Translations under genes and position numbers: made by a program
In this document: positions 1 through 64,000 of the stretch, in pieces
How the letters are laid out: each line of letters begins with the position of its first letter
Position numbering within the stretch: position 1 is the first letter of the stretch
The notes under the pieces: generated by a model
Told to the model about the DNA's origin: nothing
The model's input: only the letters and a program-made list of their open reading frames with translations
Database searches by the model: none
Source: Humibacter sp. RRB41
GTDB lineage: Bacteria; Actinomycetota; Actinomycetes; Actinomycetales; Microbacteriaceae
Assembly (NCBI RefSeq): GCF_022761015.1
Contig: NZ_JAKWJQ010000001.1
Coordinates: 62,001-126,000, forward strand
Reading direction: 5' to 3'
Length of the DNA stretch: 64,000 bases

Positions 1-53
1 CGGCCTGAAAAAGTACGACCGCTGCGGGCGGCAGGGGCCACTACGTTCGAAGG

Positions 54-1388
54 ATGCCCCGCCGCGCCGTCGACCGCGAGATCATGCGGCTCGCGATCCC
101 CGCATTCGGTGCTCTCGTCGCAGAGCCGCTCTTCCTGCTGGCCGACTCCGCCCTGGTCGGACACCTCGGCGCCACTCCACTCGCCGCTCTCGGCATCGCC
201 GGCGCCCTGCTGCAGACGATCGTCGGCCTCATGGTGTTCCTCGCCTACGGAACGACGCCGGCCGTCGCCAGGCGCCTTGGCGCAGGGCAATCGCGCGAAG
301 CGGTCGAGGCGGGCATCGACGGACTGTGGCTGGCGCTCGGCATCGGCGCGATCCTGGCGATCGCCGGCGTCTTCGCGACGCCGTGGCTGGTCTCGCTGTT
401 CGGGGCGGCTCAGGATGTCTCGGCGCAGGCATCCGCCTACCTCGCCATATCGATGGCCGGGCTCCCTGCCATGCTCATCGTGTTCGCGGCGGCCGGGCTG
501 CTCCGGGGGCTGCAGGACACGCGCACGCCGCTGGTCGTGGCATCCGCGGGGTTCGCCGCGAACATCGCGCTCAACGCGCTGTTGATCTATGGCGTGGGAC
601 TCGGCATCGTCGGATCGGCGACCGGAACGGTGATCGCGCAGTGGGGCATGGCGGCCGCCTACCTCGTCGTCGCGGTGCGGCACGCCCGGCGGGTCGGGGC
701 GCGGCTGGGGGTGAGGCCGGCGGGCATCCGCGGGCTGTCGGGCGCCGGATGGTGGCTGTTCCTGCGCACGGCCAGCCTGCGCGTCGCGATCCTCTTGGCG
801 GTGTTCCTCGCCACCGGCATCTCGGCCGACGCCCTCGCCGGATGGCAGGTGACGATGGCGGTCTACAACGCGGTCGCGCTCGCCCTCGACGCGCTGGCGA
901 TCGCTGCGCAAGCGCTCGTCGGACGCGACCTGGGCCGAGGCGATCTGGATGCCGTTCGTGCCGTTCTGCACCGCTGCCTCTGGTGGGGCGTCGGCGGCGG
1001 GGCCGTGTTCGGCATTGTGCTGATCGCGCTGAGCCCTGTGCTCGGCTGGGTGTTCACCAGCGATCCCGCCGTGCTGCAGATTCTTCCCGTGCCGCTCGCG
1101 ATCATCGGAGCGACGACCCCGCTCGGCGGCTATGTGTTCGTGCTCGACGGGGTGCTGATCGGTGCCGGGGATGCCCGCTACCTCGCCGTCACCGGCCTGG
1201 CGAACCTCGCGGTGTTCGCTCCGCTGGCGTGGCTGGCCCTCGCCTTCGGCGGTGGCGGCGCGGCCTCGCTCGGCTGGCTGACGCTCGCCTTCGGTCTGGG
1301 GTATCTCGGCGCCCGCGCCGTCACGCTCGGACTGCGCGCCCACGGCCACCGCTGGATGGTGGCAGGCGCGGTGCGCCCCGCCCCCTGA
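54..1388 (+). CDS. MATE family efflux transporter (DinF-like)
   Basis: Predicted 444-residue multidrug and toxin extrusion transporter in the cytoplasmic membrane, expected to export drugs or metabolites in exchange for H+ or Na+. The N-terminus (MRLAIPAFGALVAEPLFLLA, then DSALVGHLG) is the typical first MATE segment, and about twelve hydrophobic helices follow in two halves. Length agrees with the DinF subgroup. The ATG at 54 is the first good start, but only 53 bases of upstream sequence are visible. It converges on the LacI gene with a 3-base gap and no obvious terminator. Substrate cannot be told. Confidence 0.9.
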   Translation: MPRRAVDREIMRLAIPAFGALVAEPLFLLADSALVGHLGATPLAALGIAGALLQTIVGLMVFLAYGTTPAVARRLGAGQSREAVEAGIDGLWLALGIGAILAIAGVFATPWLVSLFGAAQDVSAQASAYLAISMAGLPAMLIVFAAAGLLRGLQDTRTPLVVASAGFAANIALNALLIYGVGLGIVGSATGTVIAQWGMAAAYLVVAVRHARRVGARLGVRPAGIRGLSGAGWWLFLRTASLRVAILLAVFLATGISADALAGWQVTMAVYNAVALALDALAIAAQALVGRDLGRGDLDAVRAVLHRCLWWGVGGGAVFGIVLIALSPVLGWVFTSDPAVLQILPVPLAIIGATTPLGGYVFVLDGVLIGAGDARYLAVTGLANLAVFAPLAWLALAFGGGGAASLGWLTLAFGLGYLGARAVTLGLRAHGHRWMVAGAVRPAP

Positions 1389-1391
1389 GCA

Positions 1392-2507
1392 TCAGGCGAT
1401 CGGGGCAGACGGCGGCGGAGCCGTGGTGTTGCCGACGCGCAGCACGCTCGTGAAGGAGACGGACTCGGCCTCGCGGCCCTCGAGCATCCGCACGATGGCC
1501 CTGCCTGCTGCTCGACCCTTCTCGTAGGCCGGCTGCTCGAGCGTCGTCAGCTCGTACGGCCAGAGGCCGTCGACGCGCACGCCGTCGAATCCGATCACGC
1601 TCAGCTCGTCGGGAACCTTGATGCCGAGCTCCTCCGCGCCCCGGATCACGCCGGCGGCGAGCAGGTCGCTCTGCGCGATGATCGCGGTGGGGCGCTCGTC
1701 CGCAGGGCCGGACAGCATCTCCCGCGCCGCACGCACACCCTCGTCGACGAAGCTTCCGGCAGCGGCGTGGGCGACGGCATCCGGGAACACGGCCCTCGCG
1801 CCCTCCAGGCGCTGCAGGGCGGTCGCCGAGGAACTGATCGCGAGAAGCTCGTCGGTGACGAGACCCCTGTGGTGTGCTGCATCGAGCGGAAGCGTGACGA
1901 TGCCGACCCGCCCGTGCCCGAGCTGCCGCAGGTGCTGTGCGCCGCGTTCCGTCGCGTCGCGGTTGTCCTGCTCGATGACGAGCACCCCCTCGACCGGGAA
2001 GCCCTCGATGGCCACGACGGGCAGTCCCCTGTCACGCAGTGCCGAGATGCTGTCTGCGAGCCGAGGGGTGCATCCCATCAGCACGGCGGCATCCATCGGC
2101 GCATCTTCGACCGTGACCGGGTGTGCGGGCTGCACGGGCATGGCCTTCACGCCGGCGAGCTGTTGGGCCGGCCCGGACGCCGCGAGAATCAGGAGCGCAG
2201 CATCGATTCGGCCGATCTCCTCGGCGATGCCGTCGAACTGGGCGATCTGGATCGGGTCGCGGAACGCCTCTCGCACCCGCTCCTCGATCACGACGCCGAT
2301 GATCCCCGACCGGCCGCGACGTAACGATCGCGCCCGAGGGTCGGGGCCGGCGTAGTGCAGTTCGCGAGCCGCAGCAAGCACTCGCTCCTTCGTGGCGTCG
2401 GCCACGGGGCCGGAGCCGCTGAACGCGAGGGAGGCGGTCGACGCCGAGACGCCGGCGCGTGCCGCGACGTCGGCGAGAGTCGGGCGGCTGGAATCGTGAT
2501 CGGGCAT
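1392..2507 (-). CDS. LacI family transcriptional regulator
   Basis: Predicted 371-residue repressor. Residues about 8-60 form the LacI helix-turn-helix and hinge (PTLADVAARAGVSASTASLAFSG), followed by a periplasmic-binding-protein-like effector domain (DELSVIGFDGVRVDG near the C-terminus). The reading frame stays open far upstream, but the start at 2507 is fixed by an AGAAAGGGAG ribosome site and by the conserved HTH spacing. It is divergent from the MFS permease at 2919, and a perfect palindrome at 2691-2704 lies between them, so the permease and the regulator itself are the likely targets. The effector is unknown, probably a sugar or nucleoside. Confidence 0.92.
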   Translation of the reverse strand: MPDHDSSRPTLADVAARAGVSASTASLAFSGSGPVADATKERVLAAARELHYAGPDPRARSLRRGRSGIIGVVIEERVREAFRDPIQIAQFDGIAEEIGRIDAALLILAASGPAQQLAGVKAMPVQPAHPVTVEDAPMDAAVLMGCTPRLADSISALRDRGLPVVAIEGFPVEGVLVIEQDNRDATERGAQHLRQLGHGRVGIVTLPLDAAHHRGLVTDELLAISSSATALQRLEGARAVFPDAVAHAAAGSFVDEGVRAAREMLSGPADERPTAIIAQSDLLAAGVIRGAEELGIKVPDELSVIGFDGVRVDGLWPYELTTLEQPAYEKGRAAGRAIVRMLEGREAESVSFTSVLRVGNTTAPPPSAPIA

Positions 2508-2690
2508 CCGACTCCCTTTCTGAGACCGGGATCGGGCGGCGATCACCAGCCTCGTGCATGGGTGCCGATTCCGCGAGCTCGAGGGCGTCAACGGAACCGG
2601 TTGGAGTGTGTGCGAACGCGCCGGCCGCACACCTGGAGCACCCTCCTTGACGGTGGGCATCCGATTCGCTAGCTTAGGCGACAGGCGCGA

Positions 2691-2704
2691 TCGAATCGAT
2701 TCGA
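2691..2704. promoter_or_regulatory. putative LacI-family operator
   Basis: TCGAATCGATTCGA is a perfect 14-base palindrome with a central CG, the usual symmetry of LacI/GalR operators. It sits between the divergent LacI gene and the MFS permease, which suggests autoregulation and control of the permease. Binding is inferred. Confidence 0.6.
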
Positions 2705-2807
2705 GTGTACTCGGCACGATGAGCTCAACCTCCGGTGGGTTGCGGATGAATCGCGTCTCGCGCAGTAATGCGGCGGGGGCGCCGCGTCGCGCGCAGTCCG
2801 CAACGCC

Positions 2808-2851
2808 CATCCCGAGGCGACCACCAGGGTTCCGGTGGTCGCCTCGGGATG
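2808..2851. terminator. perfect 18-bp stem hairpin upstream of MFS gene
   Basis: CATCCCGAGGCGACCACC at 2808-2825 is exactly complementary to 2834-2851, with an 8-base loop. It lies 68 bases before the permease start, inside the probable leader, and has no U-tract. It could be a transcription attenuator, a factor-dependent terminator or a protein-binding site. Confidence 0.5.
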
Positions 2852-2918
2852 CCGGCGAAGCGGCCCGACTCGCCCTCCCTCCAGCACCGTCAACCCGACG
2901 CAGACCAAGAACGAACAG

Positions 2919-4238
2919 ATGGCACGCACCGCACCCACTACCGCACGACCGAACGTCGCTCCCGAGCTGAAGGCATGGCGCAACGCGCTTTTCGTCGTCT
3001 TCATCGTCAGCGGACTCTTCCTCTCGAGCTGGGTTTCGCGCGTGCCAGGCGTGCGCGATTCGCTGCACCTGTCGACGGATGTCGTCGGGCTGATCCTGCT
3101 CGGCGTCTCGATCGGCGCCATCGTCGGCCTCACCGTCGCGCCACCGCTCCAGGCGCGCTTCGGCACGCGGGGCGGCATCACGATCGTGTTGATCGCCGCC
3201 GGCCTGGGACTCGCGGTTGTCGGCTTCGGTGCCACCGTGCTCGCGTCCTTCCCCGTCGTGGTCGTCGGCCTCGCGCTTCTCGGCCTCGGCAACGGCGCCG
3301 TCGACGTGATGATGAACGTGTCGGCGGCCGCTGTCGAGAAGCGCATCGGGCGCACCATCATGCCGCTGATGCACGCCTGCTTCAGCATCGGCACCGTGGC
3401 GGGAGCCGGCATCGGAGCCGCCTGCGCCGCACTCGGCATCTCGATCTTCTGGCACTTCTCCGTCATGGCCGTGATCACGATCGTCGCGGGCATCGTCGCC
3501 GTGCGGTTCGTGCCCAACACGCAGGACGTTCTCGATGACGACGCAGCGAAGGCATCCCTCGACACGTTCGACGACCCCACCGTCGCCGTCGGTCCGCGCC
3601 GTCGAACCTTCCTCGAGACCGTCAAGTCGCAGGTCGTCGTCTGGGCTGACTGGCGTCTCGTACTGATCGGCGTCGTCATGCTCGGCATGGCGTTCACCGA
3701 AGGGTCCGCGAACGACTGGATCGCACTCGCCTCCGTCGACGGCCACGGCCTCGACAATGCAGGGGGCGCGCTCGTGCTCGACGTCTTCGTCGCTGCCATG
3801 ACCGTCGGCCGCCTCATCGGCGGTCCGGCCGTCGACCGCATCGGACGGGTCTGGTCCATTCGTATCACCGCGGCTCTCGGCGTCATCGGCCTGCTGCTGT
3901 TCATCCTCGTTCCGTCACCGGGCGCGTACATCGCGGGTGTGGTTCTGTGGGGCCTCGGCGCATCGCTGGGGTTCCCGCTCGGCATGTCCGCAGCGGCCGA
4001 CGACGAACGGAACGCGACGGCTCGGGTCGCGGCGGTCGCGATGATCGGCTACCTCGCGTTCCTCGCCGGCCCGCCGATCATCGGGTTCCTCGGCCAGCAG
4101 TTCGGCATCCTGAACGCCCTGTACGTGGTTCTCGTGCTCCTCGTCGCGGCGTTCTTCTGCGCACCGGCGCTCCGCCACCGAGAGCCCAGGCTCGCCGAGC
4201 GGATGCCGCAGCCCGACCCCCAGCACGACCCCGCCTGA
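2919..4238 (+). CDS. MFS transporter (YbjJ/fucose-permease type)
   Basis: Predicted 439-residue, 12-helix major facilitator protein. The first helix begins near residue 18 (NALFVVFIVSGLFLSSWVSR) and GSANDWIALASV in the second half is characteristic of the YbjJ-like subgroup. The frame opens earlier at 2835, but that region contains the right arm of the hairpin at 2808-2851, so the ATG at 2919 is preferred. It is divergent from the LacI regulator and probably controlled by it. Substrate is unknown; a sugar or nucleoside would fit the regulator family. Confidence 0.88.
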   Translation: MARTAPTTARPNVAPELKAWRNALFVVFIVSGLFLSSWVSRVPGVRDSLHLSTDVVGLILLGVSIGAIVGLTVAPPLQARFGTRGGITIVLIAAGLGLAVVGFGATVLASFPVVVVGLALLGLGNGAVDVMMNVSAAAVEKRIGRTIMPLMHACFSIGTVAGAGIGAACAALGISIFWHFSVMAVITIVAGIVAVRFVPNTQDVLDDDAAKASLDTFDDPTVAVGPRRRTFLETVKSQVVVWADWRLVLIGVVMLGMAFTEGSANDWIALASVDGHGLDNAGGALVLDVFVAAMTVGRLIGGPAVDRIGRVWSIRITAALGVIGLLLFILVPSPGAYIAGVVLWGLGASLGFPLGMSAAADDERNATARVAAVAMIGYLAFLAGPPIIGFLGQQFGILNALYVVLVLLVAAFFCAPALRHREPRLAERMPQPDPQHDPA

Positions 4239-4268
4239 GCCGCCCTCCGACCCGGACGACCGCCCGAG

Positions 4269-4293
4269 CGGCGTTCGCAGGATGGGAACGCCG
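4269..4293. terminator. stem-loop after MFS gene
   Basis: CGGCGTTC (4269-4276) pairs with GAACGCCG (4286-4293) around a 9-base loop, 30 bases after the MFS stop codon. There is no T-tract, so it is only a possible terminator. Confidence 0.4.
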
Positions 4294-4312
4294 ACACGTC
4301 GCCGGCATCGGA

Positions 4313-4318
4313 TAGCCT
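4313..4318 (+). promoter_or_regulatory. -10 box of a probable leaderless nucS transcript
   Basis: TAGCCT lies 6 bases before the GTG start at 4325 and no Shine-Dalgarno is present. This spacing places the transcription start at or next to the start codon, the actinobacterial leaderless arrangement. It also supports the chosen start. Confidence 0.5.
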
Positions 4319-4324
4319 CGACGG

Positions 4325-5020
4325 GTGCGATTGGTTGTTGCCCGGTGTTCGGTGGACTATGCGGGACGCCTGAGCGCCCACCTTCCTCTGGCCACCCGGC
4401 TACTCGTGATCAAGGCCGACGGCAGCCTGCTCGTGCACTCCGACGGCGGTTCGTACAAGCCGCTGAACTGGATGAGCCCGCCCTGCACCTTCGCGGTCTC
4501 CGAGCCGGACGATGTGCAGACGGATGCCGGTGCCACTGAGATCTGGACCGTCACCCACACGAAGACCTCCGACCGTCTCATCGTGAGCGTGCACGAGGTG
4601 CTGCACGATTCCAGCCACGAACTCGGCATCGACCCTGGACTGCAGAAGGACGGCGTCGAGGCTCACCTGCAGAAGCTGCTTGCCGAGCAGCTCGGACTGC
4701 TGGGTGATGGCCACACGCTCGTGCGGCGCGAGTACATGACGGCGATCGGGCCGGTGGACATCCTCGCCAGGGACGGCGACGGACGCTCCGTGGCCATCGA
4801 GTTGAAGCGCCGCGGCGACATCGACGGCGTCGAGCAGCTGACGCGGTATCTCGAACTCATGAACCGCGATCCGCTGCTCTCACCAGTCACCGGGGTGTTC
4901 GCTGCCCAGGAGATCAAACCGCAGGCGCGCACGCTCGCCGAAGATAGGGGCATCCGTTGTCTCGTACTCGACTACGACGCGATGAAAGGCGTCGACAGCG
5001 GAGTTCCGACGCTCTTCTGA
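4325..5020 (+). CDS. nucS: Endonuclease NucS (EndoMS), non-canonical mismatch repair
   Basis: Predicted 231-residue mismatch-specific endonuclease, which replaces MutS/MutL in many actinobacteria by cleaving both strands at G-T, G-G and T-T mismatches. The N-terminal domain ([26 protein letters not shown]) and the C-terminal nuclease domain ([12 protein letters not shown], then [20 protein letters not shown]) match the family along the whole length. The protein ends in PTLF, consistent with a sliding-clamp-binding tail. The start is GTG, supported by homologous N-termini and by a leaderless -10 box. No partner genes are adjacent, which is usual. Confidence 0.96.
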
Positions 5021-5107
5021 CGACTGGTTCGCGCTACTGCCGCGAGCTTCTCGTCAACTAATGAGGAGCGCGCGACGAATGCAGAGCGTCGAAGCGCGGC
5101 CGTCGAT

Positions 5108-5455
5108 TCAGTTGCTTGCGCGGTATTCCTCGAGAAGCACCGCGGGAATGCGGCCCCGGTCCGAGACCTTGTGGCCCTTCGCGCGAAGCCATTCGCGTGC
5201 GGCACCGAGGTCTTCCTTCGAAGACGTGCGAGCGGTGCGCCCGGTAGCGAGCCCGGGACGGGTGCCGCGCGCGGTGCGCCGACCGGCGTCGACATAGCGC
5301 TGAACGGCGGCGCGCAAGGCGCTCGCGTTCGCGTCGGTCAGATCGATCTCATAGGAGATGCCGTCAAGGGCGAAAAAGACGGTCTCGCCCTTTCCGTTCT
5401 CGATTTCGATGCCGTCGATATCGTCGACCAAGACCACAGTGGTTTTCTTTGCCAT
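5108..5455 (-). CDS. lsr2: Lsr2 family nucleoid-associated protein
   Basis: Predicted 115-residue H-NS-like silencer that binds AT-rich, often foreign, DNA. The N-terminal dimerisation domain (MAKKTTVVLVDDIDG and ISYEIDL) and a C-terminal DNA-binding domain (REWLRAKGHKVSDRGRIP, with the RGR AT-hook-like motif) are joined by a basic linker. Length is normal for Lsr2. Its upstream region (5456-5697) is visibly richer in A/T, with repeated GCGAAT, and could be bound by Lsr2 itself; that is inference. The next gene (5698) is divergent. Confidence 0.95.
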   Translation of the reverse strand: MAKKTTVVLVDDIDGIEIENGKGETVFFALDGISYEIDLTDANASALRAAVQRYVDAGRRTARGTRPGLATGRTARTSSKEDLGAAREWLRAKGHKVSDRGRIPAVLLEEYRASN

Positions 5456-5697
5456 GACTCAACCCTACGGAATGCACGGGCAATTGCGAAAGTCATCGGC
5501 AGACAATGTGGATATTCGATTCCTCCACACGGCGAATACACCGGTGAATTCGATACGACTTCTGCGAATTAGTGAACTTGTTTGCGAATGGACGGGCGTC
5601 CATGATTCATCCGTGGCCGGTCGCCACCGCTAGCCGATGCCGGCTCGACAACGACGTTGACCTGACTCTCGTGAAAAGGTCGTAACATGGCCGGGCC

Positions 5698-6393
5698 ATG
5701 AGTATCCCGACTTCCATCATGAGCGAACAGTCCCCCCAGACCACCAGAGCGTGGTCCGCTGTGCTGTTCGACCTCGACGGCACCCTGACCGACTCCGCCC
5801 CCGGCATCACCGCATCGCTCGCCGGCGCACTGGAGGAGATCGGCCGACCCGTCGATGACCCCGACTCCCTGACCGCTCACGTCGGGCCGCCTCTCACCGA
5901 GACGTTCAGTGCACTGGGCCTCGACGACGACGAGGCCGTAAGAGCCACCGCCGCCTACCGTGCGCGCGCCGACTTCACCGACCTGCACGACAACGCCGTG
6001 TTCCCCGGCATGCTCGGAGTGCTTCGCGCGCTGCAGGATGCCGGCATCCCGATCGCGCTGGCGACGAGCAAGCCCGTCAGCCGCGCCACCCGCATCATCG
6101 AGCACTTCGGCCTGCTGCCCTACTTCGATGTCATCGGCGCCGCAGGCGACGACGGCACCCGCAACAGCAAGGCCGAGGTCATCAGATGGGTGCGCGAGCA
6201 GCTGGATGCCCACGGCGTCGACACCTCGAACCTCGTGATGGTGGGCGACCGCGGCCACGACGTGCTCGGCGCTGAGGCGAACGGCATCCCTGTCGTGCTC
6301 GTCGAGTGGGGCTACGGATCACCGGTCGAGGCCGTCGGCGCCACCGCCATCGTGCACTCGGCCGACCAGCTGCGCACCCTGCTCTTGAGCTGA
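5698..6393 (+). CDS. HAD family hydrolase (phosphoglycolate phosphatase-like)
   Basis: Predicted 231-residue HAD-superfamily phosphatase. Motif I is LFDLDGTLTDS, motif II LATSK, the motif III lysine lies in NSKAEVIRW and motif IV is VMVGDRGHDVLGA. A helical cap follows motif I, as in Gph/PpaX enzymes. The substrate is a small phosphate ester, possibly 2-phosphoglycolate or a nucleotide, and cannot be fixed from sequence. Start may be ATG 5698 or the in-frame ATG at 5719. It converges on the FAD gene at 6439. Confidence 0.85.
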   Translation: MSIPTSIMSEQSPQTTRAWSAVLFDLDGTLTDSAPGITASLAGALEEIGRPVDDPDSLTAHVGPPLTETFSALGLDDDEAVRATAAYRARADFTDLHDNAVFPGMLGVLRALQDAGIPIALATSKPVSRATRIIEHFGLLPYFDVIGAAGDDGTRNSKAEVIRWVREQLDAHGVDTSNLVMVGDRGHDVLGAEANGIPVVLVEWGYGSPVEAVGATAIVHSADQLRTLLLS

Positions 6394-6403
6394 CCGCCCG
6401 CCC

Positions 6404-6432
6404 CGCTGGTCACCCTCGCTACTCGACCAGCG
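6404..6432. terminator. stem-loop at convergent junction
   Basis: CGCTGGT (6404-6410) pairs with ACCAGCG (6426-6432), and the loop contains CGCTACTCG. The same CTACTCGACC core forms the large hairpin at 45909-45965. It sits between two converging genes and may terminate both. Confidence 0.45.
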
Positions 6433-6438
6433 ATGAGC

Positions 6439-7503
6439 TCAGCGGGCCAAGCGCTCGACTATTCCCGCGTACACCCGCGGCAGCCGAACGGCCGTCGGCA
6501 CGATCGCCGTTCGCAGCGGCGATCCGGCAGCCGTGACCAGCCCGCCGGTCAGCATGCGGAAATCCCGCGTGATGTGCGTCCACTCCCGCTCGTAACCTCG
6601 CGGGTCCTCTGCCACGACCGCCGCGACGGCCGCTTCGGCCTGCGCGATTCCGAGCCGTAGCCCCTCACCGGTGAGCGCGTCGACGTATCCGGACGCGTCG
6701 CCGACCAGCAGCACCCGGCCCGCCGTGCGAGCACGCGTGCGCTGCTGTAGAGGCCCGGCACCGCGCACGTGGCCGACCTGGGCGGGAGACTCGCCATCAG
6801 CGTCCGCTCCGATCCGCTCGGCCAGCTCTGGCTCGTCGGCGAGCGCCGACTCGAAGCTCGCACCCCGACGACCGAGCAACGCGAGTCCGACGAGGTCGGG
6901 TCCGAGTGGCGTGACGTAGAACTCGGCGCTCGGCGTCCAGCGCACCTCGATCAGATCGCTCCACGGCGCCAGCGCGTAGTGCCTGCGCACTCCGAATCGG
7001 CGGCGGGATGCCCGCTGCGGCCCCGCACCGAGCCCGACGAGCTCCCGCACACGCGAGTGCAGCCCGTCGGCGCCGACCACGTGCGCGGCTGTCAGAGTCT
7101 CGAGGCCTGGACCGCCCAGAATGACGTACGAGTCGTGCTGGGTGATGGCATCCGCTCGACCCCGCACGACACGGATGCCTCGCTCCGCCACCCGAGCAGC
7201 GATCGCGGCATGCAGCGTCGTGCGCTTCACGCCACGGCCGATGCCGCGCTCGAACCGGTGTTCTGCGCGCCGCGCACCCTGCACATACGCGACTCCGAGA
7301 AGATCGGCGCCTGGAGGCTCGAGGCCCAGACGGCGCAGCAGTCGCCACGCGCCCGGCATCAGGCCCTCGCCGCACGCCTTGTCGATCGGCGCCTCGCGCG
7401 GTTCGATCACCACGACGTCGAGCCCTGCGTCGGCGGCGAACAGCGCCGTCATCAGCCCGATCGGACCGCCACCGACGACGGCGACCTGAACGTCGGGCGT
7501 CAC
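6439..7503 (-). CDS. FAD-dependent oxygenase (geranylgeranyl-reductase/SrsC-like)
   Basis: Predicted 354-residue flavoprotein. A dinucleotide-binding motif starts at residue 6 (VAVVGGGPIGLMTALFAADAG), ACGEGLMPGA is typical of the geranylgeranyl reductase/aromatic hydroxylase branch, and VLLVGDASGYVDALTGEGL is the second FAD motif. It is the last gene of the operon with the type III PKS and methyltransferase; its GTG start overlaps the methyltransferase stop as GTGA. By analogy with SrsC it would hydroxylate an alkylresorcinol to a quinol that oxidises to a quinone. The frame runs upstream to 8061, but that part belongs to the neighbour. Confidence 0.85.
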   Translation of the reverse strand: MTPDVQVAVVGGGPIGLMTALFAADAGLDVVVIEPREAPIDKACGEGLMPGAWRLLRRLGLEPPGADLLGVAYVQGARRAEHRFERGIGRGVKRTTLHAAIAARVAERGIRVVRGRADAITQHDSYVILGGPGLETLTAAHVVGADGLHSRVRELVGLGAGPQRASRRRFGVRRHYALAPWSDLIEVRWTPSAEFYVTPLGPDLVGLALLGRRGASFESALADEPELAERIGADADGESPAQVGHVRGAGPLQQRTRARTAGRVLLVGDASGYVDALTGEGLRLGIAQAEAAVAAVVAEDPRGYEREWTHITRDFRMLTGGLVTAAGSPLRTAIVPTAVRLPRVYAGIVERLAR

Positions 7504-8039
7504 CCGCGCCCCGGTGGTCGAGTGGCAGTGGCGAGATCCGACAGCGCGCGTTCCTCTGCGGGAATGCGGAACCCGCCGAGGAACACCGCATTCAGCACCG
7601 TGAAGGCGATGGCCGTGATCCACCCCGTGTACACCAGCGGCAGAGCGGCACCCTCGACCGCGACGGCCAGATAGTTCGGATGCGGCAGCCACCTGTACGG
7701 CCCGCGAGTCACCGCGCTCAGCCCCGGCACGACGATGACACGCGTATTCCACTGCGGGCCGAGCGTGCGGATGCACCACCAGCGCAACGCGTTCGCGAGC
7801 AGCACGAGCGCCAGCATCGGCCAGCCCAGCCACGGCAGGAAGACGCGGCCGGCGAACCAGACCTCGGCGAGGCAACCTACGAGCAGCCCGACGTGCAGCA
7901 CGATCATCGGCGCCACCTGCCCGCGGGCGTATTCCTTGCCGCCGTGCGCGAACGACCACCTGGCGTTGCGCGCAGAGACCACGAGCTCGGCGACCCGCTC
8001 GAACCCCACGAGCACGATGAACGCGGTGTACCAGATCAC
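7500..8039 (-). CDS. Isoprenylcysteine carboxyl methyltransferase-family protein (SrsB-like)
   Basis: Predicted 179-residue membrane methyltransferase of the ICMT superfamily with about four or five hydrophobic segments. RGPYRWLPHPNYLAV is the conserved S-adenosylmethionine-binding region. It starts at GTG 8039, overlapping the PKS stop as GTGA, and its own stop overlaps the next GTG, so the three genes are translationally coupled. Bacterial ICMT-like proteins next to type III PKS genes methylate phenolic hydroxyls of alkylresorcinols (SrsB in Streptomyces griseus). Protein prenyl-cysteine methylation is unlikely in a bacterium. Confidence 0.85.
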   Translation of the reverse strand: MIWYTAFIVLVGFERVAELVVSARNARWSFAHGGKEYARGQVAPMIVLHVGLLVGCLAEVWFAGRVFLPWLGWPMLALVLLANALRWWCIRTLGPQWNTRVIVVPGLSAVTRGPYRWLPHPNYLAVAVEGAALPLVYTGWITAIAFTVLNAVFLGGFRIPAEERALSDLATATRPPGRG

Positions 8040-9142
8040 GCGGCGATATTCCCCGACGCATCCTCCAGCGGGGCAGGATGCTCCGGCCAGCGCAACAGCA
8101 CGAGCTCGGCCGTCACGCCGGGGCCGAGCGCGAACAGCAGGCCGGTCTCCCCCGGCGCAGGGGTGCGGAGCGCGTCGGCGAGGATGCCCAGCACCGCGGC
8201 CGACGACTGGTTGCCCGTCGCGGCAAGCGCGCGCCAGCTCGGCGCCAGTGCGGCATCCGTCAGTCCGAGGGCCGTGGCGAACGCCTCGAGCACCTTCGGG
8301 CCGCCGGGATGCGCGAGCCACGTCGACACGTCGCCGACGCTGAGACCGTGCTCGCCGAGCAGCGCGTGAACATCCCCGGCGAAGTGCTTCGCTATCACGT
8401 CAGGAACGCCGGCGCTGAGCACGATGCGGAAGCCGCTGCCGCCGATGTCCCAGCCGATCACATCCTCGGTCTGCGGATAGAGACTGCTGCGGGTATCGAT
8501 CACGTCCGGGCCGTCGAGGCCGCGTTCTGCGGCGAAGTCATCGCCGACGACCACCACAGCGGCGGCACCGTCACCGAACAGCCCGCTGGCCACGATGTTG
8601 GCCATCGAGTCGTCACCGAGCTGCACGGTCAGCGAACACAACTCGACCGAGACGAGCACGGCGACGTCGTGCGGATGCCCGACCAGGTAGTCGTGCACGC
8701 GCGCCAGCCCCGCGGCGCCCGCAACGCATCCGAGGCCGAACGACGGCAGCCGCTTCACGTCACTGCGCATGCCGACGCGGGTCGCCAGCTGCGCGTCGAT
8801 CGACGGCGCGGCCACTCCGGTCACCGAGGTGAAAAGCACGAAGTCGACCTCGTCGGCGCGGATGCCGGCCGAGCTCAAAGCATCCCTCGTCGCCTGTTCG
8901 GCCAGGTCCGTGCCCGCCGAGATGAAGAGGTCGTTGGCTTCGTGGAACGAGTCGAGGCCGGAGTACCGGTCGAGCTCCATCACGAGGTTGCGGTTCTCGA
9001 CGCCCGACGACGCGTGGATGCGCCGCATCACGGCGGCCCGCCCAGGATCGTGTGTCAGCAATGGTTCGAGCACACCGGTGATCTCCGCCTGCGAATAGCG
9101 GTGAACGGGGACGGCCGGCGCGGCCGCCACGATACGGGACAC
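8036..9142 (-). CDS. Type III polyketide synthase (chalcone/stilbene synthase family)
   Basis: Predicted 368-residue homodimeric ketosynthase that extends an acyl-CoA starter with malonyl-CoA. The catalytic triad is visible: Cys139 in FGLGCVAGA, His278 in WLAHPGGPK and Asn311 in ATGNQSSA. The last part (LFALGPGVTAELVLLRW) is the family C-terminus. It is first in a GTGA-coupled operon with an ICMT-like methyltransferase and an FAD oxygenase. That order equals srsA-srsB-srsC, so an alkylresorcinol or alkylpyrone, later methylated and oxidised to a membrane phenolic lipid, is the likely product. The start is GTG with no Shine-Dalgarno; a TACTTT box 6 bases upstream suggests a leaderless mRNA. 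Confidence 0.93.
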   Translation of the reverse strand: MSRIVAAAPAVPVHRYSQAEITGVLEPLLTHDPGRAAVMRRIHASSGVENRNLVMELDRYSGLDSFHEANDLFISAGTDLAEQATRDALSSAGIRADEVDFVLFTSVTGVAAPSIDAQLATRVGMRSDVKRLPSFGLGCVAGAAGLARVHDYLVGHPHDVAVLVSVELCSLTVQLGDDSMANIVASGLFGDGAAAVVVVGDDFAAERGLDGPDVIDTRSSLYPQTEDVIGWDIGGSGFRIVLSAGVPDVIAKHFAGDVHALLGEHGLSVGDVSTWLAHPGGPKVLEAFATALGLTDAALAPSWRALAATGNQSSAAVLGILADALRTPAPGETGLLFALGPGVTAELVLLRWPEHPAPLEDASGNIAA

Positions 9143-9148
9143 AGGGGG

Positions 9149-9154
9149 AAAGTA
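9149..9154 (-). promoter_or_regulatory. -10 box of the PKS operon (leaderless)
   Basis: On the minus strand TACTTT ends 6 bases before the GTG start at 9142. No ribosome site is present between them. A matching -35 box is not evident. Confidence 0.4.
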
Positions 9155-9264
9155 CCACGGGGCTCCCCGGCCATTTGAGCCTCAGGGCGGATGCGCAGTG
9201 GGGGCGGTTCACCGCGAATCAGGACATGGGTGACGCCGCGGACATATCCGGTGCGGCGGCCCGA

Positions 9265-9636
9265 TCAGCCTCGCACCGGCATCTGCTGCAGCGTCCACCG
9301 GTTGCCGTCCGGGTCCTCGAACGTGACGAACCGGCCCCATGCGAGGTCCTCCACCTCGCTCGCGTCGACGCCGTTGGCGATGAGTTGCTCCCGGGCGGCA
9401 TCCGCGTCGTCGATCACCATCTGCACACCCCGCTGGCTGCCGACGGGCATCTCGGTCAGACCCTTGCCGAACGCGATCGAGCACGCCGATCCTGGCGGAG
9501 TGATCTGCACGAAGCGGATCTCGTCGCTCACGGTCTGGTCATAGTCGACATTGAATCCGAGCTGGTCTGCGTAGAAGTGCTTCGCCCGGTCGACATCGCT
9601 CACCGGAACGAAGATGAGCTCGATCTTGAAGTCCAT
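9265..9636 (-). CDS. VOC family (glyoxalase/bleomycin resistance-like) protein
   Basis: Predicted 123-residue vicinal-oxygen-chelate protein with one beta-alpha-beta-beta-beta pair (IELIFVPVSDVDRAKHFYAD; FVTFEDPDGNRWTLQQMP). Such proteins act as small metal-dependent lyases, dioxygenases or binding proteins; the substrate is not known here. The ATG at 9636 has a clear AAAAGGAGA ribosome site; a longer frame upstream is not needed. It is divergent from the WYL regulator at 9762, with a dyad at 9718-9744 between them. Confidence 0.85.
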   Translation of the reverse strand: MDFKIELIFVPVSDVDRAKHFYADQLGFNVDYDQTVSDEIRFVQITPPGSACSIAFGKGLTEMPVGSQRGVQMVIDDADAAREQLIANGVDASEVEDLAWGRFVTFEDPDGNRWTLQQMPVRG

Positions 9637-9717
9637 GGGGATTCTCCTTTTCGTTTTCGTTTCGCCTCGATCCGGATGCCGCGGCGCGACTCGAACCGAC
9701 ACCCTCACGCTACGAAG

Positions 9718-9744
9718 CAATCAGGTCAGATTTCGTCCTGATTG
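9718..9744. promoter_or_regulatory. inverted repeat, candidate WYL-regulator operator
   Basis: CAATCAGG (9718-9725) and CCTGATTG (9737-9744) are exact inverse complements, their centres 19 bases apart (about two helical turns). The site lies just before the start of the regulator and in the shared region with the divergent VOC gene, so autoregulation and control of the VOC gene are likely. Confidence 0.6.
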
Positions 9745-9761
9745 ATCGGAGAATGGATGGC

Positions 9762-10751
9762 ATGGCCGCCACCGCATCCCGCGTGCTCGAACTGCTCTCG
9801 CTGTTGCAGACCCACCGCCAGTGGCCGGGTCCAGGGCTCGCCGCCCGGCTCGACATCACCGAGCGCACGCTGCGGCGCGACATCGAACGGCTGCGCGAGC
9901 TCGGCTACCGCATCGACGCCACGCGCGGTGCCGCCGGCGGGTATCGGCTCGAGGCCGGCGCGCATCTCCCGCCGCTGCTGCTCACCGAGGAGGAAGCCGT
10001 GACCGTGGCGGTCGGTCTGCGCTCCGCCGTCGCGCAGGGACTCGTGGATGGCGAGAACACCACCCTGAGTGCGCTGGCGAAGTTCGAGCAATTGCTTCCC
10101 CCCGCCCTCCGCGCACGAACGAACGCACTCTCCGCCACGATGCACACGCCATCGATGAGAGGCGTTCCGGTCGCCGCCGAGCTGATCGGCACGCTGGCAC
10201 TCGCCTGCCGCGACCAGGAGCGCATCCGCTTCCGGTATCGAGCGGCGGACGGCACTCAATCGAATCGCAGCGTCGAACCGCACGCGGTCGTGACGCTCGG
10301 CCGCAGTTGGTTCCTCGTTGCGTGGGATCGCGATCGCGATGGCTGGCGCACGTTCCGCATCGATCGCATCGCAGGGGTCTTCGGCACCAGGGTGCGGTTC
10401 GAACCGCGGCAGATACCGGGAGGCGACGCTGCGGGGTACGTGCGCACGGGCATCCGCACCGTGAAGGAGCCGCTGCGCGTCGACGTCGTGCTGCACACTC
10501 CGATCGACGTCATGCGCGGACGTCTCGGCGGATGGGATGCCGGCCTCGTCGACGACGGACCGGACCGCTGCGTCTGGCCGATCTTCGGCGAGAGCGTTGT
10601 CCAGCTGCTCTCCGGACTCGTCTGGGTGCCGGCAGACGTCGAGTACGAACTGCGCGGAGACCGTCGCTTGCTGGCCGAGATCGCCGCGGCATCCGCCCGA
10701 CCGACCGCGGCGGCGCGCGCGAGGTCGCGCGCCGAAGGCCCGACGGTATAG
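9762..10751 (+). CDS. WYL domain transcriptional regulator (YafY-like, HTH_11)
   Basis: Predicted 329-residue regulator. An N-terminal winged helix (ASRVLELLSLLQTHRQWPG; LDITERTLRRDIERLRELGY) is followed by a WYL domain (about 135-215, with GRSWFLVAWDRDRDGWRTFR) and a WCX-like C-terminal domain. Two in-frame ATGs exist. The one at 9762 is preferred because GGAG at 9748-9751 is then 10 bases away, against 1 base for the ATG at 9753. It is divergent from the VOC gene and 8 bases before the universal stress protein gene. Ligand unknown. Confidence 0.9.
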   Translation: MAATASRVLELLSLLQTHRQWPGPGLAARLDITERTLRRDIERLRELGYRIDATRGAAGGYRLEAGAHLPPLLLTEEEAVTVAVGLRSAVAQGLVDGENTTLSALAKFEQLLPPALRARTNALSATMHTPSMRGVPVAAELIGTLALACRDQERIRFRYRAADGTQSNRSVEPHAVVTLGRSWFLVAWDRDRDGWRTFRIDRIAGVFGTRVRFEPRQIPGGDAAGYVRTGIRTVKEPLRVDVVLHTPIDVMRGRLGGWDAGLVDDGPDRCVWPIFGESVVQLLSGLVWVPADVEYELRGDRRLLAEIAAASARPTAAARARSRAEGPTV

Positions 10752-10759
10752 TGCCAACC

Positions 10760-11308
10760 ATGAGCGAGGCAGCAGGTTCGCAGCCCGGCGGCGATGCGGC
10801 ATCCGCCCGTCCCGTCCTCGTCGGAGTCATCGCCGACGTGCCCGACGTCGTGATCACCGAGGCAGCGGCGCTTGCGCGCGATCTCGGTGCACCGCTGGTG
10901 TTCGCAACGGTCGAGCCCCTTCGGTACTCGATCAGCACGCTGCCCGACGGCTCGGTGCTGTCGATGCCGCTCGATCCCGACGTGGCCGACACGCAGGAGG
11001 AGACGTTCGATCCCGACCTGATCGCTCGCATCCGCAGTCTTGTCGCCGATTTTGCGGCCGAGTTCATCGCCCGCGCAGGTGACCCGGCGATCGAGTTGGG
11101 CAGGCTGGCAGAGGAGCGGAACGCCCGCGTCATCGCCGTCGGCACCCGCAAGCCGGGGTTCCGAGCGAGCCTCGAGGAGTTCCTCGCAGGATCGATCGCC
11201 GTCAGCCTCGCCCACAACCAGGCACGGCCGGTCGTCGTCATTCCTGTCGCGCACACGATCGAGGGCCACGACCCGGCTCGCCGCGGTGACGCACCCGACG
11301 CTGCGTGA
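10760..11308 (+). CDS. Universal stress protein family
   Basis: Predicted 182-residue UspA-domain protein. RPVLVGVIADVPDVVITEAAA begins the alpha/beta fold, and LAGSIAVSLAHNQARPVVVIP near the C-terminus resembles the GSVS-type ATP-binding end, here GSIAVSL. A role in stress tolerance is inferred from the family. It starts 8 bases after the WYL gene and its stop overlaps the crcB GTG (GTGA), so it is co-transcribed with the two fluoride channel genes. Confidence 0.85.
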   Translation: MSEAAGSQPGGDAASARPVLVGVIADVPDVVITEAAALARDLGAPLVFATVEPLRYSISTLPDGSVLSMPLDPDVADTQEETFDPDLIARIRSLVADFAAEFIARAGDPAIELGRLAEERNARVIAVGTRKPGFRASLEEFLAGSIAVSLAHNQARPVVVIPVAHTIEGHDPARRGDAPDAA

Positions 11309-11772
11309 GCTCGTCGCCCGAGCGGATGCCCCGCCCTCCGCGCCCCCTGCACCTTCGTCCCACAGCGATGCTGGTCGTCTTCGCTGGGGGCGCCGTCGGC
11401 ACGCTCGCGCGCTACCTGCTCGCCCTCGCGCTGCCGCCGATCGGCGGACTTCCGATCGCCACGCTGCTCGTCAACGTCGTCGGCGCGTTCCTGCTCGGTG
11501 CGCTTCTGGGCGGCCTCGCCCGACGCGGTGACGAATCGCGCCGCGGACGCACGCTGCGCCTGCTGATCGGCACCGGCTTCATGGGCGGCTTCACCACGTA
11601 CAGCTCGCTCGCCGTCGAGACGACACAGCTCTTCGGCGGCGGAAGCGGATGGCTGGGCGCGGGTTACGCGATCGGCACGCTCGTCGTCGGACTCGGGGCA
11701 TCCCTCGGCGGCATCGCGCTCGGCGGCGCGATCACCCGGCCACGATCGGCGCAGAGCAAGGGCGCACGATGA
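11305..11772 (+). CDS. crcB: Fluoride efflux channel subunit CrcB/Fluc, first copy
   Basis: Predicted 155-residue four-helix membrane protein. GGAVGTLARYLL, INVVGAFLLG-like LVNVVGAFLLG and GTGFMGGFTTYSS are the family signatures; the Asn and the FTTYS stretch line the fluoride pores. Starts at GTG overlapping the stress-protein stop (GTGA). A cytoplasmic extension of about 20 residues precedes the first helix. Together with the next gene it would form a heterodimeric dual-topology channel. Confidence 0.93.
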   Translation: MSSSPERMPRPPRPLHLRPTAMLVVFAGGAVGTLARYLLALALPPIGGLPIATLLVNVVGAFLLGALLGGLARRGDESRRGRTLRLLIGTGFMGGFTTYSSLAVETTQLFGGGSGWLGAGYAIGTLVVGLGASLGGIALGGAITRPRSAQSKGAR

Positions 11773-12146
11773 ACCCGGCCGCTATCGCCGCACTCGTGGC
11801 CGTCAGCGGCGGCGTGGGCGCAGTCGCCCGTTTCGTGCTCGACGGCACGCTGCGCGGCCGGCTGCGCTGGGTCGTCCCCTCGGGCACCATGATCATCAAC
11901 GTCAGCGGCTCTCTGCTGCTCGGCGTGCTCACCGGCATCGTGCTGTTCCACGCAGTGCCGACGGACTGGCGCGTGGTGCTCGGCACTGGGTTCCTCGGCG
12001 GCTACACCACGTTCTCCACCGCCAGCTTCGAGACCGCCAGGCTGGTGATCGAGCGCAAGGGAGTGGCATCCGTACTGAACAGCCTCGGGATGCTCGTGCT
12101 CACCGTGCTCGCCGCGGCCGCAGGTCTCGCCATGGCGTCGCTGTAA
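11769..12146 (+). CDS. crcB: Fluoride efflux channel subunit CrcB/Fluc, second copy
   Basis: Predicted 125-residue four-helix protein with GGVGAVARFVLDG, IINVSGSLLLG and GTGFLGGYTTFSTASFE. Its ATG overlaps the stop of the first crcB as ATGA. Paired crcB genes are common in Gram-positive bacteria and give obligate heterodimers of opposite orientation. No fluoride riboswitch was recognised in front of the operon. Confidence 0.94.
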   Translation: MNPAAIAALVAVSGGVGAVARFVLDGTLRGRLRWVVPSGTMIINVSGSLLLGVLTGIVLFHAVPTDWRVVLGTGFLGGYTTFSTASFETARLVIERKGVASVLNSLGMLVLTVLAAAAGLAMASL

Positions 12147-12169
12147 CCCTCGACGTCGGTTCGGCCGGC

Positions 12170-12196
12170 CGATCAGGCCGGGTCGATCAGGCCGGG
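12170..12196. repeat. 14-bp tandem duplication over the TetR stop codon
   Basis: CGATCAGGCCGGGT at 12170-12183 is followed directly by CGATCAGGCCGGG with one final difference. The second unit contains the stop codon of the TetR gene. It is a small local duplication. Confidence 0.6.
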
Positions 12197-12765
12197 ACGC
12201 TCGTGCGCGTCAGCGCCCGGGCGCTTCGCAGGAACGACGCTGCGACGGCATCCGGTTCGTCGAGGTAGCCGGCGACCATCGCTCCGTCGCGGATGAGCAT
12301 GAGGTCGTCGGCGACGCCGCGGGGGTCGTCGAGGCCGAGAGGCCGCACGATGTTCTCGAAGGTGCTCTTGCACCACGCTCGGTGCTCGTCGACCGTCTTG
12401 CGTACCGCACTGGCCGGGTCGGGATACTCGGCGGCGGCGTTGATGAACGGGCATCCGCGGAATCCCTGCCCGCATGCCAGCACGCCCAGCTCCTCCGCGA
12501 TCAGCTGGAACACTCGATCTGCGTCGCCGTCGGCCGCCGCGATCGCAGCGCCGATGCCATCGCGTTCCTGCTCCGCCCGCCGCTGCAGATGCGCGACGAC
12601 CAGGTCGTCCTTGCTCTTGAAGTGCCGATAGAACGTGACCTTCGTGGTGCCGGCACGCTCGATGACCTTGTCGACGCTGACAGCGCGGAGCCCCTCGGCG
12701 TAGAACAGTTCGGTTGCCGCGCCGATCAGAAGCTCCCGCATCGACGTTTTCACGCTCCCGATCAT
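12187..12765 (-). CDS. TetR/AcrR family transcriptional regulator
   Basis: Predicted 192-residue repressor. The HTH lies at about residues 10-55 (RELLIGAATELFYAEGLRAVSVDKVIE, TTKVTFYRHFKSKDDL), followed by a helical ligand domain. The ATG at 12765 has an AAGGGAG ribosome site; the in-frame GTG at 12786 does not. It is divergent from the DUF308 gene at 12882, and a near-perfect palindrome at 12825-12846 between them is the probable operator. Inducer unknown. Confidence 0.92.
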   Translation of the reverse strand: MIGSVKTSMRELLIGAATELFYAEGLRAVSVDKVIERAGTTKVTFYRHFKSKDDLVVAHLQRRAEQERDGIGAAIAAADGDADRVFQLIAEELGVLACGQGFRGCPFINAAAEYPDPASAVRKTVDEHRAWCKSTFENIVRPLGLDDPRGVADDLMLIRDGAMVAGYLDEPDAVAASFLRSARALTRTSVPA

Positions 12766-12824
12766 AAATGCTCCCTTCGTCGGCACTTGCGGCGATCACC
12801 CTTCGCTGTCTATCGTTACATCAA

Positions 12825-12846
12825 GTAGAGTGACTAGTCATTCTAC
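12825..12846. promoter_or_regulatory. putative TetR-family operator
   Basis: A 22-base dyad centred on a perfect TGACTAGTCA core (12831-12840), flanked by GTAGAG and TTCTAC with one mismatch pair. It lies between the divergent TetR and DUF308 genes. Confidence 0.7.
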
Positions 12847-12881
12847 ACGGTCTCACCGCCCTCGACAGAAACGGATCTCGC

Positions 12882-13448
12882 ATGACAACCGCCACAACAG
12901 AAGAACGGCCGGCGACGTTCGCCGCCGCGCTCCGGAACCTCTACTACGTGAGGTTCGGGTTCGCCATCATCTGGGCTGTTCTCGTCGCTTTCACCGCTTC
13001 GACCATCGGTCCGTTCAGCGCGGTCCTCCTGGTTCTCTACCCGGCCTTCGACCTTGTGGCGGCGATCGTCGATCACCGCGCCTCGCGTGCGACTGCGTCC
13101 GCACCGCTACTGTTCGTGAACATGGGGCTCAGCCTCCTCGCCGCCATCGCCCTCGGATTCGCCGTCACCGCGGGAGTCACCGCAGTGCTGGTCGTCTGGG
13201 GCATCTGGGCCGTCACCGCCGGCGCCGTGCAGTTGATCGTCGCCATCACGCGCTACCGCTTGGGCGCCCAGTGGCCGATGATCCTCAGCGGAGGCATCTC
13301 GGTGCTCGCCGGCGTCGGCTTCATGCTGATGTCCGCCGGCTCCACCTCCCTGGTAGGACCCGCGGGCTACGCGACGCTCGGCGGCATCTTCTTCCTCATC
13401 TCGGCCATCCGACTGCAGCGCTCCGCGAAGCGTGACGCAACGGCATGA
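12882..13448 (+). CDS. DUF308/HdeD-like membrane protein
   Basis: Predicted 188-residue integral membrane protein with about six short hydrophobic helices in repeated pairs (for example FAIIWAVLVAFTASTIGPF, and VLVVWGIWAVTAGAVQLIVA). The repeat pattern and length resemble the HdeD/DUF308 family, whose E. coli member takes part in acid resistance. The function here is not known. It is divergent from a TetR gene with a shared operator and is followed after 53 bases by the EthD protein, likely as one operon. Confidence 0.75.
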   Translation: MTTATTEERPATFAAALRNLYYVRFGFAIIWAVLVAFTASTIGPFSAVLLVLYPAFDLVAAIVDHRASRATASAPLLFVNMGLSLLAAIALGFAVTAGVTAVLVVWGIWAVTAGAVQLIVAITRYRLGAQWPMILSGGISVLAGVGFMLMSAGSTSLVGPAGYATLGGIFFLISAIRLQRSAKRDATA

Positions 13449-13501
13449 CCCTCAAGCCACCACCAGCTCCATTCGAGCGACCAAGAGAAAAGGAACGCAT
13501 C

Positions 13502-13807
13502 ATGGCAACGAAGATCACCCTCATCATCGACAACCCGGCCGACCCGGCCGCGTTCGAGAGCGCCTACCCGAAGATCGAGGAGCTTGCAGGCCGGCTGCCG
13601 GCACTGCGCCGACTCGAGGCCGCGAAGGTCTGGCCGAAAGAAGACGGCACACCGACCCCGGCGCACCGCACGCTCGACCTGTACTTCGACAGCTACGACG
13701 ACGCCTCAGCTGCCGTCGCGGTCCCGGCCGCCGGTGCGTTCTTCCAAGAGCTGGCGGGCACCGGTGTCACCTTCACCGGACTGTTCTCGGACATCGAGAA
13801 GGCCTGA
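13502..13807 (+). CDS. EthD domain protein
   Basis: Predicted 101-residue dimeric alpha-beta barrel protein (MATKITLIIDNPADPAAFESAY; THRTLDLYFDSYDDA-like AHRTLDLYFDSYDDA). EthD proteins accompany some oxidative degradation pathways, but no catalytic residue set is recognised here. An AAAAGGAACGC ribosome site precedes the ATG. Probably expressed with the DUF308 gene under the TetR regulator. Confidence 0.75.
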   Translation: MATKITLIIDNPADPAAFESAYPKIEELAGRLPALRRLEAAKVWPKEDGTPTPAHRTLDLYFDSYDDASAAVAVPAAGAFFQELAGTGVTFTGLFSDIEKA

Positions 13808-13842
13808 CCCAGCGGTCGGCGGGCCGCTCCACTCGACACCAC

Positions 13843-14592
13843 TCACCCCGCCGCGTCGGCGGTGCTGCGCGACGCGATGCGTGCGGACGCCGTCGCCATG
13901 TGCACCGCCATTGCGGATGCCGCCGCATCGGCATCACCCGCGCGCACCGCTGCCGCGATCGTCTCGTGCTGGGCGAGCGCCGTCTCGGCGGCATCCGCTG
14001 ACTGCACCGCCCGGTCCGCGTAGACCTGCAGCAGCGATCTGACCACGTTCAGCAGGTCGGAGAGCAGCGCGTTGCCGCAGATGGATGCCAGCGCATCGTG
14101 GAACTCGCTGTCGGCTTTCGCGAAAGCGCGCAGGTTGGCCAGCGAGTCGCGCATCCGATCGAGCGAGCGATCGAGCCGCTGCCGACCTTCGGTGTCATCA
14201 CGCATCGCCGCGAGTCTCGCGATGTAGATCTCGAGGCCGGAGCGCACCTCGAGCAGTTCTTCCGTGTTCTGCTGGCCGATGAGCAGCCCCCAGCGCAGCG
14301 TCTGAGGCAGGAGTTCGCTGGCCGTTCCACGAAGGTAGGTGCCGGAGCCGGGACGCACGTCGACGATGCCCAGGATCTCCAGCGCTGCCAGCGCCTCTCG
14401 CACAGCAGACCGCCCGACCGCGAGCGTCGAGGCGAGCTGTCGCTCCGGCGGCAGCCGTGTGCCCGGCTCGAGATCGCCGCTGGTGAAGAGGTCGAGAAGA
14501 CGGCGCGCGACCTCGGAGACCGGCGTGCCGCTCGGCAGCGCGCCCAGCGCCGCACTGATGGCGGCGGATTGATCTCCTGGATACGCGGGCAT
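13843..14592 (-). CDS. GntR family regulator, FadR/FCD subfamily
   Basis: Predicted 249-residue regulator. The winged HTH is at about residues 22-90 (EVARRLLDLFTSGDLEPGTRLPPERQ; VGRSAVREALAALEILGIV) and an FCD helical domain follows (EVRSGLEIYIARLAA; FHDALASICGN). It is divergent from the apionate/erythrulose operon at 14701. A dyad at 14633-14652 lies between the -35 and -10 boxes of that operon, so it probably represses it. Effectors of this subfamily are usually organic or sugar acids, which suits D-apionate or 3-oxo-isoapionate (inference). Confidence 0.92.
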   Translation of the reverse strand: MPAYPGDQSAAISAALGALPSGTPVSEVARRLLDLFTSGDLEPGTRLPPERQLASTLAVGRSAVREALAALEILGIVDVRPGSGTYLRGTASELLPQTLRWGLLIGQQNTEELLEVRSGLEIYIARLAAMRDDTEGRQRLDRSLDRMRDSLANLRAFAKADSEFHDALASICGNALLSDLLNVVRSLLQVYADRAVQSADAAETALAQHETIAAAVRAGDADAAASAMAVHMATASARIASRSTADAAG

Positions 14593-14626
14593 GCAGACAA
14601 CCTACCGTGAGGCCGAGCACTCAGGC

Positions 14627-14655
14627 TTGCAATTGGTCAACCGGTTTGCCAAACT
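14627..14655 (+). promoter_or_regulatory. promoter and GntR-type operator of the apionate operon
   Basis: A -35 like box TTGCAA (14627-14632) and a -10 like CAAACT (14650-14655) are 17 bases apart. The imperfect palindrome TTGGTCAACCGGTTTGCCAA (14633-14652, 16 of 20 positions symmetric) fills the spacer. It is the expected place for a repressor to block RNA polymerase. Confidence 0.6.
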
Positions 14656-14700
14656 CGAACCGGCGGGACGACTGCTGCCCACACGATCGGAGAGCACCGA

Positions 14701-16458
14701 ATGACTCGACTGGTGAACGACCCCGCACAGTTCGCCGACGAGGCGATCGCGGGATTCGTGGCAGCCAACGAGCGGTACGTGCACCGCGTTCCCGGCGGTG
14801 TCGTGCGGAGCACAGCGGTGCCAGACGGTCAGGTCGCCGTCGTCATCGGCGGCGGATCAGGGCACTACCCGGCGTTCGGCGGTCTCGTCGGCGCCGGCCT
14901 TGCACACGGCGCCGCGATGGGCAACCTGTTCGCGTCGCCGTCGACGCAGCAGATCGTCTCGGTCGCCGAGGCCGCGGATGCCGGCGGCGGCATCTTCTTC
15001 ACGTACGGCAACTACGCGGGCGACGTGCTCAACTTCGATGGGGCGCAGGAGCGCCTGCTGGCTCGGGGCATCCCATGCAAGACCGTGACCGTCACCGACG
15101 ACGTCGTCAGCGCCTCCCCCGCCCAGAAGCAGAAGCGGCGCGGCATCGCCGGCGACCTCACCGTGTTCCGCAGCGCGGCATCCGCTGCGGAGGCGGGCTA
15201 CGACCTCGCTGGCGTCGCCAGGATCGCGGCACTCGCGAACGAGCGCACCAGGTCGTTCGGCGTCGCCTTCAGGGGGTGCACGCTGCCCGGTGCCGAGGCT
15301 CCGCTGTTCACGGTGCCGGAGGGGCGCATGGCCGTCGGCCTCGGCATCCACGGCGAACCCGGCATCGACGAGACCGGCATCCCGACCGCCGACGGCTTGG
15401 CCGAGCTTCTCGTGTCGCGATTGCTCGAAGAGGCCCCAGACGGTCTCGGCGTCGACGGCGCGCGGGTCGTTCCGATCCTGAACGGACTCGGGTCGCTCAA
15501 GTACGAGGAGATGTTCGTCGTCTATCGCAGGATCGCCGAGCTGCTCGAGCGTGCCGGCATCGAGATCATCGACCCGCACGTCGGCGAGTACTGCACGAGC
15601 TTCGACATGGCGGGCACCTCCCTCACGCTGTTCTGGCCGGACGACGAGCTCGCCGAGTTGTGGGAAGCCCCGGTCGACACGCCCGCATACCGGCGCGGAT
15701 CGGTCGCCCCTCGCGAACGCGCGACGGCCGCGACCGTCGTCGACGACGAGGCGACGGGCATCCCGCCGAGCGACGACGCGTCGCGCTCTGCAGCTCGCGA
15801 CGTGCGACGAGCCCTTGAGACGATCGTGGCGACGGTGGACGCGAACGTCGACGAACTCGGACGCATCGACGCCATCGCCGGCGACGGAGACCACGGCATC
15901 GGCATGCAGCGTGGTTCGCACGCGGCACTCGCGGCCGCCGTTGTCGCTGCCGACGCCGGAGCGGGCGCAGGCACCACCCTCGGCCGAGCCGCGGACGCCT
16001 GGTCCAACAGAGCGGGCGGCACCTCGGGTGCACTGTGGGGCGTCATCTTGACCGCCGTCGCCGAACGACTGGGCGATGACGGCACGCCTGCGGCGAGCGC
16101 TGTCGCCGCCGGCGTCGCGGCAGGGGCATCGGGCGTGATGGCACACGGAAAGGCACAGCTCGGCGACAAGACCATGGTGGACGCACTCGTGCCCTTCAGC
16201 GCACGGCTCTCTGATGCCGTCGGCACGGGTGCCACTCTCGCCGACGCCTGGCGCGTGGCAGCGGATGCCGCAACGCGGGCTGCAGCCGCCACCGCCGATC
16301 TCGTGCCCCGCATGGGCCGTGCCAGGGCGCACGGCCGGCACAGTGTCGGCACGCCGGACCCCGGCGCGCATTCCCTCGCCCTCATCGTGACCGCCATCGG
16401 CGAGGTGCTCGCCGACGACCGAACAGATGACCGGACAGACGACAAGGAAGCAACATGA
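14701..16458 (+). CDS. lerK: DhaK-DhaL fusion kinase, probable L-erythrulose 1-kinase
   Basis: Predicted 585-residue ATP-dependent kinase of the dihydroxyacetone kinase family. The DhaK half contains [21 protein letters not shown] and His217 ([10 protein letters not shown]), which forms the covalent hemiaminal with the ketose. The DhaL half from about residue 360 carries the Mg-ATP motif [16 protein letters not shown] and ends near residue 575. Neighbours (RpiB-like and TIM-like isomerases, OiaC-like decarboxylase) point to L-erythrulose rather than dihydroxyacetone, as for LerK of tetritol and apionate pathways. First gene of the operon; ribosome site CGGAGAG. Specificity is inferred from context. 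Confidence 0.85.
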
Positions 16459-16925
16459 CCGAGCCCCTGCGCATCGTGATCGGATCGGACGACGCCGGCT
16501 TCGACTATAAGGAGGTTCTCAAGCGCGACCTGGAGCAGAACCCAGGCGTGGCATCCGTCGTGGATGTCGGCGTGGACAGCGACGGCCACACCGCCTACCC
16601 GAAGGTCGCCATCGAGGCCGCCGAGCGCGTTGCCCGCGGCGAGGCCGATCGTGCACTGCTGTTCTGCGGCACGGGTCTCGGCGTCGCGATCGCGGCGAAC
16701 AAGGTTGCCGGCATCAGGGCGGTGACAGCGCACGACAGCTACTCGGTGGAGCGCGGCGTTCTTTCGAACAACGCCCAGGTGCTCACCATGGGACAGCGCG
16801 TCGTCGGCCTCGAGCTCGCCCGCCGCCTCGTGCGCGAGTGGCTCACCTATCGTTTCGACACCGGTTCGGCCTCGGCGGCGAAGGTCGCCGTGATCGGCGA
16901 GTACGAGACGACGGGATCGTGCTGA
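16455..16925 (+). CDS. derI: RpiB/LacA-like isomerase, probable D-erythrulose-4-phosphate isomerase
   Basis: Predicted 156-residue sugar-phosphate isomerase of the RpiB family. [20 protein letters not shown] is the N-terminal phosphate region, [20 protein letters not shown] carries the catalytic Cys, and [14 protein letters not shown] is the conserved C-terminal loop. The ATG overlaps the lerK stop (ATGA). In the apionate and tetritol pathways this type converts D-erythrulose 4-phosphate to D-erythrose 4-phosphate, which enters the pentose phosphate pathway. Ribose-5-phosphate isomerase is the alternative. Confidence 0.85.
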
Positions 16926-17701
16926 CGCCTGCCATCACGATCGGCGTCAGCCTCAAGATGTACTTCGGGCACGCCGAGGCGACAACGTGGTTCGGGCGCG
17001 TGGCGGATGCCGTGCGCACACACCGGGGGATCGCATCGGGCGCGGTGCGCCTGATCGTCATTCCGACGTACCTCCAGGTGCTGCCGGCCCTCGAGACGTT
17101 CGCAGCCTCGCCTGTGCTCGTCGGAGCGCAGGATGTCGCCGCCGCGGACTCCGGCGCGTGCACGGGAGAGGTGTCGGCAGCCGAGCTCGCGGAGGTCGGT
17201 GTCTCCTTCGCTGAGATCGGTCACGCGGAGCGCCGCAGCATGTTCGGCGAGACCGACGAGATCGTCGCAACGAAGGCATCCGCCGCCCTGCGCAACGGGC
17301 TGACGCCACTGCTCTGCGTCGGTGAGACCTCGAACCTCACGGCGGCCGATGCGACCGCTGCGACAGTCGCCCAGATGGAGGCCGGCCTGGCCGGCGCGCC
17401 GGACGGTGCTGTGATCGTCGCGTACGAGCCGGTCTGGGCGATCGGCGCCGCCGAGCCGGCTCCGCGCGAACACATCGCGCGGGTGTGCACAGGACTGCTG
17501 GCAGCGCTCGGCACGCTCCCGGGCCGCTCCGGATCCGCGGTGATCTACGGCGGATCCGCCGGGCCCGGCCTGCTGACCGGCCTCGGAGACGCGGTCGACG
17601 GTCTCTTCCTCGGCAGGTTCGCGCACGACGTCGACGCCCTGGTCGACGTGCTCGACGAGGCATCCGCCCTGGCCGAGCGGCGCAGCGGAGCGCGCGCGTG
17701 A
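16919..17701 (+). CDS. lerI: Triosephosphate isomerase-like, probable L-erythrulose-1-phosphate isomerase
   Basis: Predicted 260-residue TIM-barrel isomerase. Catalytic positions of TIM are kept: Lys in GVSLKMYFG, His in EIGHAERR and Glu in [10 protein letters not shown], followed by a phosphate-binding [10 protein letters not shown]. The usual NWKMN start is altered to SLKMY, as in the tetrulose-phosphate isomerases. The GTG start overlaps derI by 7 bases. In context it would convert L-erythrulose 1-phosphate into D-erythrulose 4-phosphate between lerK and derI. A housekeeping tpiA is unlikely in this position. Confidence 0.83.
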
Positions 17702-18492
17702 TCGGCCTGGGAACCTACGCCTTCTTCTGGCAGCACTCGGAGCGCGCGAAACGTCCGATGTCGCTGATCGACGCGTTCGAGGCGACCAGAGCGCAGGGCG
17801 TCGCCCTGTTCCAGATCTGTGATTACGCACCGCTCGACCGGATGACCGATGCGCAGATCGCGGATGCCGCCCGCGCGGCACGCGCCCTCGGCCTGAGCGT
17901 TCAGCTCGGCACGAAGGGTCTCGAGCCGGAGCGCCTCGAGCGATTCCTCGCGTTGGCCGAGGCGTTCGACGCCAAGCTCGTGCGCGGCATGCCATACAGC
18001 GACGCGTTCCGTCCGACACTCGGCGAGGCCGAGGGCATCCTGCGCACCTGGATGCCGCGCTACGAGGCGGCAGGCGTCGCCTTCGCGATCGAGACGTACG
18101 AGCAGATCGCCACCGGCGATCTGGTGTCGCTGATCGAACGGGTCGAGAGCCCGGCACTCGGCATCTGCCTCGATCCGGCGAACGTGGTCGCCCGCCTCGA
18201 GCTGCCGAGCGACTGCATCGAGCTGACGGCCCAGCACGTGAAGAACGTGCACGTGAAGGACTTCGCGTTCGCCCGGCAGCCCGGATGGGTCGGCTTCACC
18301 TACGGTGGCGCCGCGATGGGCACCGGCCTGCACGACTACCGGCACCTGCTGCACACAGTGCGCCCGCGGGAGCGCGGCGTCGACGAGATCGTCGAGCACT
18401 GGCTGAGCTGGCAGGGCGACGCCGAGACCACCATCCGAATCGAGCGGGAGTGGACCCGCACCACCATCGAGTATCTGAGGAGCACACAATGA
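17698..18492 (+). CDS. oiaC: Xylose-isomerase-like TIM barrel, probable 3-oxo-isoapionate decarboxylase
   Basis: Predicted 264-residue sugar phosphate isomerase/epimerase-fold protein (AP endonuclease family 2). Metal-ligand regions appear as AIETYEQ (Glu), GICLDPAN (Asp), NVHVKDF (His and Asp) and RIEREW (Glu near the C-terminus). The GTG start overlaps the lerI stop (GTGA). Its place between lerI and apnO is that of OiaC, which decarboxylates 3-oxo-isoapionate to L-erythrulose. The fold alone would also allow an isomerase or epimerase, so the assignment rests on neighbours. Confidence 0.75.
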   Translation: MIGLGTYAFFWQHSERAKRPMSLIDAFEATRAQGVALFQICDYAPLDRMTDAQIADAARAARALGLSVQLGTKGLEPERLERFLALAEAFDAKLVRGMPYSDAFRPTLGEAEGILRTWMPRYEAAGVAFAIETYEQIATGDLVSLIERVESPALGICLDPANVVARLELPSDCIELTAQHVKNVHVKDFAFARQPGWVGFTYGGAAMGTGLHDYRHLLHTVRPRERGVDEIVEHWLSWQGDAETTIRIEREWTRTTIEYLRSTQ

Positions 18493-19343
18493 GCGAGAAG
18501 TACACCATCGCCGTGATCGGCGCGGGCGGCAAGATGGGCATGCGCGTCTCGAACAACCTCGTGAAGACCGACCATGTCGTCGCATACGTCGAGAACTCCC
18601 CTGGCGGCCGGCAGCGCACACTCGACACCGGTCGCACGCTGACCGATGCCCCGGCCGCGGTCGCGGACGCCGACATCGTCGTCTTCGCCGTGCCCGATCT
18701 TGCGCTGCAGTCCGTCACCGCCGACCTGGTACCCAAGATGAAGTCGGGGGCGATCGCGCTGACGCTCGACCCGGCAGCGGCGTACGCCGGCCTGCTGACC
18801 GATCGCGACGACGTCATCCGTGCCGTCGCTCACCCCTGCCACCCGTCGATCTTCTTGCAACGCACGACACCGGAGGAGTACGCCGACACGTTCGGCGGCA
18901 TCGCGGCGCCGCAGGATGCCATCGCGGCCATCGAGTCGGATGACCCGGCCAAGAGGCACATCGTCGAGGCGACGGTACGTGCCATCTACGCCCCCATCAT
19001 CGACGTGCACTTCGTCACGATCAAGCAACTCGCGCAGCTGGAGCCGACACTCGTCGAGACGGTCGCCTGCATGATCGGGTCGCTCCTGAACGAGGCGCTC
19101 TCGGAGGCCGTGAACACGATGGGCGTTCCCGAGGCGGCCGCCCGGAGCATCCTGTACGGCCACACACAGGTCGCGCTCGCGAATGGCTTGCGCGGCGACA
19201 ACCCGTTCAGCGACGCGTGCCTCATCGCGATGGATTACGGGCGCGAGAGCATCATCAGGGCTGACTGGAAGAAGATCTTCCGCGACGACGAACTCGACAA
19301 GAACCTGGCACGGATGCTGCACCTCGACAGCATCGAGCGCTGA
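18489..19343 (+). CDS. apnO: Probable D-apionate oxidoisomerase
   Basis: Predicted 284-residue NAD(P)-dependent dehydrogenase. A Rossmann domain begins at residue 5 (IAVIGAGGKMGMRVSNNL) and a long helical C-terminal domain follows (VHFVTIKQLAQLEPTLVET; DYGRESIIRADWKKIFRDDE), the form seen in phosphogluconate-dehydrogenase-C-like proteins that include ApnO. ApnO oxidises D-apionate and shifts a carbon chain to give 3-oxo-isoapionate. The ATG overlaps the oiaC stop (ATGA). Right after its stop codon, in the same frame, comes a relic of an SDR gene. Function is from family resemblance and context. Confidence 0.78.
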   Translation: MSEKYTIAVIGAGGKMGMRVSNNLVKTDHVVAYVENSPGGRQRTLDTGRTLTDAPAAVADADIVVFAVPDLALQSVTADLVPKMKSGAIALTLDPAAAYAGLLTDRDDVIRAVAHPCHPSIFLQRTTPEEYADTFGGIAAPQDAIAAIESDDPAKRHIVEATVRAIYAPIIDVHFVTIKQLAQLEPTLVETVACMIGSLLNEALSEAVNTMGVPEAAARSILYGHTQVALANGLRGDNPFSDACLIAMDYGRESIIRADWKKIFRDDELDKNLARMLHLDSIER

Positions 19344-19511
19344 ACCATCGACGACCCAGATGCCCACGCCGCGATCATCAGGCACATCCCGCTGGGGCGC
19401 GCAGGATCGCCGCGCGATGTGGAAGGCATCATGATGTTCCCGTCCTCCGACCACGGCGCGTTCGCGACGGGTTCGGTGTTCGCGGTCGACGGCAGCATGA
19501 CGACGCTCTGA
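19344..19511 (+). pseudogene. C-terminal relic of a short-chain dehydrogenase
   Basis: Reading on in frame after the apnO stop gives about 55 residues that match the end of classical SDRs: IRHIPLGRAGSPRDVEGIM, then FATGSVFAVDGSMTTL and a TGA at 19509-19511. The Rossmann domain and the Ser-Tyr-Lys catalytic core are absent, and there is no start codon with a ribosome site. The usual VDGG is VDGS. It looks like the tail left by a deletion between apnO and apnL. The lost enzyme might have been a sugar dehydrogenase of the same pathway. Confidence 0.8.
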
Positions 19512-19528
19512 GCGGAGCAGCACCTCAC

Positions 19529-21304
19529 ATGAGCTGGCATGAGCCATCGCGGGCCTGGAGCAGCGGCGACTGGTCGCTGCAGCTGCGCGATGATGAGTTC
19601 GCCGAGGTGCGCTTCGACGGCGGCCGCGTGCTGCGCAGCATCCGCGCAGTCGTGCGAGACCACGATTGGAACACCTCTGCGCTCGTGATCGACGACGTCG
19701 AGAGCACGGATGCCGCTCTCAGGTTAGCCGTGCACACCGCGGGATTCGGCGCCCGACTGCACGGAACCGTGGTGATCGAGACATCTGAGCATCGTCTCAT
19801 CGCATCGCTCGACCTCGTCTGCGACGCGGATTACCTGACGAACCGCGTCGGCCTCGTCGTGCTGCACGCGCCGCAGGCGGCCGGACATCCGCTGAGTGTG
19901 CTGCACGGCGACGGCACATCCGAGACGACTGCGTTCCCCGAGGCGATCAGCCCGCACCAACCCGTGCGTGACATCGCCGAACTGTGCTGGAGCGACGACG
20001 GCATCGAGGCCGATGTGCTGTTCCACGGCGACGTGTTCGAGATGGAAGACCAGCGCAACTGGACGGATGCCTCGTACAAGACGTACAGCCGGCCGCTCTC
20101 CCTGCCCTTTCCATATCGACTCGCGGCCGGCCAGCGAGTGCTGCAGCGAGTGGAGGTGAACGCTGCCCGCGTCGAACCGCACTCGGCGCAGCACGACGAC
20201 GAGATCATCGTGCTCACGCCGGGCGGCGTCTTTCCCGACATCGCCCTCGGGGCCGCGACCGCGCCCTCGTCGCCAGCCGCACCGCCGCCAGAGCCCGACC
20301 CGATCGGATCGGCGGTGCTCGTCGAGCTCGATCTGGGCGCCCCGAATTGGCGGGCAGCACTCGACCGCGCCGCGGCGGCCGAACTGCCCCTCGACGTTCG
20401 CATCGTGCTCGAGAGCGACGGTGGTGCCGCCGCTCCCAACACGCTCGACCGGGCCGTCGTCGCGCTGCGCGCCCACCAGGTTGCCAGGATCTCCGCCTTC
20501 CAGCCCTCTGGTGGCGCGCGCCATGTGTCGGATGCCGCCGCGATCGGCCGCTTGCGCACCGCGATGGCACGCGCCGGCATCTCCGCCCCCGTCGTGGGCG
20601 GTGCCCGCTCGCACTTCACCGAGCTGAACCGCGAGCATCACCGCCTTCCGGCAGACCTCGACGGCATCGTCTTCAGCATCACCCCGCTCTTCCACTCGCT
20701 GCGCACCGAACAGCTGATCGAGTCACTCCCCGTTCAGCGACGCATTGCACGGCAGGCAGTCGCAGGAGCCGGCGGCCTACCGGTGCACATCGGCCTGATC
20801 ACTCTGAGACCGCACTTCAACGACGTCGCCACCACGCCGCCTCCACGACCCGGACACGACGACCTCACCGAGGGCTACGGTCCCGAGCTCCTCGAGCTGA
20901 GCGATCCGAGACAGGATGCCCGCGAGCTTGCCGCCTGGACGATCGCGAGCGTTGCGGCCCTCGCCGTGCCCGGGGTCGCGACGCTCGCGTACTTCGAGGA
21001 GTGGGGTGCCCGCGGCATCCGGTCGGCGTCGGGCGAGGACCTGCCCGTCGCTGCCGCCGTGCGCCGGATGGCGCAGCTGTCCGGGTGCGAGCTGCTGTCG
21101 GGAGACAGCGCGGACGGCATGGTCTGGGCGATCGGTGCGGTGACGCCGCACGGCGGACCGGCGCACGGCATAGCGGCCGATCGCGCGGCGATCGTCCTCG
21201 TCGCCAACCTCGACGACCGCGTGCGAACGGCGACCGTTCGCACGCCCTCCGGCGTCTCGACGGCGACCGTTCCGGCCGGAGGCTGGGTCGAACTCCCGTC
21301 CTGA
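19529..21304 (+). CDS. apnL: Probable D-apionate lactonase
   Basis: Predicted 591-residue cytoplasmic protein without a signal peptide. No common enzyme domain is recognised, but the length, the position after apnO and stretches such as EMEDQRNWTDASYKTYSRPL and SPHQPVRDIAE suggest the ApnL family, which opens D-apionolactone to D-apionate. The central part (about 255-480) reads like a TIM barrel. GGAG at 19514-19517 serves the ATG. It is the last intact gene of the operon. If not ApnL, it is an uncharacterised protein tied to this pathway. Confidence 0.65.
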   Translation: MSWHEPSRAWSSGDWSLQLRDDEFAEVRFDGGRVLRSIRAVVRDHDWNTSALVIDDVESTDAALRLAVHTAGFGARLHGTVVIETSEHRLIASLDLVCDADYLTNRVGLVVLHAPQAAGHPLSVLHGDGTSETTAFPEAISPHQPVRDIAELCWSDDGIEADVLFHGDVFEMEDQRNWTDASYKTYSRPLSLPFPYRLAAGQRVLQRVEVNAARVEPHSAQHDDEIIVLTPGGVFPDIALGAATAPSSPAAPPPEPDPIGSAVLVELDLGAPNWRAALDRAAAAELPLDVRIVLESDGGAAAPNTLDRAVVALRAHQVARISAFQPSGGARHVSDAAAIGRLRTAMARAGISAPVVGGARSHFTELNREHHRLPADLDGIVFSITPLFHSLRTEQLIESLPVQRRIARQAVAGAGGLPVHIGLITLRPHFNDVATTPPPRPGHDDLTEGYGPELLELSDPRQDARELAAWTIASVAALAVPGVATLAYFEEWGARGIRSASGEDLPVAAAVRRMAQLSGCELLSGDSADGMVWAIGAVTPHGGPAHGIAADRAAIVLVANLDDRVRTATVRTPSGVSTATVPAGGWVELPS

Positions 21305-21330
21305 CCACGATCCGATGAGAGGAGATCACG

Positions 21331-21390
21331 ATGTTCGACCGCCGTCGCCGCCGACGGCGGTTCGGCTACGCCGAGTGGGTGAGTCGCGAC
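21331..21390 (+). other. orphan translation start (RBS plus ATG) after apnL
   Basis: AGAGGAGATCACG directly precedes an ATG at 21331, an excellent ribosome site in line with the upstream operon. The codons that follow encode Met-Phe-Asp and a run of seven arginines, then run into sequence antisense to the next gene. It may be the start of a gene whose body was lost in a rearrangement, or a short peptide. A continued frame to 22170 exists but looks like a shadow of the SDR. Confidence 0.4.
21339..21360. terminator. stem-loop after the apnL gene
   Basis: CCGCCGTCG (21339-21347) pairs with CGACGGCGG (21352-21360) around a 4-base loop. It lies between the converging apnL and SDR genes and may terminate both; no T-tract is present. 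Confidence 0.55.
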
Positions 21391-22227
21391 TCAGCCGGCA
21401 GTTCGCCAGTCGTGCTCCGCCACGAAGCCGAGCTCTCTGATCTTGCGCGTCGACATCAGCGACTCGAACTCTCCGAGGTCGTCGGCCACGGGTGTGCCGG
21501 GAAACCACCGCGCGGCGAGCTCGCGGGACGTGGCGGAACATCCCGAGTCGGGTGCGGCGACGTTGTAGACCTCGAACCCCGGCCGTGCCGTGGCCAGTGC
21601 CAACGCGATCGCAGCGGCGCCGTCACGGGCGTCGACCCACGAGCCGAGCAGGTCACGCCGGTAGTCCGCCTCGGCCGCGCGGTCGAAGGTGTCGTACTCG
21701 TCTTCGGCGACGACGTTCGTGAAGCGCAGCGCGGTGATCGAGACACCGTCGCCCCAGCGCACGAGCTGCGCAGCGATCGCTTCCTCCGCCACCTTGCCGA
21801 GCCCATACGTGTTGTTCGCGCTGGTGTAGGTCTCGTCGACCGGCAGCGCCGGCGGTGCATCGTCGAACGGGAATCCCATCGCCGTGATGCTGGATGCCGT
21901 CACAATCGTGCCGATACCTGCTCGGTACGCGGCGAACAGCACGTCGAAGGAGACCATCACGTTGTTCCGGAAGGTCTCGGCGTCGGGAACGATGCCGTTC
22001 ACCGGAATCGCGGCCAGGTGCACGAGCGCGTCGAGACCATCGTGCCTGGCGGTGACCGACAGCAGCGCGTCGAGCGTCTGACCGTAATCGGTGAGGTCGA
22101 CGCGCGTGAATCCCGTGCCGACGGGTCCTGCGAGGTCGAACCCTATGACGTCGTGGCCATCGGCGCGTAATCTGGCGACGGTCGCCCGCCCGAGCTTGCC
22201 CTGGCTGCCTGTCACGCCGATGATCAT
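21391..22227 (-). CDS. NAD(P)-dependent epimerase/dehydrogenase (extended SDR)
   Basis: Predicted 278-residue Rossmann enzyme. The nucleotide motif is GVTGSQGKLGRATV; the catalytic Ser is in VTASSITAMG and the Tyr-Lys pair in NTYGLGKVAEE. The ATG at 22227 starts directly at the Rossmann strand; a TATTGT -10 box ends 7 bases upstream, implying a leaderless mRNA. It is divergent from the GH78 gene and shares a regulatory sequence with it. Candidate roles are oxidation of a sugar released by the local glycosidases (apiose, uronate or rhamnose) or an epimerisation. Confidence 0.82.
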   Translation of the reverse strand: MIIGVTGSQGKLGRATVARLRADGHDVIGFDLAGPVGTGFTRVDLTDYGQTLDALLSVTARHDGLDALVHLAAIPVNGIVPDAETFRNNVMVSFDVLFAAYRAGIGTIVTASSITAMGFPFDDAPPALPVDETYTSANNTYGLGKVAEEAIAAQLVRWGDGVSITALRFTNVVAEDEYDTFDRAAEADYRRDLLGSWVDARDGAAAIALALATARPGFEVYNVAAPDSGCSATSRELAARWFPGTPVADDLGEFESLMSTRKIRELGFVAEHDWRTAG

Positions 22228-22234
22228 GCCAGCC

Positions 22235-22275
22235 ACAATATGCATATTCATTCTGGCCCGCAAGAACATTAGAAT
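22235..22275. promoter_or_regulatory. divergent SDR / GH78 promoters with shared AATTC-type site
   Basis: For the SDR (minus strand), TTGCGG (22258-22263) and TATTGT (22235-22240) are 17 bases apart. For GH78 (plus strand), TTCATT (22247-22252) and TAGAAT (22270-22275) are 17 bases apart and the ATG follows 6 bases later. TGCATATTCATTC (22241-22253) lies inside both promoters and resembles the repeated element at 29926-29957. The palindrome AATATGCATATT (22237-22248) overlaps it. Confidence 0.6.
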
Positions 22276-22281
22276 GACGAG

Positions 22282-24894
22282 ATGGATCTCATCGTCGACA
22301 CTCCGCGAATCGAGCACCACCGGCGAGCATTCGGCATCGGTGAAGCTGCGCCGCGCATCTCGTGGTCGATGACGTCGGCCCCGGCCGGCTGGGCCCAGGC
22401 CGCCTACCGCATCCAGATCACGAGGGGCAGCGCGGCTCGCACGACGTTCGAGACCGAGTCGGCCGACCAGGTGCTCGTGCCGTGGCCGGATGCCGACCTC
22501 GGCTCGCGCGAGTCGGCATCGGTGACCGTCGCGGTGCGCGGTGCCGACGGCGCGTGGTCACCCGCCTCGAACACCGTTCGGCTCGAGGCCGGCCTGCTGG
22601 AGGCATCCGACTGGATCGCCAGACCCGTCGGCGCCTACTGGAACGAAGACCCGACCTCCGACGAGCGTCGCCCCTCCATCGTGCGGCGCTCCTTCACTGT
22701 GGCCGAGCGGCCCGTGAAGGCCCGGCTGTACGCGTCGGCCCACGGGCTGTACGAGGCCGAACTGAACGGCGAACGGGTCGGAGACGACACGCTCTCACCG
22801 GGCTGGACCGTGTATCGGGAACGCCTGCGCTACTACGCGTACGACGTCAGCGACCTGATCGTCGCAGGCGAGAACGTGCTCGGCGCATGGCTCGGCGACG
22901 GCTGGTACCGGGGCAGGTTGGGCTGGCGCGGTGGCTTCCACAACGTGTTCGGCGACGATCTCTCGTTTCTCGGTCAGCTCGAACTGACCTATGCCGACGG
23001 GTCGAGGGAGGTCGTCGCGACCGACGCATCCTGGCGCGCTGCGCCGAGCCCGATCATCCGCACCGGCATCTACGACGGAGAGGACTACGACGCTCGTCAG
23101 GAGCAGCGCGGGTGGTCATCGCCCGGCTTCGACGACGCGGGATGGGAGGGCGTCGCCGAGCGGCACCGCTCGCCGGAGACCCTCGTCGCACCGACCGCTC
23201 CACCTGTTCGCTGCACGCAGGAGGTGCAGCCGGTCGCCGTACTCACCGCGCCATCAGGATCGCGCATCCTCGACTTCGGCCAGAACCTCGTCGGCCGCGT
23301 GCGCATCACGGTGCGTGGCGACCGTGGACAGACCGTGACGCTGCGAACAGCCGAGGTGCTGCAAGACGGCGAGCTCTACACCCGTCCACTGCGCGGCGCA
23401 CGCTCCGCCGACAGCTACACTCTGGCCGGCGACGAGGGCGACGAGACCTGGGAGCCGCGCTTCACGTTCCACGGCTTCCGCTACGTCGAGGTCTCGGGCT
23501 GGCCGGGCGATCTCGACCGAGAGGCCGCGGCAGGCAGGCTCGTCGCCCGCGTCTACCACACTGACCTCGAACGCACCGGTTGGTTCGAGAGTTCGAATCC
23601 GTTGCTCAACCGGCTTCACGAGAACATCGTGTGGGGCATGCGCGGCAACTTCGTCGATATCCCCACCGACTGCCCGCAGCGCGACGAGCGGGTCGGCTGG
23701 ACGGGCGACATCCAGGTCTTCGGACCGACGGCGTCCGCACTCTTCGACGTCTCCGGGATGCTCTCCGGATGGCTGCGCGACGTCGCGATCGAACAGCTGC
23801 CGGACGGCACGGTGCCGTGGTACGTGCCGGTCATCCCCTCCCACAACATGTGGACGCCGATCCGGCCCGGCGCGGCCTGGGGTGACGTCGCGACGTTGCT
23901 GCCGTTCACCATCTACGAGCGTTTCGGCGATCCGCAGGTGCTTCGCGATCAGTTCGAGAGCGCTCGCGCTTGGGTCGACCTGATCGATCGGCGCGCGGGC
24001 GACTCACACCTCTGGAACACCGACTTCCAGCTCGGCGACTGGCTCGACCCGGCTGCGCCCCCGCAGGACCCGGCGGATGCCCGCACCGACCGTCACCTGG
24101 TCGCCACGGCTTACTTCGCGCGCTCCGCAGCGACGGTCGCCGCGATGGCGAGGCTGCTCGGCTATGACGAGCATGCCGAGCACTACTCAGCACTCACGAA
24201 GGCCGTGGCCGCAGCGTTCGCAGCCGAGTACCTGAACGCCGACGGCACGGCGACCAGCGACGCCCAGACCGCGTACGCACTCGCGCTGCAGTTCGACCTC
24301 ATCCCCGACGACGCCCGACGCGCTGCGGCCGGAGACCGGCTCGCCGAGCTCGTTCGGGAATCGGGAAACCACATCGCAACGGGCTTCGTCGGCACCCCGA
24401 TCGTGAGCGATGCCCTCACCGAGGCGGGGCACATCGAGACCGCATACGACCTGCTGCTGGAACGCGAGTGCCCATCGTGGCTCTACCAGGTCGACATGGG
24501 CGCGACGACGGTGTGGGAGCGCTGGGATTCCCTGCTGCCCGATGGAACGGTCAACCCGGGAACGATGACGTCGTTCAACCACTACGCACTCGGCGCGATC
24601 GCCGATTGGATGCACCGCACGGTGGCGGGGCTCGCACCAGCGGGTCCCGGCTACCGGCAGGTGCGGTTCGCGCCGCGGCCCGGCGGCGGCCTCACCTCGG
24701 CCTCCGCGCGTCATCTCTCACCATACGGAGAGGTCGCCATCGCCTGGCGTCTCGAGGGAGAGACGCTTCACCTCGATCTGACGGTGCCGGTCGGTGTCGC
24801 GGCGACGCTCGAGCTTCAGGGGCGGCATCCGGAGTCGATCCTGCCGGGAGTCCACCGCCTGTCCGTCGCAGCCCCCGGCCCGATCACGGATTAG
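22282..24894 (+). CDS. GH78 alpha-L-rhamnosidase
   Basis: Predicted 870-residue glycoside hydrolase that releases terminal alpha-L-rhamnose. N-terminal beta domains (WIARPVGAYWNED; YAYDVSDLIVAGENVLGAWLGDGWYRGR) precede an (alpha/alpha)6 barrel from about residue 440. The catalytic acid region is DCPQRDERVGWTGD (Glu469) and the base region VWERWDSLLPDGT (Glu746). No signal peptide is present, so it acts inside the cell on imported oligosaccharides or glycosides. It shares a promoter region with the SDR and is followed after 29 bases by the SorC regulator. Substrate may be rhamnose on pectin fragments or plant glycosides. Confidence 0.93.
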   Translation: MDLIVDTPRIEHHRRAFGIGEAAPRISWSMTSAPAGWAQAAYRIQITRGSAARTTFETESADQVLVPWPDADLGSRESASVTVAVRGADGAWSPASNTVRLEAGLLEASDWIARPVGAYWNEDPTSDERRPSIVRRSFTVAERPVKARLYASAHGLYEAELNGERVGDDTLSPGWTVYRERLRYYAYDVSDLIVAGENVLGAWLGDGWYRGRLGWRGGFHNVFGDDLSFLGQLELTYADGSREVVATDASWRAAPSPIIRTGIYDGEDYDARQEQRGWSSPGFDDAGWEGVAERHRSPETLVAPTAPPVRCTQEVQPVAVLTAPSGSRILDFGQNLVGRVRITVRGDRGQTVTLRTAEVLQDGELYTRPLRGARSADSYTLAGDEGDETWEPRFTFHGFRYVEVSGWPGDLDREAAAGRLVARVYHTDLERTGWFESSNPLLNRLHENIVWGMRGNFVDIPTDCPQRDERVGWTGDIQVFGPTASALFDVSGMLSGWLRDVAIEQLPDGTVPWYVPVIPSHNMWTPIRPGAAWGDVATLLPFTIYERFGDPQVLRDQFESARAWVDLIDRRAGDSHLWNTDFQLGDWLDPAAPPQDPADARTDRHLVATAYFARSAATVAAMARLLGYDEHAEHYSALTKAVAAAFAAEYLNADGTATSDAQTAYALALQFDLIPDDARRAAAGDRLAELVRESGNHIATGFVGTPIVSDALTEAGHIETAYDLLLERECPSWLYQVDMGATTVWERWDSLLPDGTVNPGTMTSFNHYALGAIADWMHRTVAGLAPAGPGYRQVRFAPRPGGGLTSASARHLSPYGEVAIAWRLEGETLHLDLTVPVGVAATLELQGRHPESILPGVHRLSVAAPGPITD

Positions 24895-24923
24895 GGTCGA
24901 TGACACCGCCGATCGGAGCACAC

Positions 24924-25901
24924 ATGTCCACCAGCCACAACACCCGTCAGCATGACGGACAGGTGCGCCTTCTCACGAAGGTGGCGCGCATGTACCACGA
25001 GCGCGGCGTACGCCAGGCCGACATCGCCCAGTCGCTGAACATCTCGCAGGCGAAGGTCTCGCGCCTCCTGAAGCGCGCGGCCAACCTCGGCATCGTGCGT
25101 ACGATCGTCACCGTTGCGCCCGGCGTGTACTCGGAGCTCGAGGAGTCGCTCGAAGAGCGCTACGGCCTCGCCGAGGCCGTCGTGGTCGACTGCGATCCCG
25201 ATGCAGACGACGCAGAACGCATCGGCGCGATCGGCGCGGGGGCCGCCGCCTACCTCGAGGCGACACTCAGCGGTGCCGACCGCATCGGCGTCTCATCGTG
25301 GAGCCAGACCCTGCTGGCGATGACCGAACGCATGCGGCCGTTCACCACCCGCGGCGCGACCGAGGTCGTGCAGCTGCTGGGCGGCATCGGCTCGCCCGAC
25401 GTGCAGAGCCACTCGCACCGGCTGCTCGGCGACCTCGCGCGCATCCTCGGTGCTGATGCGGTCTACGTGCAGGCACCCGGCATCGTCGCCGGCCCCGAGA
25501 TCCGCGACAGCCTGCTCTCCGACCCGTCGATGCAAGAGGTCTCACGGCACTGGCGCGAGCTCACCATGGCCGTCATGGGCATCGGCAGCATCGAGCCGTC
25601 GGACATCCTGGCCGTGAGTGGCAACGCGTTCTCCACGTCCGATCGGCAGCAGCTCATCTCCGACGGCGCGGTCGGCGACATCTGCCACCGCATCTTCCGC
25701 GCAGACGGCTCGGGAGTCGCCGGCCCCGTCGACGATCGCATCATCGCCATCCCGGTGGACGATCTGCGACGCGTGCCCCGCCGAGTCGGGATCGCCGGAG
25801 GCCAACGCAAGCACGAGGCGATCCAGGGCGCGCTGGCCGGCAATTGGGTGAACACCCTGGTCACCGACCTGCAGACGGCAGAGGCTCTCGCCGAGGCCTG
25901 A
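24924..25901 (+). CDS. SorC family sugar-binding transcriptional regulator
   Basis: Predicted 325-residue regulator. An HTH at about residues 25-60 (RGVRQADIAQSLNISQAKVSR) is followed by the SorC effector domain (IGAGAAAYLEATLSGADRIG; GDICHRIFRADG; RRVGIAGGQRKHEAIQGAL). Effectors are usually phosphorylated sugars. GGAG at 24915-24918 supports the ATG at 24924 over the earlier one at 24900. It is probably co-transcribed with GH78. It is a good candidate for the factor that binds the AATTC-type sites in the island. Confidence 0.9.
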   Translation: MSTSHNTRQHDGQVRLLTKVARMYHERGVRQADIAQSLNISQAKVSRLLKRAANLGIVRTIVTVAPGVYSELEESLEERYGLAEAVVVDCDPDADDAERIGAIGAGAAAYLEATLSGADRIGVSSWSQTLLAMTERMRPFTTRGATEVVQLLGGIGSPDVQSHSHRLLGDLARILGADAVYVQAPGIVAGPEIRDSLLSDPSMQEVSRHWRELTMAVMGIGSIEPSDILAVSGNAFSTSDRQQLISDGAVGDICHRIFRADGSGVAGPVDDRIIAIPVDDLRRVPRRVGIAGGQRKHEAIQGALAGNWVNTLVTDLQTAEALAEA

Positions 25902-25931
25902 GCTCGCGCACGTGCAGACCGCCCACGACGC

Positions 25932-26582
25932 TCAGAGAGCGGCGACGGTCTCCTGCAGGCGCTGGATGCCCGGCACCAGGCTGGTCAGCACAGGAACCCT
26001 CACGTCGGCCGCCGCGGCGGCACTGGCCATGGATGCCTGAGCGAGCACGATCACGTCGGCATCGGCCGCCACTCGCTCGATCGCCGCTGCGACGAGCCGA
26101 TCGTGGGTGGGACGATCGCCATGCGACACCGCCTCGAAGGCTCCCTCGACCACCTCGCTGCTGATCACAGGATCGGCATTCGCGAGCGCGGCGCGCTCCT
26201 CGATCAGCCGGATCGTCGGTGCACAGGTCGTCGGCAATGTCGCGAGTACGGCGATCCGATGACCCTCGGCTACCGCCTGGTCGGCCATCGCCTCGTCGAT
26301 GCGCAGCACCGGGATGCCCAGCTCCCGCGAGACGGGCGCCGCGAGCTCCGAGATCGACGAGCAGGTCAGCATGACGACATCCGCGCCCGCGGTCTCGGCC
26401 GCACTCACCAGAGCTGCGACCCTCGTCGGCACCGTGGACGCCGTGCTCTCGTTGCCGAGGTCGGCGACGATGCGGTCGTCGAGGTAGTTGATGGCCGTCA
26501 CGTCGGGCAGATACTCCCGTGCGAGGTCCATCACCGGCTGGATGACGACGGCTCCGGTGTGCAAGAAGGCAACTCTCGTCAC
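25932..26582 (-). CDS. Aspartate/glutamate/hydantoin racemase-family protein
   Basis: Predicted 216-residue protein of the Asp/Glu racemase superfamily. VVMLTCSSISELAAPV holds the first catalytic Cys; the second position reads VIVLAQASMASAAAA, where Cys is replaced by Ala, as in some subgroups. TTCAPTIRLIEE has another Cys. Start is GTG 26582, 5 bases after the permease stop, so it belongs to the transporter operon. A racemase for amino acids is odd there; an isomerase or decarboxylase acting on a sugar-derived acid is possible but unproven. Confidence 0.75.
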   Translation of the reverse strand: MTRVAFLHTGAVVIQPVMDLAREYLPDVTAINYLDDRIVADLGNESTASTVPTRVAALVSAAETAGADVVMLTCSSISELAAPVSRELGIPVLRIDEAMADQAVAEGHRIAVLATLPTTCAPTIRLIEERAALANADPVISSEVVEGAFEAVSHGDRPTHDRLVAAAIERVAADADVIVLAQASMASAAAAADVRVPVLTSLVPGIQRLQETVAAL

Positions 26583-26587
26583 AATCC

Positions 26588-27496
26588 CTATCCCTTCAGC
26601 GAGCCGGCCGCGAGGCCGGACATGATCCTCTTGTTGAGGAAGATGAACACGATGAGCAACGCGACGATGTTGATGCTCACTGCGGCGAACAACGGCCCGT
26701 ACTGCGTGGATCCATACTGGTCGTTCAAGCTGAGAAGACCGACCTGGATCGTAGCCAACGACGGGTCTGTCGTGAACGTGAGCGCAACCAGCAGGTCGTT
26801 CCAGATGCTGAAGAACTCCACGAGGGCCACGGTCAGGATGGCATTCCGCATCAGCGGAATGCCGATGTTGAAGAACGACCGCAGCGGACCCGAGCCGTCC
26901 ATCGTCGCCGCCTCGAACACCTCGCGGGGCACCGACCGGAAGTAGGCGGCCATCAAGAAGGTCGTCAGCGGAAGACCGTCCACCGTGTAGGTGATGATCA
27001 TCGGCCAAAGGCTGTCGGTGATCCCGATCTTGAAGTAGAAGGTGAACAGCGGAACGAGGATCATCTGGCCGGGCACCATGATCCCGCCGAGGATCAGCAG
27101 CAGAACGGGGTTGCGTCCTCGCCAGACCATCACCTCGAGCGCATAGCCCGCTGCGACGCCCAGGATCAAGATGAGCATCACCGACGGGACGGTCACCAGA
27201 ATGCTGTTGCGATAGTTCACCGCGACATTGCCGGTCGTCAGCGCCTGAATGTAGTTGTTGAAGTCCCAGTACTGCGGCAGGCTCCAGGTGGGGTTCGAGA
27301 GGAACTCGGTCTGGGTCTTGAACGAGCCCATGACCATCCAGAACTGCGGGTACAGCACCACGATCAGCAGAACCGCGATCAGGATCCAGACCGGAATGCG
27401 GCGAAGGATGCGGCCGGCTCGACGTGAGCGCACCGCGGATGCCGTCGCGCGGCGGGCCGCGAATCCGGTCTCGGGAATCGTCTTCGACGTCGTCAT
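26588..27496 (-). CDS. Carbohydrate ABC transporter permease (MalG type)
   Basis: Predicted 302-residue permease with six transmembrane helices (first: IPVWILIAVLLIVVLYPQFW). The EAA loop is REVFEAATMDGSGPLRSFFNIGIPLM. It forms a heterodimer with the upstream permease for import of a sugar or oligosaccharide. The start codon lies 1 base after the stop of the first permease gene. No ATPase gene is present in the island; such CUT1 systems often share one MsmK-type ATPase encoded elsewhere. Confidence 0.93.
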   Translation of the reverse strand: MTTSKTIPETGFAARRATASAVRSRRAGRILRRIPVWILIAVLLIVVLYPQFWMVMGSFKTQTEFLSNPTWSLPQYWDFNNYIQALTTGNVAVNYRNSILVTVPSVMLILILGVAAGYALEVMVWRGRNPVLLLILGGIMVPGQMILVPLFTFYFKIGITDSLWPMIITYTVDGLPLTTFLMAAYFRSVPREVFEAATMDGSGPLRSFFNIGIPLMRNAILTVALVEFFSIWNDLLVALTFTTDPSLATIQVGLLSLNDQYGSTQYGPLFAAVSINIVALLIVFIFLNKRIMSGLAAGSLKG

Positions 27497-27497
27497 C

Positions 27498-28379
27498 TCA
27501 GCTCTCGGCCTTCCTGCTCGATGAACGGAAGATCGCGAGCGTGAAGAGCAGACACAGAATGGTCAGCATCAACGCGATCGTGCTGGCGTAGCCGTAGTCC
27601 GAGTAGTTGAACGCCGTTTGATACATGTACAGGGTGAGCGGTGTCGTCGATGTTCCAGGGCCGCCGTTGTTCAGCGCGAGGAGGCTGTCGAAGACCTTCA
27701 GCGTTGAGTTGAAGCTGAAGATGATCGAGCTGATGAGGATCGGCAGCGACAGCGGCACGATGATGTGCCGAATGAGCTTGACACCGTTGGCGCCGTCGAG
27801 CCGCGCCGACTCGATCACCTCCTCGGGAATGTCGAGCAGGCCGGTGTACAGCAGCACGGCGTAGAAGCCCATCGAGCTCCAATACGTCATGAGAAGCGCA
27901 ACGGTCATGGTGCCGACGTTGGAGGCGAGGAACTCCACGCTCTTGCCGCCGAAGAAGTTGATGATGTCGTTGATCGGCCCCTGATTCTGGCCGACCGACA
28001 CGAGGTTGCGGAACAGCAGAGCGACAGCGACGGTGGGCAGCACCATCGGGAAGAACACCGCGGTGCGCACGAACGCCGAGCCCTTGCGCAAGACGAAGAC
28101 GTAGAGCAGCGCGAGCAGATAGCCCAGGATGATCTGCCCGCCGGTGGCGAGGATGGCGAAGATGATGCTCACCCACAGCGACTGGATGGCGATCGGGTCG
28201 GTGAAGAACTTGCCGAAGTTGGCGAAGCCCACGAACGAGAATCCGCTCAGCGTGTTGCCCTCGAAGAACGAGAGCCCGAGCGACCACATCACGGGAACGA
28301 TCTTCAGAAGCACGTAGATGATGAGCGTTGGCGCAAGAAGAATGATGATCGTCTTGCGATCGCCGAACACACGTTTCAT
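27498..28379 (-). CDS. Carbohydrate ABC transporter permease (MalF type)
   Basis: Predicted 293-residue permease with six helices (first: TIIILLAPTLIIYVLLKIVP) and an EAA loop at PEEVIESARLDGANGVKLIRH. A GTCAGGAGGA ribosome site precedes the ATG at 28379; the frame runs further upstream but without a start. It is the second gene of the binding protein-permease-permease-racemase operon. Confidence 0.93.
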   Translation of the reverse strand: MKRVFGDRKTIIILLAPTLIIYVLLKIVPVMWSLGLSFFEGNTLSGFSFVGFANFGKFFTDPIAIQSLWVSIIFAILATGGQIILGYLLALLYVFVLRKGSAFVRTAVFFPMVLPTVAVALLFRNLVSVGQNQGPINDIINFFGGKSVEFLASNVGTMTVALLMTYWSSMGFYAVLLYTGLLDIPEEVIESARLDGANGVKLIRHIIVPLSLPILISSIIFSFNSTLKVFDSLLALNNGGPGTSTTPLTLYMYQTAFNYSDYGYASTIALMLTILCLLFTLAIFRSSSRKAES

Positions 28380-28465
28380 GGAAGTCCTCCTGACACCAAC
28401 CGGCTCGGATCTTCGCCTTTCGGAGGAGACCCGAGCCAGTGGATGCCCTGTCTTGCGATTTCTCG

Positions 28466-29791
28466 TTACTTGTTGGCGTCGATGCTGGCCTGCAGCTGCG
28501 ACATGTAGGTCTGAGCCGACATCTGCCCCGTGGTGAGGAGCGACACGTTCGACTGGGCCAGCGCTGTGGACTTGGCGTCCATCAGAGCCTCGAACCACAG
28601 CACGGTCTCCTTGATGTCGGCGACCTTCGTCTGGACCATCTTCGTGGGTGCAGGCACATCGGAGACGGCCTTGTTGATCTTGAAGCCCGACACGACGCCG
28701 TTCTCCTTCAGCGCCACCGAGCCGTAGTTGTTCGCGATGCACTTCAGCCAGTCGCTCACCTTGGGACCGTAGTCCTTCGGGTTCATCGCCATCGCCGCAC
28801 CGGCGTTCGCCGGCCACTGGTCGATGCTGCCGTTGCCGCCCGAAACGCCAGGGAACGGCATCAGGCCGACATTGTCGGAGCCGATGACATCCTGCGTCTT
28901 GTCGTTGATGTTGCTCAGCAGCCAGGAGCCGTTGTACATCATCGCGGACTTGCCGGTGAGGAAGTCGTTCGTGGCCGTTGCCGCATCGGTCGACACGAAC
29001 CCTTGCCCGAAGTAGCCGTCTTCGGCCATCTTCTGAATCTCGGTGGCGGCCTTGACGTACTTGGCGTCGGTGAGCTTCGCCTTGCCGTCTTGGATGTCCT
29101 TCATCGCATCGGGGCCGACGCTCCTGAAGATGTAGTCGCCGATGAGGCGGGTGACGGGCCAGGCATCCTTGCCGTCGGTGGCGAACGGCGTATAGCCGGC
29201 GTCCTTGATCTTGGCGGCGTCGGCCATCAGCTCATCGAACGTGGTCGGCTCAGACAGGCCGAGCTTGTCGAAGATCTTCTTGTTGAACCAGATGCCCTCG
29301 ATGTTGTACTGATACGGGAGCGACACCATCTGGCCGTACACCGAGTTCACCGTCGAGGCCGCGGCGGGAAGGATGTCGTCCCACACGCCGAGCTTCTTGA
29401 GTTGCTTCTCATAGTCGAGCACCAGGTTGTTCTTGCCGAGGTCTCCCGTCGGAGTGACCATCGCGGTGCCTGCGATGAAGTGCGCCGGAAGCGCGTTCTG
29501 GCTGGCGAGCAGCGTGACCTTCTGCACGACATCTGCCTGGGCGACCGTCTGGCTCTTCAGCGGCAGCGCCTTGTTCTCGGCCGAGCATGCGCCCGACGCG
29601 AGCGACTTGAGCTCGGTGGCGAGTGTGGGGTTCTCGTTGGCCGTCAGAACGGTGAAGCTCGACGGGTCCTTGCCTGTCGCGGTGCTGCCGGATGACCCGG
29701 CGCCTCCGCTGGAACAGGCAGCCAACGCGACGGCCGTCACAGCGGCCATTGACACCGCCACAAGAGTGCGGCGGGTTCGGCGGGTGATCAT
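28466..29791 (-). CDS. Carbohydrate ABC transporter substrate-binding lipoprotein
   Basis: Predicted 441-residue extracytoplasmic binding protein (family 1, CUT1). A lipoprotein signal ends in VALAAC at about residue 26, followed by a Gly/Ser linker. Features such as QYNIEGIWFNKKIFDKLGL and KSAMMYNGSWLL are typical of oligosaccharide-binding members. The ribosome site is AAGGAGGACG. It is first in the transporter operon and has a strong promoter at 29845-29873. The bound sugar is probably an oligosaccharide, because the glycosidases around it have no signal peptides. Confidence 0.94.
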   Translation of the reverse strand: MITRRTRRTLVAVSMAAVTAVALAACSSGGAGSSGSTATGKDPSSFTVLTANENPTLATELKSLASGACSAENKALPLKSQTVAQADVVQKVTLLASQNALPAHFIAGTAMVTPTGDLGKNNLVLDYEKQLKKLGVWDDILPAAASTVNSVYGQMVSLPYQYNIEGIWFNKKIFDKLGLSEPTTFDELMADAAKIKDAGYTPFATDGKDAWPVTRLIGDYIFRSVGPDAMKDIQDGKAKLTDAKYVKAATEIQKMAEDGYFGQGFVSTDAATATNDFLTGKSAMMYNGSWLLSNINDKTQDVIGSDNVGLMPFPGVSGGNGSIDQWPANAGAAMAMNPKDYGPKVSDWLKCIANNYGSVALKENGVVSGFKINKAVSDVPAPTKMVQTKVADIKETVLWFEALMDAKSTALAQSNVSLLTTGQMSAQTYMSQLQASIDANK

Positions 29792-29844
29792 AGCGTCCTC
29801 CTTGACGACGTGGATTGCGGGGGCATGCGGAACCTACGGGAGTG

Positions 29845-29873
29845 AGACTAGGCGTCGATTTCAAGTGTGTCAA
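29845..29873 (-). promoter_or_regulatory. sigma70-type promoter of the ABC transporter operon
   Basis: On the minus strand a perfect TTGACA (29868-29873) and TAGTCT (29845-29850) are separated by exactly 17 bases. The AATTC-type elements begin 14 bases upstream of the -35 box. Confidence 0.75.
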
Positions 29874-29886
29874 CAATCAGCAGTGA

Positions 29887-29960
29887 AATTCTATGCACTC
29901 TTAAGCGGTTTGAGGCACTCCAATCTGCAAATTCATGCAGGGTTGCGAATTCTTGCACTC
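29887..29960. promoter_or_regulatory. three copies of an AATTC-centred element
   Basis: AATTCTATGCACTC (29887-29900), TGCAAATTCATGCA (29926-29939) and TGCGAATTCTTGCA (29944-29957) share the consensus TGCRAATTCWTGCA; the last two start 18 bases apart. They lie between the divergent transporter and GH127 promoters, and the last one overlaps the GH127 -35 box. Similar sequence occurs before GH78/SDR (22241-22253). They are probably regulator-binding sites. Confidence 0.6.
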
Positions 29961-29971
29961 GCTTCTAGCCT
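29943..29971 (+). promoter_or_regulatory. promoter of the GH127-RLP-oiaK operon
   Basis: TTGCGA (29943-29948) and TAGCCT (29966-29971) are 17 bases apart. The third AATTC-type element lies over the -35 box and the spacer, which suggests repression when the factor is bound. Confidence 0.65.
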
Positions 29972-30055
29972 GAGTGCACCAGCCACGATTCGTGCCGCTC
30001 GCACTGCTCGGGCAGCGCGGCTGGAGGAAGATTGCGGCACACTCGAGAGGAACAC

Positions 30056-32041
30056 ATGTCGACGACGACCCCGCTCCCCACAGGGCTGCTTCGTCCCCTT
30101 CATGCCGAGCAAGTTCGGTGGGGCCGCGGATTCTGGCAGGAAGTACAGCAACGCACCTTCGAGGTCACGGTGCCTCAGATGTGGCGTTCCCTCAGCAATC
30201 CAGAGGTGAGCCCGGGGCTGCAGAACTTCAAGATCGCCGCCGGACGTGAATCAGGCGAGCACGTCGGACCGCCGTTCATGGACGGCGACTTCTACAAGTG
30301 GCTCGAGGCAGCCATCGCCGAGCTCGAGGTCGAGCCGCAGGAGTGGCTGGCCGACACGGTCGAAGAGGTCGCACAGCTCATCGCCTCCGTGCAACGCGAA
30401 GATGGCTATCTGCACACCCCGACGCTCATCTCAGCTCGAGCGAACGGTGGCGTCGTCGAGTTGTCGGACCGCTTCGCGTTCGAGACGTACAACCTCGGCC
30501 ATCTCATCACGGCGGGCGTGCGGCACTACGAGGTGACTGGGAGCACGACGCTCCTGAATGCGGCGCGCAAGGCGGCCGGCTATCTAGAAGACCTCGCGAC
30601 GAACAAGCCGGTCGAGCTCGCGAGAAGCGCCATCTGCCCCTCGCACTACATGGCGGTGATCGAGCTCTATCGGGTGACCGCCGACGAGCGGTACCTGCGT
30701 CTCGCCGAGGCGTTCGTTCGTGTTCGCGATGACTTCGACGGCGGAGACGACAACCAGGACCGCCTGCCGGTTCGTGAGCAGAGTGTCGTCGCAGGCCACG
30801 CCGTGCGCGCCAACTACCTCTACGCCGGGCTCGCCGATCTCGTTGCGGAGAACGGCGACGACGGGCTGCGAACCGTGCTCGAAGGGCTCTGGGACGACGT
30901 CGCCGACACGAAGCTCTACATCACCGGCGGATGCGGTGCACTCTACGACGGCGCATCGCCCGACGGCGACCCGTGGCAGTGGGAGATCAGCAAGGTGCAC
31001 CAGTCCTATGGGCGCGCATACCAGCTGCCGAACACCACGGCACACAGCGAGTCGTGCGCGAACATCGGAATGATCCTGTGGAGCGAACGGATGCTCGCGC
31101 TCACCGGCGACGCCAAGTACGCGGACGCCATCGAGACCATCGCCTACAACTCCTTGCTCGCGGGCATCGGCCTCGGCGGCAACGACTACTTCTACACGAA
31201 CCCGCTGCGTCAGGTTCGTGACCTTCCCTACCCGTTGCGACGACCGGGCGACACAGCGCTCGACCCGGTCCCGGCGCCACCGCCCTCCGACGAACGGCTC
31301 AGGCAGAGCTACCTGAGCTGCTTCTGCTGTCCGCCCAACACGGCGCGCACGCTGGCGCGATTCCACGAGCGGGCGGCATCCGTCACTGATGACGAGCTCT
31401 ACGTTCATCTCTACGGCGGCAGCGACATCCGCGTCTCGCACGGAGATCGAACTCTCGCCTTGCGGGAGGACACGCAGTACCCGTGGGGCGAAGATGTGCG
31501 ATTCACGGTCGAGGAGGCGACGGACGGCGGGATTCCCGTTCGGCTGCGCATTCCCGGGTGGTCGCGCGGCGCATCCCTTCTCGTCAACGGCGAGCCGGCG
31601 GAGGTCTCCGCGCCGGGCAGCTACGTGAAGATCGATCGCGAGTGGCGGGCAGGCGACACGATCGTTCTGAGCATCCCGATGCCCTCGAGGGTCATCCGCG
31701 CGAACCGGCTCGCAGAAGAGGTGACCAACCAGGTCGCCGTGCAGCGCGGACCTGTGGTGTTCTGCCTGGAAAGCACCGATCTTCCCGCCGGCATGCCGCT
31801 GGAGCGGATCGCGCTGCGACGCGGCACGGAGCTCCAGGCCGAAGACGGCGAGGTGGCGGGGCACCGCATGCAGGTGATCCCGGTCAGCCTCAGCGTTCTT
31901 CCGCGCGGCGGCACAGATTCGCTGTATGAAGATCTCTCCGACGACGAGCTCGAGGTGGTCGAGACGCGCCTGATCCCCTACTACGCCTGGGGAAACAGGG
32001 GCCAGTCCGAGATGTCCGTGTGGCTCCCGGTCGTGTGGTGA
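30056..32041 (+). CDS. GH127 glycoside hydrolase (beta-L-arabinofuranosidase family)
   Basis: Predicted 661-residue cytoplasmic hydrolase with an (alpha/alpha)6 barrel and C-terminal beta domains. The zinc-thiolate active site of GH127 is complete: Glu332 and Cys334 in HSESCANIG, then Cys424-Cys425 in SCFCCPPN, one of which is the nucleophile. Known members cleave beta-L-arabinofuranosides, and one Bacteroides member acts on aceric acid in rhamnogalacturonan II. The ATG at 30056 has GAGAGG nearby; a TTG at 30032 with GGAGGAAGA is a possible earlier start. First gene of the operon with the RuBisCO-like protein and oiaK. Confidence 0.9.
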   Translation: MSTTTPLPTGLLRPLHAEQVRWGRGFWQEVQQRTFEVTVPQMWRSLSNPEVSPGLQNFKIAAGRESGEHVGPPFMDGDFYKWLEAAIAELEVEPQEWLADTVEEVAQLIASVQREDGYLHTPTLISARANGGVVELSDRFAFETYNLGHLITAGVRHYEVTGSTTLLNAARKAAGYLEDLATNKPVELARSAICPSHYMAVIELYRVTADERYLRLAEAFVRVRDDFDGGDDNQDRLPVREQSVVAGHAVRANYLYAGLADLVAENGDDGLRTVLEGLWDDVADTKLYITGGCGALYDGASPDGDPWQWEISKVHQSYGRAYQLPNTTAHSESCANIGMILWSERMLALTGDAKYADAIETIAYNSLLAGIGLGGNDYFYTNPLRQVRDLPYPLRRPGDTALDPVPAPPPSDERLRQSYLSCFCCPPNTARTLARFHERAASVTDDELYVHLYGGSDIRVSHGDRTLALREDTQYPWGEDVRFTVEEATDGGIPVRLRIPGWSRGASLLVNGEPAEVSAPGSYVKIDREWRAGDTIVLSIPMPSRVIRANRLAEEVTNQVAVQRGPVVFCLESTDLPAGMPLERIALRRGTELQAEDGEVAGHRMQVIPVSLSVLPRGGTDSLYEDLSDDELEVVETRLIPYYAWGNRGQSEMSVWLPVVW

Positions 32042-32046
32042 TCGCG

Positions 32047-33303
32047 ATGAGCACCGGATTCGTCATCGCGACATACATCATCGAGACCTCGCTCCCGCTC
32101 CGCAGGGCGGCCGAAATCCTCGCTGGAGAGCAGTCGACAGGCACCTTCGTTCGCGTCGCGCGCGAGTCCGACGACGTGCGAGCCCGCTTCGCGGCGCGGA
32201 TCGACTCGCTCCACGAGCTTCCGCTCACCGGCGCGTCGCCCCTCCCCGGCACCGTCGGGGACCCGACGAGGCGACGCAGGGCACTACTCAAGCTGCGCTT
32301 CCCGCTCGACAACTTCGGGCCATCCGTGCCCAACCTGCTCGCCGCTGTCGCCGGCAACCTGTTCGAGGTCAAGGAGCTCGCCGCGGTGAAGCTCATCGAC
32401 CTCGACCTTCCTTCGGAGTTCGCCGAGCGCTATGCGGGTCCGCAGTTCGGAGTCGAGGGCACGAGACGCCTGATGAGCCGGCCATCCGGCGTTCTGCTCG
32501 GAACGATCATCAAGCCCAGCATCGGCCTCTCACCGGAGGAGATCGCGGAGGTCGTCGCCGAGCTCGCAGCGGCGGGCATCGACTTCATCAAAGACGATGA
32601 GCTGCAGGGCAACGGAAGGGGTGCACCGCTCGCCGAGCGCGTGAAGGCCGTGATGCCGGTGCTCGAGCGCCACGCGGACCGCACCGGTGTGAAGCCGATG
32701 TACGCGTTCAACATCACCGACGACATCGACCGGCTCGAGGCCAACCACGACCTCGTCGTGAACGCAGGCGGCACGTGCGTCATGGCGTGCGTCAACTTGA
32801 TCGGCTTGGCCGGCCTCGACTACCTGCGCAGGCGCTCGTCGGTGCCGATCCACGGACACCGCGCCATGTTCGGCGCCATCAGCCGCTCCGAGCAACTCGG
32901 GATAGGGTTCCGTGCGTGGCAGAAGCTCGTGCGCCTCTGCGGCGCCGATCACCTGCACACGAACGGGATCAGCAACAAGTTCTACGAGACGGACGACCAA
33001 GTGCTCGACTCCATCGCCGCGGTGCGTGAGCCGCTGCTCGGCCTGACCTCCACCGTTCCGGTGCTCTCGTCTGGGCAGTGGGCGGGTCTCGCCCACGCGA
33101 CGCTGGATGCCGTCGGCTCCACCGACCTGCTGGTGCTCGCCGGCGGCGGCATCCACGGGCATCCGGATGGCGTGGCCGCGGGGGTGGCCAGCATGCGGGA
33201 TGCCTGGGACTCGGCTGTACGCGGCGAAGACGCGCTCACCGCCCTGGAGAACTCCGAGTCGCTGCGACGCGCGGCCGAACTGTTCGGACCGGTGCGTGTC
33301 TGA
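32047..33303 (+). CDS. RuBisCO-like protein, probable 3-oxo-isoapionate-4-phosphate processing enzyme
   Basis: Predicted 418-residue form IV RuBisCO-like protein. The metal site is kept (FIKDDE, Lys182-Asp184-Glu185, with Lys the carbamylation position), as are HGHRAMFGA, GADHLHTNG and LAGGGIHGH. In the GTIIKPS loop Lys156 is kept but the second catalytic lysine is Ser158, so true CO2 fixation is not expected. Paired with a DUF1537 kinase, it corresponds to OiaT (transcarboxylase/hydrolase giving glycolate and 3-phosphoglycerate) or OiaX (decarboxylase giving L-erythrulose 1-phosphate). A GTG at 32038 overlapping the GH127 stop is an alternative start. Confidence 0.85.
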   Translation: MSTGFVIATYIIETSLPLRRAAEILAGEQSTGTFVRVARESDDVRARFAARIDSLHELPLTGASPLPGTVGDPTRRRRALLKLRFPLDNFGPSVPNLLAAVAGNLFEVKELAAVKLIDLDLPSEFAERYAGPQFGVEGTRRLMSRPSGVLLGTIIKPSIGLSPEEIAEVVAELAAAGIDFIKDDELQGNGRGAPLAERVKAVMPVLERHADRTGVKPMYAFNITDDIDRLEANHDLVVNAGGTCVMACVNLIGLAGLDYLRRRSSVPIHGHRAMFGAISRSEQLGIGFRAWQKLVRLCGADHLHTNGISNKFYETDDQVLDSIAAVREPLLGLTSTVPVLSSGQWAGLAHATLDAVGSTDLLVLAGGGIHGHPDGVAAGVASMRDAWDSAVRGEDALTALENSESLRRAAELFGPVRV

Positions 33304-34585
33304 GCGCACTGCGCACCCACGTGTCGCGTTCTACGGCGACGACTTCACGGGCAGTGTCGACGCGCTTCTCCAGTTCTCCCGTCGCGGCTGGAAGGCGAGG
33401 TTATTCGTCGGCCTGCCGTCGCAGCGGCTTCTCGATGAAGCGGCGGCGAGCAGCGACGCGGTCGGCATCGCCGGCATCGCCCGCTCCCTGCCGACGCACG
33501 CACTCGACCACGAGCTGACCCCCGTCTTCGAGGCGCTGGCTGCTCTGCAGCCGCGCGTGCTGCAATACAAAGCCTGCTCGACGGCGGACTCATCGCCGAA
33601 GATCGGCAGCCTCGGCCGCGTGATCGAACTCGGCCGGCGTGCCGTCCCCACGCACACGGTGCCGGTGCTCTTCGCCCAGCCCGACTTCGGTCGTTACACG
33701 GCGTTCGGACACCACTTCGCTGCGGAGAACGGCGTGGTGTATCGGCTCGATCGTCAGCCGACCATGTCGACCCACCCCTCGACGCCGATGGACGAGTCCG
33801 ACCTCGCCGTGCACCTCGGCAGGCAGACGGAGCTGCCGATCGCGGGCATCCCGTTCACCGCGTACGCGACGGCCACGGCCATCGCCGATCACATTCGGCA
33901 CACGGACGCCGCGGCCGTCGTTCTCGACGCGATCGACGACACCCAGCTGACCATGATCGGCGAGGCGCTCCTGCAGCTTCCCGAGCCGCTGTTCGCCCTC
34001 GGCTCCGGCGGCCTCAGCCACGCCATCGCCGCCGCCTGGCCGGCGCCGGGGGACGTACGCCCGCAGACCGCGATCGCCGGCGGCCCGATCCTCGCGGTCT
34101 CGGGCAGTCGCTCGGCCCAGACCCGTCGACAGGTTCAGGCTGCCGCCGATGCCGGCTGGCTGGTGCGCCCTCTTCCGACGTCGGCATGGCCCGTTCCCGG
34201 CGTGCTCGCCGACGTCACGAGTGCCCTGCAGTCCGGCCGAAGCGTCGTGCTCGCCTCGGACGGGGTCGAGACCGCTGCGACGGGCGAGACGATCACACTG
34301 GAGTCGATCGCCGCACGCGCGGCCGAGTTCGTCTCGGCAGCGGCGAACAGCGGGGCCTCCAGACGCATCGTCGTCTGCGGCGGCGACACGTCGAGTCGCG
34401 TCACCAGCCTGCTCGGCGTCGACTCGCTGTCGATCGCCGCCAATCCGTGGGCGAACATCGTGGTGCTGCACGCCCACTCCAGTGATCAGGCGATGGACGG
34501 CCTCGAGCTCGTGCTCAAGGGCGGCCAGGTCGGCGACGACGACTTCTTACTGCGGCTCGAAGCGCTCAGTTCGCCTCGAGCCTGA
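33296..34585 (+). CDS. oiaK: DUF1537 four-carbon acid sugar kinase, probable 3-oxo-isoapionate kinase
   Basis: Predicted 429-residue kinase. The N-terminal sugar-binding domain opens with VAFYGDDFTGSVDALLQF and the C-terminal nucleotide domain contains VVCGGDTSSRVTSLLGVD and LKGGQVGDDDFL. The GTG start overlaps the RuBisCO-like gene by 8 bases, showing tight coupling. Kinases of this family coupled to RuBisCO-like proteins phosphorylate 3-oxo-isoapionate at O-4. Other DUF1537 kinases act on threonate or erythronate, less likely here. Its 3' end overlaps that of the converging GH2 gene by 20 bases. Confidence 0.82.
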   Translation: MSERTAHPRVAFYGDDFTGSVDALLQFSRRGWKARLFVGLPSQRLLDEAAASSDAVGIAGIARSLPTHALDHELTPVFEALAALQPRVLQYKACSTADSSPKIGSLGRVIELGRRAVPTHTVPVLFAQPDFGRYTAFGHHFAAENGVVYRLDRQPTMSTHPSTPMDESDLAVHLGRQTELPIAGIPFTAYATATAIADHIRHTDAAAVVLDAIDDTQLTMIGEALLQLPEPLFALGSGGLSHAIAAAWPAPGDVRPQTAIAGGPILAVSGSRSAQTRRQVQAAADAGWLVRPLPTSAWPVPGVLADVTSALQSGRSVVLASDGVETAATGETITLESIAARAAEFVSAAANSGASRRIVVCGGDTSSRVTSLLGVDSLSIAANPWANIVVLHAHSSDQAMDGLELVLKGGQVGDDDFLLRLEALSSPRA

Positions 34586-37517
34586 CGCTCCAGTTCGTTC
34601 GCTCCCGCGGAATGCGATAGCGCTCCGGCAGTGCGGGGCCGACGGATGCCGAGCCGAGCCCCTGCTGTGCGTGGTCGAGATTGAGCCACACCCGGCCGGA
34701 GTCCACGAGCTCGTACGGCTTCACGGCTCGCTGCAGGTCGAGCGATGTCCAGCGTCGTGCGGTGAAGTCGAACTGCGGCCGGCCGTCGATTCGCATCGTT
34801 GGGAGCCCGGCGCCGTGCAGCTCCAGGCTGCGCGTGTGCACGTGATTGCCGTTCTCCTGCGGCACCGGGTAGGGCACCTGCAGGGCATCGATGTCGGCGG
34901 CATATCGGCCGATCCGGCTGCCGTCGAACGAGTCGACGTATGTCTCTCCCGGCCCGCGTCCGTACCATTCGACGGTCTCGTACCCGCGCGGCAATGAGAA
35001 GAGCAGCCCGAGCCGTGGCACCCAGATGTCGCGGTGGCGATACGGTGTGTCGTTCCACGGACCGACGAAGGATGCATCGACCGAGAGCGCGAGCCCGTCG
35101 CCGTCGGTCGCCCACAGCATCGTCCATTCGACGGCGTGCGGATGCGAAGCGGGAGCGGTGCGCCCGTGTGACCGCAGCCATCCGTCTCCGTGCTCGACGG
35201 CATCCGTTCGATGCAGAAGGCGATCGAGACCGGTGTCGTGCCACACAGCTGCGATGTCGTTGAGGTCGCCCTGACCCCTGTCGTTCTCGGTCGGGGCGCG
35301 GTGCAGGTCGAGCCACGGCCCGTCGAGCTCGAGGTCCCCCCATCGTCTCAGGCGACCCGTGCGTCCATCGAAGACGGCGGCACCGAGGTGCACCGCGTCT
35401 GCGCTGGCTGTGCGCGCAGCATCGAAGTCGAACGCGACAGCCTCTCTGGGAGGCGTCTGCACCACGTGCTGGCCCCAGGCGATCAGATGGCCGGCCTCGG
35501 CCCACCGGGTGTCGTCTGCGAGCACAGCGGTGACGGTGACGACTGTCTCGTGATCGGCGCTCGTCACCGCAGCCGGCAGCTCGACGCTCGCCTCCTGCGA
35601 GGGCTCGATGACCGGCACCGCCAGGTCTCCCTCGTCGACGAGCACACCGTCCTGCTCGACGCGCCAGCGGAAGGCCAGGTCGGAGGTGTCGGCGGTGTGC
35701 CGCGTGTTTCCGATCACCACAGACTCCAGGACCTCCGACCGGGCGATGTCGATCCGGATCGGCTGGTACGCCTTCGAGAGCTGTACGAGCCCCGGAGTGG
35801 GCGTGCGGTCGCTGAAGACAAGACCGTGCAGGCTGAAGCGTCCCCCGCACGGCTCGTAGTCGACATCCTCACCGTTCATGATGAAGGGCACGCCGTTCGA
35901 GGTCGTCGCCGTGAAACCGTGGTCGATCCACTCCCAGACGAATCCGCCGCAGAGGCGGTCGTGCCTCTCGATGATGTCCCAGTAGTCACCGAGAGATCCA
36001 GGGCCGTTGCCCATCGCGTGCCCGTACTCGATCAGCAGGAAGGGCAGCGAACGCCGCCGTTCGTCGTCGCTCGCGCTCACGCCGTCCGGGGCATCCTCTT
36101 CTCGACGACCGATGCGCTCCAGGTCGTCGAGAGACGGATACATCACCGCGTAGAAGTCGGAATCGCGATAGCTCGGATCGCGCTCGTAGAGCAGAGGGCG
36201 CGACGGATCGCGGTCGCGCACCCACGCTTCGAGCTCGTCGAACGCCGTGCCCGACCCGCTCTCGTTCGCCAGCGACCAGACCACGACGCTCGCGTGGTTC
36301 TTGTCGCGCTCGACCATCCGCTGCACGCGGTCGAGCAGCGCACCGCGCCACCGCGGGTCGGCCGGCGGGTTGGCCTCTGGCGCGGTGAAGACGAATCCGT
36401 GCGTCTCGATGTCGCACTCCTCGACCACCCAGAGGCCGTACTCGTCGCAGAGCCTCAGGAACTCCGGATGCGGCGGGTAGTGACTCGTGCGGACGGCGTC
36501 GATGTTCGCGCGTTTCATCGTCTCGATGTCGCGGATCATCGTGTCCCGGTCGAGCGTTCGTCCCTTCTCCTGGTCGTGTTCGTGCCGATTCACGCCGCGG
36601 AACTTCACGGGTCGACCGTTCACGACGAACACGCCGTCCCTGATCTCGACCCTGCGGAACCCCACGGCGAGCGCGACGATCTCGCCGTCGGAGCGAAGCT
36701 CGCCGCGATAGAGCCGCGGCACCTCGGCGCTCCACGGTTCGACGGGCATCGTCACGGTCTCGCCTGCTGCGATGTGAACGCCGAGCTCCGGGATGTCCAC
36801 CCTCGCCGGCTCGGACGAGTCGATTCTCAGGGTGCCGAGCCCGGTCTGCGGGTCGTAGTCGGCGTGCACGAAGTGATCGTCGATCGCGGCCGGCGGCCGT
36901 TCGATCAGCTCCACGTCGCGGAAGATGCCGGGGAGCCACCACATGTCCTGATCTTCAAGGTATGTTCCGGCTGACCACCTGTGCACCCGAACGGCCAGTA
37001 CGTTGCGCCCAGGTCGCACTGCGACGTCGAATTCGAAGGGCAGCCTGCTTCCGGTCGACCAGCCGAGCTCGTCGCCGTTGAGCCACACCTTGGCGCACGA
37101 GTCAACACCCTGGAAGCGCAGAACAGCGTGCCCACAGTCGGCCGGCGCCTCGAAGACGAGCCGATAGTCCCCCGTCGGATTCTCGATGCTGACATGAGGC
37201 GGATCGAGCGGAATCGGAAACGCCGTGTTCGTGTAGAGCGGTCCCTCTGCCGTGCCGCGCATCGACCTGATCGGCCCGCCTGCCAGCGGGGTGAAAGGTT
37301 CGAGCACCCAATGCGAGGGCACGGCCATGCTGTCCCACTCGGAATCGTCGAAGTCGTCGCCGATGAAGTCCCGGCCCGTTCCCGCTGAGGTCGCTGACAA
37401 GCGGAAGCGCCACCGGCCATTCAGATCGAGCATCCGCGCCGTGCTGACCGCATCCGCCCTCGGCTTCCTGCGTCCCGCCCCTGGCTCGAAGCTCTCCCAG
37501 TACGCTCTCACGCTCAC
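34566..37517 (-). CDS. GH2 beta-galactosidase-like glycoside hydrolase (LacZ type)
   Basis: Predicted 983-residue enzyme with the LacZ architecture: sugar-binding jelly roll (about 50-215), Ig-like domain, TIM barrel (about 290-580), then Ig and beta-sandwich domains. The acid/base is Glu419 in SLANESGSG and the nucleophile Glu497 in LIEYGHAMGNGPG. There is no signal peptide, so it acts on imported sugars. The GTG start overlaps the stop of the aldo/keto reductase (GTGA), giving a two-gene operon. Beta-galactosidase is the usual activity; related members act on other beta-glycosides in pectin loci. Confidence 0.93.
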   Translation of the reverse strand: MSVRAYWESFEPGAGRRKPRADAVSTARMLDLNGRWRFRLSATSAGTGRDFIGDDFDDSEWDSMAVPSHWVLEPFTPLAGGPIRSMRGTAEGPLYTNTAFPIPLDPPHVSIENPTGDYRLVFEAPADCGHAVLRFQGVDSCAKVWLNGDELGWSTGSRLPFEFDVAVRPGRNVLAVRVHRWSAGTYLEDQDMWWLPGIFRDVELIERPPAAIDDHFVHADYDPQTGLGTLRIDSSEPARVDIPELGVHIAAGETVTMPVEPWSAEVPRLYRGELRSDGEIVALAVGFRRVEIRDGVFVVNGRPVKFRGVNRHEHDQEKGRTLDRDTMIRDIETMKRANIDAVRTSHYPPHPEFLRLCDEYGLWVVEECDIETHGFVFTAPEANPPADPRWRGALLDRVQRMVERDKNHASVVVWSLANESGSGTAFDELEAWVRDRDPSRPLLYERDPSYRDSDFYAVMYPSLDDLERIGRREEDAPDGVSASDDERRRSLPFLLIEYGHAMGNGPGSLGDYWDIIERHDRLCGGFVWEWIDHGFTATTSNGVPFIMNGEDVDYEPCGGRFSLHGLVFSDRTPTPGLVQLSKAYQPIRIDIARSEVLESVVIGNTRHTADTSDLAFRWRVEQDGVLVDEGDLAVPVIEPSQEASVELPAAVTSADHETVVTVTAVLADDTRWAEAGHLIAWGQHVVQTPPREAVAFDFDAARTASADAVHLGAAVFDGRTGRLRRWGDLELDGPWLDLHRAPTENDRGQGDLNDIAAVWHDTGLDRLLHRTDAVEHGDGWLRSHGRTAPASHPHAVEWTMLWATDGDGLALSVDASFVGPWNDTPYRHRDIWVPRLGLLFSLPRGYETVEWYGRGPGETYVDSFDGSRIGRYAADIDALQVPYPVPQENGNHVHTRSLELHGAGLPTMRIDGRPQFDFTARRWTSLDLQRAVKPYELVDSGRVWLNLDHAQQGLGSASVGPALPERYRIPRERTNWSVRLEAN

Positions 37518-38440
37518 TCCTCTTCCCAGGCGCTCGGCGCCGGGCCGAGCTCGGCCAGCGCACTCCAGAGCTCGTCGGGGATCCGCGCACGGCTCAGCTC
37601 ATCGAGCTCCTGCAGACGCTGTTGCGACGAGACACCCACCACCGTCGAGTCCACGAGCGGTGAGCGCGTCGAGAAGTGCAGTGCCGCGGCGGGGAGCGAC
37701 ACGCCGCGATCGAAGCAGACCCGTTCAGCCGACTTCACCCATGAGATCAGGTTGTCGGATGCCGGCCGGTAGCCATAGGTGGCGCCAGGGGGCGCACCAG
37801 ATGCGAGAATGCCACCACCGAACGGTGCGGCGTTGAACACCGTCATCCGCCTCGATCGGGCCTCGGTCAGCAGCAGCTCGGCGCTGCGGTCGACGAGGGT
37901 GTAGCGGTTGTGTGTGAGCAGCACGTCGAACGCATCGGTCTCGACGTACGACCGCATCAGCGGGATAGGACCGGCGGCGATGCCGATCGCCGAAACCGCT
38001 CCCGACTCGCGCAGCTCGAGCATCCCTTCGATCGCACCACCGGGCGCCGCCGCCTCGGCGAGCGTGATCGTGTACGGGTCGTGCAGGTGCAAGATACCCA
38101 CTCGCTCGAGCCCCAACCGCGAAAGGCTCTCCTCGAACGAGCGCAGCACTCTGTCCCGGTCGAGCGCGCCCGTCATCGGGTCGCGATCGACCTTCGTCAC
38201 GATGCCGGAGGTAGGAACATCGCCGAGTCGGGCGAGAGCTCTGCCGAGGATCTGTTCCGAACGACCCCCTGAGTACGCGTTCGAAGTATCGACCAGGGGG
38301 AACGGACCGCGCAGAATGGCCATGGCAGTGATCAGCTCATCGGTCGCGCTGCGACGGGCGTTCCCGCCCAATGCTGACGTGCCGACGGTGATCGCGCCGA
38401 GTGTGGTTCCTTCGTGGATGGACGTCGTCGTACTCCTCAT
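37514..38440 (-). CDS. Aldo/keto reductase (D-threo-aldose 1-dehydrogenase-like)
   Basis: Predicted 308-residue AKR with the catalytic tetrad visible: Asp and Tyr in LVDTSNAYSGGRSE, Lys in GIVTKVDRDP and His in ILHLHDPY. The fold resembles L-fucose/D-threo-aldose 1-dehydrogenases that convert aldoses to lactones. It is therefore the best local candidate for oxidising D-apiose to apionolactone, the step for which no canonical enzyme is seen. The ATG at 38440 is chosen because a TATACA -10 box lies 10 bases upstream; the ATG at 38461 is also in frame. Operon partner of GH2. Confidence 0.85.
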   Translation of the reverse strand: MRSTTTSIHEGTTLGAITVGTSALGGNARRSATDELITAMAILRGPFPLVDTSNAYSGGRSEQILGRALARLGDVPTSGIVTKVDRDPMTGALDRDRVLRSFEESLSRLGLERVGILHLHDPYTITLAEAAAPGGAIEGMLELRESGAVSAIGIAAGPIPLMRSYVETDAFDVLLTHNRYTLVDRSAELLLTEARSRRMTVFNAAPFGGGILASGAPPGATYGYRPASDNLISWVKSAERVCFDRGVSLPAAALHFSTRSPLVDSTVVGVSSQQRLQELDELSRARIPDELWSALAELGPAPSAWEEE

Positions 38441-38450
38441 CCAAACGGGG

Positions 38451-38475
38451 TGTATATCCATTCTATAATGAATTC
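38451..38475. promoter_or_regulatory. divergent promoters of AKR and GlcD-GlcF genes
   Basis: A perfect TATAAT (38464-38469) precedes the GlcD-GlcF gene and TATACA (38451-38456, minus strand) the reductase gene. AATGAATTC at 38467-38475 overlaps the former and shares the AATTC core of the island's other promoters. No good -35 box is seen for either. Confidence 0.5.
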
Positions 38476-38498
38476 TGTTTCAATTGAGGAGGCATCCC

Positions 38499-41312
38499 GT
38501 GGACGCGCCAGCACCAGCCACCCTCACCGCGCCCGACGCGCACCTGGTCTCGCTGCTCGAGACGGCCTGCGGGCACGTGGCCGTGCGGGCGTCCGACCGT
38601 CTCGCCGGAGCGCACGACGCGTCGCACTATCTGCTCACGCCCGTCGCCGTCGCGACGGCCGATGACGCCTCCGAAGTCGGCCGCATCCTCGCCACCGCAC
38701 GCGATCAGCGGGTATCCGTCACGTTCCGCTCAGGCGGAACGAGCCTGTCCGGGCAGGCCGGAACCGACGGCGTTCTCGTCGACACTCGCAAAGGGTTTCG
38801 CACGATCACCGTCCTCGACGACGGTGCTCGAGTGCGCGCCCAGCCAGGCGCGACCGTGCGAGCCGTGAATACCCGACTCGCACGGTTCGGACGCAAGCTC
38901 GGCCCCGATCCCGCGAGCGAGATCGCATGCACGATCGGCGGCGTCGTGGCGAACAACTCCAGTGGCATGTCGTGCGGCACGCACGCGAACACATATCGCA
39001 CGCTCGAGTCGGCGGTGCTCGTGCTGCCGAGCGGAACGGTGATCGACACGGGAGCAGCGGGTGCCGCGAGCATTCTTCGCGACCGCGAGCCGGGCATCCA
39101 TGCCGGCCTCGAGTCGCTGCGCGACAGGGTGCGCTCGAATCACGACTCGGTAGCCACCCTGCGCCGGCTGCACTCGATCAAGAACACGATGGGCTACGGC
39201 CTCAACTCGTTCCTCGACCACGACGATCCCCTGACGATCCTGGAGCACCTGGTCGTCGGTTCGGAGGGCACGCTCGCGTTCGTCGCCGAAGCGACGTTCC
39301 GGACCGTCGCGGCGCCCGCTCACCTGGCCACCGGACTCCTCATCTTCCAGAACCTCTCCGACGCGACCGCGGCACTTCCGGAGCTGGTAGAAGCCGGCTT
39401 CGCCACGATCGAGCTGATGGATGCCGCATCCCTGCGAGTCGCGCAGCAGGACCCCGAAGCGACGCCGGAGTTGCTCGCGGTGCACGTCGTCGACCACGCC
39501 GCACTGCTCGTCGAGCACCAGACCGACAGCGCTGAGCGGCTTCAGATGCTGACGGACGACGCGGCCGCTCTCTTCACGACACTGCCGCTGGTCAACGACG
39601 CCGCGCTCACCACCGACTCCGCGACCCGCGGACAGCTGTGGCACATCCGCAAGGGGCTCTTCACCGCCGTCGCAGGCGCTCGGCCGTCCGGCACGACCGC
39701 ACTGCTCGAAGACATCGCCGTTCCCGTTGATCGGTTGAACGACACCTGCGCGCAACTGATCGGCCTGTTCGATAAACACGGCTACGAGGGCAGCGTGATC
39801 TTCGGGCACGCCAAGGACGGCAACATCCACTTCCTCATCAACGAGCGGTTCGACGTGCCGCAGAATCTGGCACGCTACGAGTCCTTCACCGAGGACATGG
39901 TCGACCTCGTCCTCAGCCAAGGCGGAACCCTCAAGGCCGAGCACGGCACCGGCCGCATCATGGCCCCGTACGTCAGGCGGCAGTACGGCGATGAGCTGTA
40001 CGACGTGATGTGGGCGGTGAAGCGCCTCATCGACCCGGAGATGACGCTCAATCCGGGCGTCGTGCTGACGGATGACCCACACGCCCACACGAAGAACCTC
40101 AAGACCTCGCCCACTGTCGAGCAGGAGGTGGATCGTTGCGTCGAGTGCGGCTACTGCGAGCCCGTGTGCCCCAGCCGTGACCTCACAGTGACGCCCCGCG
40201 AGCGCATCGTGCTGCGACGCGAGCTGGAGCGTGCACGAATCGCGGGTGACGTCGAGCTCGTGCGCACCCTGGAGAAGGAGTACGACTACGACGGGGTGCA
40301 GACGTGTGCGGTGGATGGGATGTGCCAGACGGCGTGCCCCGTGCTGATCAACACCGGCGACCTGGTTCGCCGGCTTCGCGCCGAGCAGCAGGGTGCGCTG
40401 AGCCAAGCGGGCTGGAAGGCCGCGGCCGGCGCGTGGGGCGCCGTGAGTTCGGCCGGCGGACTGGCTCTCAGCGCCGCTCATGCCCTGCCGTCGGCCTCGA
40501 CGCTCGCGACGAAGGCCGCGCGTGCCGTTCTGGGCTCGGACACCGTGCCGCTGTACTCCGCCGAGTTGCCCGCGGGCGGCGAACGACGCGCGGTCATCCA
40601 CTCGTCGGATGCCGTCGCCGTCTACTTCTCGAGCTGCACGACGACCATGTTCGGCGGCGTCGGTGATGGGAGCGTCTCCGAGTCGTTCCTGCGGCTCTGC
40701 GAGCGGGCGGGGATCTCGGTGTCCACACCCGACGACATTCCGTCCCTGTGCTGCGGAACGCCCTGGAAGTCGAAGGGACTCACGGCCGGATACGAGGTCA
40801 TGAAGAAGAAGGTCGTCGCGTCGCTGCTGCGAGCGACGGACGGCGGACGTCTCCCCGTCGTGTGCGACGCCTCGTCGTGCACCGAGGGCCTGCAGATTCT
40901 CGTCGAGGCCGCAGGAGAGAGCGGTCTGCGCATCGTCGACGCGGTCGAGTTCGTCGACCAGAGCGTGCTCCCGCTACTGCCGAAGCCGAGCCGCGTGACG
41001 TCGGTCACCCTTCACCCCACGTGTTCGTCCACGCACCTGGGCATCAACGCCGCGCTGCAGCACGTCGCCGAGGCCACTGCCGAGACCGTCGTGATCCCTG
41101 AGGACTGGGGATGCTGCGCCTTCGCCGGCGACCGCGGCATGCTGCATCCCGAACTGACGGCAGTGGCGACGACGCCCGAGGCGCGCGATGTCGCGGCCGC
41201 GGCATCCTCGACGCACGCGTCCCTGAATCGCACGTGCGAGCTCGGCATGACCAGGGCGACCGGGCACGAGTACCGGCACATCCTGCAGGTGCTCGACGAC
41301 GCTCTGCGCTGA
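38499..41312 (+). CDS. FAD-linked oxidase / Fe-S oxidoreductase fusion (GlcD-GlcF type)
   Basis: Predicted 937-residue 2-hydroxyacid dehydrogenase. An FAD-binding domain (FRSGGTSLSGQAGTDGVLVD; CTIGGVVANNSSGM) and FAD-oxidase C-terminal domain (HAKDGNIHFLIN; EHGTGRI) fill residues 1-530. Two Fe-S motifs follow (CVECGYCEPVCP about 547, CAVDGMCQTACP about 603), then CCG domains (LCCGTPWKSKG; CCAFAGDRG). The start is GTG 38499, with GAGGAGG 6 bases before it. Relatives oxidise glycolate, D-lactate or D-2-hydroxyglutarate. Glycolate fits if the RuBisCO-like protein is an OiaT-type transcarboxylase/hydrolase. Confidence 0.88.
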   Translation: MDAPAPATLTAPDAHLVSLLETACGHVAVRASDRLAGAHDASHYLLTPVAVATADDASEVGRILATARDQRVSVTFRSGGTSLSGQAGTDGVLVDTRKGFRTITVLDDGARVRAQPGATVRAVNTRLARFGRKLGPDPASEIACTIGGVVANNSSGMSCGTHANTYRTLESAVLVLPSGTVIDTGAAGAASILRDREPGIHAGLESLRDRVRSNHDSVATLRRLHSIKNTMGYGLNSFLDHDDPLTILEHLVVGSEGTLAFVAEATFRTVAAPAHLATGLLIFQNLSDATAALPELVEAGFATIELMDAASLRVAQQDPEATPELLAVHVVDHAALLVEHQTDSAERLQMLTDDAAALFTTLPLVNDAALTTDSATRGQLWHIRKGLFTAVAGARPSGTTALLEDIAVPVDRLNDTCAQLIGLFDKHGYEGSVIFGHAKDGNIHFLINERFDVPQNLARYESFTEDMVDLVLSQGGTLKAEHGTGRIMAPYVRRQYGDELYDVMWAVKRLIDPEMTLNPGVVLTDDPHAHTKNLKTSPTVEQEVDRCVECGYCEPVCPSRDLTVTPRERIVLRRELERARIAGDVELVRTLEKEYDYDGVQTCAVDGMCQTACPVLINTGDLVRRLRAEQQGALSQAGWKAAAGAWGAVSSAGGLALSAAHALPSASTLATKAARAVLGSDTVPLYSAELPAGGERRAVIHSSDAVAVYFSSCTTTMFGGVGDGSVSESFLRLCERAGISVSTPDDIPSLCCGTPWKSKGLTAGYEVMKKKVVASLLRATDGGRLPVVCDASSCTEGLQILVEAAGESGLRIVDAVEFVDQSVLPLLPKPSRVTSVTLHPTCSSTHLGINAALQHVAEATAETVVIPEDWGCCAFAGDRGMLHPELTAVATTPEARDVAAAASSTHASLNRTCELGMTRATGHEYRHILQVLDDALR

Positions 41313-41366
41313 GCGCAGTCATCCGCTCACGCCTCCGCTGACACGAAGCGTCGCCTTCCCTCTGTT

Positions 41367-41421
41367 CCGCTGTCGCATATCGCCGCCGGCGGGCACGAGA
41401 GGCGGCGACATGTGACAGCGG
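41367..41421. terminator. 21-bp stem hairpin at convergent junction
   Basis: The arm 41367-41387 (begins CCGCTGTC, ends CGCCGCC) pairs with 41401-41421 with two non-Watson-Crick pairs, around a 13-base loop. It lies between the converging GlcD-GlcF and ABC ATPase genes and probably terminates both. Confidence 0.7.
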
Positions 41422-41439
41422 AGCGCGGATGTGGCGGAA

Positions 41440-42249
41440 CTACTTCGCAGTGCGCACGCTCCAGCGGCCCTCGATGCGAGTGATCGCGAGGGGGTAGTCG
41501 AGCGCGTCGCTGACGCGGGGGCCGGTGAGCACGGCATCCGCATCGCCCTGCGCCAGCACCTTGCCGTCGCGCAGGAGCATGGCGTGCGTCGTCGACGCCG
41601 GCAGCTCCTCGAGGTGATGGGTGACCAGCACGCTCGCCAGGTCGGGATGCCGCTGCCTCAGTTCATCCACCCGGTCGAGCAGGTGCTCCCGGGCGGCGAT
41701 GTCGAGTCCGGTTGTGGGCTCGTCCAGCAGCAGCAGGTGCGGATCGGGCATCAGGGCGCGCGCGATCAGCGTGCGGCCGCGCTCTCCCTGGGACAGGTTG
41801 GGCCAGCGGGCATCCGCGCGAGCCGACATGCCCATCAGCTCGATCAGCTCGTCGACGCGGGCGAGATCCCCGGCGGTCGGCTCCCACCGCATCATGAGCT
41901 CCTGGGTGCCCGTGACTCCGGTCGAGACCACCTCGCGCACGGTGAGCGGCGAGCGCACCTCGTGGCGCGGGTTGACGTGTCCGATGATCGAGCGGAGCTC
42001 GCGAAGATCCACGCGGCCCAGACGTCTGCCGAGCACGTCGACACTGCCGCTGGTGGGATGCTGCACCGCGCCGAGCAGGCTCAGCAACGTGGACTTGCCC
42101 GCGCCGTTCGCACCGATCAGCGCCCAGTGCTGCCCGCGGTCGACCTCCAGCGAGATCGAGGAGAGGATGGCCCTCCCCTGCCGTACGAAGTCGACATCGG
42201 TCACGGTCAGAATTCGTTCGGGCACAGCACTATTCTGGCGGACGCTCAC
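41440..42249 (-). CDS. ABC transporter ATP-binding protein
   Basis: Predicted 269-residue single ABC ATPase. Walker A is GANGAGKST, the signature NLSQGERGR, Walker B LLLLDEPTTGLD and the switch His in VLVTHHLEELP. No permease or binding-protein gene is next to it, so the substrate is open; similar stand-alone ATPases occur widely. A GGGAG ribosome site supports the GTG at 42249. It lies 15 bases after the MFS exporter gene and may be co-transcribed. Confidence 0.88.
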   Translation of the reverse strand: MSVRQNSAVPERILTVTDVDFVRQGRAILSSISLEVDRGQHWALIGANGAGKSTLLSLLGAVQHPTSGSVDVLGRRLGRVDLRELRSIIGHVNPRHEVRSPLTVREVVSTGVTGTQELMMRWEPTAGDLARVDELIELMGMSARADARWPNLSQGERGRTLIARALMPDPHLLLLDEPTTGLDIAAREHLLDRVDELRQRHPDLASVLVTHHLEELPASTTHAMLLRDGKVLAQGDADAVLTGPRVSDALDYPLAITRIEGRWSVRTAK

Positions 42250-42264
42250 CTCGGCTCCCTGCGG

Positions 42265-43662
42265 TCACCTCTTCGTGGCGTGCTCGCCGGCGTGGCGAGG
42301 CAGCAGCGCCGCCTCGATCAGCGGGAAGACCAGCAGCAGCGCGACCACCGCGAGGGCCCAGCGATAGCCGAGCCAGACATCCGTCGGCGCGATCATGCCA
42401 GCGGCGGCCGTCGTCAGCCGAACGATGAGGGCGGCGACGGCGATGCCGACACCCACGGCCACCTGCTGCATCGTCGAGGCGAGCGTGTTCGCCGGCGCCA
42501 TCTGCTCGGTCGGCACGTCGGCGAACTGCAAGGAGTTGTAGCCGCTGAACCCGATCGAACGGAACACGCCGCTCAAGAAGAGCAGAACGGCGATCAGCCA
42601 GATCGGCGTCGCGGGGTCGATGAACACGCACCCCACGTAGACGATCGCCCCGATCAGATTGCTGCCGACGATCACGTTCTTGAAACCGAAGCGACGGATG
42701 AGCGGCGTGGTCGCCGGCTTGATGGCGATGTTGCCGACGAACACGGCGCCGATGAGCAGTCCCGCCTGGGCGGCACTCCACCCGAATCCCACCTGGAACA
42801 GCAGCGTGAACAGGAACGGCGCGGCGCTGATGATGAGCCGGTACACGCCGCCGCCTACATTCCCGACACGGAATGTATCGATGCGCAGCGCAGAGAAGTC
42901 CAGAAGCGGATGCCTCGCCCGCCGCATCCAGGCCACCCCGCCGACCCCCGCGACGGCCGCGACCACGAGGTAGCCGACAGCCCAGGCCCAGTTCGTCGAC
43001 GCCGAGCCGACCTCCTCCATGCCGAGCACGAGCGCGGCCAACGCCACACCTGTCAGGCCGAAGCCGGTCCAGTCGAGCCTGCGAGCATCCGTCATCGGCG
43101 AGCGCGGAACGATCTTCAGCGCGGCGATGAACGCGGCGATGCCGAACGGAATGTTGATGAGGAAGATCCACGGCCAGCCCACCGTGTCGGTGAGCACACC
43201 GCCGAGGGCCGGCGCGACCACGGGGGCGACGAGCCCTGGCCAGGTGAGGTAGGCCATGGCATCCAGCAGGTCGCGGCGATCCAGTCCCCGCAGCACCGCC
43301 AGCCGGCCGACCGGCACCATCATCGCGCCGCCGATGCCCTGCAGCACCCGGGCGGCTGTCAGCTCGGGGAGCGTGCCCGACACGGCACAGAGAACGGATG
43401 CCAGTGTGAACACGGCGATCGCCGTCGCGAACACGCGGCGATCGCCGAACCGGTTGGCGAGCCATCCGCTCACCGGTACGCACACCGCCACCGTCAACAG
43501 GTAGGCCGTCATCGCAATGTTGAGGTCGACCGCACGCACGCCGAAGTCGTGCGCCATGGCGGGCGCGGCGGTCTGAATGATCGTGCCGTCGAGGTTCTCC
43601 ATCGACAGGCCGACCGCGGCCAGCAGCGCGAGCGGCCGGTTCAGGGTCGCTGAGCGGGGCAT
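42265..43662 (-). CDS. MFS transporter, DHA2 drug:H+ antiporter type
   Basis: Predicted 465-residue, 14-helix exporter. NLDGTIIQTAAPAMAHDF is motif D1-like and RVLQGIGGAMMVPVGRLAV carries the antiporter motif. The frame opens at 43719, but the ATG at 43662 (MPRSATLNRPL) matches the usual N-terminus. It probably exports drugs or other hydrophobic compounds. The TetR gene lies upstream on the same strand. Confidence 0.9.
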   Translation of the reverse strand: MPRSATLNRPLALLAAVGLSMENLDGTIIQTAAPAMAHDFGVRAVDLNIAMTAYLLTVAVCVPVSGWLANRFGDRRVFATAIAVFTLASVLCAVSGTLPELTAARVLQGIGGAMMVPVGRLAVLRGLDRRDLLDAMAYLTWPGLVAPVVAPALGGVLTDTVGWPWIFLINIPFGIAAFIAALKIVPRSPMTDARRLDWTGFGLTGVALAALVLGMEEVGSASTNWAWAVGYLVVAAVAGVGGVAWMRRARHPLLDFSALRIDTFRVGNVGGGVYRLIISAAPFLFTLLFQVGFGWSAAQAGLLIGAVFVGNIAIKPATTPLIRRFGFKNVIVGSNLIGAIVYVGCVFIDPATPIWLIAVLLFLSGVFRSIGFSGYNSLQFADVPTEQMAPANTLASTMQQVAVGVGIAVAALIVRLTTAAAGMIAPTDVWLGYRWALAVVALLLVFPLIEAALLPRHAGEHATKR

Positions 43663-43755
43663 CCTGTCAGTCTGCTGCGCTATGGAGCTGCGAGCAAAAG
43701 CACGGCAGGCTCTTGCCACGATGCCGCCAACGCGCGAGCCGGGTTCGCGCGAACC

Positions 43756-44373
43756 TCACAGAGCGCGATCCGCACCCGGTTCCATGTAGTGATCGACGAG
43801 CGGAAGAAAGATCTCGTCGACGACGGACGCGATGAACTCGTCGGAAACGGTCGTCAGCGTCATCAGCAGTTCGTGCCTGAAGAGGTCGAACGGCAGGCTC
43901 TGCACCCGCTCGGGCACGACGCGCAGATCGATCTCCCCGCGCTCCTGCGCCCGTGTGAGGATGACGCTGCTCCAGACCGTTCGCGGTCCGACCAGGCGCT
44001 CCCGCACCTCCCCGAGCGACATCTCGCTGAAGAGGCCTGCGAACTGGGCATTGAGCATGACGACCATCTCGACCCGTCGGTCGCTCGCCAGGCGCAGCAA
44101 CTCGTACAGATCTCCCCGCAGGCTGCCGGTGTCCGGCACCTCGACGGCGTCGCGGTCGTAGTGCCATCTGATCGCGGCCAGGACCAGCGCCGTCTTGTCC
44201 GGCCAACGTCGGTAGAGCACCGGCCGGCTCGTGTGCGCACGCTCCGCGACGGCGTCGAACGTGAGTCCGGTGAAACCGTTCCGCTCGAGCTCGTGCCACG
44301 CGGCCTCGAGAAGGGCGTCTTCCAACTCCTCGCCTCGGCGGCGCTGTTGCGGGGGCGACTTCTCAAGATCCAC
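43756..44373 (-). CDS. TetR/AcrR family transcriptional regulator
   Basis: Predicted 205-residue repressor. The HTH (LEDALLEAAWHELERNGFTGLTFDAVAERA-region, residues 17-46, then TSRPVLYRRWPDKTAL) is followed by a TetR_C domain. It is divergent from the MFS exporter at 44443 with a perfect dyad between them. It likely represses that exporter and possibly the exporter gene behind it. The start is GTG 44373. Confidence 0.9.
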   Translation of the reverse strand: MDLEKSPPQQRRRGEELEDALLEAAWHELERNGFTGLTFDAVAERAHTSRPVLYRRWPDKTALVLAAIRWHYDRDAVEVPDTGSLRGDLYELLRLASDRRVEMVVMLNAQFAGLFSEMSLGEVRERLVGPRTVWSSVILTRAQERGEIDLRVVPERVQSLPFDLFRHELLMTLTTVSDEFIASVVDEIFLPLVDHYMEPGADRAL

Positions 44374-44374
44374 T

Positions 44375-44429
44375 TGTGTATCTTATCGTGCGGACGTATT
44401 CTTTGCCTTTAGATACACATTTGTATCTA
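44375..44429. promoter_or_regulatory. TetR-family operator with an extra half-site
   Basis: TAGATACA (44410-44417) and TGTATCTA (44422-44429) form a perfect dyad with a 4-base spacer just upstream of the MFS gene. TGTGTATCT (44375-44383) repeats one half next to the TetR start codon. Both likely bind the TetR protein. Confidence 0.7.
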
Positions 44430-44442
44430 ACCAAGGAGTGTC

Positions 44443-45918
44443 ATGAGCAAGAACACCAAGGCCGCCAAGCCGGGCCTCGACAAGAACGTCACGCGCACGG
44501 CCAGCGTGCTCATCGTCGGCGTTCTCGCCGTGGTCTTCGATACCACGATCATGAGCGTTGCGCTGCATACGCTGTCTGTGCAGCTGAAGGCGCCGGTCTC
44601 CACGATCCAGTGGGTGACCACCGGCTACGTGCTCGCCCTCGCAGCCACCGTTCCGCTCAGCTCATGGGTGCAGAACCGCTTGGGAGGCAAACGCGCCTGG
44701 ATGCTCGCACTCACGCTGTTCCTCGTGGGCTCCGTGCTCTGCAGCGCCGCCTGGAATGCCGAGAGCCTCATCATCTTCCGCATCATCCAAGGCATCGGCG
44801 GTGGGCTGATGCTCCCGCTCATGCAGACCCTGATCATACAGGCAGCCGGCGGTAAGAACCTCGGAAGAATCGCCGCCACGGTCGGGCTCCCCGCCATGCT
44901 CGGTCCGATCCTCGGCCCGGCGATCGGCGGCATCATCTTGAACTGGTTGGACTGGCGTTGGATCTTCTGGGTCAACGTTCCGTTCTGTGTCGTCGGCCTC
45001 ATACTGGCCTGGCGAATGCTCGCCCGCGACACCAGGGCAACCGTGCGGCCACCGCTCGACGTGGTGGGCATGATCCTGTTGCTACCGGCGCTCGTCACGC
45101 TTCTGGTCGGACTCTCGAACTCCGCGGGAACGAAAGGCTTCGCAGCGACGGATGCCTGGATCCCGATCGTCGTCGGCGCCGTGCTGCTGATCGCGTTCGT
45201 GATCTACGCCCTGATCGTGCGGGATCGCGCGCTGGTGGACATCCGCTTGCTCAGACATCGATCGGTCTGGTCGGCGTCGAGTCTGCTGTTCCTCTCCGGA
45301 ATCGCCGCGTACGGCATCATGCTGCTGCTTCCTCTCTATCTGCAGCAGCTGCGCGGTGCCAGTGTGCTCGCGGCCGGTCTCTTCCTCGTGCCGCAGGGTC
45401 TCGGCACTCTGGCGAGCCGCACGCTCGCCGGAGGCCTCACTGACAAGATCGGCGCGCGCTGGGTGGGCTTCGCGGGCTTCGCGATCGTCGGCCTCTCCAC
45501 GATCCCGTTCGGGTTCAGCACGGCGACCACGAACGAGTGGTACCTGATGGCCGTGCTCTTCGTGCGCGGGTTCGGACTCGGAGCCGTCGTCTTGCCCCTC
45601 ATGGTCGCGTCATATCAGGATCTCGATCGGGCGGACATCCCGCACTCGAGCGTCATCACGCGAACGGTGCAGCAACTCGGTGGATCGTTCGGCACGGCGA
45701 TTCTGGCTGTCGTCCTGCAGTCCGCACTCGTCGCGAACGCATCCAGAGGGCCGGCAGGCGCCGCGGACGCCTACGACCAGGCGTTCTGGTGGTCGATCGG
45801 CTTCGCCGGTCTCGCGACGCTGCTGGCGCTGGCGCTGCCCGGCCGCCCGAAGAAGGCCGTGGAACCCGTGCCCGCACCGCAGGTCGCCACGGTGTCCTCC
45901 GCCCCGTCGGTCGAGTAG
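44443..45918 (+). CDS. MFS transporter, DHA2 (EmrB-like) drug exporter
   Basis: Predicted 491-residue, 14-helix exporter. LAVVFDTTIMSVALHTL is the typical helix 1 motif and IQGIGGGLMLPLMQTLI contains the antiporter motif. CAAGGAGTGTC supplies the ribosome site. It is divergent from a TetR gene and controlled through the dyad at 44410-44429. Its stop codon lies in a large hairpin shared with the converging aminotransferase gene. Confidence 0.92.
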   Translation: MSKNTKAAKPGLDKNVTRTASVLIVGVLAVVFDTTIMSVALHTLSVQLKAPVSTIQWVTTGYVLALAATVPLSSWVQNRLGGKRAWMLALTLFLVGSVLCSAAWNAESLIIFRIIQGIGGGLMLPLMQTLIIQAAGGKNLGRIAATVGLPAMLGPILGPAIGGIILNWLDWRWIFWVNVPFCVVGLILAWRMLARDTRATVRPPLDVVGMILLLPALVTLLVGLSNSAGTKGFAATDAWIPIVVGAVLLIAFVIYALIVRDRALVDIRLLRHRSVWSASSLLFLSGIAAYGIMLLLPLYLQQLRGASVLAAGLFLVPQGLGTLASRTLAGGLTDKIGARWVGFAGFAIVGLSTIPFGFSTATTNEWYLMAVLFVRGFGLGAVVLPLMVASYQDLDRADIPHSSVITRTVQQLGGSFGTAILAVVLQSALVANASRGPAGAADAYDQAFWWSIGFAGLATLLALALPGRPKKAVEPVPAPQVATVSSAPSVE

Positions 45919-45965
45919 CGCGGGCGCCGCCGCCGCTGGTCGAGCAGCGCCCGCGCTACTCGACC
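45909..45965. terminator. perfect 19-bp stem containing both stop codons
   Basis: GGTCGAGTAGCGCGGGCGC (45909-45927) is the exact inverse complement of 45947-45965, with a 19-base loop. The stop codons of the converging MFS and aminotransferase genes both lie in the arms, and both proteins end in Val-Glu. Probably a bidirectional terminator. Confidence 0.75.
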
Positions 45966-47248
45966 AGCGGCGGCGCGACGAGCTTCTCCAGCTCGGCCAG
46001 CAGGATCGCGGTGCAGAGTCCCTCGAGCGCTTCGACGAGTTCGGCGAGCGGCGGCATCGTCGGCGCGATGCGGATGTTCGCGTCGCGCGGGTCCTTGCCG
46101 TACGGATGCGTCGAGCCGGCGGGCGTGACCTTGATGCCCGCCTGCGCGGCGAGCGCGATCGCCCGCGCGGCGCATCCGTCACGAACGTCGAGGCTCACGA
46201 AGTACCCGCCTGTCGGGTTCGTCCACGACCCGGCGCCGTAGGGCGCGAGCCTGCGCTCGAATACCTCCTGCACCGCCTGGAACTTCGGACCGATGATCTC
46301 GCGGTGCTTCAGCATGTGGTCGGTGAGGCCCTGTGGATCCCGCAGCAGACGCACATGACGCAGCTGGTTGATCTTGTCGGGGCCGATCGACTGCACGGCG
46401 GTGTGGCCGAGGTACCACGAGACGTTCGCCGGCGACGAGCCGAAGAACGAAACGCCGGAGCCCGCGTAGGTGACCTTCGACGTCGAGCCGAAGACGAACA
46501 CCCGGTCGGGGTGGCCGGCCTCCTCGGCGAGCTTCAGGATGTCGATCGGTGCCGGCACGTCATCCGTCAGATGGTGCACCGCGTACGCGTTGTCCCAGAA
46601 GATGCGGAAGTCTGCCGCGGCCGGCAGCGACACGAGCGCCCTCGCGACCTCTTCGGTGTAGATCGCACCTGTCGGGTTGGAGTGCACGGGCACGCACCAG
46701 ATGCCCTTGATGCTGGGGTCCTCGGCGAGCAGGCGCTCGACCTCGGCGATGTCGGGGCCGGCATCCGTCATCGCGACCGGCACCATGCGGATGCCGAGGT
46801 GCTCGTTGATCGCGAAGTGGCGGTCGTACCCGGGCACCGGGCACAGGAAAGTGACGGTCTGCTCCTTCGACCACGGCCGCTCGCTCTCCGGCAAGCCGTG
46901 TAGAAGGGCGTGCACGACCACGTCGTGCATCACCGTGAGGCTGGCGTTGCCCAGCGCGAGAAGCTGCGGCACCGGCACCCGGAAGGCGTCGGAGAAGATC
47001 GACCGCAGCTCCGGCACGCCCTGGGCGCCGCCGTAGTTGCGCAGGTCGGTGCCGGCGGCATCCTTGTAGTCACCGTCGCCCGGAAGCGACAGCAACTCGT
47101 TCGAGAGGTCGAGCTGGGCCGGCGACGGCTTGCCTCGCGTGATGTCGAGCGAGAGCCCGCGTGCGACGAGCGCGTCGTATTCGGCGGCCAGGTGCGAGCG
47201 CAACTCGCTCAGCTCGGCAGAGGACAGATCGGTGAGGGCGGGGGTCAC
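45956..47248 (-). CDS. PLP-dependent aminotransferase, MocR-like aspartate aminotransferase
   Basis: Predicted 430-residue fold-type I aminotransferase without a DNA-binding domain. Motifs are SNPTGAIYTEEVARAL, WDNAYAVHHL and the PLP lysine in FVFGSTSKVTYAGSG; the C-terminal Arg lies in IRIAPTMP. The sequence start (DITRGKPSPAQLDLSNELL) matches the actinobacterial MocR-type subgroup, for which aspartate transamination is known. Stop codon shared in the terminator hairpin. Confidence 0.88.
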   Translation of the reverse strand: MTPALTDLSSAELSELRSHLAAEYDALVARGLSLDITRGKPSPAQLDLSNELLSLPGDGDYKDAAGTDLRNYGGAQGVPELRSIFSDAFRVPVPQLLALGNASLTVMHDVVVHALLHGLPESERPWSKEQTVTFLCPVPGYDRHFAINEHLGIRMVPVAMTDAGPDIAEVERLLAEDPSIKGIWCVPVHSNPTGAIYTEEVARALVSLPAAADFRIFWDNAYAVHHLTDDVPAPIDILKLAEEAGHPDRVFVFGSTSKVTYAGSGVSFFGSSPANVSWYLGHTAVQSIGPDKINQLRHVRLLRDPQGLTDHMLKHREIIGPKFQAVQEVFERRLAPYGAGSWTNPTGGYFVSLDVRDGCAARAIALAAQAGIKVTPAGSTHPYGKDPRDANIRIAPTMPPLAELVEALEGLCTAILLAELEKLVAPPLVE

Positions 47249-47285
47249 CCTTCGATCGTAGCCATCGCCGATGACCGTTCCGAGG

Positions 47286-48335
47286 TCAGTCGCTGAACTC
47301 CGCGTAGTCGTAGTGTTCGGCGATGCTCACGGACAAAGCGACGTCACTCTGCGACGCAAGCGAGAAGGCGATGTGGTACGTGTGCGTCGCTCCGGCGGCG
47401 AGCGAGAAGTCGGTCATGGTGTCGAGGCTCTTGTCGAGGATGTCGTCACCATCGGTGCCGCCTGCCGTCGCCTCGCCGATCAGGTTGACGGTGATCTTCG
47501 CACTCGAGCCGTTGTGCACCGTGACGTCGTAGCCGAGGTCGACCTTCTGCGTCGACCAGATCGGGTCGTTCGGGGTGTACGGCGTTCCGGCCGGAATCGT
47601 CACGGTCACGCCGTTGTCGTACGACACGGTGTCGCCGAAGCCGACCGGTCCGTCTTGCGTCGTCGAGTGGAAGGTGTCCTTTCCGCCGTCGCTGTACGGG
47701 GGCGGTGATGCCGTCGCAAGCGGATGCGACGGAGAGCCGTTGATCGACGAGAAGAACAGACCGAACCAGGTCACGGTGAGCAGCACACTCAGAATCACGG
47801 CCAGCCCGCCGGTGACGAGTCCGGCGATCGACATTCCCTTGCCTGCGAACGCTCGCGCCAGGGCGATCGCTCCGAGCACGACAGCCGCGATGCCGGCCAG
47901 CCCGGCGATGATGCCGATGAACGGAACCCAGCTGAACAGCAGTGCGCCGACGCCCAGCACCAGCGAGGTGATGGCGAAGCCGAGCCCGCGACGGGTCGGC
48001 CGCTGGTACGGCGGAGGGTATGCGGCCGCGTTGGGCTGGTAGACGCCGGCGGGCGGGTAGGTGCCTGGCTGCGGAGGTGGATAGCCACCTGGTGGCGGAG
48101 GATACGCGCCGACGGGCGGCGGGTACGCACCGGGAGGCGGCGGGTATGCACCAGCGGGTGGCGGTGGGTATGCGCCGGGAGGCGGTGGCCCGTAATCCGC
48201 GCCCTGCACCGTCTGCGGGGCTTGCGGGGCTTGCGCCTGCCCGGATTCGGTCGTGGGCGACGGGGCATCCGGTGCAGCAGGCTCGACCGGTCGGCCTTCC
48301 GCATCGGCTGTGTTCTGGTCCTGCGCGTCGCTCAC
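47286..48335 (-). CDS. Proline-rich DUF4190-like membrane protein
   Basis: Predicted 349-residue protein. Residues about 45-110 are repeats of PPPPGAYPPP-type sequence, followed by two or three hydrophobic helices (GLGFAITSLVLGVGALLFSW; MSIAGLVTGGLAVILSVLLT) with the DUF4190 pattern. An extracellular C-terminal beta domain resembles DUF4352 (VGFGDTVSYDNGVTVTIPAG). Function unknown; such proteins are common in actinobacterial envelopes. GTG 48335 is chosen because GGGGGAA lies 5 bases before it; ATG 48350 is also possible. Confidence 0.75.
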   Translation of the reverse strand: MSDAQDQNTADAEGRPVEPAAPDAPSPTTESGQAQAPQAPQTVQGADYGPPPPGAYPPPPAGAYPPPPGAYPPPVGAYPPPPGGYPPPQPGTYPPAGVYQPNAAAYPPPYQRPTRRGLGFAITSLVLGVGALLFSWVPFIGIIAGLAGIAAVVLGAIALARAFAGKGMSIAGLVTGGLAVILSVLLTVTWFGLFFSSINGSPSHPLATASPPPYSDGGKDTFHSTTQDGPVGFGDTVSYDNGVTVTIPAGTPYTPNDPIWSTQKVDLGYDVTVHNGSSAKITVNLIGEATAGGTDGDDILDKSLDTMTDFSLAAGATHTYHIAFSLASQSDVALSVSIAEHYDYAEFSD

Positions 48336-48447
48336 TGCATTCCCCCGCATCGAGTCGCCCTCGCCGGCGATTCGCGCGGCTCGAACGATGGTGGTCGTGG
48401 TGCTGGAGGTGCGCCCTGCGCGCCACCCGGCATCCGGTGCGATGAGT

Positions 48448-49143
48448 CTACTGAGCGCTCTCGGCGCTGTATTCGGCCGCCACCACGATCGGCATGTGGT
48501 CGGAGTCTCCGCGCGGAAGCGTCTCGACGGTTCGCACGTCGAGCCCCGCCGAGGTGACGAAGTCGAAGTGCCCCTTGAAGAACTTGTACCGGGTGTAGGT
48601 CTTGCGATCGCTGAGCGACATGTCGTACCCGGATGCCTTCACCTTCTCGCCAAGAGACTGGGTGAAGAAGGGGTAGTTGTAGTCGCCGATCATGAGCGTC
48701 GGCGCTCCATGTCCCAGCCGCAGCAGCTCGGCGTGCGCCGCGTGGATCTGCGTGCGCCGCAGGGAGTTCAGCGCCGTGAGCGGCGCCGCATGGAACGACG
48801 CGACGACGATCTCGTTGCCGGTGTCGACATCCTCGAGCAGTGTGCCGACCAGGCGTTCGTGCGCGGGCGCCAGCACCCGGTCGTGCAGCGATTTCTTGAG
48901 TTCGTACGTGTCGGTCTCACGCAGGTGGAATCGATCCTCGCGAAAGTAGACGGCGAGGCCAAGGCGATTGCGCTTGGTCGAGTCCGCGAGCTTGAGCGTG
49001 CCGACCTCTGCAGGGAGCACGGTGGTGTCCGCCTCTTGCAGGCACATGACGTCAGCGTTGCTGGATGCCGCCAAATCGAGCAGTTCGCCCGTCGCACGGT
49101 TCTTGCGGAGGTTGTAGCTCAGTATTCGTATCAGGGCGATCAC
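48448..49143 (-). CDS. Endonuclease/exonuclease/phosphatase family protein
   Basis: Predicted 231-residue EEP-fold hydrolase, Mg-dependent. Active-site regions are LSYNLRKNRA (Asn), CLQEADTT (Glu), SFHAAPL (His), IGDYNYPFF (Asp, Asn) and the C-terminal SDHMPIVV (Asp-His). No signal peptide is present. It may cleave nucleic acid, a phospholipid head group or phosphoinositide-like ester; the substrate is unknown. Start is GTG. Confidence 0.85.
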   Translation of the reverse strand: MIALIRILSYNLRKNRATGELLDLAASSNADVMCLQEADTTVLPAEVGTLKLADSTKRNRLGLAVYFREDRFHLRETDTYELKKSLHDRVLAPAHERLVGTLLEDVDTGNEIVVASFHAAPLTALNSLRRTQIHAAHAELLRLGHGAPTLMIGDYNYPFFTQSLGEKVKASGYDMSLSDRKTYTRYKFFKGHFDFVTSAGLDVRTVETLPRGDSDHMPIVVAAEYSAESAQ

Positions 49144-49257
49144 TTCTTCTTGCGGTGAGGTCGGGTGACGCGATGATACCCGGCGCGTGTGAGTGCCGTG
49201 TGAACGGATGCCGTCGTTCCACTATGCCTGCGGATTCCCGAGAGCTACCGTCGAGAC

Positions 49258-49860
49258 ATGGCCGCCCCCGAAGACGCGAAGTCCGTTTTGCACCAGTACC
49301 TGCGCGCTCAGCGCGACGCGCTCGTGGCCAAGCTCGACGGACTCGGCGAGTACGACATCCGCCGCCCCATGACGCCGACGGGCACCAACCTCCTGGGGCT
49401 GGTGAAGCACGTCGGCAGCGTGCAGCTCGGCTATCTGGGCGAAGTCTTCGGCCGGGCTTCCTATGACCTCGACCTCCCGTGGCTCGACGACGAAGCGGAT
49501 GCCGAGGGTGCGGACATGTGGGCGACGGCCGACGAATCCCGCGAGTTCATCCTGGATTTCTACCGCACGTCCTGCGAACGAGCCGACGCGACCATCGGGG
49601 CCCTCGAGTTGGATTCTCCTGGCGTCGTACCGTGGTGGGCCGCCGAGCGCAGGGACGTCACCCTGCACCGCGTGCTCGTGCACCTCTGCGTCGAGGTGGC
49701 GCGGCATGCCGGGCACGCGGACATCCTGCGCGAGAACATCGACGGAGCGACGGGCAACCGCAACGAGCATCCGGTGCAGGACGACCCGAAAGCGTGGTCG
49801 ACATTCGTCGGCCGCATCGAAGGCGCCGCGCAACAGGTCAGGGACCGAGCCGAGGGCTGA
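49258..49860 (+). CDS. DinB/YfiT-like four-helix bundle protein (DUF664)
   Basis: Predicted 200-residue metal-binding four-helix bundle. Three His ligands are visible: LVKHVGSV and VEVARHAGHADILRE. Proteins of this superfamily include mycothiol- or bacillithiol-dependent transferases, so a thiol-transfer role is possible in an actinobacterium. TACCGT ends 6 bases before the ATG and there is no ribosome site, suggesting a leaderless mRNA. Confidence 0.8.
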   Translation: MAAPEDAKSVLHQYLRAQRDALVAKLDGLGEYDIRRPMTPTGTNLLGLVKHVGSVQLGYLGEVFGRASYDLDLPWLDDEADAEGADMWATADESREFILDFYRTSCERADATIGALELDSPGVVPWWAAERRDVTLHRVLVHLCVEVARHAGHADILRENIDGATGNRNEHPVQDDPKAWSTFVGRIEGAAQQVRDRAEG

Positions 49861-49866
49861 CGCCCC

Positions 49867-50121
49867 CTACGCCTCCGGGTGCTCGTCTTTCGGGAGGTCC
49901 TTACGCTCGCTCTTGCTCAGCTCGGCGGTTCCCGGCAGCCCCTTGGGCGGTCGTCCGCCGTACCAGAGCCCTGTCTGCTGATACCACTGCACCTTGCGGT
50001 AGTGGTCGTCCATCGCGTTGCGCACCGCCGCCCGGATGACGAGGTAAGCGATCCACACGAACAGCGCCGCGATCAGCACGTAAAAAATGATGACGACGGC
50101 TATTGCGACTCCGTTGAACAA
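49867..50121 (-). CDS. Small membrane protein, start uncertain
   Basis: About 84 residues: one N-terminal helix (VAIAVVIIFYVLIAALFVWI) and a charged cytoplasmic tail ending in SERKDLPKDEHPEA. The frame has no ATG or GTG in a sensible place. A TTG at 50121 is chosen; an ATT at 50142 that overlaps the stop of the upstream small gene and follows GGGAG is an unusual alternative. Function unknown. Confidence 0.6.
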   Translation of the reverse strand: MFNGVAIAVVIIFYVLIAALFVWIAYLVIRAAVRNAMDDHYRKVQWYQQTGLWYGGRPPKGLPGTAELSKSERKDLPKDEHPEA

Positions 50122-50137
50122 CGAATATCCGACGATG

Positions 50138-50308
50138 TCAATCTCTCCCTCTGTCGTGCACTTCGCTCGCGCTCGTCTCGGGCGCCTTCGCCCGTTCCAG
50201 CGAGTCGGCGATGCGCTCGGTTGCCGCGGCGATGCGTCGCAGATATGCCAGCACGCTGATTCCGGCGAGCACGACCGCGACGATTCCGAAGAGCACCAGC
50301 CAGTCCAT
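50138..50308 (-). CDS. Small membrane protein (56 residues)
   Basis: ATG at 50308 opens a 56-codon frame beginning MDWLVLFGIVAVVLAGISVL, a single transmembrane helix, then a basic amphipathic stretch (RRIAAATERIADSLERAK) and a polar tail. It ends at the TGA 50138-50140, directly before the next small membrane gene, so the two are probably coupled. It is too short for routine gene calls. Function unknown. Confidence 0.6.
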   Translation of the reverse strand: MDWLVLFGIVAVVLAGISVLAYLRRIAAATERIADSLERAKAPETSASEVHDRGRD

Positions 50309-50351
50309 CCGGTCACCCTATCGGTCGGGTGTCCGGCGAGCGCCAGTGCGC

Positions 50352-51860
50352 TCAGGCCTCGTCGACCCAGTCGAACGTCTTCGTGACCGCCTTCTTCCAG
50401 GTGCGGTACAGACCCTCCACACCATCGCGGTCGGAGGTCGGCGTCCAGCGCGCGCCCTCCTGCCAGTTGGCGCGCAACTCGTCGCGCCCGCTCCAGAAGC
50501 CGACAGCCAGGCCGGCCGCGTACGCAGCGCCGAGTGCCGTGGTCTCTGCGACCGTCGGCCGCACGACAGGGATGCCCAGTACATCCGCCTGAAACTGCAT
50601 GAGCAGCTCGTTGGCCGTCATGCCGCCGTCGACCCGCAGCTCGGTCAGCGGCGTTCCGGTGTCCTGCTCGACGGCCTCGATCACGTCGCGCGTCTGGTAG
50701 GCGGTCGACTCGAGAGCGGCCCGCGCGAGGTGCGCCTTGTTCACGAAACGGGTGAGGCCCACGATCGCGCCGCGGGCATCCGGCCGCCAATAGGGGGCGA
50801 AGAGGCCGGAGAAAGCGGGAACGATGTAGGCGCCGCCGTTGTCGTCGACGGATGCCGCGAGCTTCTCCACCTCTTTCGCATCACGGATGATGCCCAGATT
50901 GTCGCGCAGCCACTGCACGAGCGATCCCGTGACGGCGATCGACCCCTCGAGCGCGTACCGCGGCGCCTCGTCGCCCAAACGGTACGCGAGCGTGGTGATC
51001 AGGCCGTTCCCGCTGCGCACGATCTCTTCGCCGGTGTTCACGATGACGAAGTTGCCCGTGCCGTAGGTGTTCTTGGATTCGCCTGCGTCGAACGCCGCCT
51101 GGCCGAACGTGGCGGCCTGCTGGTCGCCGAGGATGCCCGCGATCGGCGCCTCGCGCAGCAGACTGTGCGACTCCGCCTGGCCGTACACCTCGCTCGACGA
51201 CCGGATCTGCGGGAGCATCGACCGCGGCACACCGAATGCGTCGAGGATGTCGTCGCGCCAGTCGAGCGTCTCGAGATCCATGAAAAGGGTGCGCGACGCA
51301 TTCGTCACATCCGTGGCGTGCACACCGCCGTGCTTGCCGCCGGTGAGATTCCAGAGCAGCCAGGTGTCTGTGGTGCCGAAAAGCAGGTCGCCGCGCTCCG
51401 CCCGCTCGCGCGCGCCGTCGACGTTCTCGAGGATCCAGGCGATCTTCGTGCCGGAGAAATAGGTGGCGAGCGGCAGGCCGACGGCATCCGTAAACCTGCG
51501 CACTCCCCCGTCTGCTGCAAGCCGGTCGACGATGTCCTGCGTACGCGTGTCCTGCCACACGATGGCGTTGTACACCGGCTTGCCGGTCTGCTTGTCCCAC
51601 ACCACGGTGGTCTCGCGCTGGTTCGTGATGCCGACCGCCGCAAGATCGTGCCTGGTCAGATTGGCCTTGCCGAGAGCTACGCCGATCACCTCGCGGGCAT
51701 TGCGCCAGATCTCCATCGGATCGTGTTCGACCCATCCGGCCTTGGGGAAGGTCTGCGTGTGCTCCAGCTGCCCGACCGAGACGACAGTTCCCGCGTGGTC
51801 GAACACGATCGCGCGGGTACTGGTGGTCCCTTGGTCGATGGCGAGGATGTGCGTCGACAT
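50352..51860 (-). CDS. glpK: Glycerol kinase
   Basis: Predicted 502-residue FGGY-family kinase that makes sn-glycerol 3-phosphate from glycerol and [20 protein letters not shown] is the phosphate motif; [28 protein letters not shown] and [20 protein letters not shown] are glycerol-kinase specific. Full length. A TAGCCT -10 box lies 7 bases before the ATG without a ribosome site, so the mRNA is probably leaderless. No glpF or glpD is adjacent. Confidence 0.97.
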
Positions 51861-51900
51861 GCAGTTGAGGCTATCCCGGTCTTTACGCGCACACGCCTGC

Positions 51901-51942
51901 GGCGTAGCGTGAATGCCACGTTTTCGGCCGACGCGCTACGCC
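51901..51942. repeat. inverted repeat between glpK and HNH gene
   Basis: GGCGTAGCG (51901-51909) pairs with CGCTACGCC (51934-51942) around a 24-base loop. It lies upstream of the glpK promoter and may be a regulatory site or a remnant of a dispersed repeat. Confidence 0.4.
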
Positions 51943-52110
51943 TCGACCGAACGAAGACGCCGGCGCCCGGCGGATGGCTCCGACAGCCCCGCCGACGCCG
52001 TGCGTTCGTTATTCTCCGCCCCCGCCCCGATCTCACCGTCGCCGCGCGTCGTAGGGCGTCGATAGAGTCATTCCCTGCGTCGATTCGCCGCGTGAACCCG
52101 AGGAACGAGC

Positions 52111-52908
52111 TTGCCCGCAGCACTCCGCAACACCGCCCGAACAGCACGTCTTCCGCACCGAGTCGGCCGTCTCACCGCGACGATCGTCGCGGTCGCTGCG
52201 GCGGGTGTGCTGCTCGCGGCCTGCTCCGTCGAGGGGTCGTTCGTGGCCGGGATCGGCTCTGACGGGAGCGTCGCAACCGCCGCACCGACGGCCGGGACCC
52301 CGGGCCCCTCAGGCGCGGCGGCCGCGCTGCTCACGACGATCCCCGTGAAGGGCCGCGCCCCGCACACGGACTACGACAGGGTGGGCGACTTCGGCCCGGC
52401 GTGGAAGGACATCGACGGCAACCACTGCGACACCCGAGACGATGTGCTCGCGCGCGACCTCACCGCCATCGTCACGAAGGGATCGTGCACCGTCGAGTCC
52501 GGCGTTCTGAACGATCCGTACACGGGCAAGACCATCAACTTCGTGCGAGGGGTGCAGACATCCGTCGCCGTGCAGATCGACCACCTGGTCGCCCTGTCGG
52601 ATGCCTGGGAGACCGGCGCCCAGCAGCTCACCCAGCAGCAGCGCGAGACCCTTGCGAACGACCCGCTCGAACTTCTGGCGGTCGACGGACCGACCAACGA
52701 GAGCAAAGGCGACGGGGATGCCGCCACCTGGCTGCCGCCGAACAAGGCGTTCCGCTGCAGCTATGCCGCGAAGCAGATCTCGGTGAAGGCGGCGTATCAC
52801 CTGTGGGTCACGCCGGCCGAACACGATGCGCTCGCCCGCATCCTGAGCGGATGCCCCGGCCAGCAGTCCTGGACCTCCGCCCTCGCACCCACTGTCGGGC
52901 TCGGCTAG
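52111..52908 (+). CDS. Secreted HNH endonuclease-like lipoprotein (DUF1524)
   Basis: Predicted 265-residue lipoprotein. A signal sequence ends with GVLLAAC at about residue 34-40; the start is TTG at 52111 after AGGAACG. The C-terminal half has the HNH pattern of the GmrSD/DUF1524 type: QIDHLVALSDAWETGA (Asp-His), ANDPLELLAVDGPTNESKGD and WLPPN. Extracellular nucleases of this kind are common in actinobacteria and may scavenge DNA. It stands alone, without restriction genes. Confidence 0.85.
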   Translation: MPAALRNTARTARLPHRVGRLTATIVAVAAAGVLLAACSVEGSFVAGIGSDGSVATAAPTAGTPGPSGAAAALLTTIPVKGRAPHTDYDRVGDFGPAWKDIDGNHCDTRDDVLARDLTAIVTKGSCTVESGVLNDPYTGKTINFVRGVQTSVAVQIDHLVALSDAWETGAQQLTQQQRETLANDPLELLAVDGPTNESKGDGDAATWLPPNKAFRCSYAAKQISVKAAYHLWVTPAEHDALARILSGCPGQQSWTSALAPTVGLG

Positions 52909-52912
52909 CCCC

Positions 52913-52938
52913 GACTCCCTGAGCGCGCGAGGCGAGTC
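52913..52938. terminator. stem-loop between HNH and YdeI-like genes
   Basis: GACTC-CCT (52913-52920) pairs with AGG (52930-52932) and GAGTC (52934-52938), with one bulge. CCCTGAGCGCGCGAGGCGA within it (52917-52935) matches 53524-53542 at 17 of 19 bases, so it is part of a dispersed repeat. Confidence 0.45.
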
Positions 52939-53512
52939 AGTTCCCTCGGGTCAGCCCGACGACGATCTGTTCGACGTACCGGTCTCGTGTCTCTGCGCGC
53001 TTGGCGAGCGCCAGCTTCGTGAGCGCAGCACGGCGCACGCCGGGGGTCTGCGCGCCCCACGCCTCGTGTGCGCCGGCCGCGGCGAGCGCTGCCCCGAGAT
53101 CCTCCGGCACGACGAGGGCGTCGGCGTCGTCGAGAATGCTCCACATCCCGTCCGCCTTGGCGGCTTCGACGAGGCGGCGGCCGGCATCCGTCATGCGTCC
53201 TTCGGCCTCGAGCTTGGCGACCCGTTCCTTGTTCGTTCGCGACCACGGTGAACCCGCTCTGCGCGGCACGAACCACAGCGCTGAGCGCTCGTCGTCGATG
53301 GTCTTGGACTGACTGTCCACCCAGCCGAACGCGACGGCCTCGGTGATCGCCTCGTCGTACGTCATGGCCGTACGCCCGGTGACGCGACGCCATGACACCA
53401 GCCACACCCCGGTCGACGTTTCGTGGTGCTCCTCGAGCCAGCGCCGCCACTGTGCTGTGGTCTCGAGCGGCAGGTGCTCGGCGTCGTCGCGCGACATAAC
53501 GTCACGGTACAT
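52937..53512 (-). CDS. YdeI/OmpD-associated family protein
   Basis: Predicted 191-residue cytoplasmic protein. The N-terminal part (WRRWLEEHHETSTGVWLVSWRR; EAVAFGWVDSQSKTIDDER) is the YdeI-like domain and WFVPRRAGSPWSRTNKERV is highly conserved in the family. A helical tail follows. In Bacillus YdeI is linked to resistance to cationic peptides; here the role is unknown. Start may be ATG 53512 or 53497. It overlaps the preceding TIGR01777 gene by 11 bases. Confidence 0.85.
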   Translation of the reverse strand: MYRDVMSRDDAEHLPLETTAQWRRWLEEHHETSTGVWLVSWRRVTGRTAMTYDEAITEAVAFGWVDSQSKTIDDERSALWFVPRRAGSPWSRTNKERVAKLEAEGRMTDAGRRLVEAAKADGMWSILDDADALVVPEDLGAALAAAGAHEAWGAQTPGVRRAALTKLALAKRAETRDRYVEQIVVGLTRGN

Positions 53513-54425
53513 TCACCCGAAGTCCCTGAGCGAGCGAAGCGATCGCGTCACCGGCCGTCGCGTCAGCGAAGCGGAAGCCGTCGTTCAGGAGCGCGGAAGG
53601 AAGCATCCTCTGGCTGCCGAGAAGCAGCTCGTCGGCCGCGCTCTGCAACGCCAGCCTCAGCGCGAATGCCGGTGCCGGGAATCCGTACGGCCTGTGCAGC
53701 GCGGTAGCGAGCGAGCGTACGAATTCGCCGGCAGTCGCGGGCGTCGGTCCCGCGAAGTTGACCGGCCCGGCCAGGCCGGAGCCGATGATGTGGTCGATGG
53801 CCGCGACTTCGTCGCGCAGGCTGATCCACGGCCACCATTGCCGCCCGGAGCCGATCGGGCCCGCCAGGCCGGCCCGTGCCAGCAGCCGAAGCGGCGTCAT
53901 CGCGCCGCCCTGGCCGACCACGAGACCGGTGCGTACGAACGCAACCCGCGTGACCTCTGATGCCGGTGCCGCCGCCTGCTCCCAGGCGGTGACGACCGCC
54001 GACAAGAATCCGCTGCCGCGCTCGGACTGCTCCGTGAGGTCCTCGTCGCCTCGGTCGCCGTAGTACCCGACGGCCGACGCGCTGACGAAGACACCGGGCG
54101 GGCTCGCCGCCGCACGGATGCCGTCCACGACCGTCTGCGTCACATCCAACCGCGACTGCAGCACGACCTTCTTATATGCAGGCGTCCACGGCAGGCGGCT
54201 GATCGGTGCTCCCGCGAGGCTCACCACGGCATCCGCACCACTCACGACAGCCGGGTCCAGGATGCCCGCAGCCGGGTCCCAGCGCGCCTCGCCCTGCGCG
54301 CGCACCGGTCGCCGCACCAGCCGGACGACCTCGTCGCCCGTGGTCTCCAACCGCTCCGCGAGCGCCGAGCCGACCAGACCTGATGCGCCGGCGATCACGA
54401 TGCGCCGTCTCGACCGTTGTGCCAT
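53502..54425 (-). CDS. TIGR01777-type NAD-dependent epimerase/dehydratase
   Basis: Predicted 307-residue extended SDR (YfcH/SulA-like cell division inhibitor homologue family). The nucleotide motif is IVIAGASGLVGSALAERL; SASAVGYYGDRGDEDL is the diagnostic active-site stretch and PWISLRDEV is also conserved. Substrate unknown. ATG 54425 is preferred to the in-frame start at 54479. Co-transcribed with the YdeI-like gene. Confidence 0.9.
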   Translation of the reverse strand: MAQRSRRRIVIAGASGLVGSALAERLETTGDEVVRLVRRPVRAQGEARWDPAAGILDPAVVSGADAVVSLAGAPISRLPWTPAYKKVVLQSRLDVTQTVVDGIRAAASPPGVFVSASAVGYYGDRGDEDLTEQSERGSGFLSAVVTAWEQAAAPASEVTRVAFVRTGLVVGQGGAMTPLRLLARAGLAGPIGSGRQWWPWISLRDEVAAIDHIIGSGLAGPVNFAGPTPATAGEFVRSLATALHRPYGFPAPAFALRLALQSAADELLLGSQRMLPSALLNDGFRFADATAGDAIASLAQGLRVNVP

Positions 54426-54577
54426 GTCACCTCGCCGTGCTGTTCGAGCCGCTGCGCTGTTGGAGCGCTCAGGGCCCAACGTCCCTCACTCACTAAACTA
54501 GGGGGGTCCGACGATTCTCGGGTGGAATGCGGTCGCACCACCTGCTTCCCTCCGCCCGATCCTCCAAAGGGGATGCC

Positions 54578-55963
54578 ATGCCCGACCAGAACGCACTCGA
54601 TGCCGTTACCGCCCTCGCCCGCCACCGCGGGTTCGTGTTCCAGTCGGGGGAGATCTACGGCGGATCGCGTTCCACCTGGGACTACGGCCCCCTGGGCGTC
54701 GAGCTCAAGGAGAACATCCGCCGCCAGTGGTGGCAGTCGTTCGTACGCGGCCGAGGTGACATGGTCGGCCTCGACTCGGCCGTCATCCTGCCGACGAAGG
54801 TCTGGGAGGCATCCGGCCACGTCGCCACCTTCACCGACCCGCTGGTCGAGTGTCTGCACTGCCATCACCGGTTCCGCGAAGACCACCTGATCGAGTCGTT
54901 CGAGGCGAAGAAGGGCAGGTCCCCCGAGGGCGGCCTGGCCGACATCGTCTGCCCCAACTGCGGCACGCGCGGCCAATGGACGGAGTCGCGCTCCTTCTCC
55001 GGTCTGATGAAGACGTACGTCGGTGTGGTCGACGACGAATCCGGCCTGCACTATCTGCGGCCGGAGACAGCCCAGGGCATCTTCGTGAACTTCGCGAACG
55101 TCGTGCAGGCGGCGCGCATGAAGCCGCCGTTCGGCGTCGGGCAGGTCGGCAAGGCGTTCCGCAACGAGATCACGCCGGGAAACTTCATCTTCCGCACCCG
55201 CGAGTTCGAGCAGATGGAGATCGAGTACTTCGTGCCGGCGGCGGGTGCCCCCGAGTCGTTCGACCACTGGGTCGAGGCCAGCTGGAACTGGTTCGTCGAT
55301 CTCGGAATCGACCCCGCGCACATGCGCAGGCTCGATGTGCCCGACGGCGAGCGCGCCCACTACTCCGATCGCACCATCGACCTGGAGTACGAATTCGGCT
55401 TCTCGGGCAAAGGCTGGGGCGAGCTCATGGGCGTCGCGAGTCGCACGGACTTCGACCTCAAGAACCACATCACGGCATCCGGCAAGGATCTGTCGTTCTT
55501 CGATCAGGCATCCGGTGAGCGCTACGTGCCTTACGTGATCGAGCCGTCGTTCGGTCTGACGCGCGCGATGATGGCGTTCCTCGTCGACGCGTACCACCAA
55601 GAGGAGGTGCCGAACGCGAAGGGCGGCACCGACACCCGCACGGTGCTGAAGCTCGACCCGCGCTTGTCGCCCGTGAAGGTCGCGGTGCTGCCGCTGTCAC
55701 GCAACGAGCGACTTTCACCGCTGGCACGGTCGCTGGCGGACGACCTGCGCAGGCACCGCAATGTGGAGTTCGACGACTCCGGTGCGATCGGACGTCGCTA
55801 CCGCCGACAGGACGAGATCGGCACGCCGTACTGCGTCACGGTCGACTTCGACTCGCTCGACGACAACGCCGTCACGGTGCGCGACCGCGACAGCATGGGC
55901 CAGGAACGCATCCCGATCGACGCCCTCGACGCCTACCTCACGGAGCGCCTGAACGAGCGCTGA
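54578..55963 (+). CDS. glyS: Glycyl-tRNA synthetase
   Basis: Predicted 461-residue alpha2-type class II synthetase, full length for actinobacteria. Motifs include [18 protein letters not shown], the Zn site (CLHCHHRF...CPNCG), [27 protein letters not shown] and [13 protein letters not shown]; the anticodon-binding domain begins near residue 360. AAAGGGGATGCC precedes the ATG. No T-box leader is recognised. Confidence 0.97.
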
Positions 55964-55976
55964 CCCTGCGCCTCGC

Positions 55977-56984
55977 TCACGCGCGCGGGTCGACGTGCAC
56001 CTTCGGTCCCTTGCCGGCGCCCACCGGCCGCTCGCCGGCAAGCACGGCGGCGACCCCGTCGAGTCCGACGGTCGCGGCCACCAGCGGCCGCGCATCCACT
56101 GCACCCGACGCGAAGCCGGCGATCGCGCCATCCAGTCCTGGTGATGCGCTCAGGATGCCGACGGCCGTCACATCCTTGAGCAGCATCGAGCGGGTGTCGA
56201 CCAGGCTCGGAGCCGGCGAGATGCCGATGAGCACCACGCGACCACCAGGCTGCACGAGATCGACGGCTCGTGCGGGCGTCGCGGCATCCGTGGCGGCATC
56301 GATCACCGCATCGAACGGCAGGTCGGGCACGGCATCCCGGCCGAGCCACGCGTCGAATCCGAGCGTGCGTGCGAAGTCGACGGATGCCTGCGACACCCCG
56401 ACAAGATGCACATCGCTTCCCTCGGCCCTGGCGAACATCGCAGCGAGCAGACCGATGGTGCCGGGTCCGACGACGAGCACGTGCTCCGCGGATGCCGCCG
56501 CCCGTGCGGCGCGCAGCCCGTTCCCCGCCGGCTCGACGAGGGCGCCGAGCGTGTCGTCCAGCGTGTCCGGCAACGCGTGCAGCGAGGTGGCCGGCATGGC
56601 GATCCGCTCGGCGAGCGCTCCCGCGCGACCGCGGCGGATGCCCACTTCCTCACGCTCGGCGCACACGTGCTGGCGCCCGCTGAGGCACAGCCTGCAGCGC
56701 CCGCATCCGAGCATCGTGTCGCCCGTGACGCGGCGGCCGAGCCACGAGGCATCCACGCCGTCGCCCACCTCGGTGACCACGCCCATCCACTCGTGCCCGA
56801 TGCGTACCGGATACCGCGCATTGCCGTCGTGCAGGTAGGCCATGTGCCCGGTGTAGAACTCGACGTCGGTGCCGCAGACGCCCGCGCGCTGCACATCGAC
56901 GACGACCTCACCGGATGCCGCAACCGGCTCCGGAACATCGGCCACCTCTGCCTGCCCCGGCGCCGTGATCACGAACGCGCGCAC
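55977..56984 (-). CDS. Zinc-dependent alcohol dehydrogenase (threonine/sorbitol dehydrogenase-like)
   Basis: Predicted 335-residue MDR dehydrogenase. The catalytic zinc ligands are CGTD and GHEWMG; the structural zinc site is CGRCRLCLSGRQHVC. The nucleotide motif is VLVVGPGTIGLLAAMFA. Substrate is not clear, perhaps a polyol or sugar alcohol. GTG 56984 with GGGAGCGAAG upstream is the start; the frame reaches 57071 but would overlap the promoter of nothing else of note. It follows the MFS gene in the same direction. Confidence 0.88.
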   Translation of the reverse strand: MRAFVITAPGQAEVADVPEPVAASGEVVVDVQRAGVCGTDVEFYTGHMAYLHDGNARYPVRIGHEWMGVVTEVGDGVDASWLGRRVTGDTMLGCGRCRLCLSGRQHVCAEREEVGIRRGRAGALAERIAMPATSLHALPDTLDDTLGALVEPAGNGLRAARAAASAEHVLVVGPGTIGLLAAMFARAEGSDVHLVGVSQASVDFARTLGFDAWLGRDAVPDLPFDAVIDAATDAATPARAVDLVQPGGRVVLIGISPAPSLVDTRSMLLKDVTAVGILSASPGLDGAIAGFASGAVDARPLVAATVGLDGVAAVLAGERPVGAGKGPKVHVDPRA

Positions 56985-57039
56985 CTTCGCTCCCGCTCCC
57001 GCCGCCTGCGCGGCATCGATCTCGAGACTAGGGCGTGAG

Positions 57040-58491
57040 TCACTGGGCCGTGGTGGAGTTCGCGCGGCCACGCGTGATCACCGTGACGGTGATCGCCCCG
57101 AGAACAGCTGCTGCAGCAGCGCCAAGGAACACCAAGCCGAATCCCGAGGTCAAAGCGTCGGCCTTCGCCGTTCCGGATGCCATCAGCTCTGTCACCCGGT
57201 TCGCCGCGATCGTGGAGAGAACGGCCAGCCCCAGAGCACCGCCGACCTGCTGGCTGGTGTTGACGAGCCCGCTGGCGAGGCCCGCGTCCGACCCGGAGGT
57301 GCCGTCGACGGCAAGCTGCGTGGTGGCGATGAACGATGCCCCGAGCCCGGCACCGATCACAATCGTCGGTACGAGAAGCGAGCCGACGAACGTCGCATCG
57401 GCCGGGGCGAACGAAAGCCACACGAGCCCTGCTGCGAGCACCAGCAAGGCGACGACCAGCACGCGGCGGGCACCGAACCTGGCGAGCACGGAGGGCACCA
57501 CGCCGGCGATGATGACGAGCGTGCCGGCGAGCGGCAACTGGGTCAGCCCGGACTCCAACGCGCTGAAGCCGAGCACCTGCTGCATGAAGACGGAGAGCGC
57601 GAAGAACGTTGCCGTGGTTGCGGCGCCCGCGAACAACATCGCGGCATTGCCGCCGGCGACGGTCGGCAGACGGAAGATCCGCAGGTCGATCAGCGGCTGC
57701 GCACTGCGGTGCTCGATGATCGCGAAGGCCGTGAGCAGCAGGGCCGCCGCCACGAAGAGACCGATGATGAGCGGGTCGGCGAACCCGAACTGCTCGGACA
57801 AGCTGAGCGCGCCGACAAGGGAGACGAGCCCACCCGTGACCGTCAGCGCGCCGGCGAGGTCGAGACGCACGCGGGCGGACTCTCGATCGCGGCCGATCAG
57901 GAAGGGCAGTGCGATGAGCACGACGAGGCCGGCCGGCACGTTGACGAAGAAGATCGCCTCCCAGCCGAACGCCGCTGTGAGTACGCCACCGAGCAGAACG
58001 CCGGCCGCGCTGCCGATTCCAGCGACGGCTCCCCAGACGCCGAGCGCCTTCGCGCGATCCGATGCGATCGGAAAGAGCCGAGTCACGAGCGCGAGCGACG
58101 CAGGCATCAGAAGCGCTGCGGACGCGCCCTGAATCGCGCGGGCGCCCAGCAGCATCCCGCCGTTCAGCGAGAACCCGGCGAGCGCGGATGCCGCGATGAA
58201 GCCGACGACGCCGACGAAGAAGACACGACGATGCCCGAAGCGATCGGCGAGCCGTCCTCCCAACAGCAAGAGCCCACCGAGAGGCAGCACGTAAGCGGTG
58301 ATCACCCAGCTCAGCTGGGCCGTGTCGAGGTGCAAGTTCGCGCCAATCGAGGGCAGTGCGATGTTGACGATGGACGCGTCGAGCATGACGAGGAATTCGG
58401 CGATGGCCAGGATCGCCAGCGCGATCCACCTTCGCTGGGTGGGCTTCGCTACCCCTGTGTCGACGGTGCGGTCTGCGGTGTTGAGTGTCAT
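57040..58491 (-). CDS. MFS transporter, DHA2 (EmrB/QacA-like) drug exporter
   Basis: Predicted 483-residue, 14-helix exporter. FLVMLDASIVNIALPSIG is the DHA2 helix 1 motif; GRLADRFGHRR is motif A and GARAIQGASAALLMPASLALV the antiporter motif. GAAAGGACC precedes the ATG at 58491. It is divergent from the TetR gene at 58668, with two 20-base operators between them. Confidence 0.93.
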   Translation of the reverse strand: MTLNTADRTVDTGVAKPTQRRWIALAILAIAEFLVMLDASIVNIALPSIGANLHLDTAQLSWVITAYVLPLGGLLLLGGRLADRFGHRRVFFVGVVGFIAASALAGFSLNGGMLLGARAIQGASAALLMPASLALVTRLFPIASDRAKALGVWGAVAGIGSAAGVLLGGVLTAAFGWEAIFFVNVPAGLVVLIALPFLIGRDRESARVRLDLAGALTVTGGLVSLVGALSLSEQFGFADPLIIGLFVAAALLLTAFAIIEHRSAQPLIDLRIFRLPTVAGGNAAMLFAGAATTATFFALSVFMQQVLGFSALESGLTQLPLAGTLVIIAGVVPSVLARFGARRVLVVALLVLAAGLVWLSFAPADATFVGSLLVPTIVIGAGLGASFIATTQLAVDGTSGSDAGLASGLVNTSQQVGGALGLAVLSTIAANRVTELMASGTAKADALTSGFGLVFLGAAAAAVLGAITVTVITRGRANSTTAQ

Positions 58492-58537
58492 GGCCTTGTG
58501 GTCCTTTCGTGAGGAGTGCGCTTCGGTGAGGATGGTG

Positions 58538-58558
58538 GTGAGTGAGCAGTCAGTCACT
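58538..58558. promoter_or_regulatory. degenerate third TetR operator
   Basis: GTGAGTG (58538-58544) followed by TCACTC (58553-58558) repeats the halves of the two operators downstream with altered spacing. It lies between them and the MFS start. Confidence 0.4.
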
Positions 58559-58594
58559 CTCGATGGAAAAAGAAAAGACGCGGTCGGCGTCGTT

Positions 58595-58614
58595 GTGAGT
58601 GACCGTACACTCAC
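58595..58614. promoter_or_regulatory. TetR operator 1
   Basis: GTGAGTG-N6-CACTCAC, a perfect 20-base dyad between the divergent MFS and TetR genes. An identical dyad lies 53 bases further on. Confidence 0.8.
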
Positions 58615-58647
58615 TCATTGGCGCAGGCAAGGGCATCCACAGAATTG

Positions 58648-58667
58648 GTGAGTGTACGATCACTCAC
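58648..58667. promoter_or_regulatory. TetR operator 2, adjoining the start codon
   Basis: GTGAGTG-N6-CACTCAC ends one base before the TetR ATG at 58668, so binding would block transcription or initiation of the regulator itself (autorepression). Confidence 0.8.
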
Positions 58668-59252
58668 ATGTCTTCGACTCTGTCCACCTCAGACCTGCGA
58701 CGCGAGACCGTCATCACCGCCGCGATCACCGCATTCGCGCGCAGCGGCTATCTGGGAACGCCGACCAGCGCGGTCGCCGAGGAGGCCGATATCTCGACCG
58801 CCTACGTCTTCAAGCTCTTCCCGACGAAGGAGGCCCTTTTCGTCGCCGCGCTCACGCGATGCATCGAACTCATCGTGCAGACGCTCGAACGAGGGGCCGC
58901 AGCCGCGAAGGATCAGACGCCGAAGGGCATCCTCGACGCGATGGGTGAGCAGTACGCGGAACTCATCGCCGATCGCGACCTGCTCATGATGCAGGTGCAC
59001 GCACAATCGGCCTGCGACATCGACGTCATCCGTCAGGCACTTCGTGACGGCATCGGGAGCATCACCCGGTACGCGTCGACCCGTTCCGGCGCGAGCGACG
59101 ACGCGGTGCAGGCCTTCATGGCGTACGGGCAGCTGTGCCACCTGATCGTGACCGCCGGCCTCGACGCCGTCGACGCGCCATGGGCGAAGGGGCTGGTCGC
59201 GGGCATCCGTCACCCGCAGCCCACGAAGAAGTCGAAGAAGAAGGCATCCTGA
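58668..59252 (+). CDS. TetR family transcriptional regulator
   Basis: Predicted 194-residue repressor. The HTH is at residues 8-55 (RRETVITAAITAFARSGYLG; ISTAYVFKLFPTKEALFVAA). The C-terminus is lysine-rich (KKSKKKAS). It is divergent from the DHA2 exporter and faces two perfect dyads, so a drug-sensing repressor of that exporter is likely. The ATG directly follows operator 2; the zinc dehydrogenase at 59294 follows after 41 bases. Confidence 0.93.
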   Translation: MSSTLSTSDLRRETVITAAITAFARSGYLGTPTSAVAEEADISTAYVFKLFPTKEALFVAALTRCIELIVQTLERGAAAAKDQTPKGILDAMGEQYAELIADRDLLMMQVHAQSACDIDVIRQALRDGIGSITRYASTRSGASDDAVQAFMAYGQLCHLIVTAGLDAVDAPWAKGLVAGIRHPQPTKKSKKKAS

Positions 59253-59293
59253 TCCGACCGATCGGTCAGAGACCGCCCGGCGAGAATGGTCGG

Positions 59294-60349
59294 ATGCCAG
59301 AGACGATGCGCGCGGTCGTATACGGCCGGGTCGGCGAGAGGCCTCGGGTGACCGCGGTGCAGATTCCCACGTGCCCGGACGACGGCGCACTCGTTCGCGT
59401 CGCGGCGACCGGCGTGTGCCGGTCCGACTGGCACGCGTGGCGTGGTCACGACCCCGTGCCGCTGCCGATCGTCCCCGGCCACGAATTCGCAGGCGTGGTC
59501 GAGCGGGTCGGCCACGACGTCACGGGCTTCGCTCCTGGCGACCGCGTCACGGCCCCGTTCGTGAACGGCTGCGGCCGGTGCGAGTGGTGCCTCCGCGGCG
59601 ACGCGCAGGTCTGCCCGGATCAGACGCAGCCCGGCTTCACCCGAGACGGCTCGTTCGCCGAATTCGTCGTGGTCGCTGCCGCCGACATCAATCTCGTGGC
59701 GCTTCCAAATGCCGTCGGCTTCGACGCCGCCGCCGCTCTCGGCTGCCGCTTCGCCACGGCGTTCCGCGCGGTCACCGTGCACGGACGGGTGGCCGCCGGT
59801 GACGAAGTCGCCGTCTTCGGTTGTGGCGGAGTCGGTCTTTCCACCGTGATGATCGCCTCGGCGCTCGGTGCCAACGTCACCGCCGTCGACGTGTCGGATG
59901 CCGCACTCGGCCGGGCCACCGCACTCGGCGCGACCCACACCATCCGCGCGACGGACTCCGGTCCCGCACTCGAGCGAGCCGTCACCGAGGTGACAGGCGG
60001 GGGCGCCCACGTGAGCGTCGACGCCTTGGGATCGGCGGGCACCGCGGCGTCCGCTGTTCGGAGCCTGCGCCGCCGAGGCATCCACGTGCAGGTCGGTCTG
60101 ATGCTCGGTGACGCGGCCGCCGCTCCGCTGCCGTGGGACCGCGTCGTCGCCTGGGAGCTCACCGTGTCCGGCTCCCACGGCATGAGCGCGCGCGATTATC
60201 CGGCCATGCTGGCGATGATCGCCGACGGCCGTATCGACCCGGCCGGTTTGATCGGCGAGATCACCGATCTCGGTGGTGCCATCGACGCACTCGTGGCGAT
60301 GGATGCCCCGCAACCGTCGTCCGCCGGCATCGTCATCGCGCGGCCATAG
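59294..60349 (+). CDS. Zinc-dependent alcohol dehydrogenase
   Basis: Predicted 351-residue MDR dehydrogenase. Catalytic zinc region ATGVCRSDWHAWRGHDP and GHEFAGVV; structural zinc site CGRCEWCLRGDAQVC; nucleotide motif VAVFGCGGVGLSTVMIA. Oxidises an alcohol or reduces an aldehyde with NAD(P); substrate unknown. The start is ATG 59294, or ATG 59306. Possibly co-transcribed with the TetR gene. Confidence 0.9.
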   Translation: MPETMRAVVYGRVGERPRVTAVQIPTCPDDGALVRVAATGVCRSDWHAWRGHDPVPLPIVPGHEFAGVVERVGHDVTGFAPGDRVTAPFVNGCGRCEWCLRGDAQVCPDQTQPGFTRDGSFAEFVVVAAADINLVALPNAVGFDAAAALGCRFATAFRAVTVHGRVAAGDEVAVFGCGGVGLSTVMIASALGANVTAVDVSDAALGRATALGATHTIRATDSGPALERAVTEVTGGGAHVSVDALGSAGTAASAVRSLRRRGIHVQVGLMLGDAAAAPLPWDRVVAWELTVSGSHGMSARDYPAMLAMIADGRIDPAGLIGEITDLGGAIDALVAMDAPQPSSAGIVIARP

Positions 60350-60399
60350 CAACGACCCCACATCCGTCAATTCGCAGCAGCCCGACACAGGCAAATGAC

Positions 60400-60427
60400 G
60401 AAGACCCCCAGTTTCCCGGGGGTCTTC
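60400..60427. terminator. Rho-independent-like terminator of tRNA-Leu
   Basis: GAAGACCCCC (60400-60409) pairs with GGGGGTCTTC (60418-60427) around an 8-base loop, and the flanks extend the pairing. It lies just downstream of the minus-strand tRNA and between converging units. Confidence 0.75.
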
Positions 60428-60432
60428 ATCAC

Positions 60433-60519
60433 TGGTGCGCGAGGGGGGAGTTGAACCCCCACGCCCTCACGGGCACACGGACCTGAACCGTGCGCGTCTG
60501 CCTATTCCGCCACTCGCGC
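60433..60519 (-). tRNA. tRNA-Leu, anticodon CAG
   Basis: The minus strand gives an 87-base tRNA beginning GCGCGAGTGGCGG and ending CTCGCGCACCA, with the 7-base acceptor stem fully paired and CCA encoded. The anticodon loop reads TTCAGGT (CAG), reading CUG. A long variable arm with a GTGCCCGTGAGGGCG-like stem is as expected for leucine tRNAs. Confidence 0.95.
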
Positions 60520-60806
60520 ATGCCGGTACGTCTCCGTACCAACCCAGCGAGATTAGCATGCAGCAGCTGGGTACGCCATTTGGGTCGTCGCCTCTCATGG
60601 CACCATGCCTCACCCGCTTCACCTCGTGCAGCGTATTGAGTTTCGGAGTTCTTCCCCGACACGCCGCTCACGGCTCATGACACGCCGTCCCCAACGACGT
60701 TTCTCCGAAATCCAGCACGCCCATCGCCACCCCACCGCCGCTCACGGGCTCCTTCTCACGGTGTGCGGCTAACATTCACATAGTCGTCGGGCAGATCGGG
60801 AGACCT

Positions 60807-61550
60807 GTGGGCATTCTGGACAACTTCGAGAAAGGCCTCGAGCGTGCTGTCAACGGTGCCTTCGCGAAGACGTTCCGGTCAGGGTTGCAGCCGGTCGAAC
60901 TGACCAGCGCTCTCCGCCGCGAACTCGACACGAAGGCCGCCGTTGTGACACGCGACCGCATTCTCGCGCCCAATGACTTCACCCTGCTGCTGGCGCCCAA
61001 CGACTACAAGCGCATGCACGCCATGGGCCCGGCGCTCACCGACGAGCTGACCGACTTCGTGCAGCGGCACGCGAGCGCACAGCATTACCAGTTCGCGGGA
61101 GGCATCTCGATCAGCATGCGACCTGACGACTCGCTGAGCACGGGCATCCTGCACGTGGAGTCTCAGAACGTGAAGGGCAACGTCGCCTGGGTTCCGGTGC
61201 TCGACATCGGCGGCAAGCGCTACCCGCTGAAGCACTCGCGCACGGTCGTCGGCCGCGGCAGCGAGGCCGACATCACGGTGGATGACACCGGCACGTCGCG
61301 CAAGCACATCGAGATCGCCTGGGACGGCTCGCACGCCCAGGTGCGCGATCTCGGCTCCACGAACGGGTCACAGCTCAACGGGAATCCGGTCAAGAAAGCG
61401 GTACTCGAGCCCGATTCGGTCATCACCATCGGACGCACCCGTATCGTGTTCCGTGTGCTGCCACAGGCATCCGCCGCCGTGCCCTCCCGCCGCGAGCCGG
61501 ACGACGTCACCCGACGGCACGACATCGACGGGTTCTGGGACAGGTCATGA
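60807..61550 (+). CDS. fhaA: FhaA-like protein (DUF3662 and FHA domains)
   Basis: Predicted 247-residue phosphothreonine-reading protein. The N-terminal DUF3662 domain (MGILDNFEKGLERAVNGAFA; ADITVDDTG follows later) is joined to a C-terminal FHA domain with VVGRGSEADI, SRKHIEI and STNGSQLNG. FhaA is a substrate and partner of PknB and controls peptidoglycan synthesis through MurJ. GTG start with GGGAG upstream. Mycobacterial FhaA is about twice as long because of a linker missing here. Confidence 0.93.
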   Translation: MGILDNFEKGLERAVNGAFAKTFRSGLQPVELTSALRRELDTKAAVVTRDRILAPNDFTLLLAPNDYKRMHAMGPALTDELTDFVQRHASAQHYQFAGGISISMRPDDSLSTGILHVESQNVKGNVAWVPVLDIGGKRYPLKHSRTVVGRGSEADITVDDTGTSRKHIEIAWDGSHAQVRDLGSTNGSQLNGNPVKKAVLEPDSVITIGRTRIVFRVLPQASAAVPSRREPDDVTRRHDIDGFWDRS

Positions 61551-62215
61551 CGGTCAGCACCCTCACCCTCCTCGTTCTGCGCATCGGCTTTCTGCTGCTG
61601 ATGTGGGTCTTCGTGTTCGCGATCGTCTACGCACTCCGCAGCGACCTGTTCGGACAGCGCGTTCGCAAGCTCCAATCGGATGCCTCCGCCGGCCCGTTCA
61701 CGAACGTCCCGTCCTCGGCGCCTGCGGCCGCCGCCCGGCCGCAGGCGTCACCGACGGCGCCGACCGGCGCGTTGTCGACCGGAGACTCCCCGCTCGCCGG
61801 CCTCGCCAGGCCGATGACCGGGCAGATCACGCAGCCGTCTACTGGGTCGGGCACCTCGGGCGTGCGAGCGCAAGCGGGCTTTCCCACCGGGTCCCTCCCG
61901 AACCGTCCGATGGCGACGGTCCTCACCGCGAGCAAGCTCGTGATCACCTCCGGGCCACGGCGTGGCACCGAGGTGACGCTCGGCAACGAGCCGATCACCA
62001 TAGGGCGCTCCGGCGAGTCCGGCCTGGTGATCCGCGACGACTACACCTCGACCCACCACGCACGCCTCATGCTGTGGAACAACGAGTGGATGATCCAAGA
62101 CCTCGACTCCACCAACGGCACGTTCCTCGACGGTCAGAGGGTGACCGTCCCCACCCAGGTTCCGCTCGACGCTCCCATCAAGATCGGCACGACGACCTTC
62201 GAGCTGCGGCGGTAG
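61547..62215 (+). CDS. fhaB: FhaB-like FHA domain protein (FipA)
   Basis: Predicted 222-residue membrane-anchored FHA protein. One helix at residues 5-28 (LTLLVLRIGFLLLMWVFVF), an Ala/Pro-rich linker, and a C-terminal FHA domain with ITIGRSGESGLV, STHHARL and STNGTFLDG. It takes part in cell division with FtsZ and FtsQ under PknA/PknB phosphorylation. The ATG overlaps the fhaA stop (ATGA). Confidence 0.94.
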   Translation: MTVSTLTLLVLRIGFLLLMWVFVFAIVYALRSDLFGQRVRKLQSDASAGPFTNVPSSAPAAAARPQASPTAPTGALSTGDSPLAGLARPMTGQITQPSTGSGTSGVRAQAGFPTGSLPNRPMATVLTASKLVITSGPRRGTEVTLGNEPITIGRSGESGLVIRDDYTSTHHARLMLWNNEWMIQDLDSTNGTFLDGQRVTVPTQVPLDAPIKIGTTTFELRR

Positions 62216-62218
62216 TCC

Positions 62219-63463
62219 ATGGCGACGTCGATCAGGGCCGTGGCGGTCTCCCATGTGGGAAAGGTGCGCTCGAACAACCAGGACTCCGGGTACGCGGGAG
62301 CTTCGCTGTTCCTCGTCGCCGACGGCATGGGCGGGCACGCGGGCGGTGACGTCGCATCAGCGATCGCCACGAACCGCATCAAGGAGATCGACCACGACTA
62401 TCCGACGGCCGAAGACGCGCAGGTCGCTCTGCAGTCGGCGTTGCTCGCGGCCAACGGACTGCTCGCCGAGACGGTGTTCGAGCATCCGGAGCTCACGGGC
62501 ATGGGCACGACCGTCAGCGCGATCATCCGCGTCGACGACAAGCTCGCGCTCGCGCACATCGGCGACTCGCGCATCTACCTGCTGCGCGACGGCGAGCTGA
62601 AACAGGTCACCGTCGACCACACGTTCGTGCAGCGCCTCGTCGACACCGGCCGCATCACAGAGGAGGAGGCGCTCACGCACCCGCGTCGGTCGGTGCTGAT
62701 GCGCGTGCTCGGCGACGTCGATTCCTCGCCCGAGATCGACACCTGGACCGTCGACACCCTGCCCGGCGACCGCTGGCTGCTGTGCTCGGACGGGCTCAGC
62801 GGTGTGGTGAAGCGGGAGGTCATCGCTGCCATCCTGAGCAACGTCGAGTCGCCCAAGGTGGCGGCGGAACGCCTCGTCAGAGCCAGTCTCGACGCAGGTG
62901 CTCCCGACAACGTGACCGCAGTGATCGTCGACGTCACGACAGCGGAGGAAGAGGCGCGAGAACCCGTCACGGTGGGTTCAGCGTCCGCTCCCGTGCACTT
63001 CGAGCGGGAACCCAGCACACACACCAGAGCGCTTCGTCTTCCGGCTCTGCGGCTGCATCCGGCGCGACCGGCGACCGGCCCGACCCACTTCGAGCCTCAG
63101 ACCGACGACTACCTCGACGAGCTCATCGAAGAGGATCAGCGGCGAGCGCGCCGCCGCAGGCTCACCTGGCTGCTCAGCGGCGTCCTGCTGGTGGTCGCCA
63201 TCGCACTCGCCGTGCTGCTCGGGTATCAGTGGACCCAGTCCAGATACTTCATCGGCGAGTCCTCCGGCAAGGTCGCCATCTTCCAGGGCGTGCAGCAGAA
63301 TCTCGGACCCATTTCGCTTTCGCACGTCTACAAGGAGACCGCAGTCGACGTCGACAACCTGAGCCCGTACGAGCAACAGCAGGTCGAAGACACCATCAAC
63401 GCGTCGTCGCTCGACGACGCAAGGCGCATCGTGGAGCAGCTTTCGAATGACAGCTCCAACTAG
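62219..63463 (+). CDS. pstP: Ser/Thr protein phosphatase PstP (PP2C family)
   Basis: Predicted 414-residue phosphatase that reverses PknA/PknB phosphorylation. PP2C motifs: NNQDSGYAG, LVADGMGGHAGGD, GMGTTVSAI, AHIGDSRIYLLRDG, CSDGLSGVV and PDNVTAVIVDV. A helix at about residues 315-338 (LTWLLSGVLLVVAIALAVLLG) is followed by an extracellular C-terminal segment. Starts 3 bases after fhaB. Full length. Confidence 0.96.
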   Translation: MATSIRAVAVSHVGKVRSNNQDSGYAGASLFLVADGMGGHAGGDVASAIATNRIKEIDHDYPTAEDAQVALQSALLAANGLLAETVFEHPELTGMGTTVSAIIRVDDKLALAHIGDSRIYLLRDGELKQVTVDHTFVQRLVDTGRITEEEALTHPRRSVLMRVLGDVDSSPEIDTWTVDTLPGDRWLLCSDGLSGVVKREVIAAILSNVESPKVAAERLVRASLDAGAPDNVTAVIVDVTTAEEEAREPVTVGSASAPVHFEREPSTHTRALRLPALRLHPARPATGPTHFEPQTDDYLDELIEEDQRRARRRRLTWLLSGVLLVVAIALAVLLGYQWTQSRYFIGESSGKVAIFQGVQQNLGPISLSHVYKETAVDVDNLSPYEQQQVEDTINASSLDDARRIVEQLSNDSSN

Positions 63464-64000
63464 CTCGACCACGGCCGTGTCATCGCGGCCGGGAGCGGCA
63501 ACGGCACCGCTGCGTCGCATCCGCCTGCCCAAGAAGCTGCGCAATCTCGAGCTTGGCCTGCTCATCTTCGCGTGCGCCATCAACGCCATCGCCGTTGTGC
63601 TCGTCGAGTTGGGTGCGCTCGGCCACCTCGACTTCACCCTGGTGTTTCTGGGTGCAGGCCTCTCGGTGCTCGTGTTCGCCATGCACATCGTCATGAGGTA
63701 TCTGGCTCCGGATGCCGATCCCTTCGTGCTCCCGATCGCCACCGTGCTCAACGGCATCGGTATCGCCGAGATCTACCGCATCGACATCGCCAACCACGAC
63801 TCCGGCTGGGAATCGGCCGCCGTACGCCAGATCGTCTGGACCGCGATCGCGGTCCTCTGCGCCATCGCCGTCATCGTGTTCATCCGCAACCACCGGGTGC
63901 TCCAGCGCTACACCTACGTGTTCGGATTCAGTGCCCTCGTACTGCTCCTCTTGCCGATGCTGCCGGTCATCGGCAAGAACATCAACGGCGCACGCGTGTG
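63447..64000 (+). CDS. rodA: FtsW/RodA/SpoVE family glycosyltransferase (5' part, cut by window end)
   Basis: The first about 184 residues are seen. After a Ser/Thr/Ala-rich cytoplasmic start (MTAPTSSTTAVSSRP), membrane helices follow (NLELGLLIFACAINAIAVVLV). GIGIAEIYRID and LLPMLPVIGKNINGARVW are SEDS-family signatures. SEDS proteins polymerise lipid II into peptidoglycan. The ATG overlaps pstP by 17 bases. The order fhaA-fhaB-pstP-rodA predicts pbpA, pknA and pknB beyond the window. Confidence 0.95.
   Translation, partial: MTAPTSSTTAVSSRPGAATAPLRRIRLPKKLRNLELGLLIFACAINAIAVVLVELGALGHLDFTLVFLGAGLSVLVFAMHIVMRYLAPDADPFVLPIATVLNGIGIAEIYRIDIANHDSGWESAAVRQIVWTAIAVLCAIAVIVFIRNHRVLQRYTYVFGFSALVLLLLPMLPVIGKNINGARV

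Follow-up and report, generated by a model that had tools for sequence, protein, structure and literature searches.

An operon of three overlapping genes

The window, by which we mean the whole stretch of 64,000 nucleotides analysed, carries three overlapping genes on its minus strand. The first one to be read encodes a type III polyketide synthase (PKS) resembling SrsA, Pks11 and PkqA (8036..9142, minus strand; 368 aa, GTG start, TGA stop at 8038-8036), the second an ICMT-family membrane methyltransferase resembling SrsB and PkqB (7500..8039, minus strand; 179 aa, GTG start at 8039-8037) and the third a putative FAD monooxygenase resembling SrsC and PkqC (6439..7503, minus strand; 354 aa, GTG start at 7503-7501). 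Direct reading of the frames confirmed what an earlier note had described, namely a PKS, an ICMT-like methyltransferase and an FAD oxygenase joined by two GTGA overlaps, where the PKS stop meets the methyltransferase start (8036..8039, minus strand) and the methyltransferase stop meets the start of the FAD gene (7500..7503, minus strand). All Pfam domains scored above their curated cut-offs: Chal_sti_synt_N and Chal_sti_synt_C at 63.4 and 60.4 bits in the PKS, ICMT (PF04140) at 92.5 bits in the methyltransferase and FAD_binding_3 (PF01494) at 73.9 bits in the FAD protein. In a Pfam search of the 3.9-Mb genome, the operon PKS was the single match to the Chal_sti_synt family.

A HAD-type hydrolase gene (5698-6393, plus strand) is convergent with the operon, and a glyoxalase-family gene (9265-9720, minus strand) lies upstream on the same strand; neither was counted as part of it. 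A NucS gene (4325-5020, plus strand) is also convergent. Among the best 80 of 566 loci, HAD and NucS genes were found near the operon in 28/80 and 23/80, always on the convergent strand. The closest named relatives of the PKS among the matches listed belong to Leifsonia (70% identity), in keeping with the Microbacteriaceae-like genome that the earlier note had proposed.

Conservation of the trio and of the gene overlaps

The named public loci compared here are the best 80 of 566 confirmed stretches and thus represent the closest relatives of the window rather than a random draw. An ICMT gene followed the PKS gene in 79/80 of them and an FAD gene came next in 76/80, which argues against a chance set of open reading frames. 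Four named loci lacked the FAD gene: two stop at a contig edge (L115 and L150), one holds the ICMT gene only (L133) and one neither partner (L134). The latter two, of which L133 is titled Acidobacteria, are metagenome-assembled, and they keep the PKS gene with the partner or partners missing despite room on the contig. In a first sample of 25 srs-type loci, including the window, ICMT was present in 25/25 and FAD in all 23 with a continuing contig (the contigs of L014 and L016 end before FAD, and the FAD match of L021 is partial).

The overlaps were less constant. Four-nucleotide overlaps occurred at 44/79 PKS/ICMT junctions and 53/76 ICMT/FAD junctions of the same best 80 of 566 loci, and in one congener (L032) a 100-nt gap separates PKS and ICMT. 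Because the overlaps vary even within the genus, the fixed protein ratio expected in the earlier note had to be given up; read from the sequence, the GTGA overlaps suggest translational coupling with no fixed ratio.

The PKS belongs to the SrsA/Pks11 clade and keeps the key tryptophan

Among solved structures, the PKS matched Pks11 of M. tuberculosis (PDB 4jao) at 343 bits, with the next solved relatives at 162 bits or less. In a tree of 73 rows, built by a quick method without bootstrap, 62 srs-type rows (the window PKS among them) and Pks11 were divided from 10 rows of a second kind of type III PKS, here called PKS2, by a branch with 100% SH-aLRT. The Streptomyces srs-type PKSs and Pks11 fall inside the srs-type clade, and the window PKS groups with its congeners. 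The Cys-His-Asn triad (C139, H278 and N311) was found in 81/81 srs-type sequences. W231 of the window PKS aligns with W230 of Pks11, which is the ArsB W281 position in the numbering of the literature. Of the same 81 sequences, 50 have Trp at this position, 30 have Phe and 1 has Leu, and two changes on the tree are needed to account for the Trp and Phe states. Phe occurs for example in L088, L108, L116 and L124, Subtercola being one of the Phe-bearing relatives, and srs-type PKSs of this sort may, judging from the residue, make other products.

We considered whether the main product could be alkyl-alpha-pyrones, capped by the methyltransferase, with the FAD enzyme acting elsewhere. A type III PKS and a methyltransferase of Bacillus subtilis reportedly yield methyl-capped alkyl-alpha-pyrones. 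Moreover, Pks11, whose crystal structure is known, makes methyl-branched alkylpyrones in vitro (PMC6274091), so that membership of the clade leaves the product unfixed. Three features speak for a resorcinol: the Trp at the ArsB-281 position, which three papers tie to resorcinol formation, favoured over pyrone (PMC5916927, PMC6274091, PMC9927152); the FAD hydroxylase, unneeded for pyrones and kept in 76 of the best 80 of 566 loci; and the PKS-methyltransferase-oxidoreductase trio of Streptomyces MNU77, which makes polyketide quinones (PMC9927152). We regard pyrones as an unlikely main product.

Starter choice was weighed in the same way. SCO7671, whose operon is laid out like srsABC (PMC4573997), worked efficiently in vitro with benzoyl-CoA and isobutyryl-CoA (PMC6274091), as would suit short or aromatic starters and a small, non-lipid product here. 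However, Pks11 of the same clade accepts C16- and C18-CoA starters (PMC6274091), the homologous MNU77 operon gives C14-C19 chains in vivo (PMC9927152), and a membrane methyltransferase would fit a lipid substrate. We consider a small non-lipid product very improbable.

The methyltransferase and the FAD protein

The motifs GPYR and HPNY were invariant in 21 aligned ICMT sequences, and the ICMT-family protein of the window has hydropathy peaks. For the FAD protein, a model predicted from a 60-row alignment reached a mean pLDDT of 93.3 (35 for a single-sequence model), and a structure search placed it in the group A flavin monooxygenase fold. The best fold matches were the halogenases PltA, ChlB4 and Bmp2 (Z 36.8-34.7, with PltA at 36.8), p-hydroxybenzoate hydroxylase coming below them at Z 32.8. 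This raises the prospect of a halogenase, with a halogenated alkylresorcinol ether as end product. Yet the fold is common to p-hydroxybenzoate hydroxylase, to UbiH (Foldseek matches) and to squalene epoxidase as well. Phenolic flavin halogenases carry a characteristic lysine motif. As visual inspection of the FAD-family consensus did not reveal this motif, the protein was taken, with some doubt, as a monooxygenase and not a halogenase. SrsC-type enzymes are reported as hydroxylases (PMC9927152), and halogenation seems to us the least probable of the alternatives considered. Geranylgeranyl reductase was also tried as an identity for the FAD protein and rejected, the NCBIfam score being below its cut-off; none was named among the 50 matches listed in each fold search, which is weak evidence.

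A predicted leaderless extended -10 promoter before the PKS gene

The sequence directly before the PKS start in the window reads GTGGTACTTTCCCCCT-GTG. An extended -10 element, TGGTACTTT, lies at 9149..9157 on the minus strand, its hexamer occupying positions -12 to -7 relative to the start codon of the PKS gene. We looked for the same arrangement in 101 srs-type loci, of which 2 were dropped because the first aligned residue did not correspond to a start codon, leaving 99. TANNNT began at -12 in 54/99 and at -13 to -11 in 65/99, and 13 other upstream intervals of three offsets gave 0 to 3 of 99 each. TG stood at the extended position in 55 of the 65 loci with the element. By gene, in the 80 named loci, the element preceded PKS in 50/80, ICMT in 2/78 and FAD in 1/76. 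Other long open reading frames, used as control, gave 31/285 with any start among the first 40 codons accepted, and 3/285 when the test was shifted by 30 nt. The loci are related, hence not independent cases, but their similarity is much lower in the bases flanking the element.

A -10 hexamer at a locked distance from the PKS start points to a leaderless mRNA, and the pattern predicts that the operon mRNA starts at 9142, from the extended -10 element. Among the 34/99 loci without the element are four of the S. griseus group, which, unlike the window, have a Shine-Dalgarno-like AGGAGG or AGGAGC before the PKS. At PKS2 loci, such an element was seen at some candidate start in 13/26. A leaderless promoter at srs-type PKS genes was not met in the literature searched.

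Extender supply, menaquinone and the proposed pathway

The polyketide quinones of Streptomyces MNU77 and their intermediates bear a ring methyl (PMC9927152). By analogy, the ring methyl of the known polyketide quinones would come from a methylmalonyl-CoA extender, in line with the methylmalonyl-CoA use reported for Pks11 (PMC6274091). We asked whether this extender could be supplied in Microbacteriaceae. MM_CoA_mutase gave no match in the genome of the window, while the control search was positive in 8/14 known genomes. In a survey of 59 chosen genomes it was found in 0/52 from Microbacteriaceae (45 srs-type and 7 PKS2, the window's genome included) and in 5/7 srs-type genomes from other families of the order. 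The window's genome has two carboxyltransferase genes, so methylmalonyl-CoA could be made by carboxylation of propionyl-CoA. The missing mutase in genomes of the family nonetheless suggests that the ring methyl is perhaps absent from the Microbacteriaceae product; from the gene content, malonyl-CoA alone may serve as extender, and the product would then lack the methyl group that the Streptomyces quinones bear on their ring. A clear-cut expectation for mass spectrometry follows from the missing mutase: a ring lighter by 14 Da. We did not meet this mutase argument in the literature searched. A menB gene (417 bits) is also present in the genome, and a gene of the UbiA family lies about 2.5 kb from it, so any alkylquinone would be additional to menaquinone.

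We think it likely that the locus is an srsABC/pkqABC operon, transcribed leftward without a leader, whose product is a long-chain alkylresorcinol, O-methylated and then oxidised to a membrane methoxy-alkylbenzoquinone. This proposal builds on the observed gene order, family membership, catalytic residues, fold, promoter pattern and menB and on the mutase not being found. Transcription would run leftward from the extended -10 element that directly precedes the PKS gene, giving a leaderless mRNA. The PKS would load a long fatty acyl chain, probably iso or anteiso, the usual membrane fatty acids of Microbacteriaceae, and three extensions followed by aldol ring closure would give an alkylresorcylic acid or an alkylresorcinol. 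The membrane ICMT-type enzyme would then O-methylate this alkylresorcinol-type product, and the FAD monooxygenase would hydroxylate the ring, so that the resulting hydroquinone could oxidise to a methoxy-alkylbenzoquinone residing in the membrane beside menaquinone. The starter, the product, its membrane role and its electron carrying are what we infer from these observations. The suggestion in the earlier note of an srsABC-like phenolic-lipid operon in the Streptomyces srs order thus held for family, order and likely chemistry, as judged from sequence, tree and fold.

Relation to known systems

The features that define srsABC and pkqABC are found together in the window: a PKS of the SrsA/Pks11 clade with the triad, an ICMT gene directly downstream, an FAD gene third on the same strand, and the ArsB-281 Trp. 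The operon of S. globisporus JCM 4378 (L138) has the same order and strand, with proteins 55% (PKS), 63% (ICMT) and 49% (FAD) identical to those of the window. S. globisporus is a close kin of S. griseus, the species of srsABC and its phenolic lipids. Triad and Trp are kept in the window PKS as in srsABC of Streptomyces, from whose product that of the window may differ by the absent ring methyl. The pkqABC operons of Mycobacterium smegmatis and Streptomyces MNU77 likewise join PKS, methyltransferase and oxidoreductase and have the key Trp; their quinones bear the ring methyl (PMC9927152), whereas the mutase was found in 0/52 Microbacteriaceae genomes.

Within the family, srsABC homologues with a nearby HAD hydrolase gene, as in the window, are reported in Marisediminicola antarctica ZS314, and there too the operon is a prediction (PMC6669644). 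In Microbacterium, several types of pks11/pks18 cluster are described that follow its phylogeny (PMC7438953). Therefore, this kind of operon is already known from Microbacteriaceae and not new to them. Marisediminicola senii (L116) differs from the window in having Phe at the key Trp position. More distant are hidABC of cyanobacteria and an operon of Planctomycetota, linked to hierridins and alkylresorcinols, which combine a type III PKS, a methyltransferase and an FAD oxidoreductase as in the window, but in the order methyltransferase-oxidoreductase-PKS instead of PKS-ICMT-FAD (PMC10896814).

The srs-type operon alternates with a second cassette

The operon is ordinary by itself; its distribution is not. 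Among the first 59 relatives, with classes read from the matches, 25 had an srs-type PKS, 16 had PKS2 (33-40% identical) and none had both. Downstream of PKS2, 16/16 loci encode a soluble class I methyltransferase and 11/16 an FAD_binding_3 protein. Judged from gene order, the PKS2 cassette is laid out like the srs-type operon, but its methyltransferase is unrelated and its third gene optional. PKS2 cassettes were seen in relatives at L052-L067, L071-L074 and L076-L081. The FAD gene is missing in 5/16 PKS2 cassettes and in loci L071-L074 of genus g76 (L074 being a short contig), so the end products of the two cassettes need not match.

We then turned to 299 Microbacteriaceae genomes at least 95% complete, classified by the best E-value among the matches listed, read by eye. 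Results showed srs-type in 96, PKS2 in 139, neither in 64 and both in 0, so that 235/299 of these near-complete genomes hold one kind or the other; about 45/299 with both would be expected by chance if genomes were independent. Taking one genome per genus (76 genera) gave srs-type 31, PKS2 29, neither 16 and both 0 (Fisher 8e-10, kinship ignored). A direct search found PKS2 in 0/70 srs-type genomes (69 of the 96 plus G002), its positive control recovering 10/10 PKS2 genomes at E < 1e-97; for the remaining 27 of the 96, absence was read from the matches listed, with 6 candidates scored. The remaining families of the order contributed at most 227 genomes; PKS2 was found in 31 of these, srs-type in about 55 (48 confirmed by the srs-type query, 7 by E-value only) and both in 0, where about 7.5 were expected (Fisher 9e-5, kinship ignored). 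Within the single genus g46, 7 genomes are srs-type and 4 are PKS2.

Three genera contain both kinds in different species: g1, which is that of the window, g76 and g96. In the stretches compared, with crude gene calls, no flanking genes were common to both kinds in these genera. The two cassettes thus appear to lie at different loci, and replacement in place was rejected on this ground. We have moderate confidence that the alternation reflects functional replacement of one cassette by the other; old inheritance can also be the source of such a pattern. A broader reading, which we put forward tentatively and think somewhat doubtful, is that Micrococcales possess one "alkylquinone slot", filled by the srsABC-type trio or by the PKS2 cassette and never by both together, the srs-type product of Microbacteriaceae lacking the ring methyl because the mutase route is absent. 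If this were true, the order would keep alkylquinones by non-orthologous replacement, as a core trait of its membrane or respiration rather than as a secondary metabolite. The alternation of the two cassettes was not met in the literature searched, and it makes the purpose of bacterial phenolic lipids approachable by a cassette-swap experiment.

A few genomes depart from the two main kinds. The PKS match is broken or split in G210, G218 and G222. Type III PKSs of yet another, third kind (26-42% identity with the PKS2 query) occur in G094 (contig C24, L082), which has PKS2 as well, and in six genomes of genus g116 (G362, G399, G411, G423, G445 and G465), the last of which, from outside the family and with 7% contamination, has two genes of this kind.

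Follow-up and report, generated by a model that had tools for sequence, protein, structure and literature searches.

The RuBisCO-like protein (RLP) and kinase encoded in the window, as we call the whole 64,000-nucleotide stretch analysed here, probably form a module that is distinct from the apiose pathway and uses aceric acid released by an adjacent GH127 enzyme; we give this reading a probability of about 0.6. Aceric acid, 3-C-carboxy-5-deoxy-L-xylose, is a rare acidic plant cell-wall sugar. Gut Bacteroides are known to release it from rhamnogalacturonan II, a plant polysaccharide of great complexity, and a literature search found no described pathway for the fate of the freed sugar. The membership of the module, its link to acerosidases across two phyla and the fact that it does not depend on ApnO are computed results. 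An earlier note on this DNA had placed the RLP, the kinase and a downstream oxidase in a possible glycolate-producing branch of apiose catabolism; it mentioned neither the GH127 and racemase homologue nor the apiose cluster (14701-21304).

Gene organization around the RLP

The RLP (32047-33303, forward strand), the proposed cleaving enzyme of the module, matches Pfam RuBisCO_large (PF00016) at 226 bits. Its stop codon is overlapped by the start codon of a DUF1537 (SBD_N/NBD_C) kinase (33299-34585, forward strand), and the RLP-kinase pair is kept in nearly all RLP loci. The kinase scores 276 bits against NCBIfam OiaK (NF042436), under the equivalog cut-off of 700 bits, as does an ApnO-linked kinase (L119) at 472 bits.

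Five bp upstream of the RLP lies the GH127 gene (30056-32041, forward strand), whose product matches the NCBIfam model NF049879, 'aceric acid hydrolase', over its full length and as its sole family match (761 bits, E 9.5e-229). As this score is under the equivalog cut-off of 950 bits, we file the enzyme as of the same class as aceric acid hydrolase and not as a proven member. It is nearer to PDB 5mqo, which we take to be BT1003, at 583 bits, than to other GH127 enzymes and beta-L-arabinofuranosidases (at most 352 bits). BT1003 of Bacteroides thetaiotaomicron is the aceric acid hydrolase acting on rhamnogalacturonan II (PMC10850190, PMC5698469), and the window enzyme shares its GH127 subfamily. 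The acerosidase-positive Bacteroides control genome gave no PF00016 match, whereas the window combines the hydrolase with a catabolic module.

Divergent from the GH127 is a CUT1-type ABC importer (26588-29791, reverse strand) of two permeases and a binding protein (ORFs 26588-27496, about 27498-28389 and 28466-29791), which is conserved beside the module. A gene for an Asp/Glu-racemase-superfamily protein (25932-26582, reverse strand; Pfam PF01177, 67.6 bits) follows 5 bp after a permease gene, and its homologues adjoin the RLP or the acerosidase in relatives. This protein keeps a single conserved cysteine in the motif TCSS, while the site of the second reads AQASM in nearly all homologues aligned, so that the pair of catalytic cysteines of amino acid and hydantoin racemases is not found. 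It was rejected as a substitute for ApnO, which is of NAD(P) type and coexists with it in the window. Further out are a SorC/DeoR-type sugar-binding regulator (24939-25901, forward strand; Pfam PF04198, 192 bits) and a GH78 alpha-L-rhamnosidase (22282-24894, forward strand; NCBIfam rhamnosid_Stmyc, 773 bits), which provides a pectin context. On the other side, a GH2 enzyme of beta-galactosidase type (34566-37517, reverse strand; NCBIfam beta_gal_Bga2A, 684 bits) is a variable companion, found near the module in several relatives.

Co-occurrence with acerosidase-class GH127 enzymes

We sampled 396 genomes of the window's order and defined acerosidase-class GH127 enzymes as those above 600 bits. 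These scored 616-762 bits and the remaining GH127s of the order at most 477. The acerosidase class was present in 14 of the 396 genomes, all 14 of which carry the RLP class, compared with 1 of the 382 genomes lacking such a GH127 (Fisher p 7e-25, with kinship ignored). An RLP, kinase or racemase homologue lies within 1.5 kb of all 14 acerosidase-class genes and of none of the 16 lower-scoring ones.

Among 300 Bacteroidota genomes, an acerosidase was found in 34 of the 36 with an RLP versus 73 of the 264 without. All 34 of those genomes have a racemase homologue no more than 3 kb from the RLP, and ApnO was found in none (0/34); an acerosidase-less genome (G637) has the reverse of this pattern. 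The recurrent minimal operon in this phylum is RLP-kinase-racemase homologue-SBF symporter, and by the tree the GH127-RLP linkage arose more than once. The RLP is directly adjacent to the acerosidase in only 7 of the 34 genomes, 73 of 107 acerosidase-positive genomes of this phylum lack an RLP, and rhamnogalacturonan II could be a common cause of part of the genome co-occurrence. Paenibacillus loci have racemase homologue-RLP-kinase and no recognised acerosidase, and some acidobacterial loci (L059, L060 and L068) carry the racemase homologue and ApnO together. Two sphingomonad loci (L002 and L072) are at most candidate members, as their GH127-like neighbour is too distant (87 bits).

RLP residues and the mode of cleavage

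The top NCBIfam model for the RLP is OiaX (NF042437), at 406 bits, below the curated equivalog cut-off of 700 bits; an annotated OiaX (L121) reaches 779. The window RLP is ~49% identical to ApnO-linked RLPs and ~40% to annotated OiaX. Its metal site, which had been described as an intact KDDE, is indeed present (K182, D184 and E185). RuBisCO K177 is replaced by Ser158, as had also been pointed out; this serine is near-universal in apiose-linked and module RLPs alike and was discarded as diagnostic of any subtype. Apart from this change and H298 to Phe, all RuBisCO catalytic residues checked are retained, including those expected for carboxylation and hydrolysis in an OiaT (E28, N104, H304, K156, K182, K311 and S342). 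The first three correspond to RuBisCO E60, N123 and H327, which are also kept in 31 of 31 ApnO-linked RLPs examined. Annotated OiaX proteins, in a comparison of four sequences from one clade, instead have D, G and Q at these positions, a set absent from the window RLP; the reference features of OiaX and OiaT were drawn from plasmid genes with NCBIfam labels and from genomic context. Because the RLP keeps RuBisCO residues that annotated OiaX lost, we favour an OiaT-like cleavage. The earlier preference for OiaT over OiaX chemistry is thus supported, as it is by the higher identity to ApnO-linked RLPs.

It is rather unlikely that an aceric acid module would instead use its RLP as OiaX does, only to decarboxylate, the resulting 5-deoxypentulose 1-phosphate being split by an aldolase to DHAP and acetaldehyde. 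That chemistry would be simpler, module RLPs of Bacteroidota and Planctomycetota lie closer to the OiaX clade, with 510-513 bits against the OiaX model, and a class II aldolase is found near L058. However, E60, N123 and H327 are kept in both module clades and lost in OiaX, the minimal operon has no aldolase, and a 2-hydroxyacid-type oxidase is operonic in Microbacterium halimionae.

Probable independence from apiose catabolism

A separate apiose/apionate cluster, recognised by NCBIfam and Pfam matches, lies 11-17 kb upstream on the forward strand (14701-21304). It encodes a LerK-like DAK (14701-16458), DerI/RpiB (16455-16925), LerI/TIM (16910-17701) and OiaC-like (17701-18492), ApnO-like (18489-19343) and ApnL-like (19529-21304) proteins; scores include ApnL NF049900 at 207 bits versus a cut-off of 750 and PGDH_C at 182 bits. 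The OiaC-LerK-LerI-DerI branch of apionate catabolism, the L-erythrulose route, is complete in the window and does not use an RLP.

Alongside the OiaC route, the RLP and kinase might still provide an OiaK-OiaT branch of the classic apiose type that yields 3-phosphoglycerate and glycolate, as the earlier note had supposed. In accord with this, the RLP resembles ApnO-linked RLPs more than annotated OiaX and retains the set of RuBisCO residues, ApnO is 13 kb away, and the genome has a malate synthase that could absorb glyoxylate; the presence of this last enzyme is uninformative as a test of glycolate production. The distribution of ApnO makes such a branch improbable. The order LerI-OiaC-ApnO is conserved with and without an RLP in the genomes compared, and ApnO is present in 16 of 80 RLP-negative genomes tested; cases of ApnO beside OiaC and LerI occur in RLP-less genomes. 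Conversely, the module persists without ApnO in 34 Bacteroidota genomes and in five actinobacterial ones with a completeness of 99% or more. Across acerosidase-positive RLP genomes tested, ApnO is absent from 39 of 47, so the module does not have the genomic dependence on ApnO-made 3-oxo-isoapionate expected of an OiaT. In all complete close-clade loci the immediate partner of the RLP is GH127, not ApnO. Neither an apiose-derived substrate nor glycolate as product is borne out by these results.

The fusion oxidase that had been paired with the RLP (38499-41312, forward strand; FAD_binding_4, FAD-oxidase_C, Fer4 and CCG) is of the GlcD plus GlcF 2-hydroxyacid type. Its listed start is TTG 38484; GTG 38499, after GAGGAGG, is likelier. 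It does lie about 4 kb away, 3.9 kb beyond the kinase, with the GH2 gene and an aldo/keto reductase gene between them on the opposite strand. Scores are under the cut-offs for the glycolate oxidase GlcDEF and YdiJ (glcD 183/568, GlcF 30/333, YdiJ 168/1350). In the oxidase tree the window copy groups with paralogues not linked to RLPs (support 100/100), a lineage whose other members lie at a great distance from the RLP or in genomes that lack one, whereas a sister lineage is operonic with the RLP-kinase pair in M. halimionae. From this position the oxidase of the window genome is probably outside the module; the copy was set aside as evidence for glycolate, and its pairing with the RLP is a weak argument for OiaT. 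The TATAAT hexamer claimed as a perfect promoter is present upstream (38464-38469, forward strand); the promoter scan gave no sigma-70-like match because there is no matching -35.

It is also quite unlikely that the GH127 is simply a beta-L-arabinofuranosidase, with the module serving another pectin sugar or sugar acid: the enzyme is below the acerosidase cut-off and other RLP-kinase pairs clearly have unknown substrates (L003, L114, L115, L118 and L125), but the score gap within the order is sharp, GH127s adjoining the same module at L077 and L058 score 1156 and 943 bits and, to our knowledge, aceric acid alone among rhamnogalacturonan II sugars has a C-carboxyl on a tertiary alcohol.

Proposed route and implications

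The substrate and products of the aceric acid module are what we infer from sequence. A BT1003-type GH127 would free aceric acid from rhamnogalacturonan II, and the racemase homologue, as a putative aldose-ketose isomerase, would convert it to the 2-keto isomer HOOC-C(OH)(CHOH-CH3)-CO-CH2OH, the methyl homologue of 3-oxo-isoapionate. The kinase would transfer a phosphoryl group to the CH2OH of this isomer. The RLP would then act in the OiaT manner by decarboxylation, recarboxylation of the enediol one carbon along and hydrolysis, to give 3-phosphoglycerate and, in place of glycolate, lactate, expected as the L enantiomer from C4 of the sugar. The OiaX-like decarboxylation followed by an aldolase, outlined above, would be the fallback. 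As a module spanning phyla, in which the one-cysteine racemase homologue is the isomerase and the RLP transfers a carboxyl group within a methyl-branched substrate and hydrolyses it to yield 3-phosphoglycerate and lactate, the full scheme is possible and offered tentatively. We know of no aldose-ketose isomerase among one-cysteine proteins of the Asp/Glu racemase superfamily, and of no RLP that carries out such a reaction.

The nearest known systems are two branches of D-apiose catabolism, which the account cited in PMC6302742 (Carter et al. 2018) gives as OiaK-OiaT in Xanthobacter autotrophicus and OiaK-OiaX in Agrobacterium radiobacter K84. Both, like the window, have an RLP and a DUF1537 kinase in one operon, with the carbamylation site intact and K177 lost. 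The window module differs in being tied to an acerosidase-class GH127 and a racemase homologue and not to ApnO, in RLP and kinase scores that fall short of the OiaX and OiaK cut-offs, and, from OiaX, in the retention of E60, N123 and H327.

If this reading is right, genes for aceric acid catabolism would be named, and it would explain why aceric acid could be used by some of the bacteria that carry an acerosidase. It would also add one more substrate for RuBisCO-like proteins, and would caution against giving apiose labels to RLP-kinase pairs by similarity alone.

The RLP is packed with an acerosidase-type GH127

The RuBisCO-like protein (RLP) is the only one in the 3.9 Mb genome of this high-GC actinobacterium, and its nearest relative is that of Humibacter albus (89% identical). 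Its gene (32047-33303, plus strand) lies between those of a GH127 (30056-32041, plus) and a DUF1537 kinase (33299-34585, plus), the three tightly spaced, 5 bp apart or overlapping. Divergent from GH127 run the sugar ABC importer genes (26588-29791, minus), the last of which is followed after 5 bp by a gene of the Asp/Glu-racemase superfamily (25932-26582, minus). This GH127 belongs to the aceric acid hydrolase, or acerosidase, type (NCBIfam NF049879), its 761 bits falling under the curated model cut-off, as do the scores of the RLP and kinase. Its best solved structure is 5mqo (583 bits versus 352 for the next), which we take to be that of BT1003. BT1003 is an aceric acid hydrolase (PMC10850190, PMC5698469).

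GH127, kinase and racemase homologue are constant neighbours in all complete close-clade RLP loci (L005-L022), and the 10 kb on either side of the RLP there contain no ApnO, the apionate-pathway dehydrogenase that supplies 3-oxo-isoapionate. GH127 scores in 396 genomes of the window's order fall into two classes, 616-762 bits (14 genomes) and at most 477 bits. An RLP of the window's kind occurs in all 14 of the former and in just one other genome among the 396; an RLP, kinase or racemase homologue lies within 1.5 kb of GH127 in 14/14 high-scoring and 0/16 lower-scoring cases. The association was checked by Fisher tests in which kinship was ignored.

The apiose genes are separable from the RLP module

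A separate apiose set (14701-21304) comprises a LerK-type dihydroxyacetone-kinase-like gene, an RpiB-type gene (DerI), a TIM-type gene (LerI), an OiaC-type xylose-isomerase-like barrel, an ApnO-type PGDH_C dehydrogenase and a D-apionate lactonase homologue; the names LerK, LerI, DerI and OiaC are presumptive, assigned from gene order, family and the published pathways. This set leads to L-erythrulose and D-erythrose 4-phosphate with no need of the RLP, which lies 13 kb from ApnO. The order LerI-OiaC-ApnO is kept in relatives with and without an RLP, and of 80 RLP-negative genomes sampled from the window's order, 16 carry ApnO. Conversely, five of the 13 other acerosidase genomes of this order, each at least 99% complete, have no clear ApnO (G048, G098, G126, G224, G280), and in a further one, G330, the sole candidate is a 32% match. 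Each of the two, apiose genes and RLP module, thus occurs without the other, a double dissociation that speaks against 3-oxo-isoapionate being what the RLP acts on in the window's clade. Three acidobacterial loci (L059, L060, L068) hold RLP, kinase, ApnO and racemase homologue together, the sole mixed arrangement seen.

Aceric acid as the proposed substrate

Aceric acid is 3-C-carboxy-5-deoxy-L-xylose (Spellman 1983, as cited in PMC12168206). Its 2-keto isomer, HOOC-C(OH)(CHOH-CH3)-CO-CH2OH, differs from 3-oxo-isoapionate, HOOC-C(OH)(CH2OH)-CO-CH2OH, only by one branch methyl, so that on chemical grounds an OiaK-like kinase, followed by an RLP like OiaT (transcarboxylase/hydrolase) or OiaX (decarboxylase), could accept it with little change. 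The racemase homologue retains a single cysteine (TCSS, C80), the second site being AQASM across phyla in the alignment, and its solved-structure matches, all weak, are hydantoin, allantoin, aspartate and glutamate racemases. A two-base racemase is unlikely. RpiB uses a cysteine as base, an analogy that tentatively suggests a candidate aldose-ketose isomerase. We found no description of aceric acid catabolism in the literature searched, mostly outside subscription journals, and the newness of such a route is provisional.

Compared with form I RuBisCO L186 of the window's order, the RLP retains E60, T65, N123, K175, K201, D203, E204, H294, R295, H327, K334 and S379 but not K177 or H298; with K201, D203 and E204 present and K177 lost, the earlier note was right that the metal site is kept and the second loop lysine replaced. 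The four annotated OiaX proteins carry D60, G123 and Q327, whereas the window RLP has E60, N123 and H327, and E, N and H are kept here in all 44 module RLPs and 31 ApnO-linked RLPs. Because of these residues, and because enolase, pyruvate kinase or glycerate kinase adjoin wider-group RLPs (L003, L118, L125), as expected if the product is 3-phosphoglycerate, carboxyl transfer plus hydrolysis appears the favoured chemistry. The note's preference for OiaT over OiaX is supported as to reaction type; its apiose substrate is not, given the ApnO dissociation. On the aceric substrate the RLP would release 3-phosphoglycerate and lactate. The gene annotated OiaX in Rhizobium acidisoli (L123:7971-9254) has aldo/keto reductases and a 3-keto-5-aminohexanoate cleavage protein for neighbours and no ApnO, and that annotation may be applied too broadly.

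The association recurs in Bacteroidota

In the Pedobacter order (300 genomes), an acerosidase above the curated cut-off is present in 107 and a PF00016 (RuBisCO_large) protein in 36; 34 have both. In each of the 34 a racemase homologue lies no more than 3 kb from the RLP, and ApnO is absent from all of them; in G637, the one RLP genome of this kind without acerosidase, ApnO lies 6 kb from the RLP and there is no racemase homologue. The RLP and acerosidase genes are direct neighbours in 7 of the 34, and most Bacteroidota with an acerosidase have no RLP. Rhamnogalacturonan II, which contains aceric acid, could as a common cause explain part of this genome-level association, though it leaves the operon linkage unexplained. 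A four-gene operon of RLP, kinase, racemase homologue and SBF symporter is recurrent. Since actinobacterial and Bacteroidota/Planctomycetota module RLPs form separate well-supported clades, the linkage originated more than once. In some Bacteroidota (L228, L231, L232), two CoA-transferase, Gfo/Idh, MaoC and MFS genes lie directly 5' of the four-gene operon.

The fusion oxidase

The fusion oxidase (38499-41312) is split from the GH127-RLP-kinase genes by GH2 and aldo/keto reductase genes on the opposite strand. It occurs widely, both in genomes with an RLP and in those without. Its pairing with the RLP had been read as a sign of glycolate, but this is weak evidence for the window copy, because its lineage, which unites it with the Humibacter copies (support 100/100), is elsewhere far from an RLP or in RLP-less genomes. 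A separate lineage comprises the RLP-adjacent oxidases of Microbacterium and Promicromonospora; in M. halimionae its gene shares an operon with the kinase gene, which it overlaps by 4 bp. Two genomes hold both lineages. A 2-hydroxyacid oxidase may thus serve the module in some species. Lactate from the RLP route would be L, as set by sugar C4, and so is not an obvious match for GlcD-type enzymes, which tend to be D-specific. As for its "perfect TATAAT promoter", the hexamer is real (38464-38469) but has no matching -35. GTG 38499, behind GAGGAGG, is a likelier start than the listed TTG 38484 (38484-38501).

Other RLP loci

Three assemblies, L017 ('Planococcus') and L056 and L071 (both 'Akkermansia muciniphila'), have RLP loci that look actinobacterial or proteobacterial and are probably mislabelled, or their contigs contaminated. 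In sphingomonads, a gene only very remotely similar to GH127 (L002:10187-12001, L072:8001-10001) overlaps the RLP in what looks like a pectin-degradation locus. In Paenibacillus operons of racemase homologue, RLP and kinase, a 574-577 aa protein with no NCBIfam match takes the acerosidase's place (L036:7544-9268, L057:7476-9209), possibly as an alternative hydrolase. The RLPs of L003, L114, L115, L118, L120 and L125, most with a DUF1537 kinase, have no adjacent ApnO or acerosidase; their neighbours include SDR/alcohol dehydrogenases, KDG permease or TRAP transporters and enolase, pyruvate kinase or glycerate kinase. These probably represent further pathways for other branched acids, feeding 3-phosphoglycerate.
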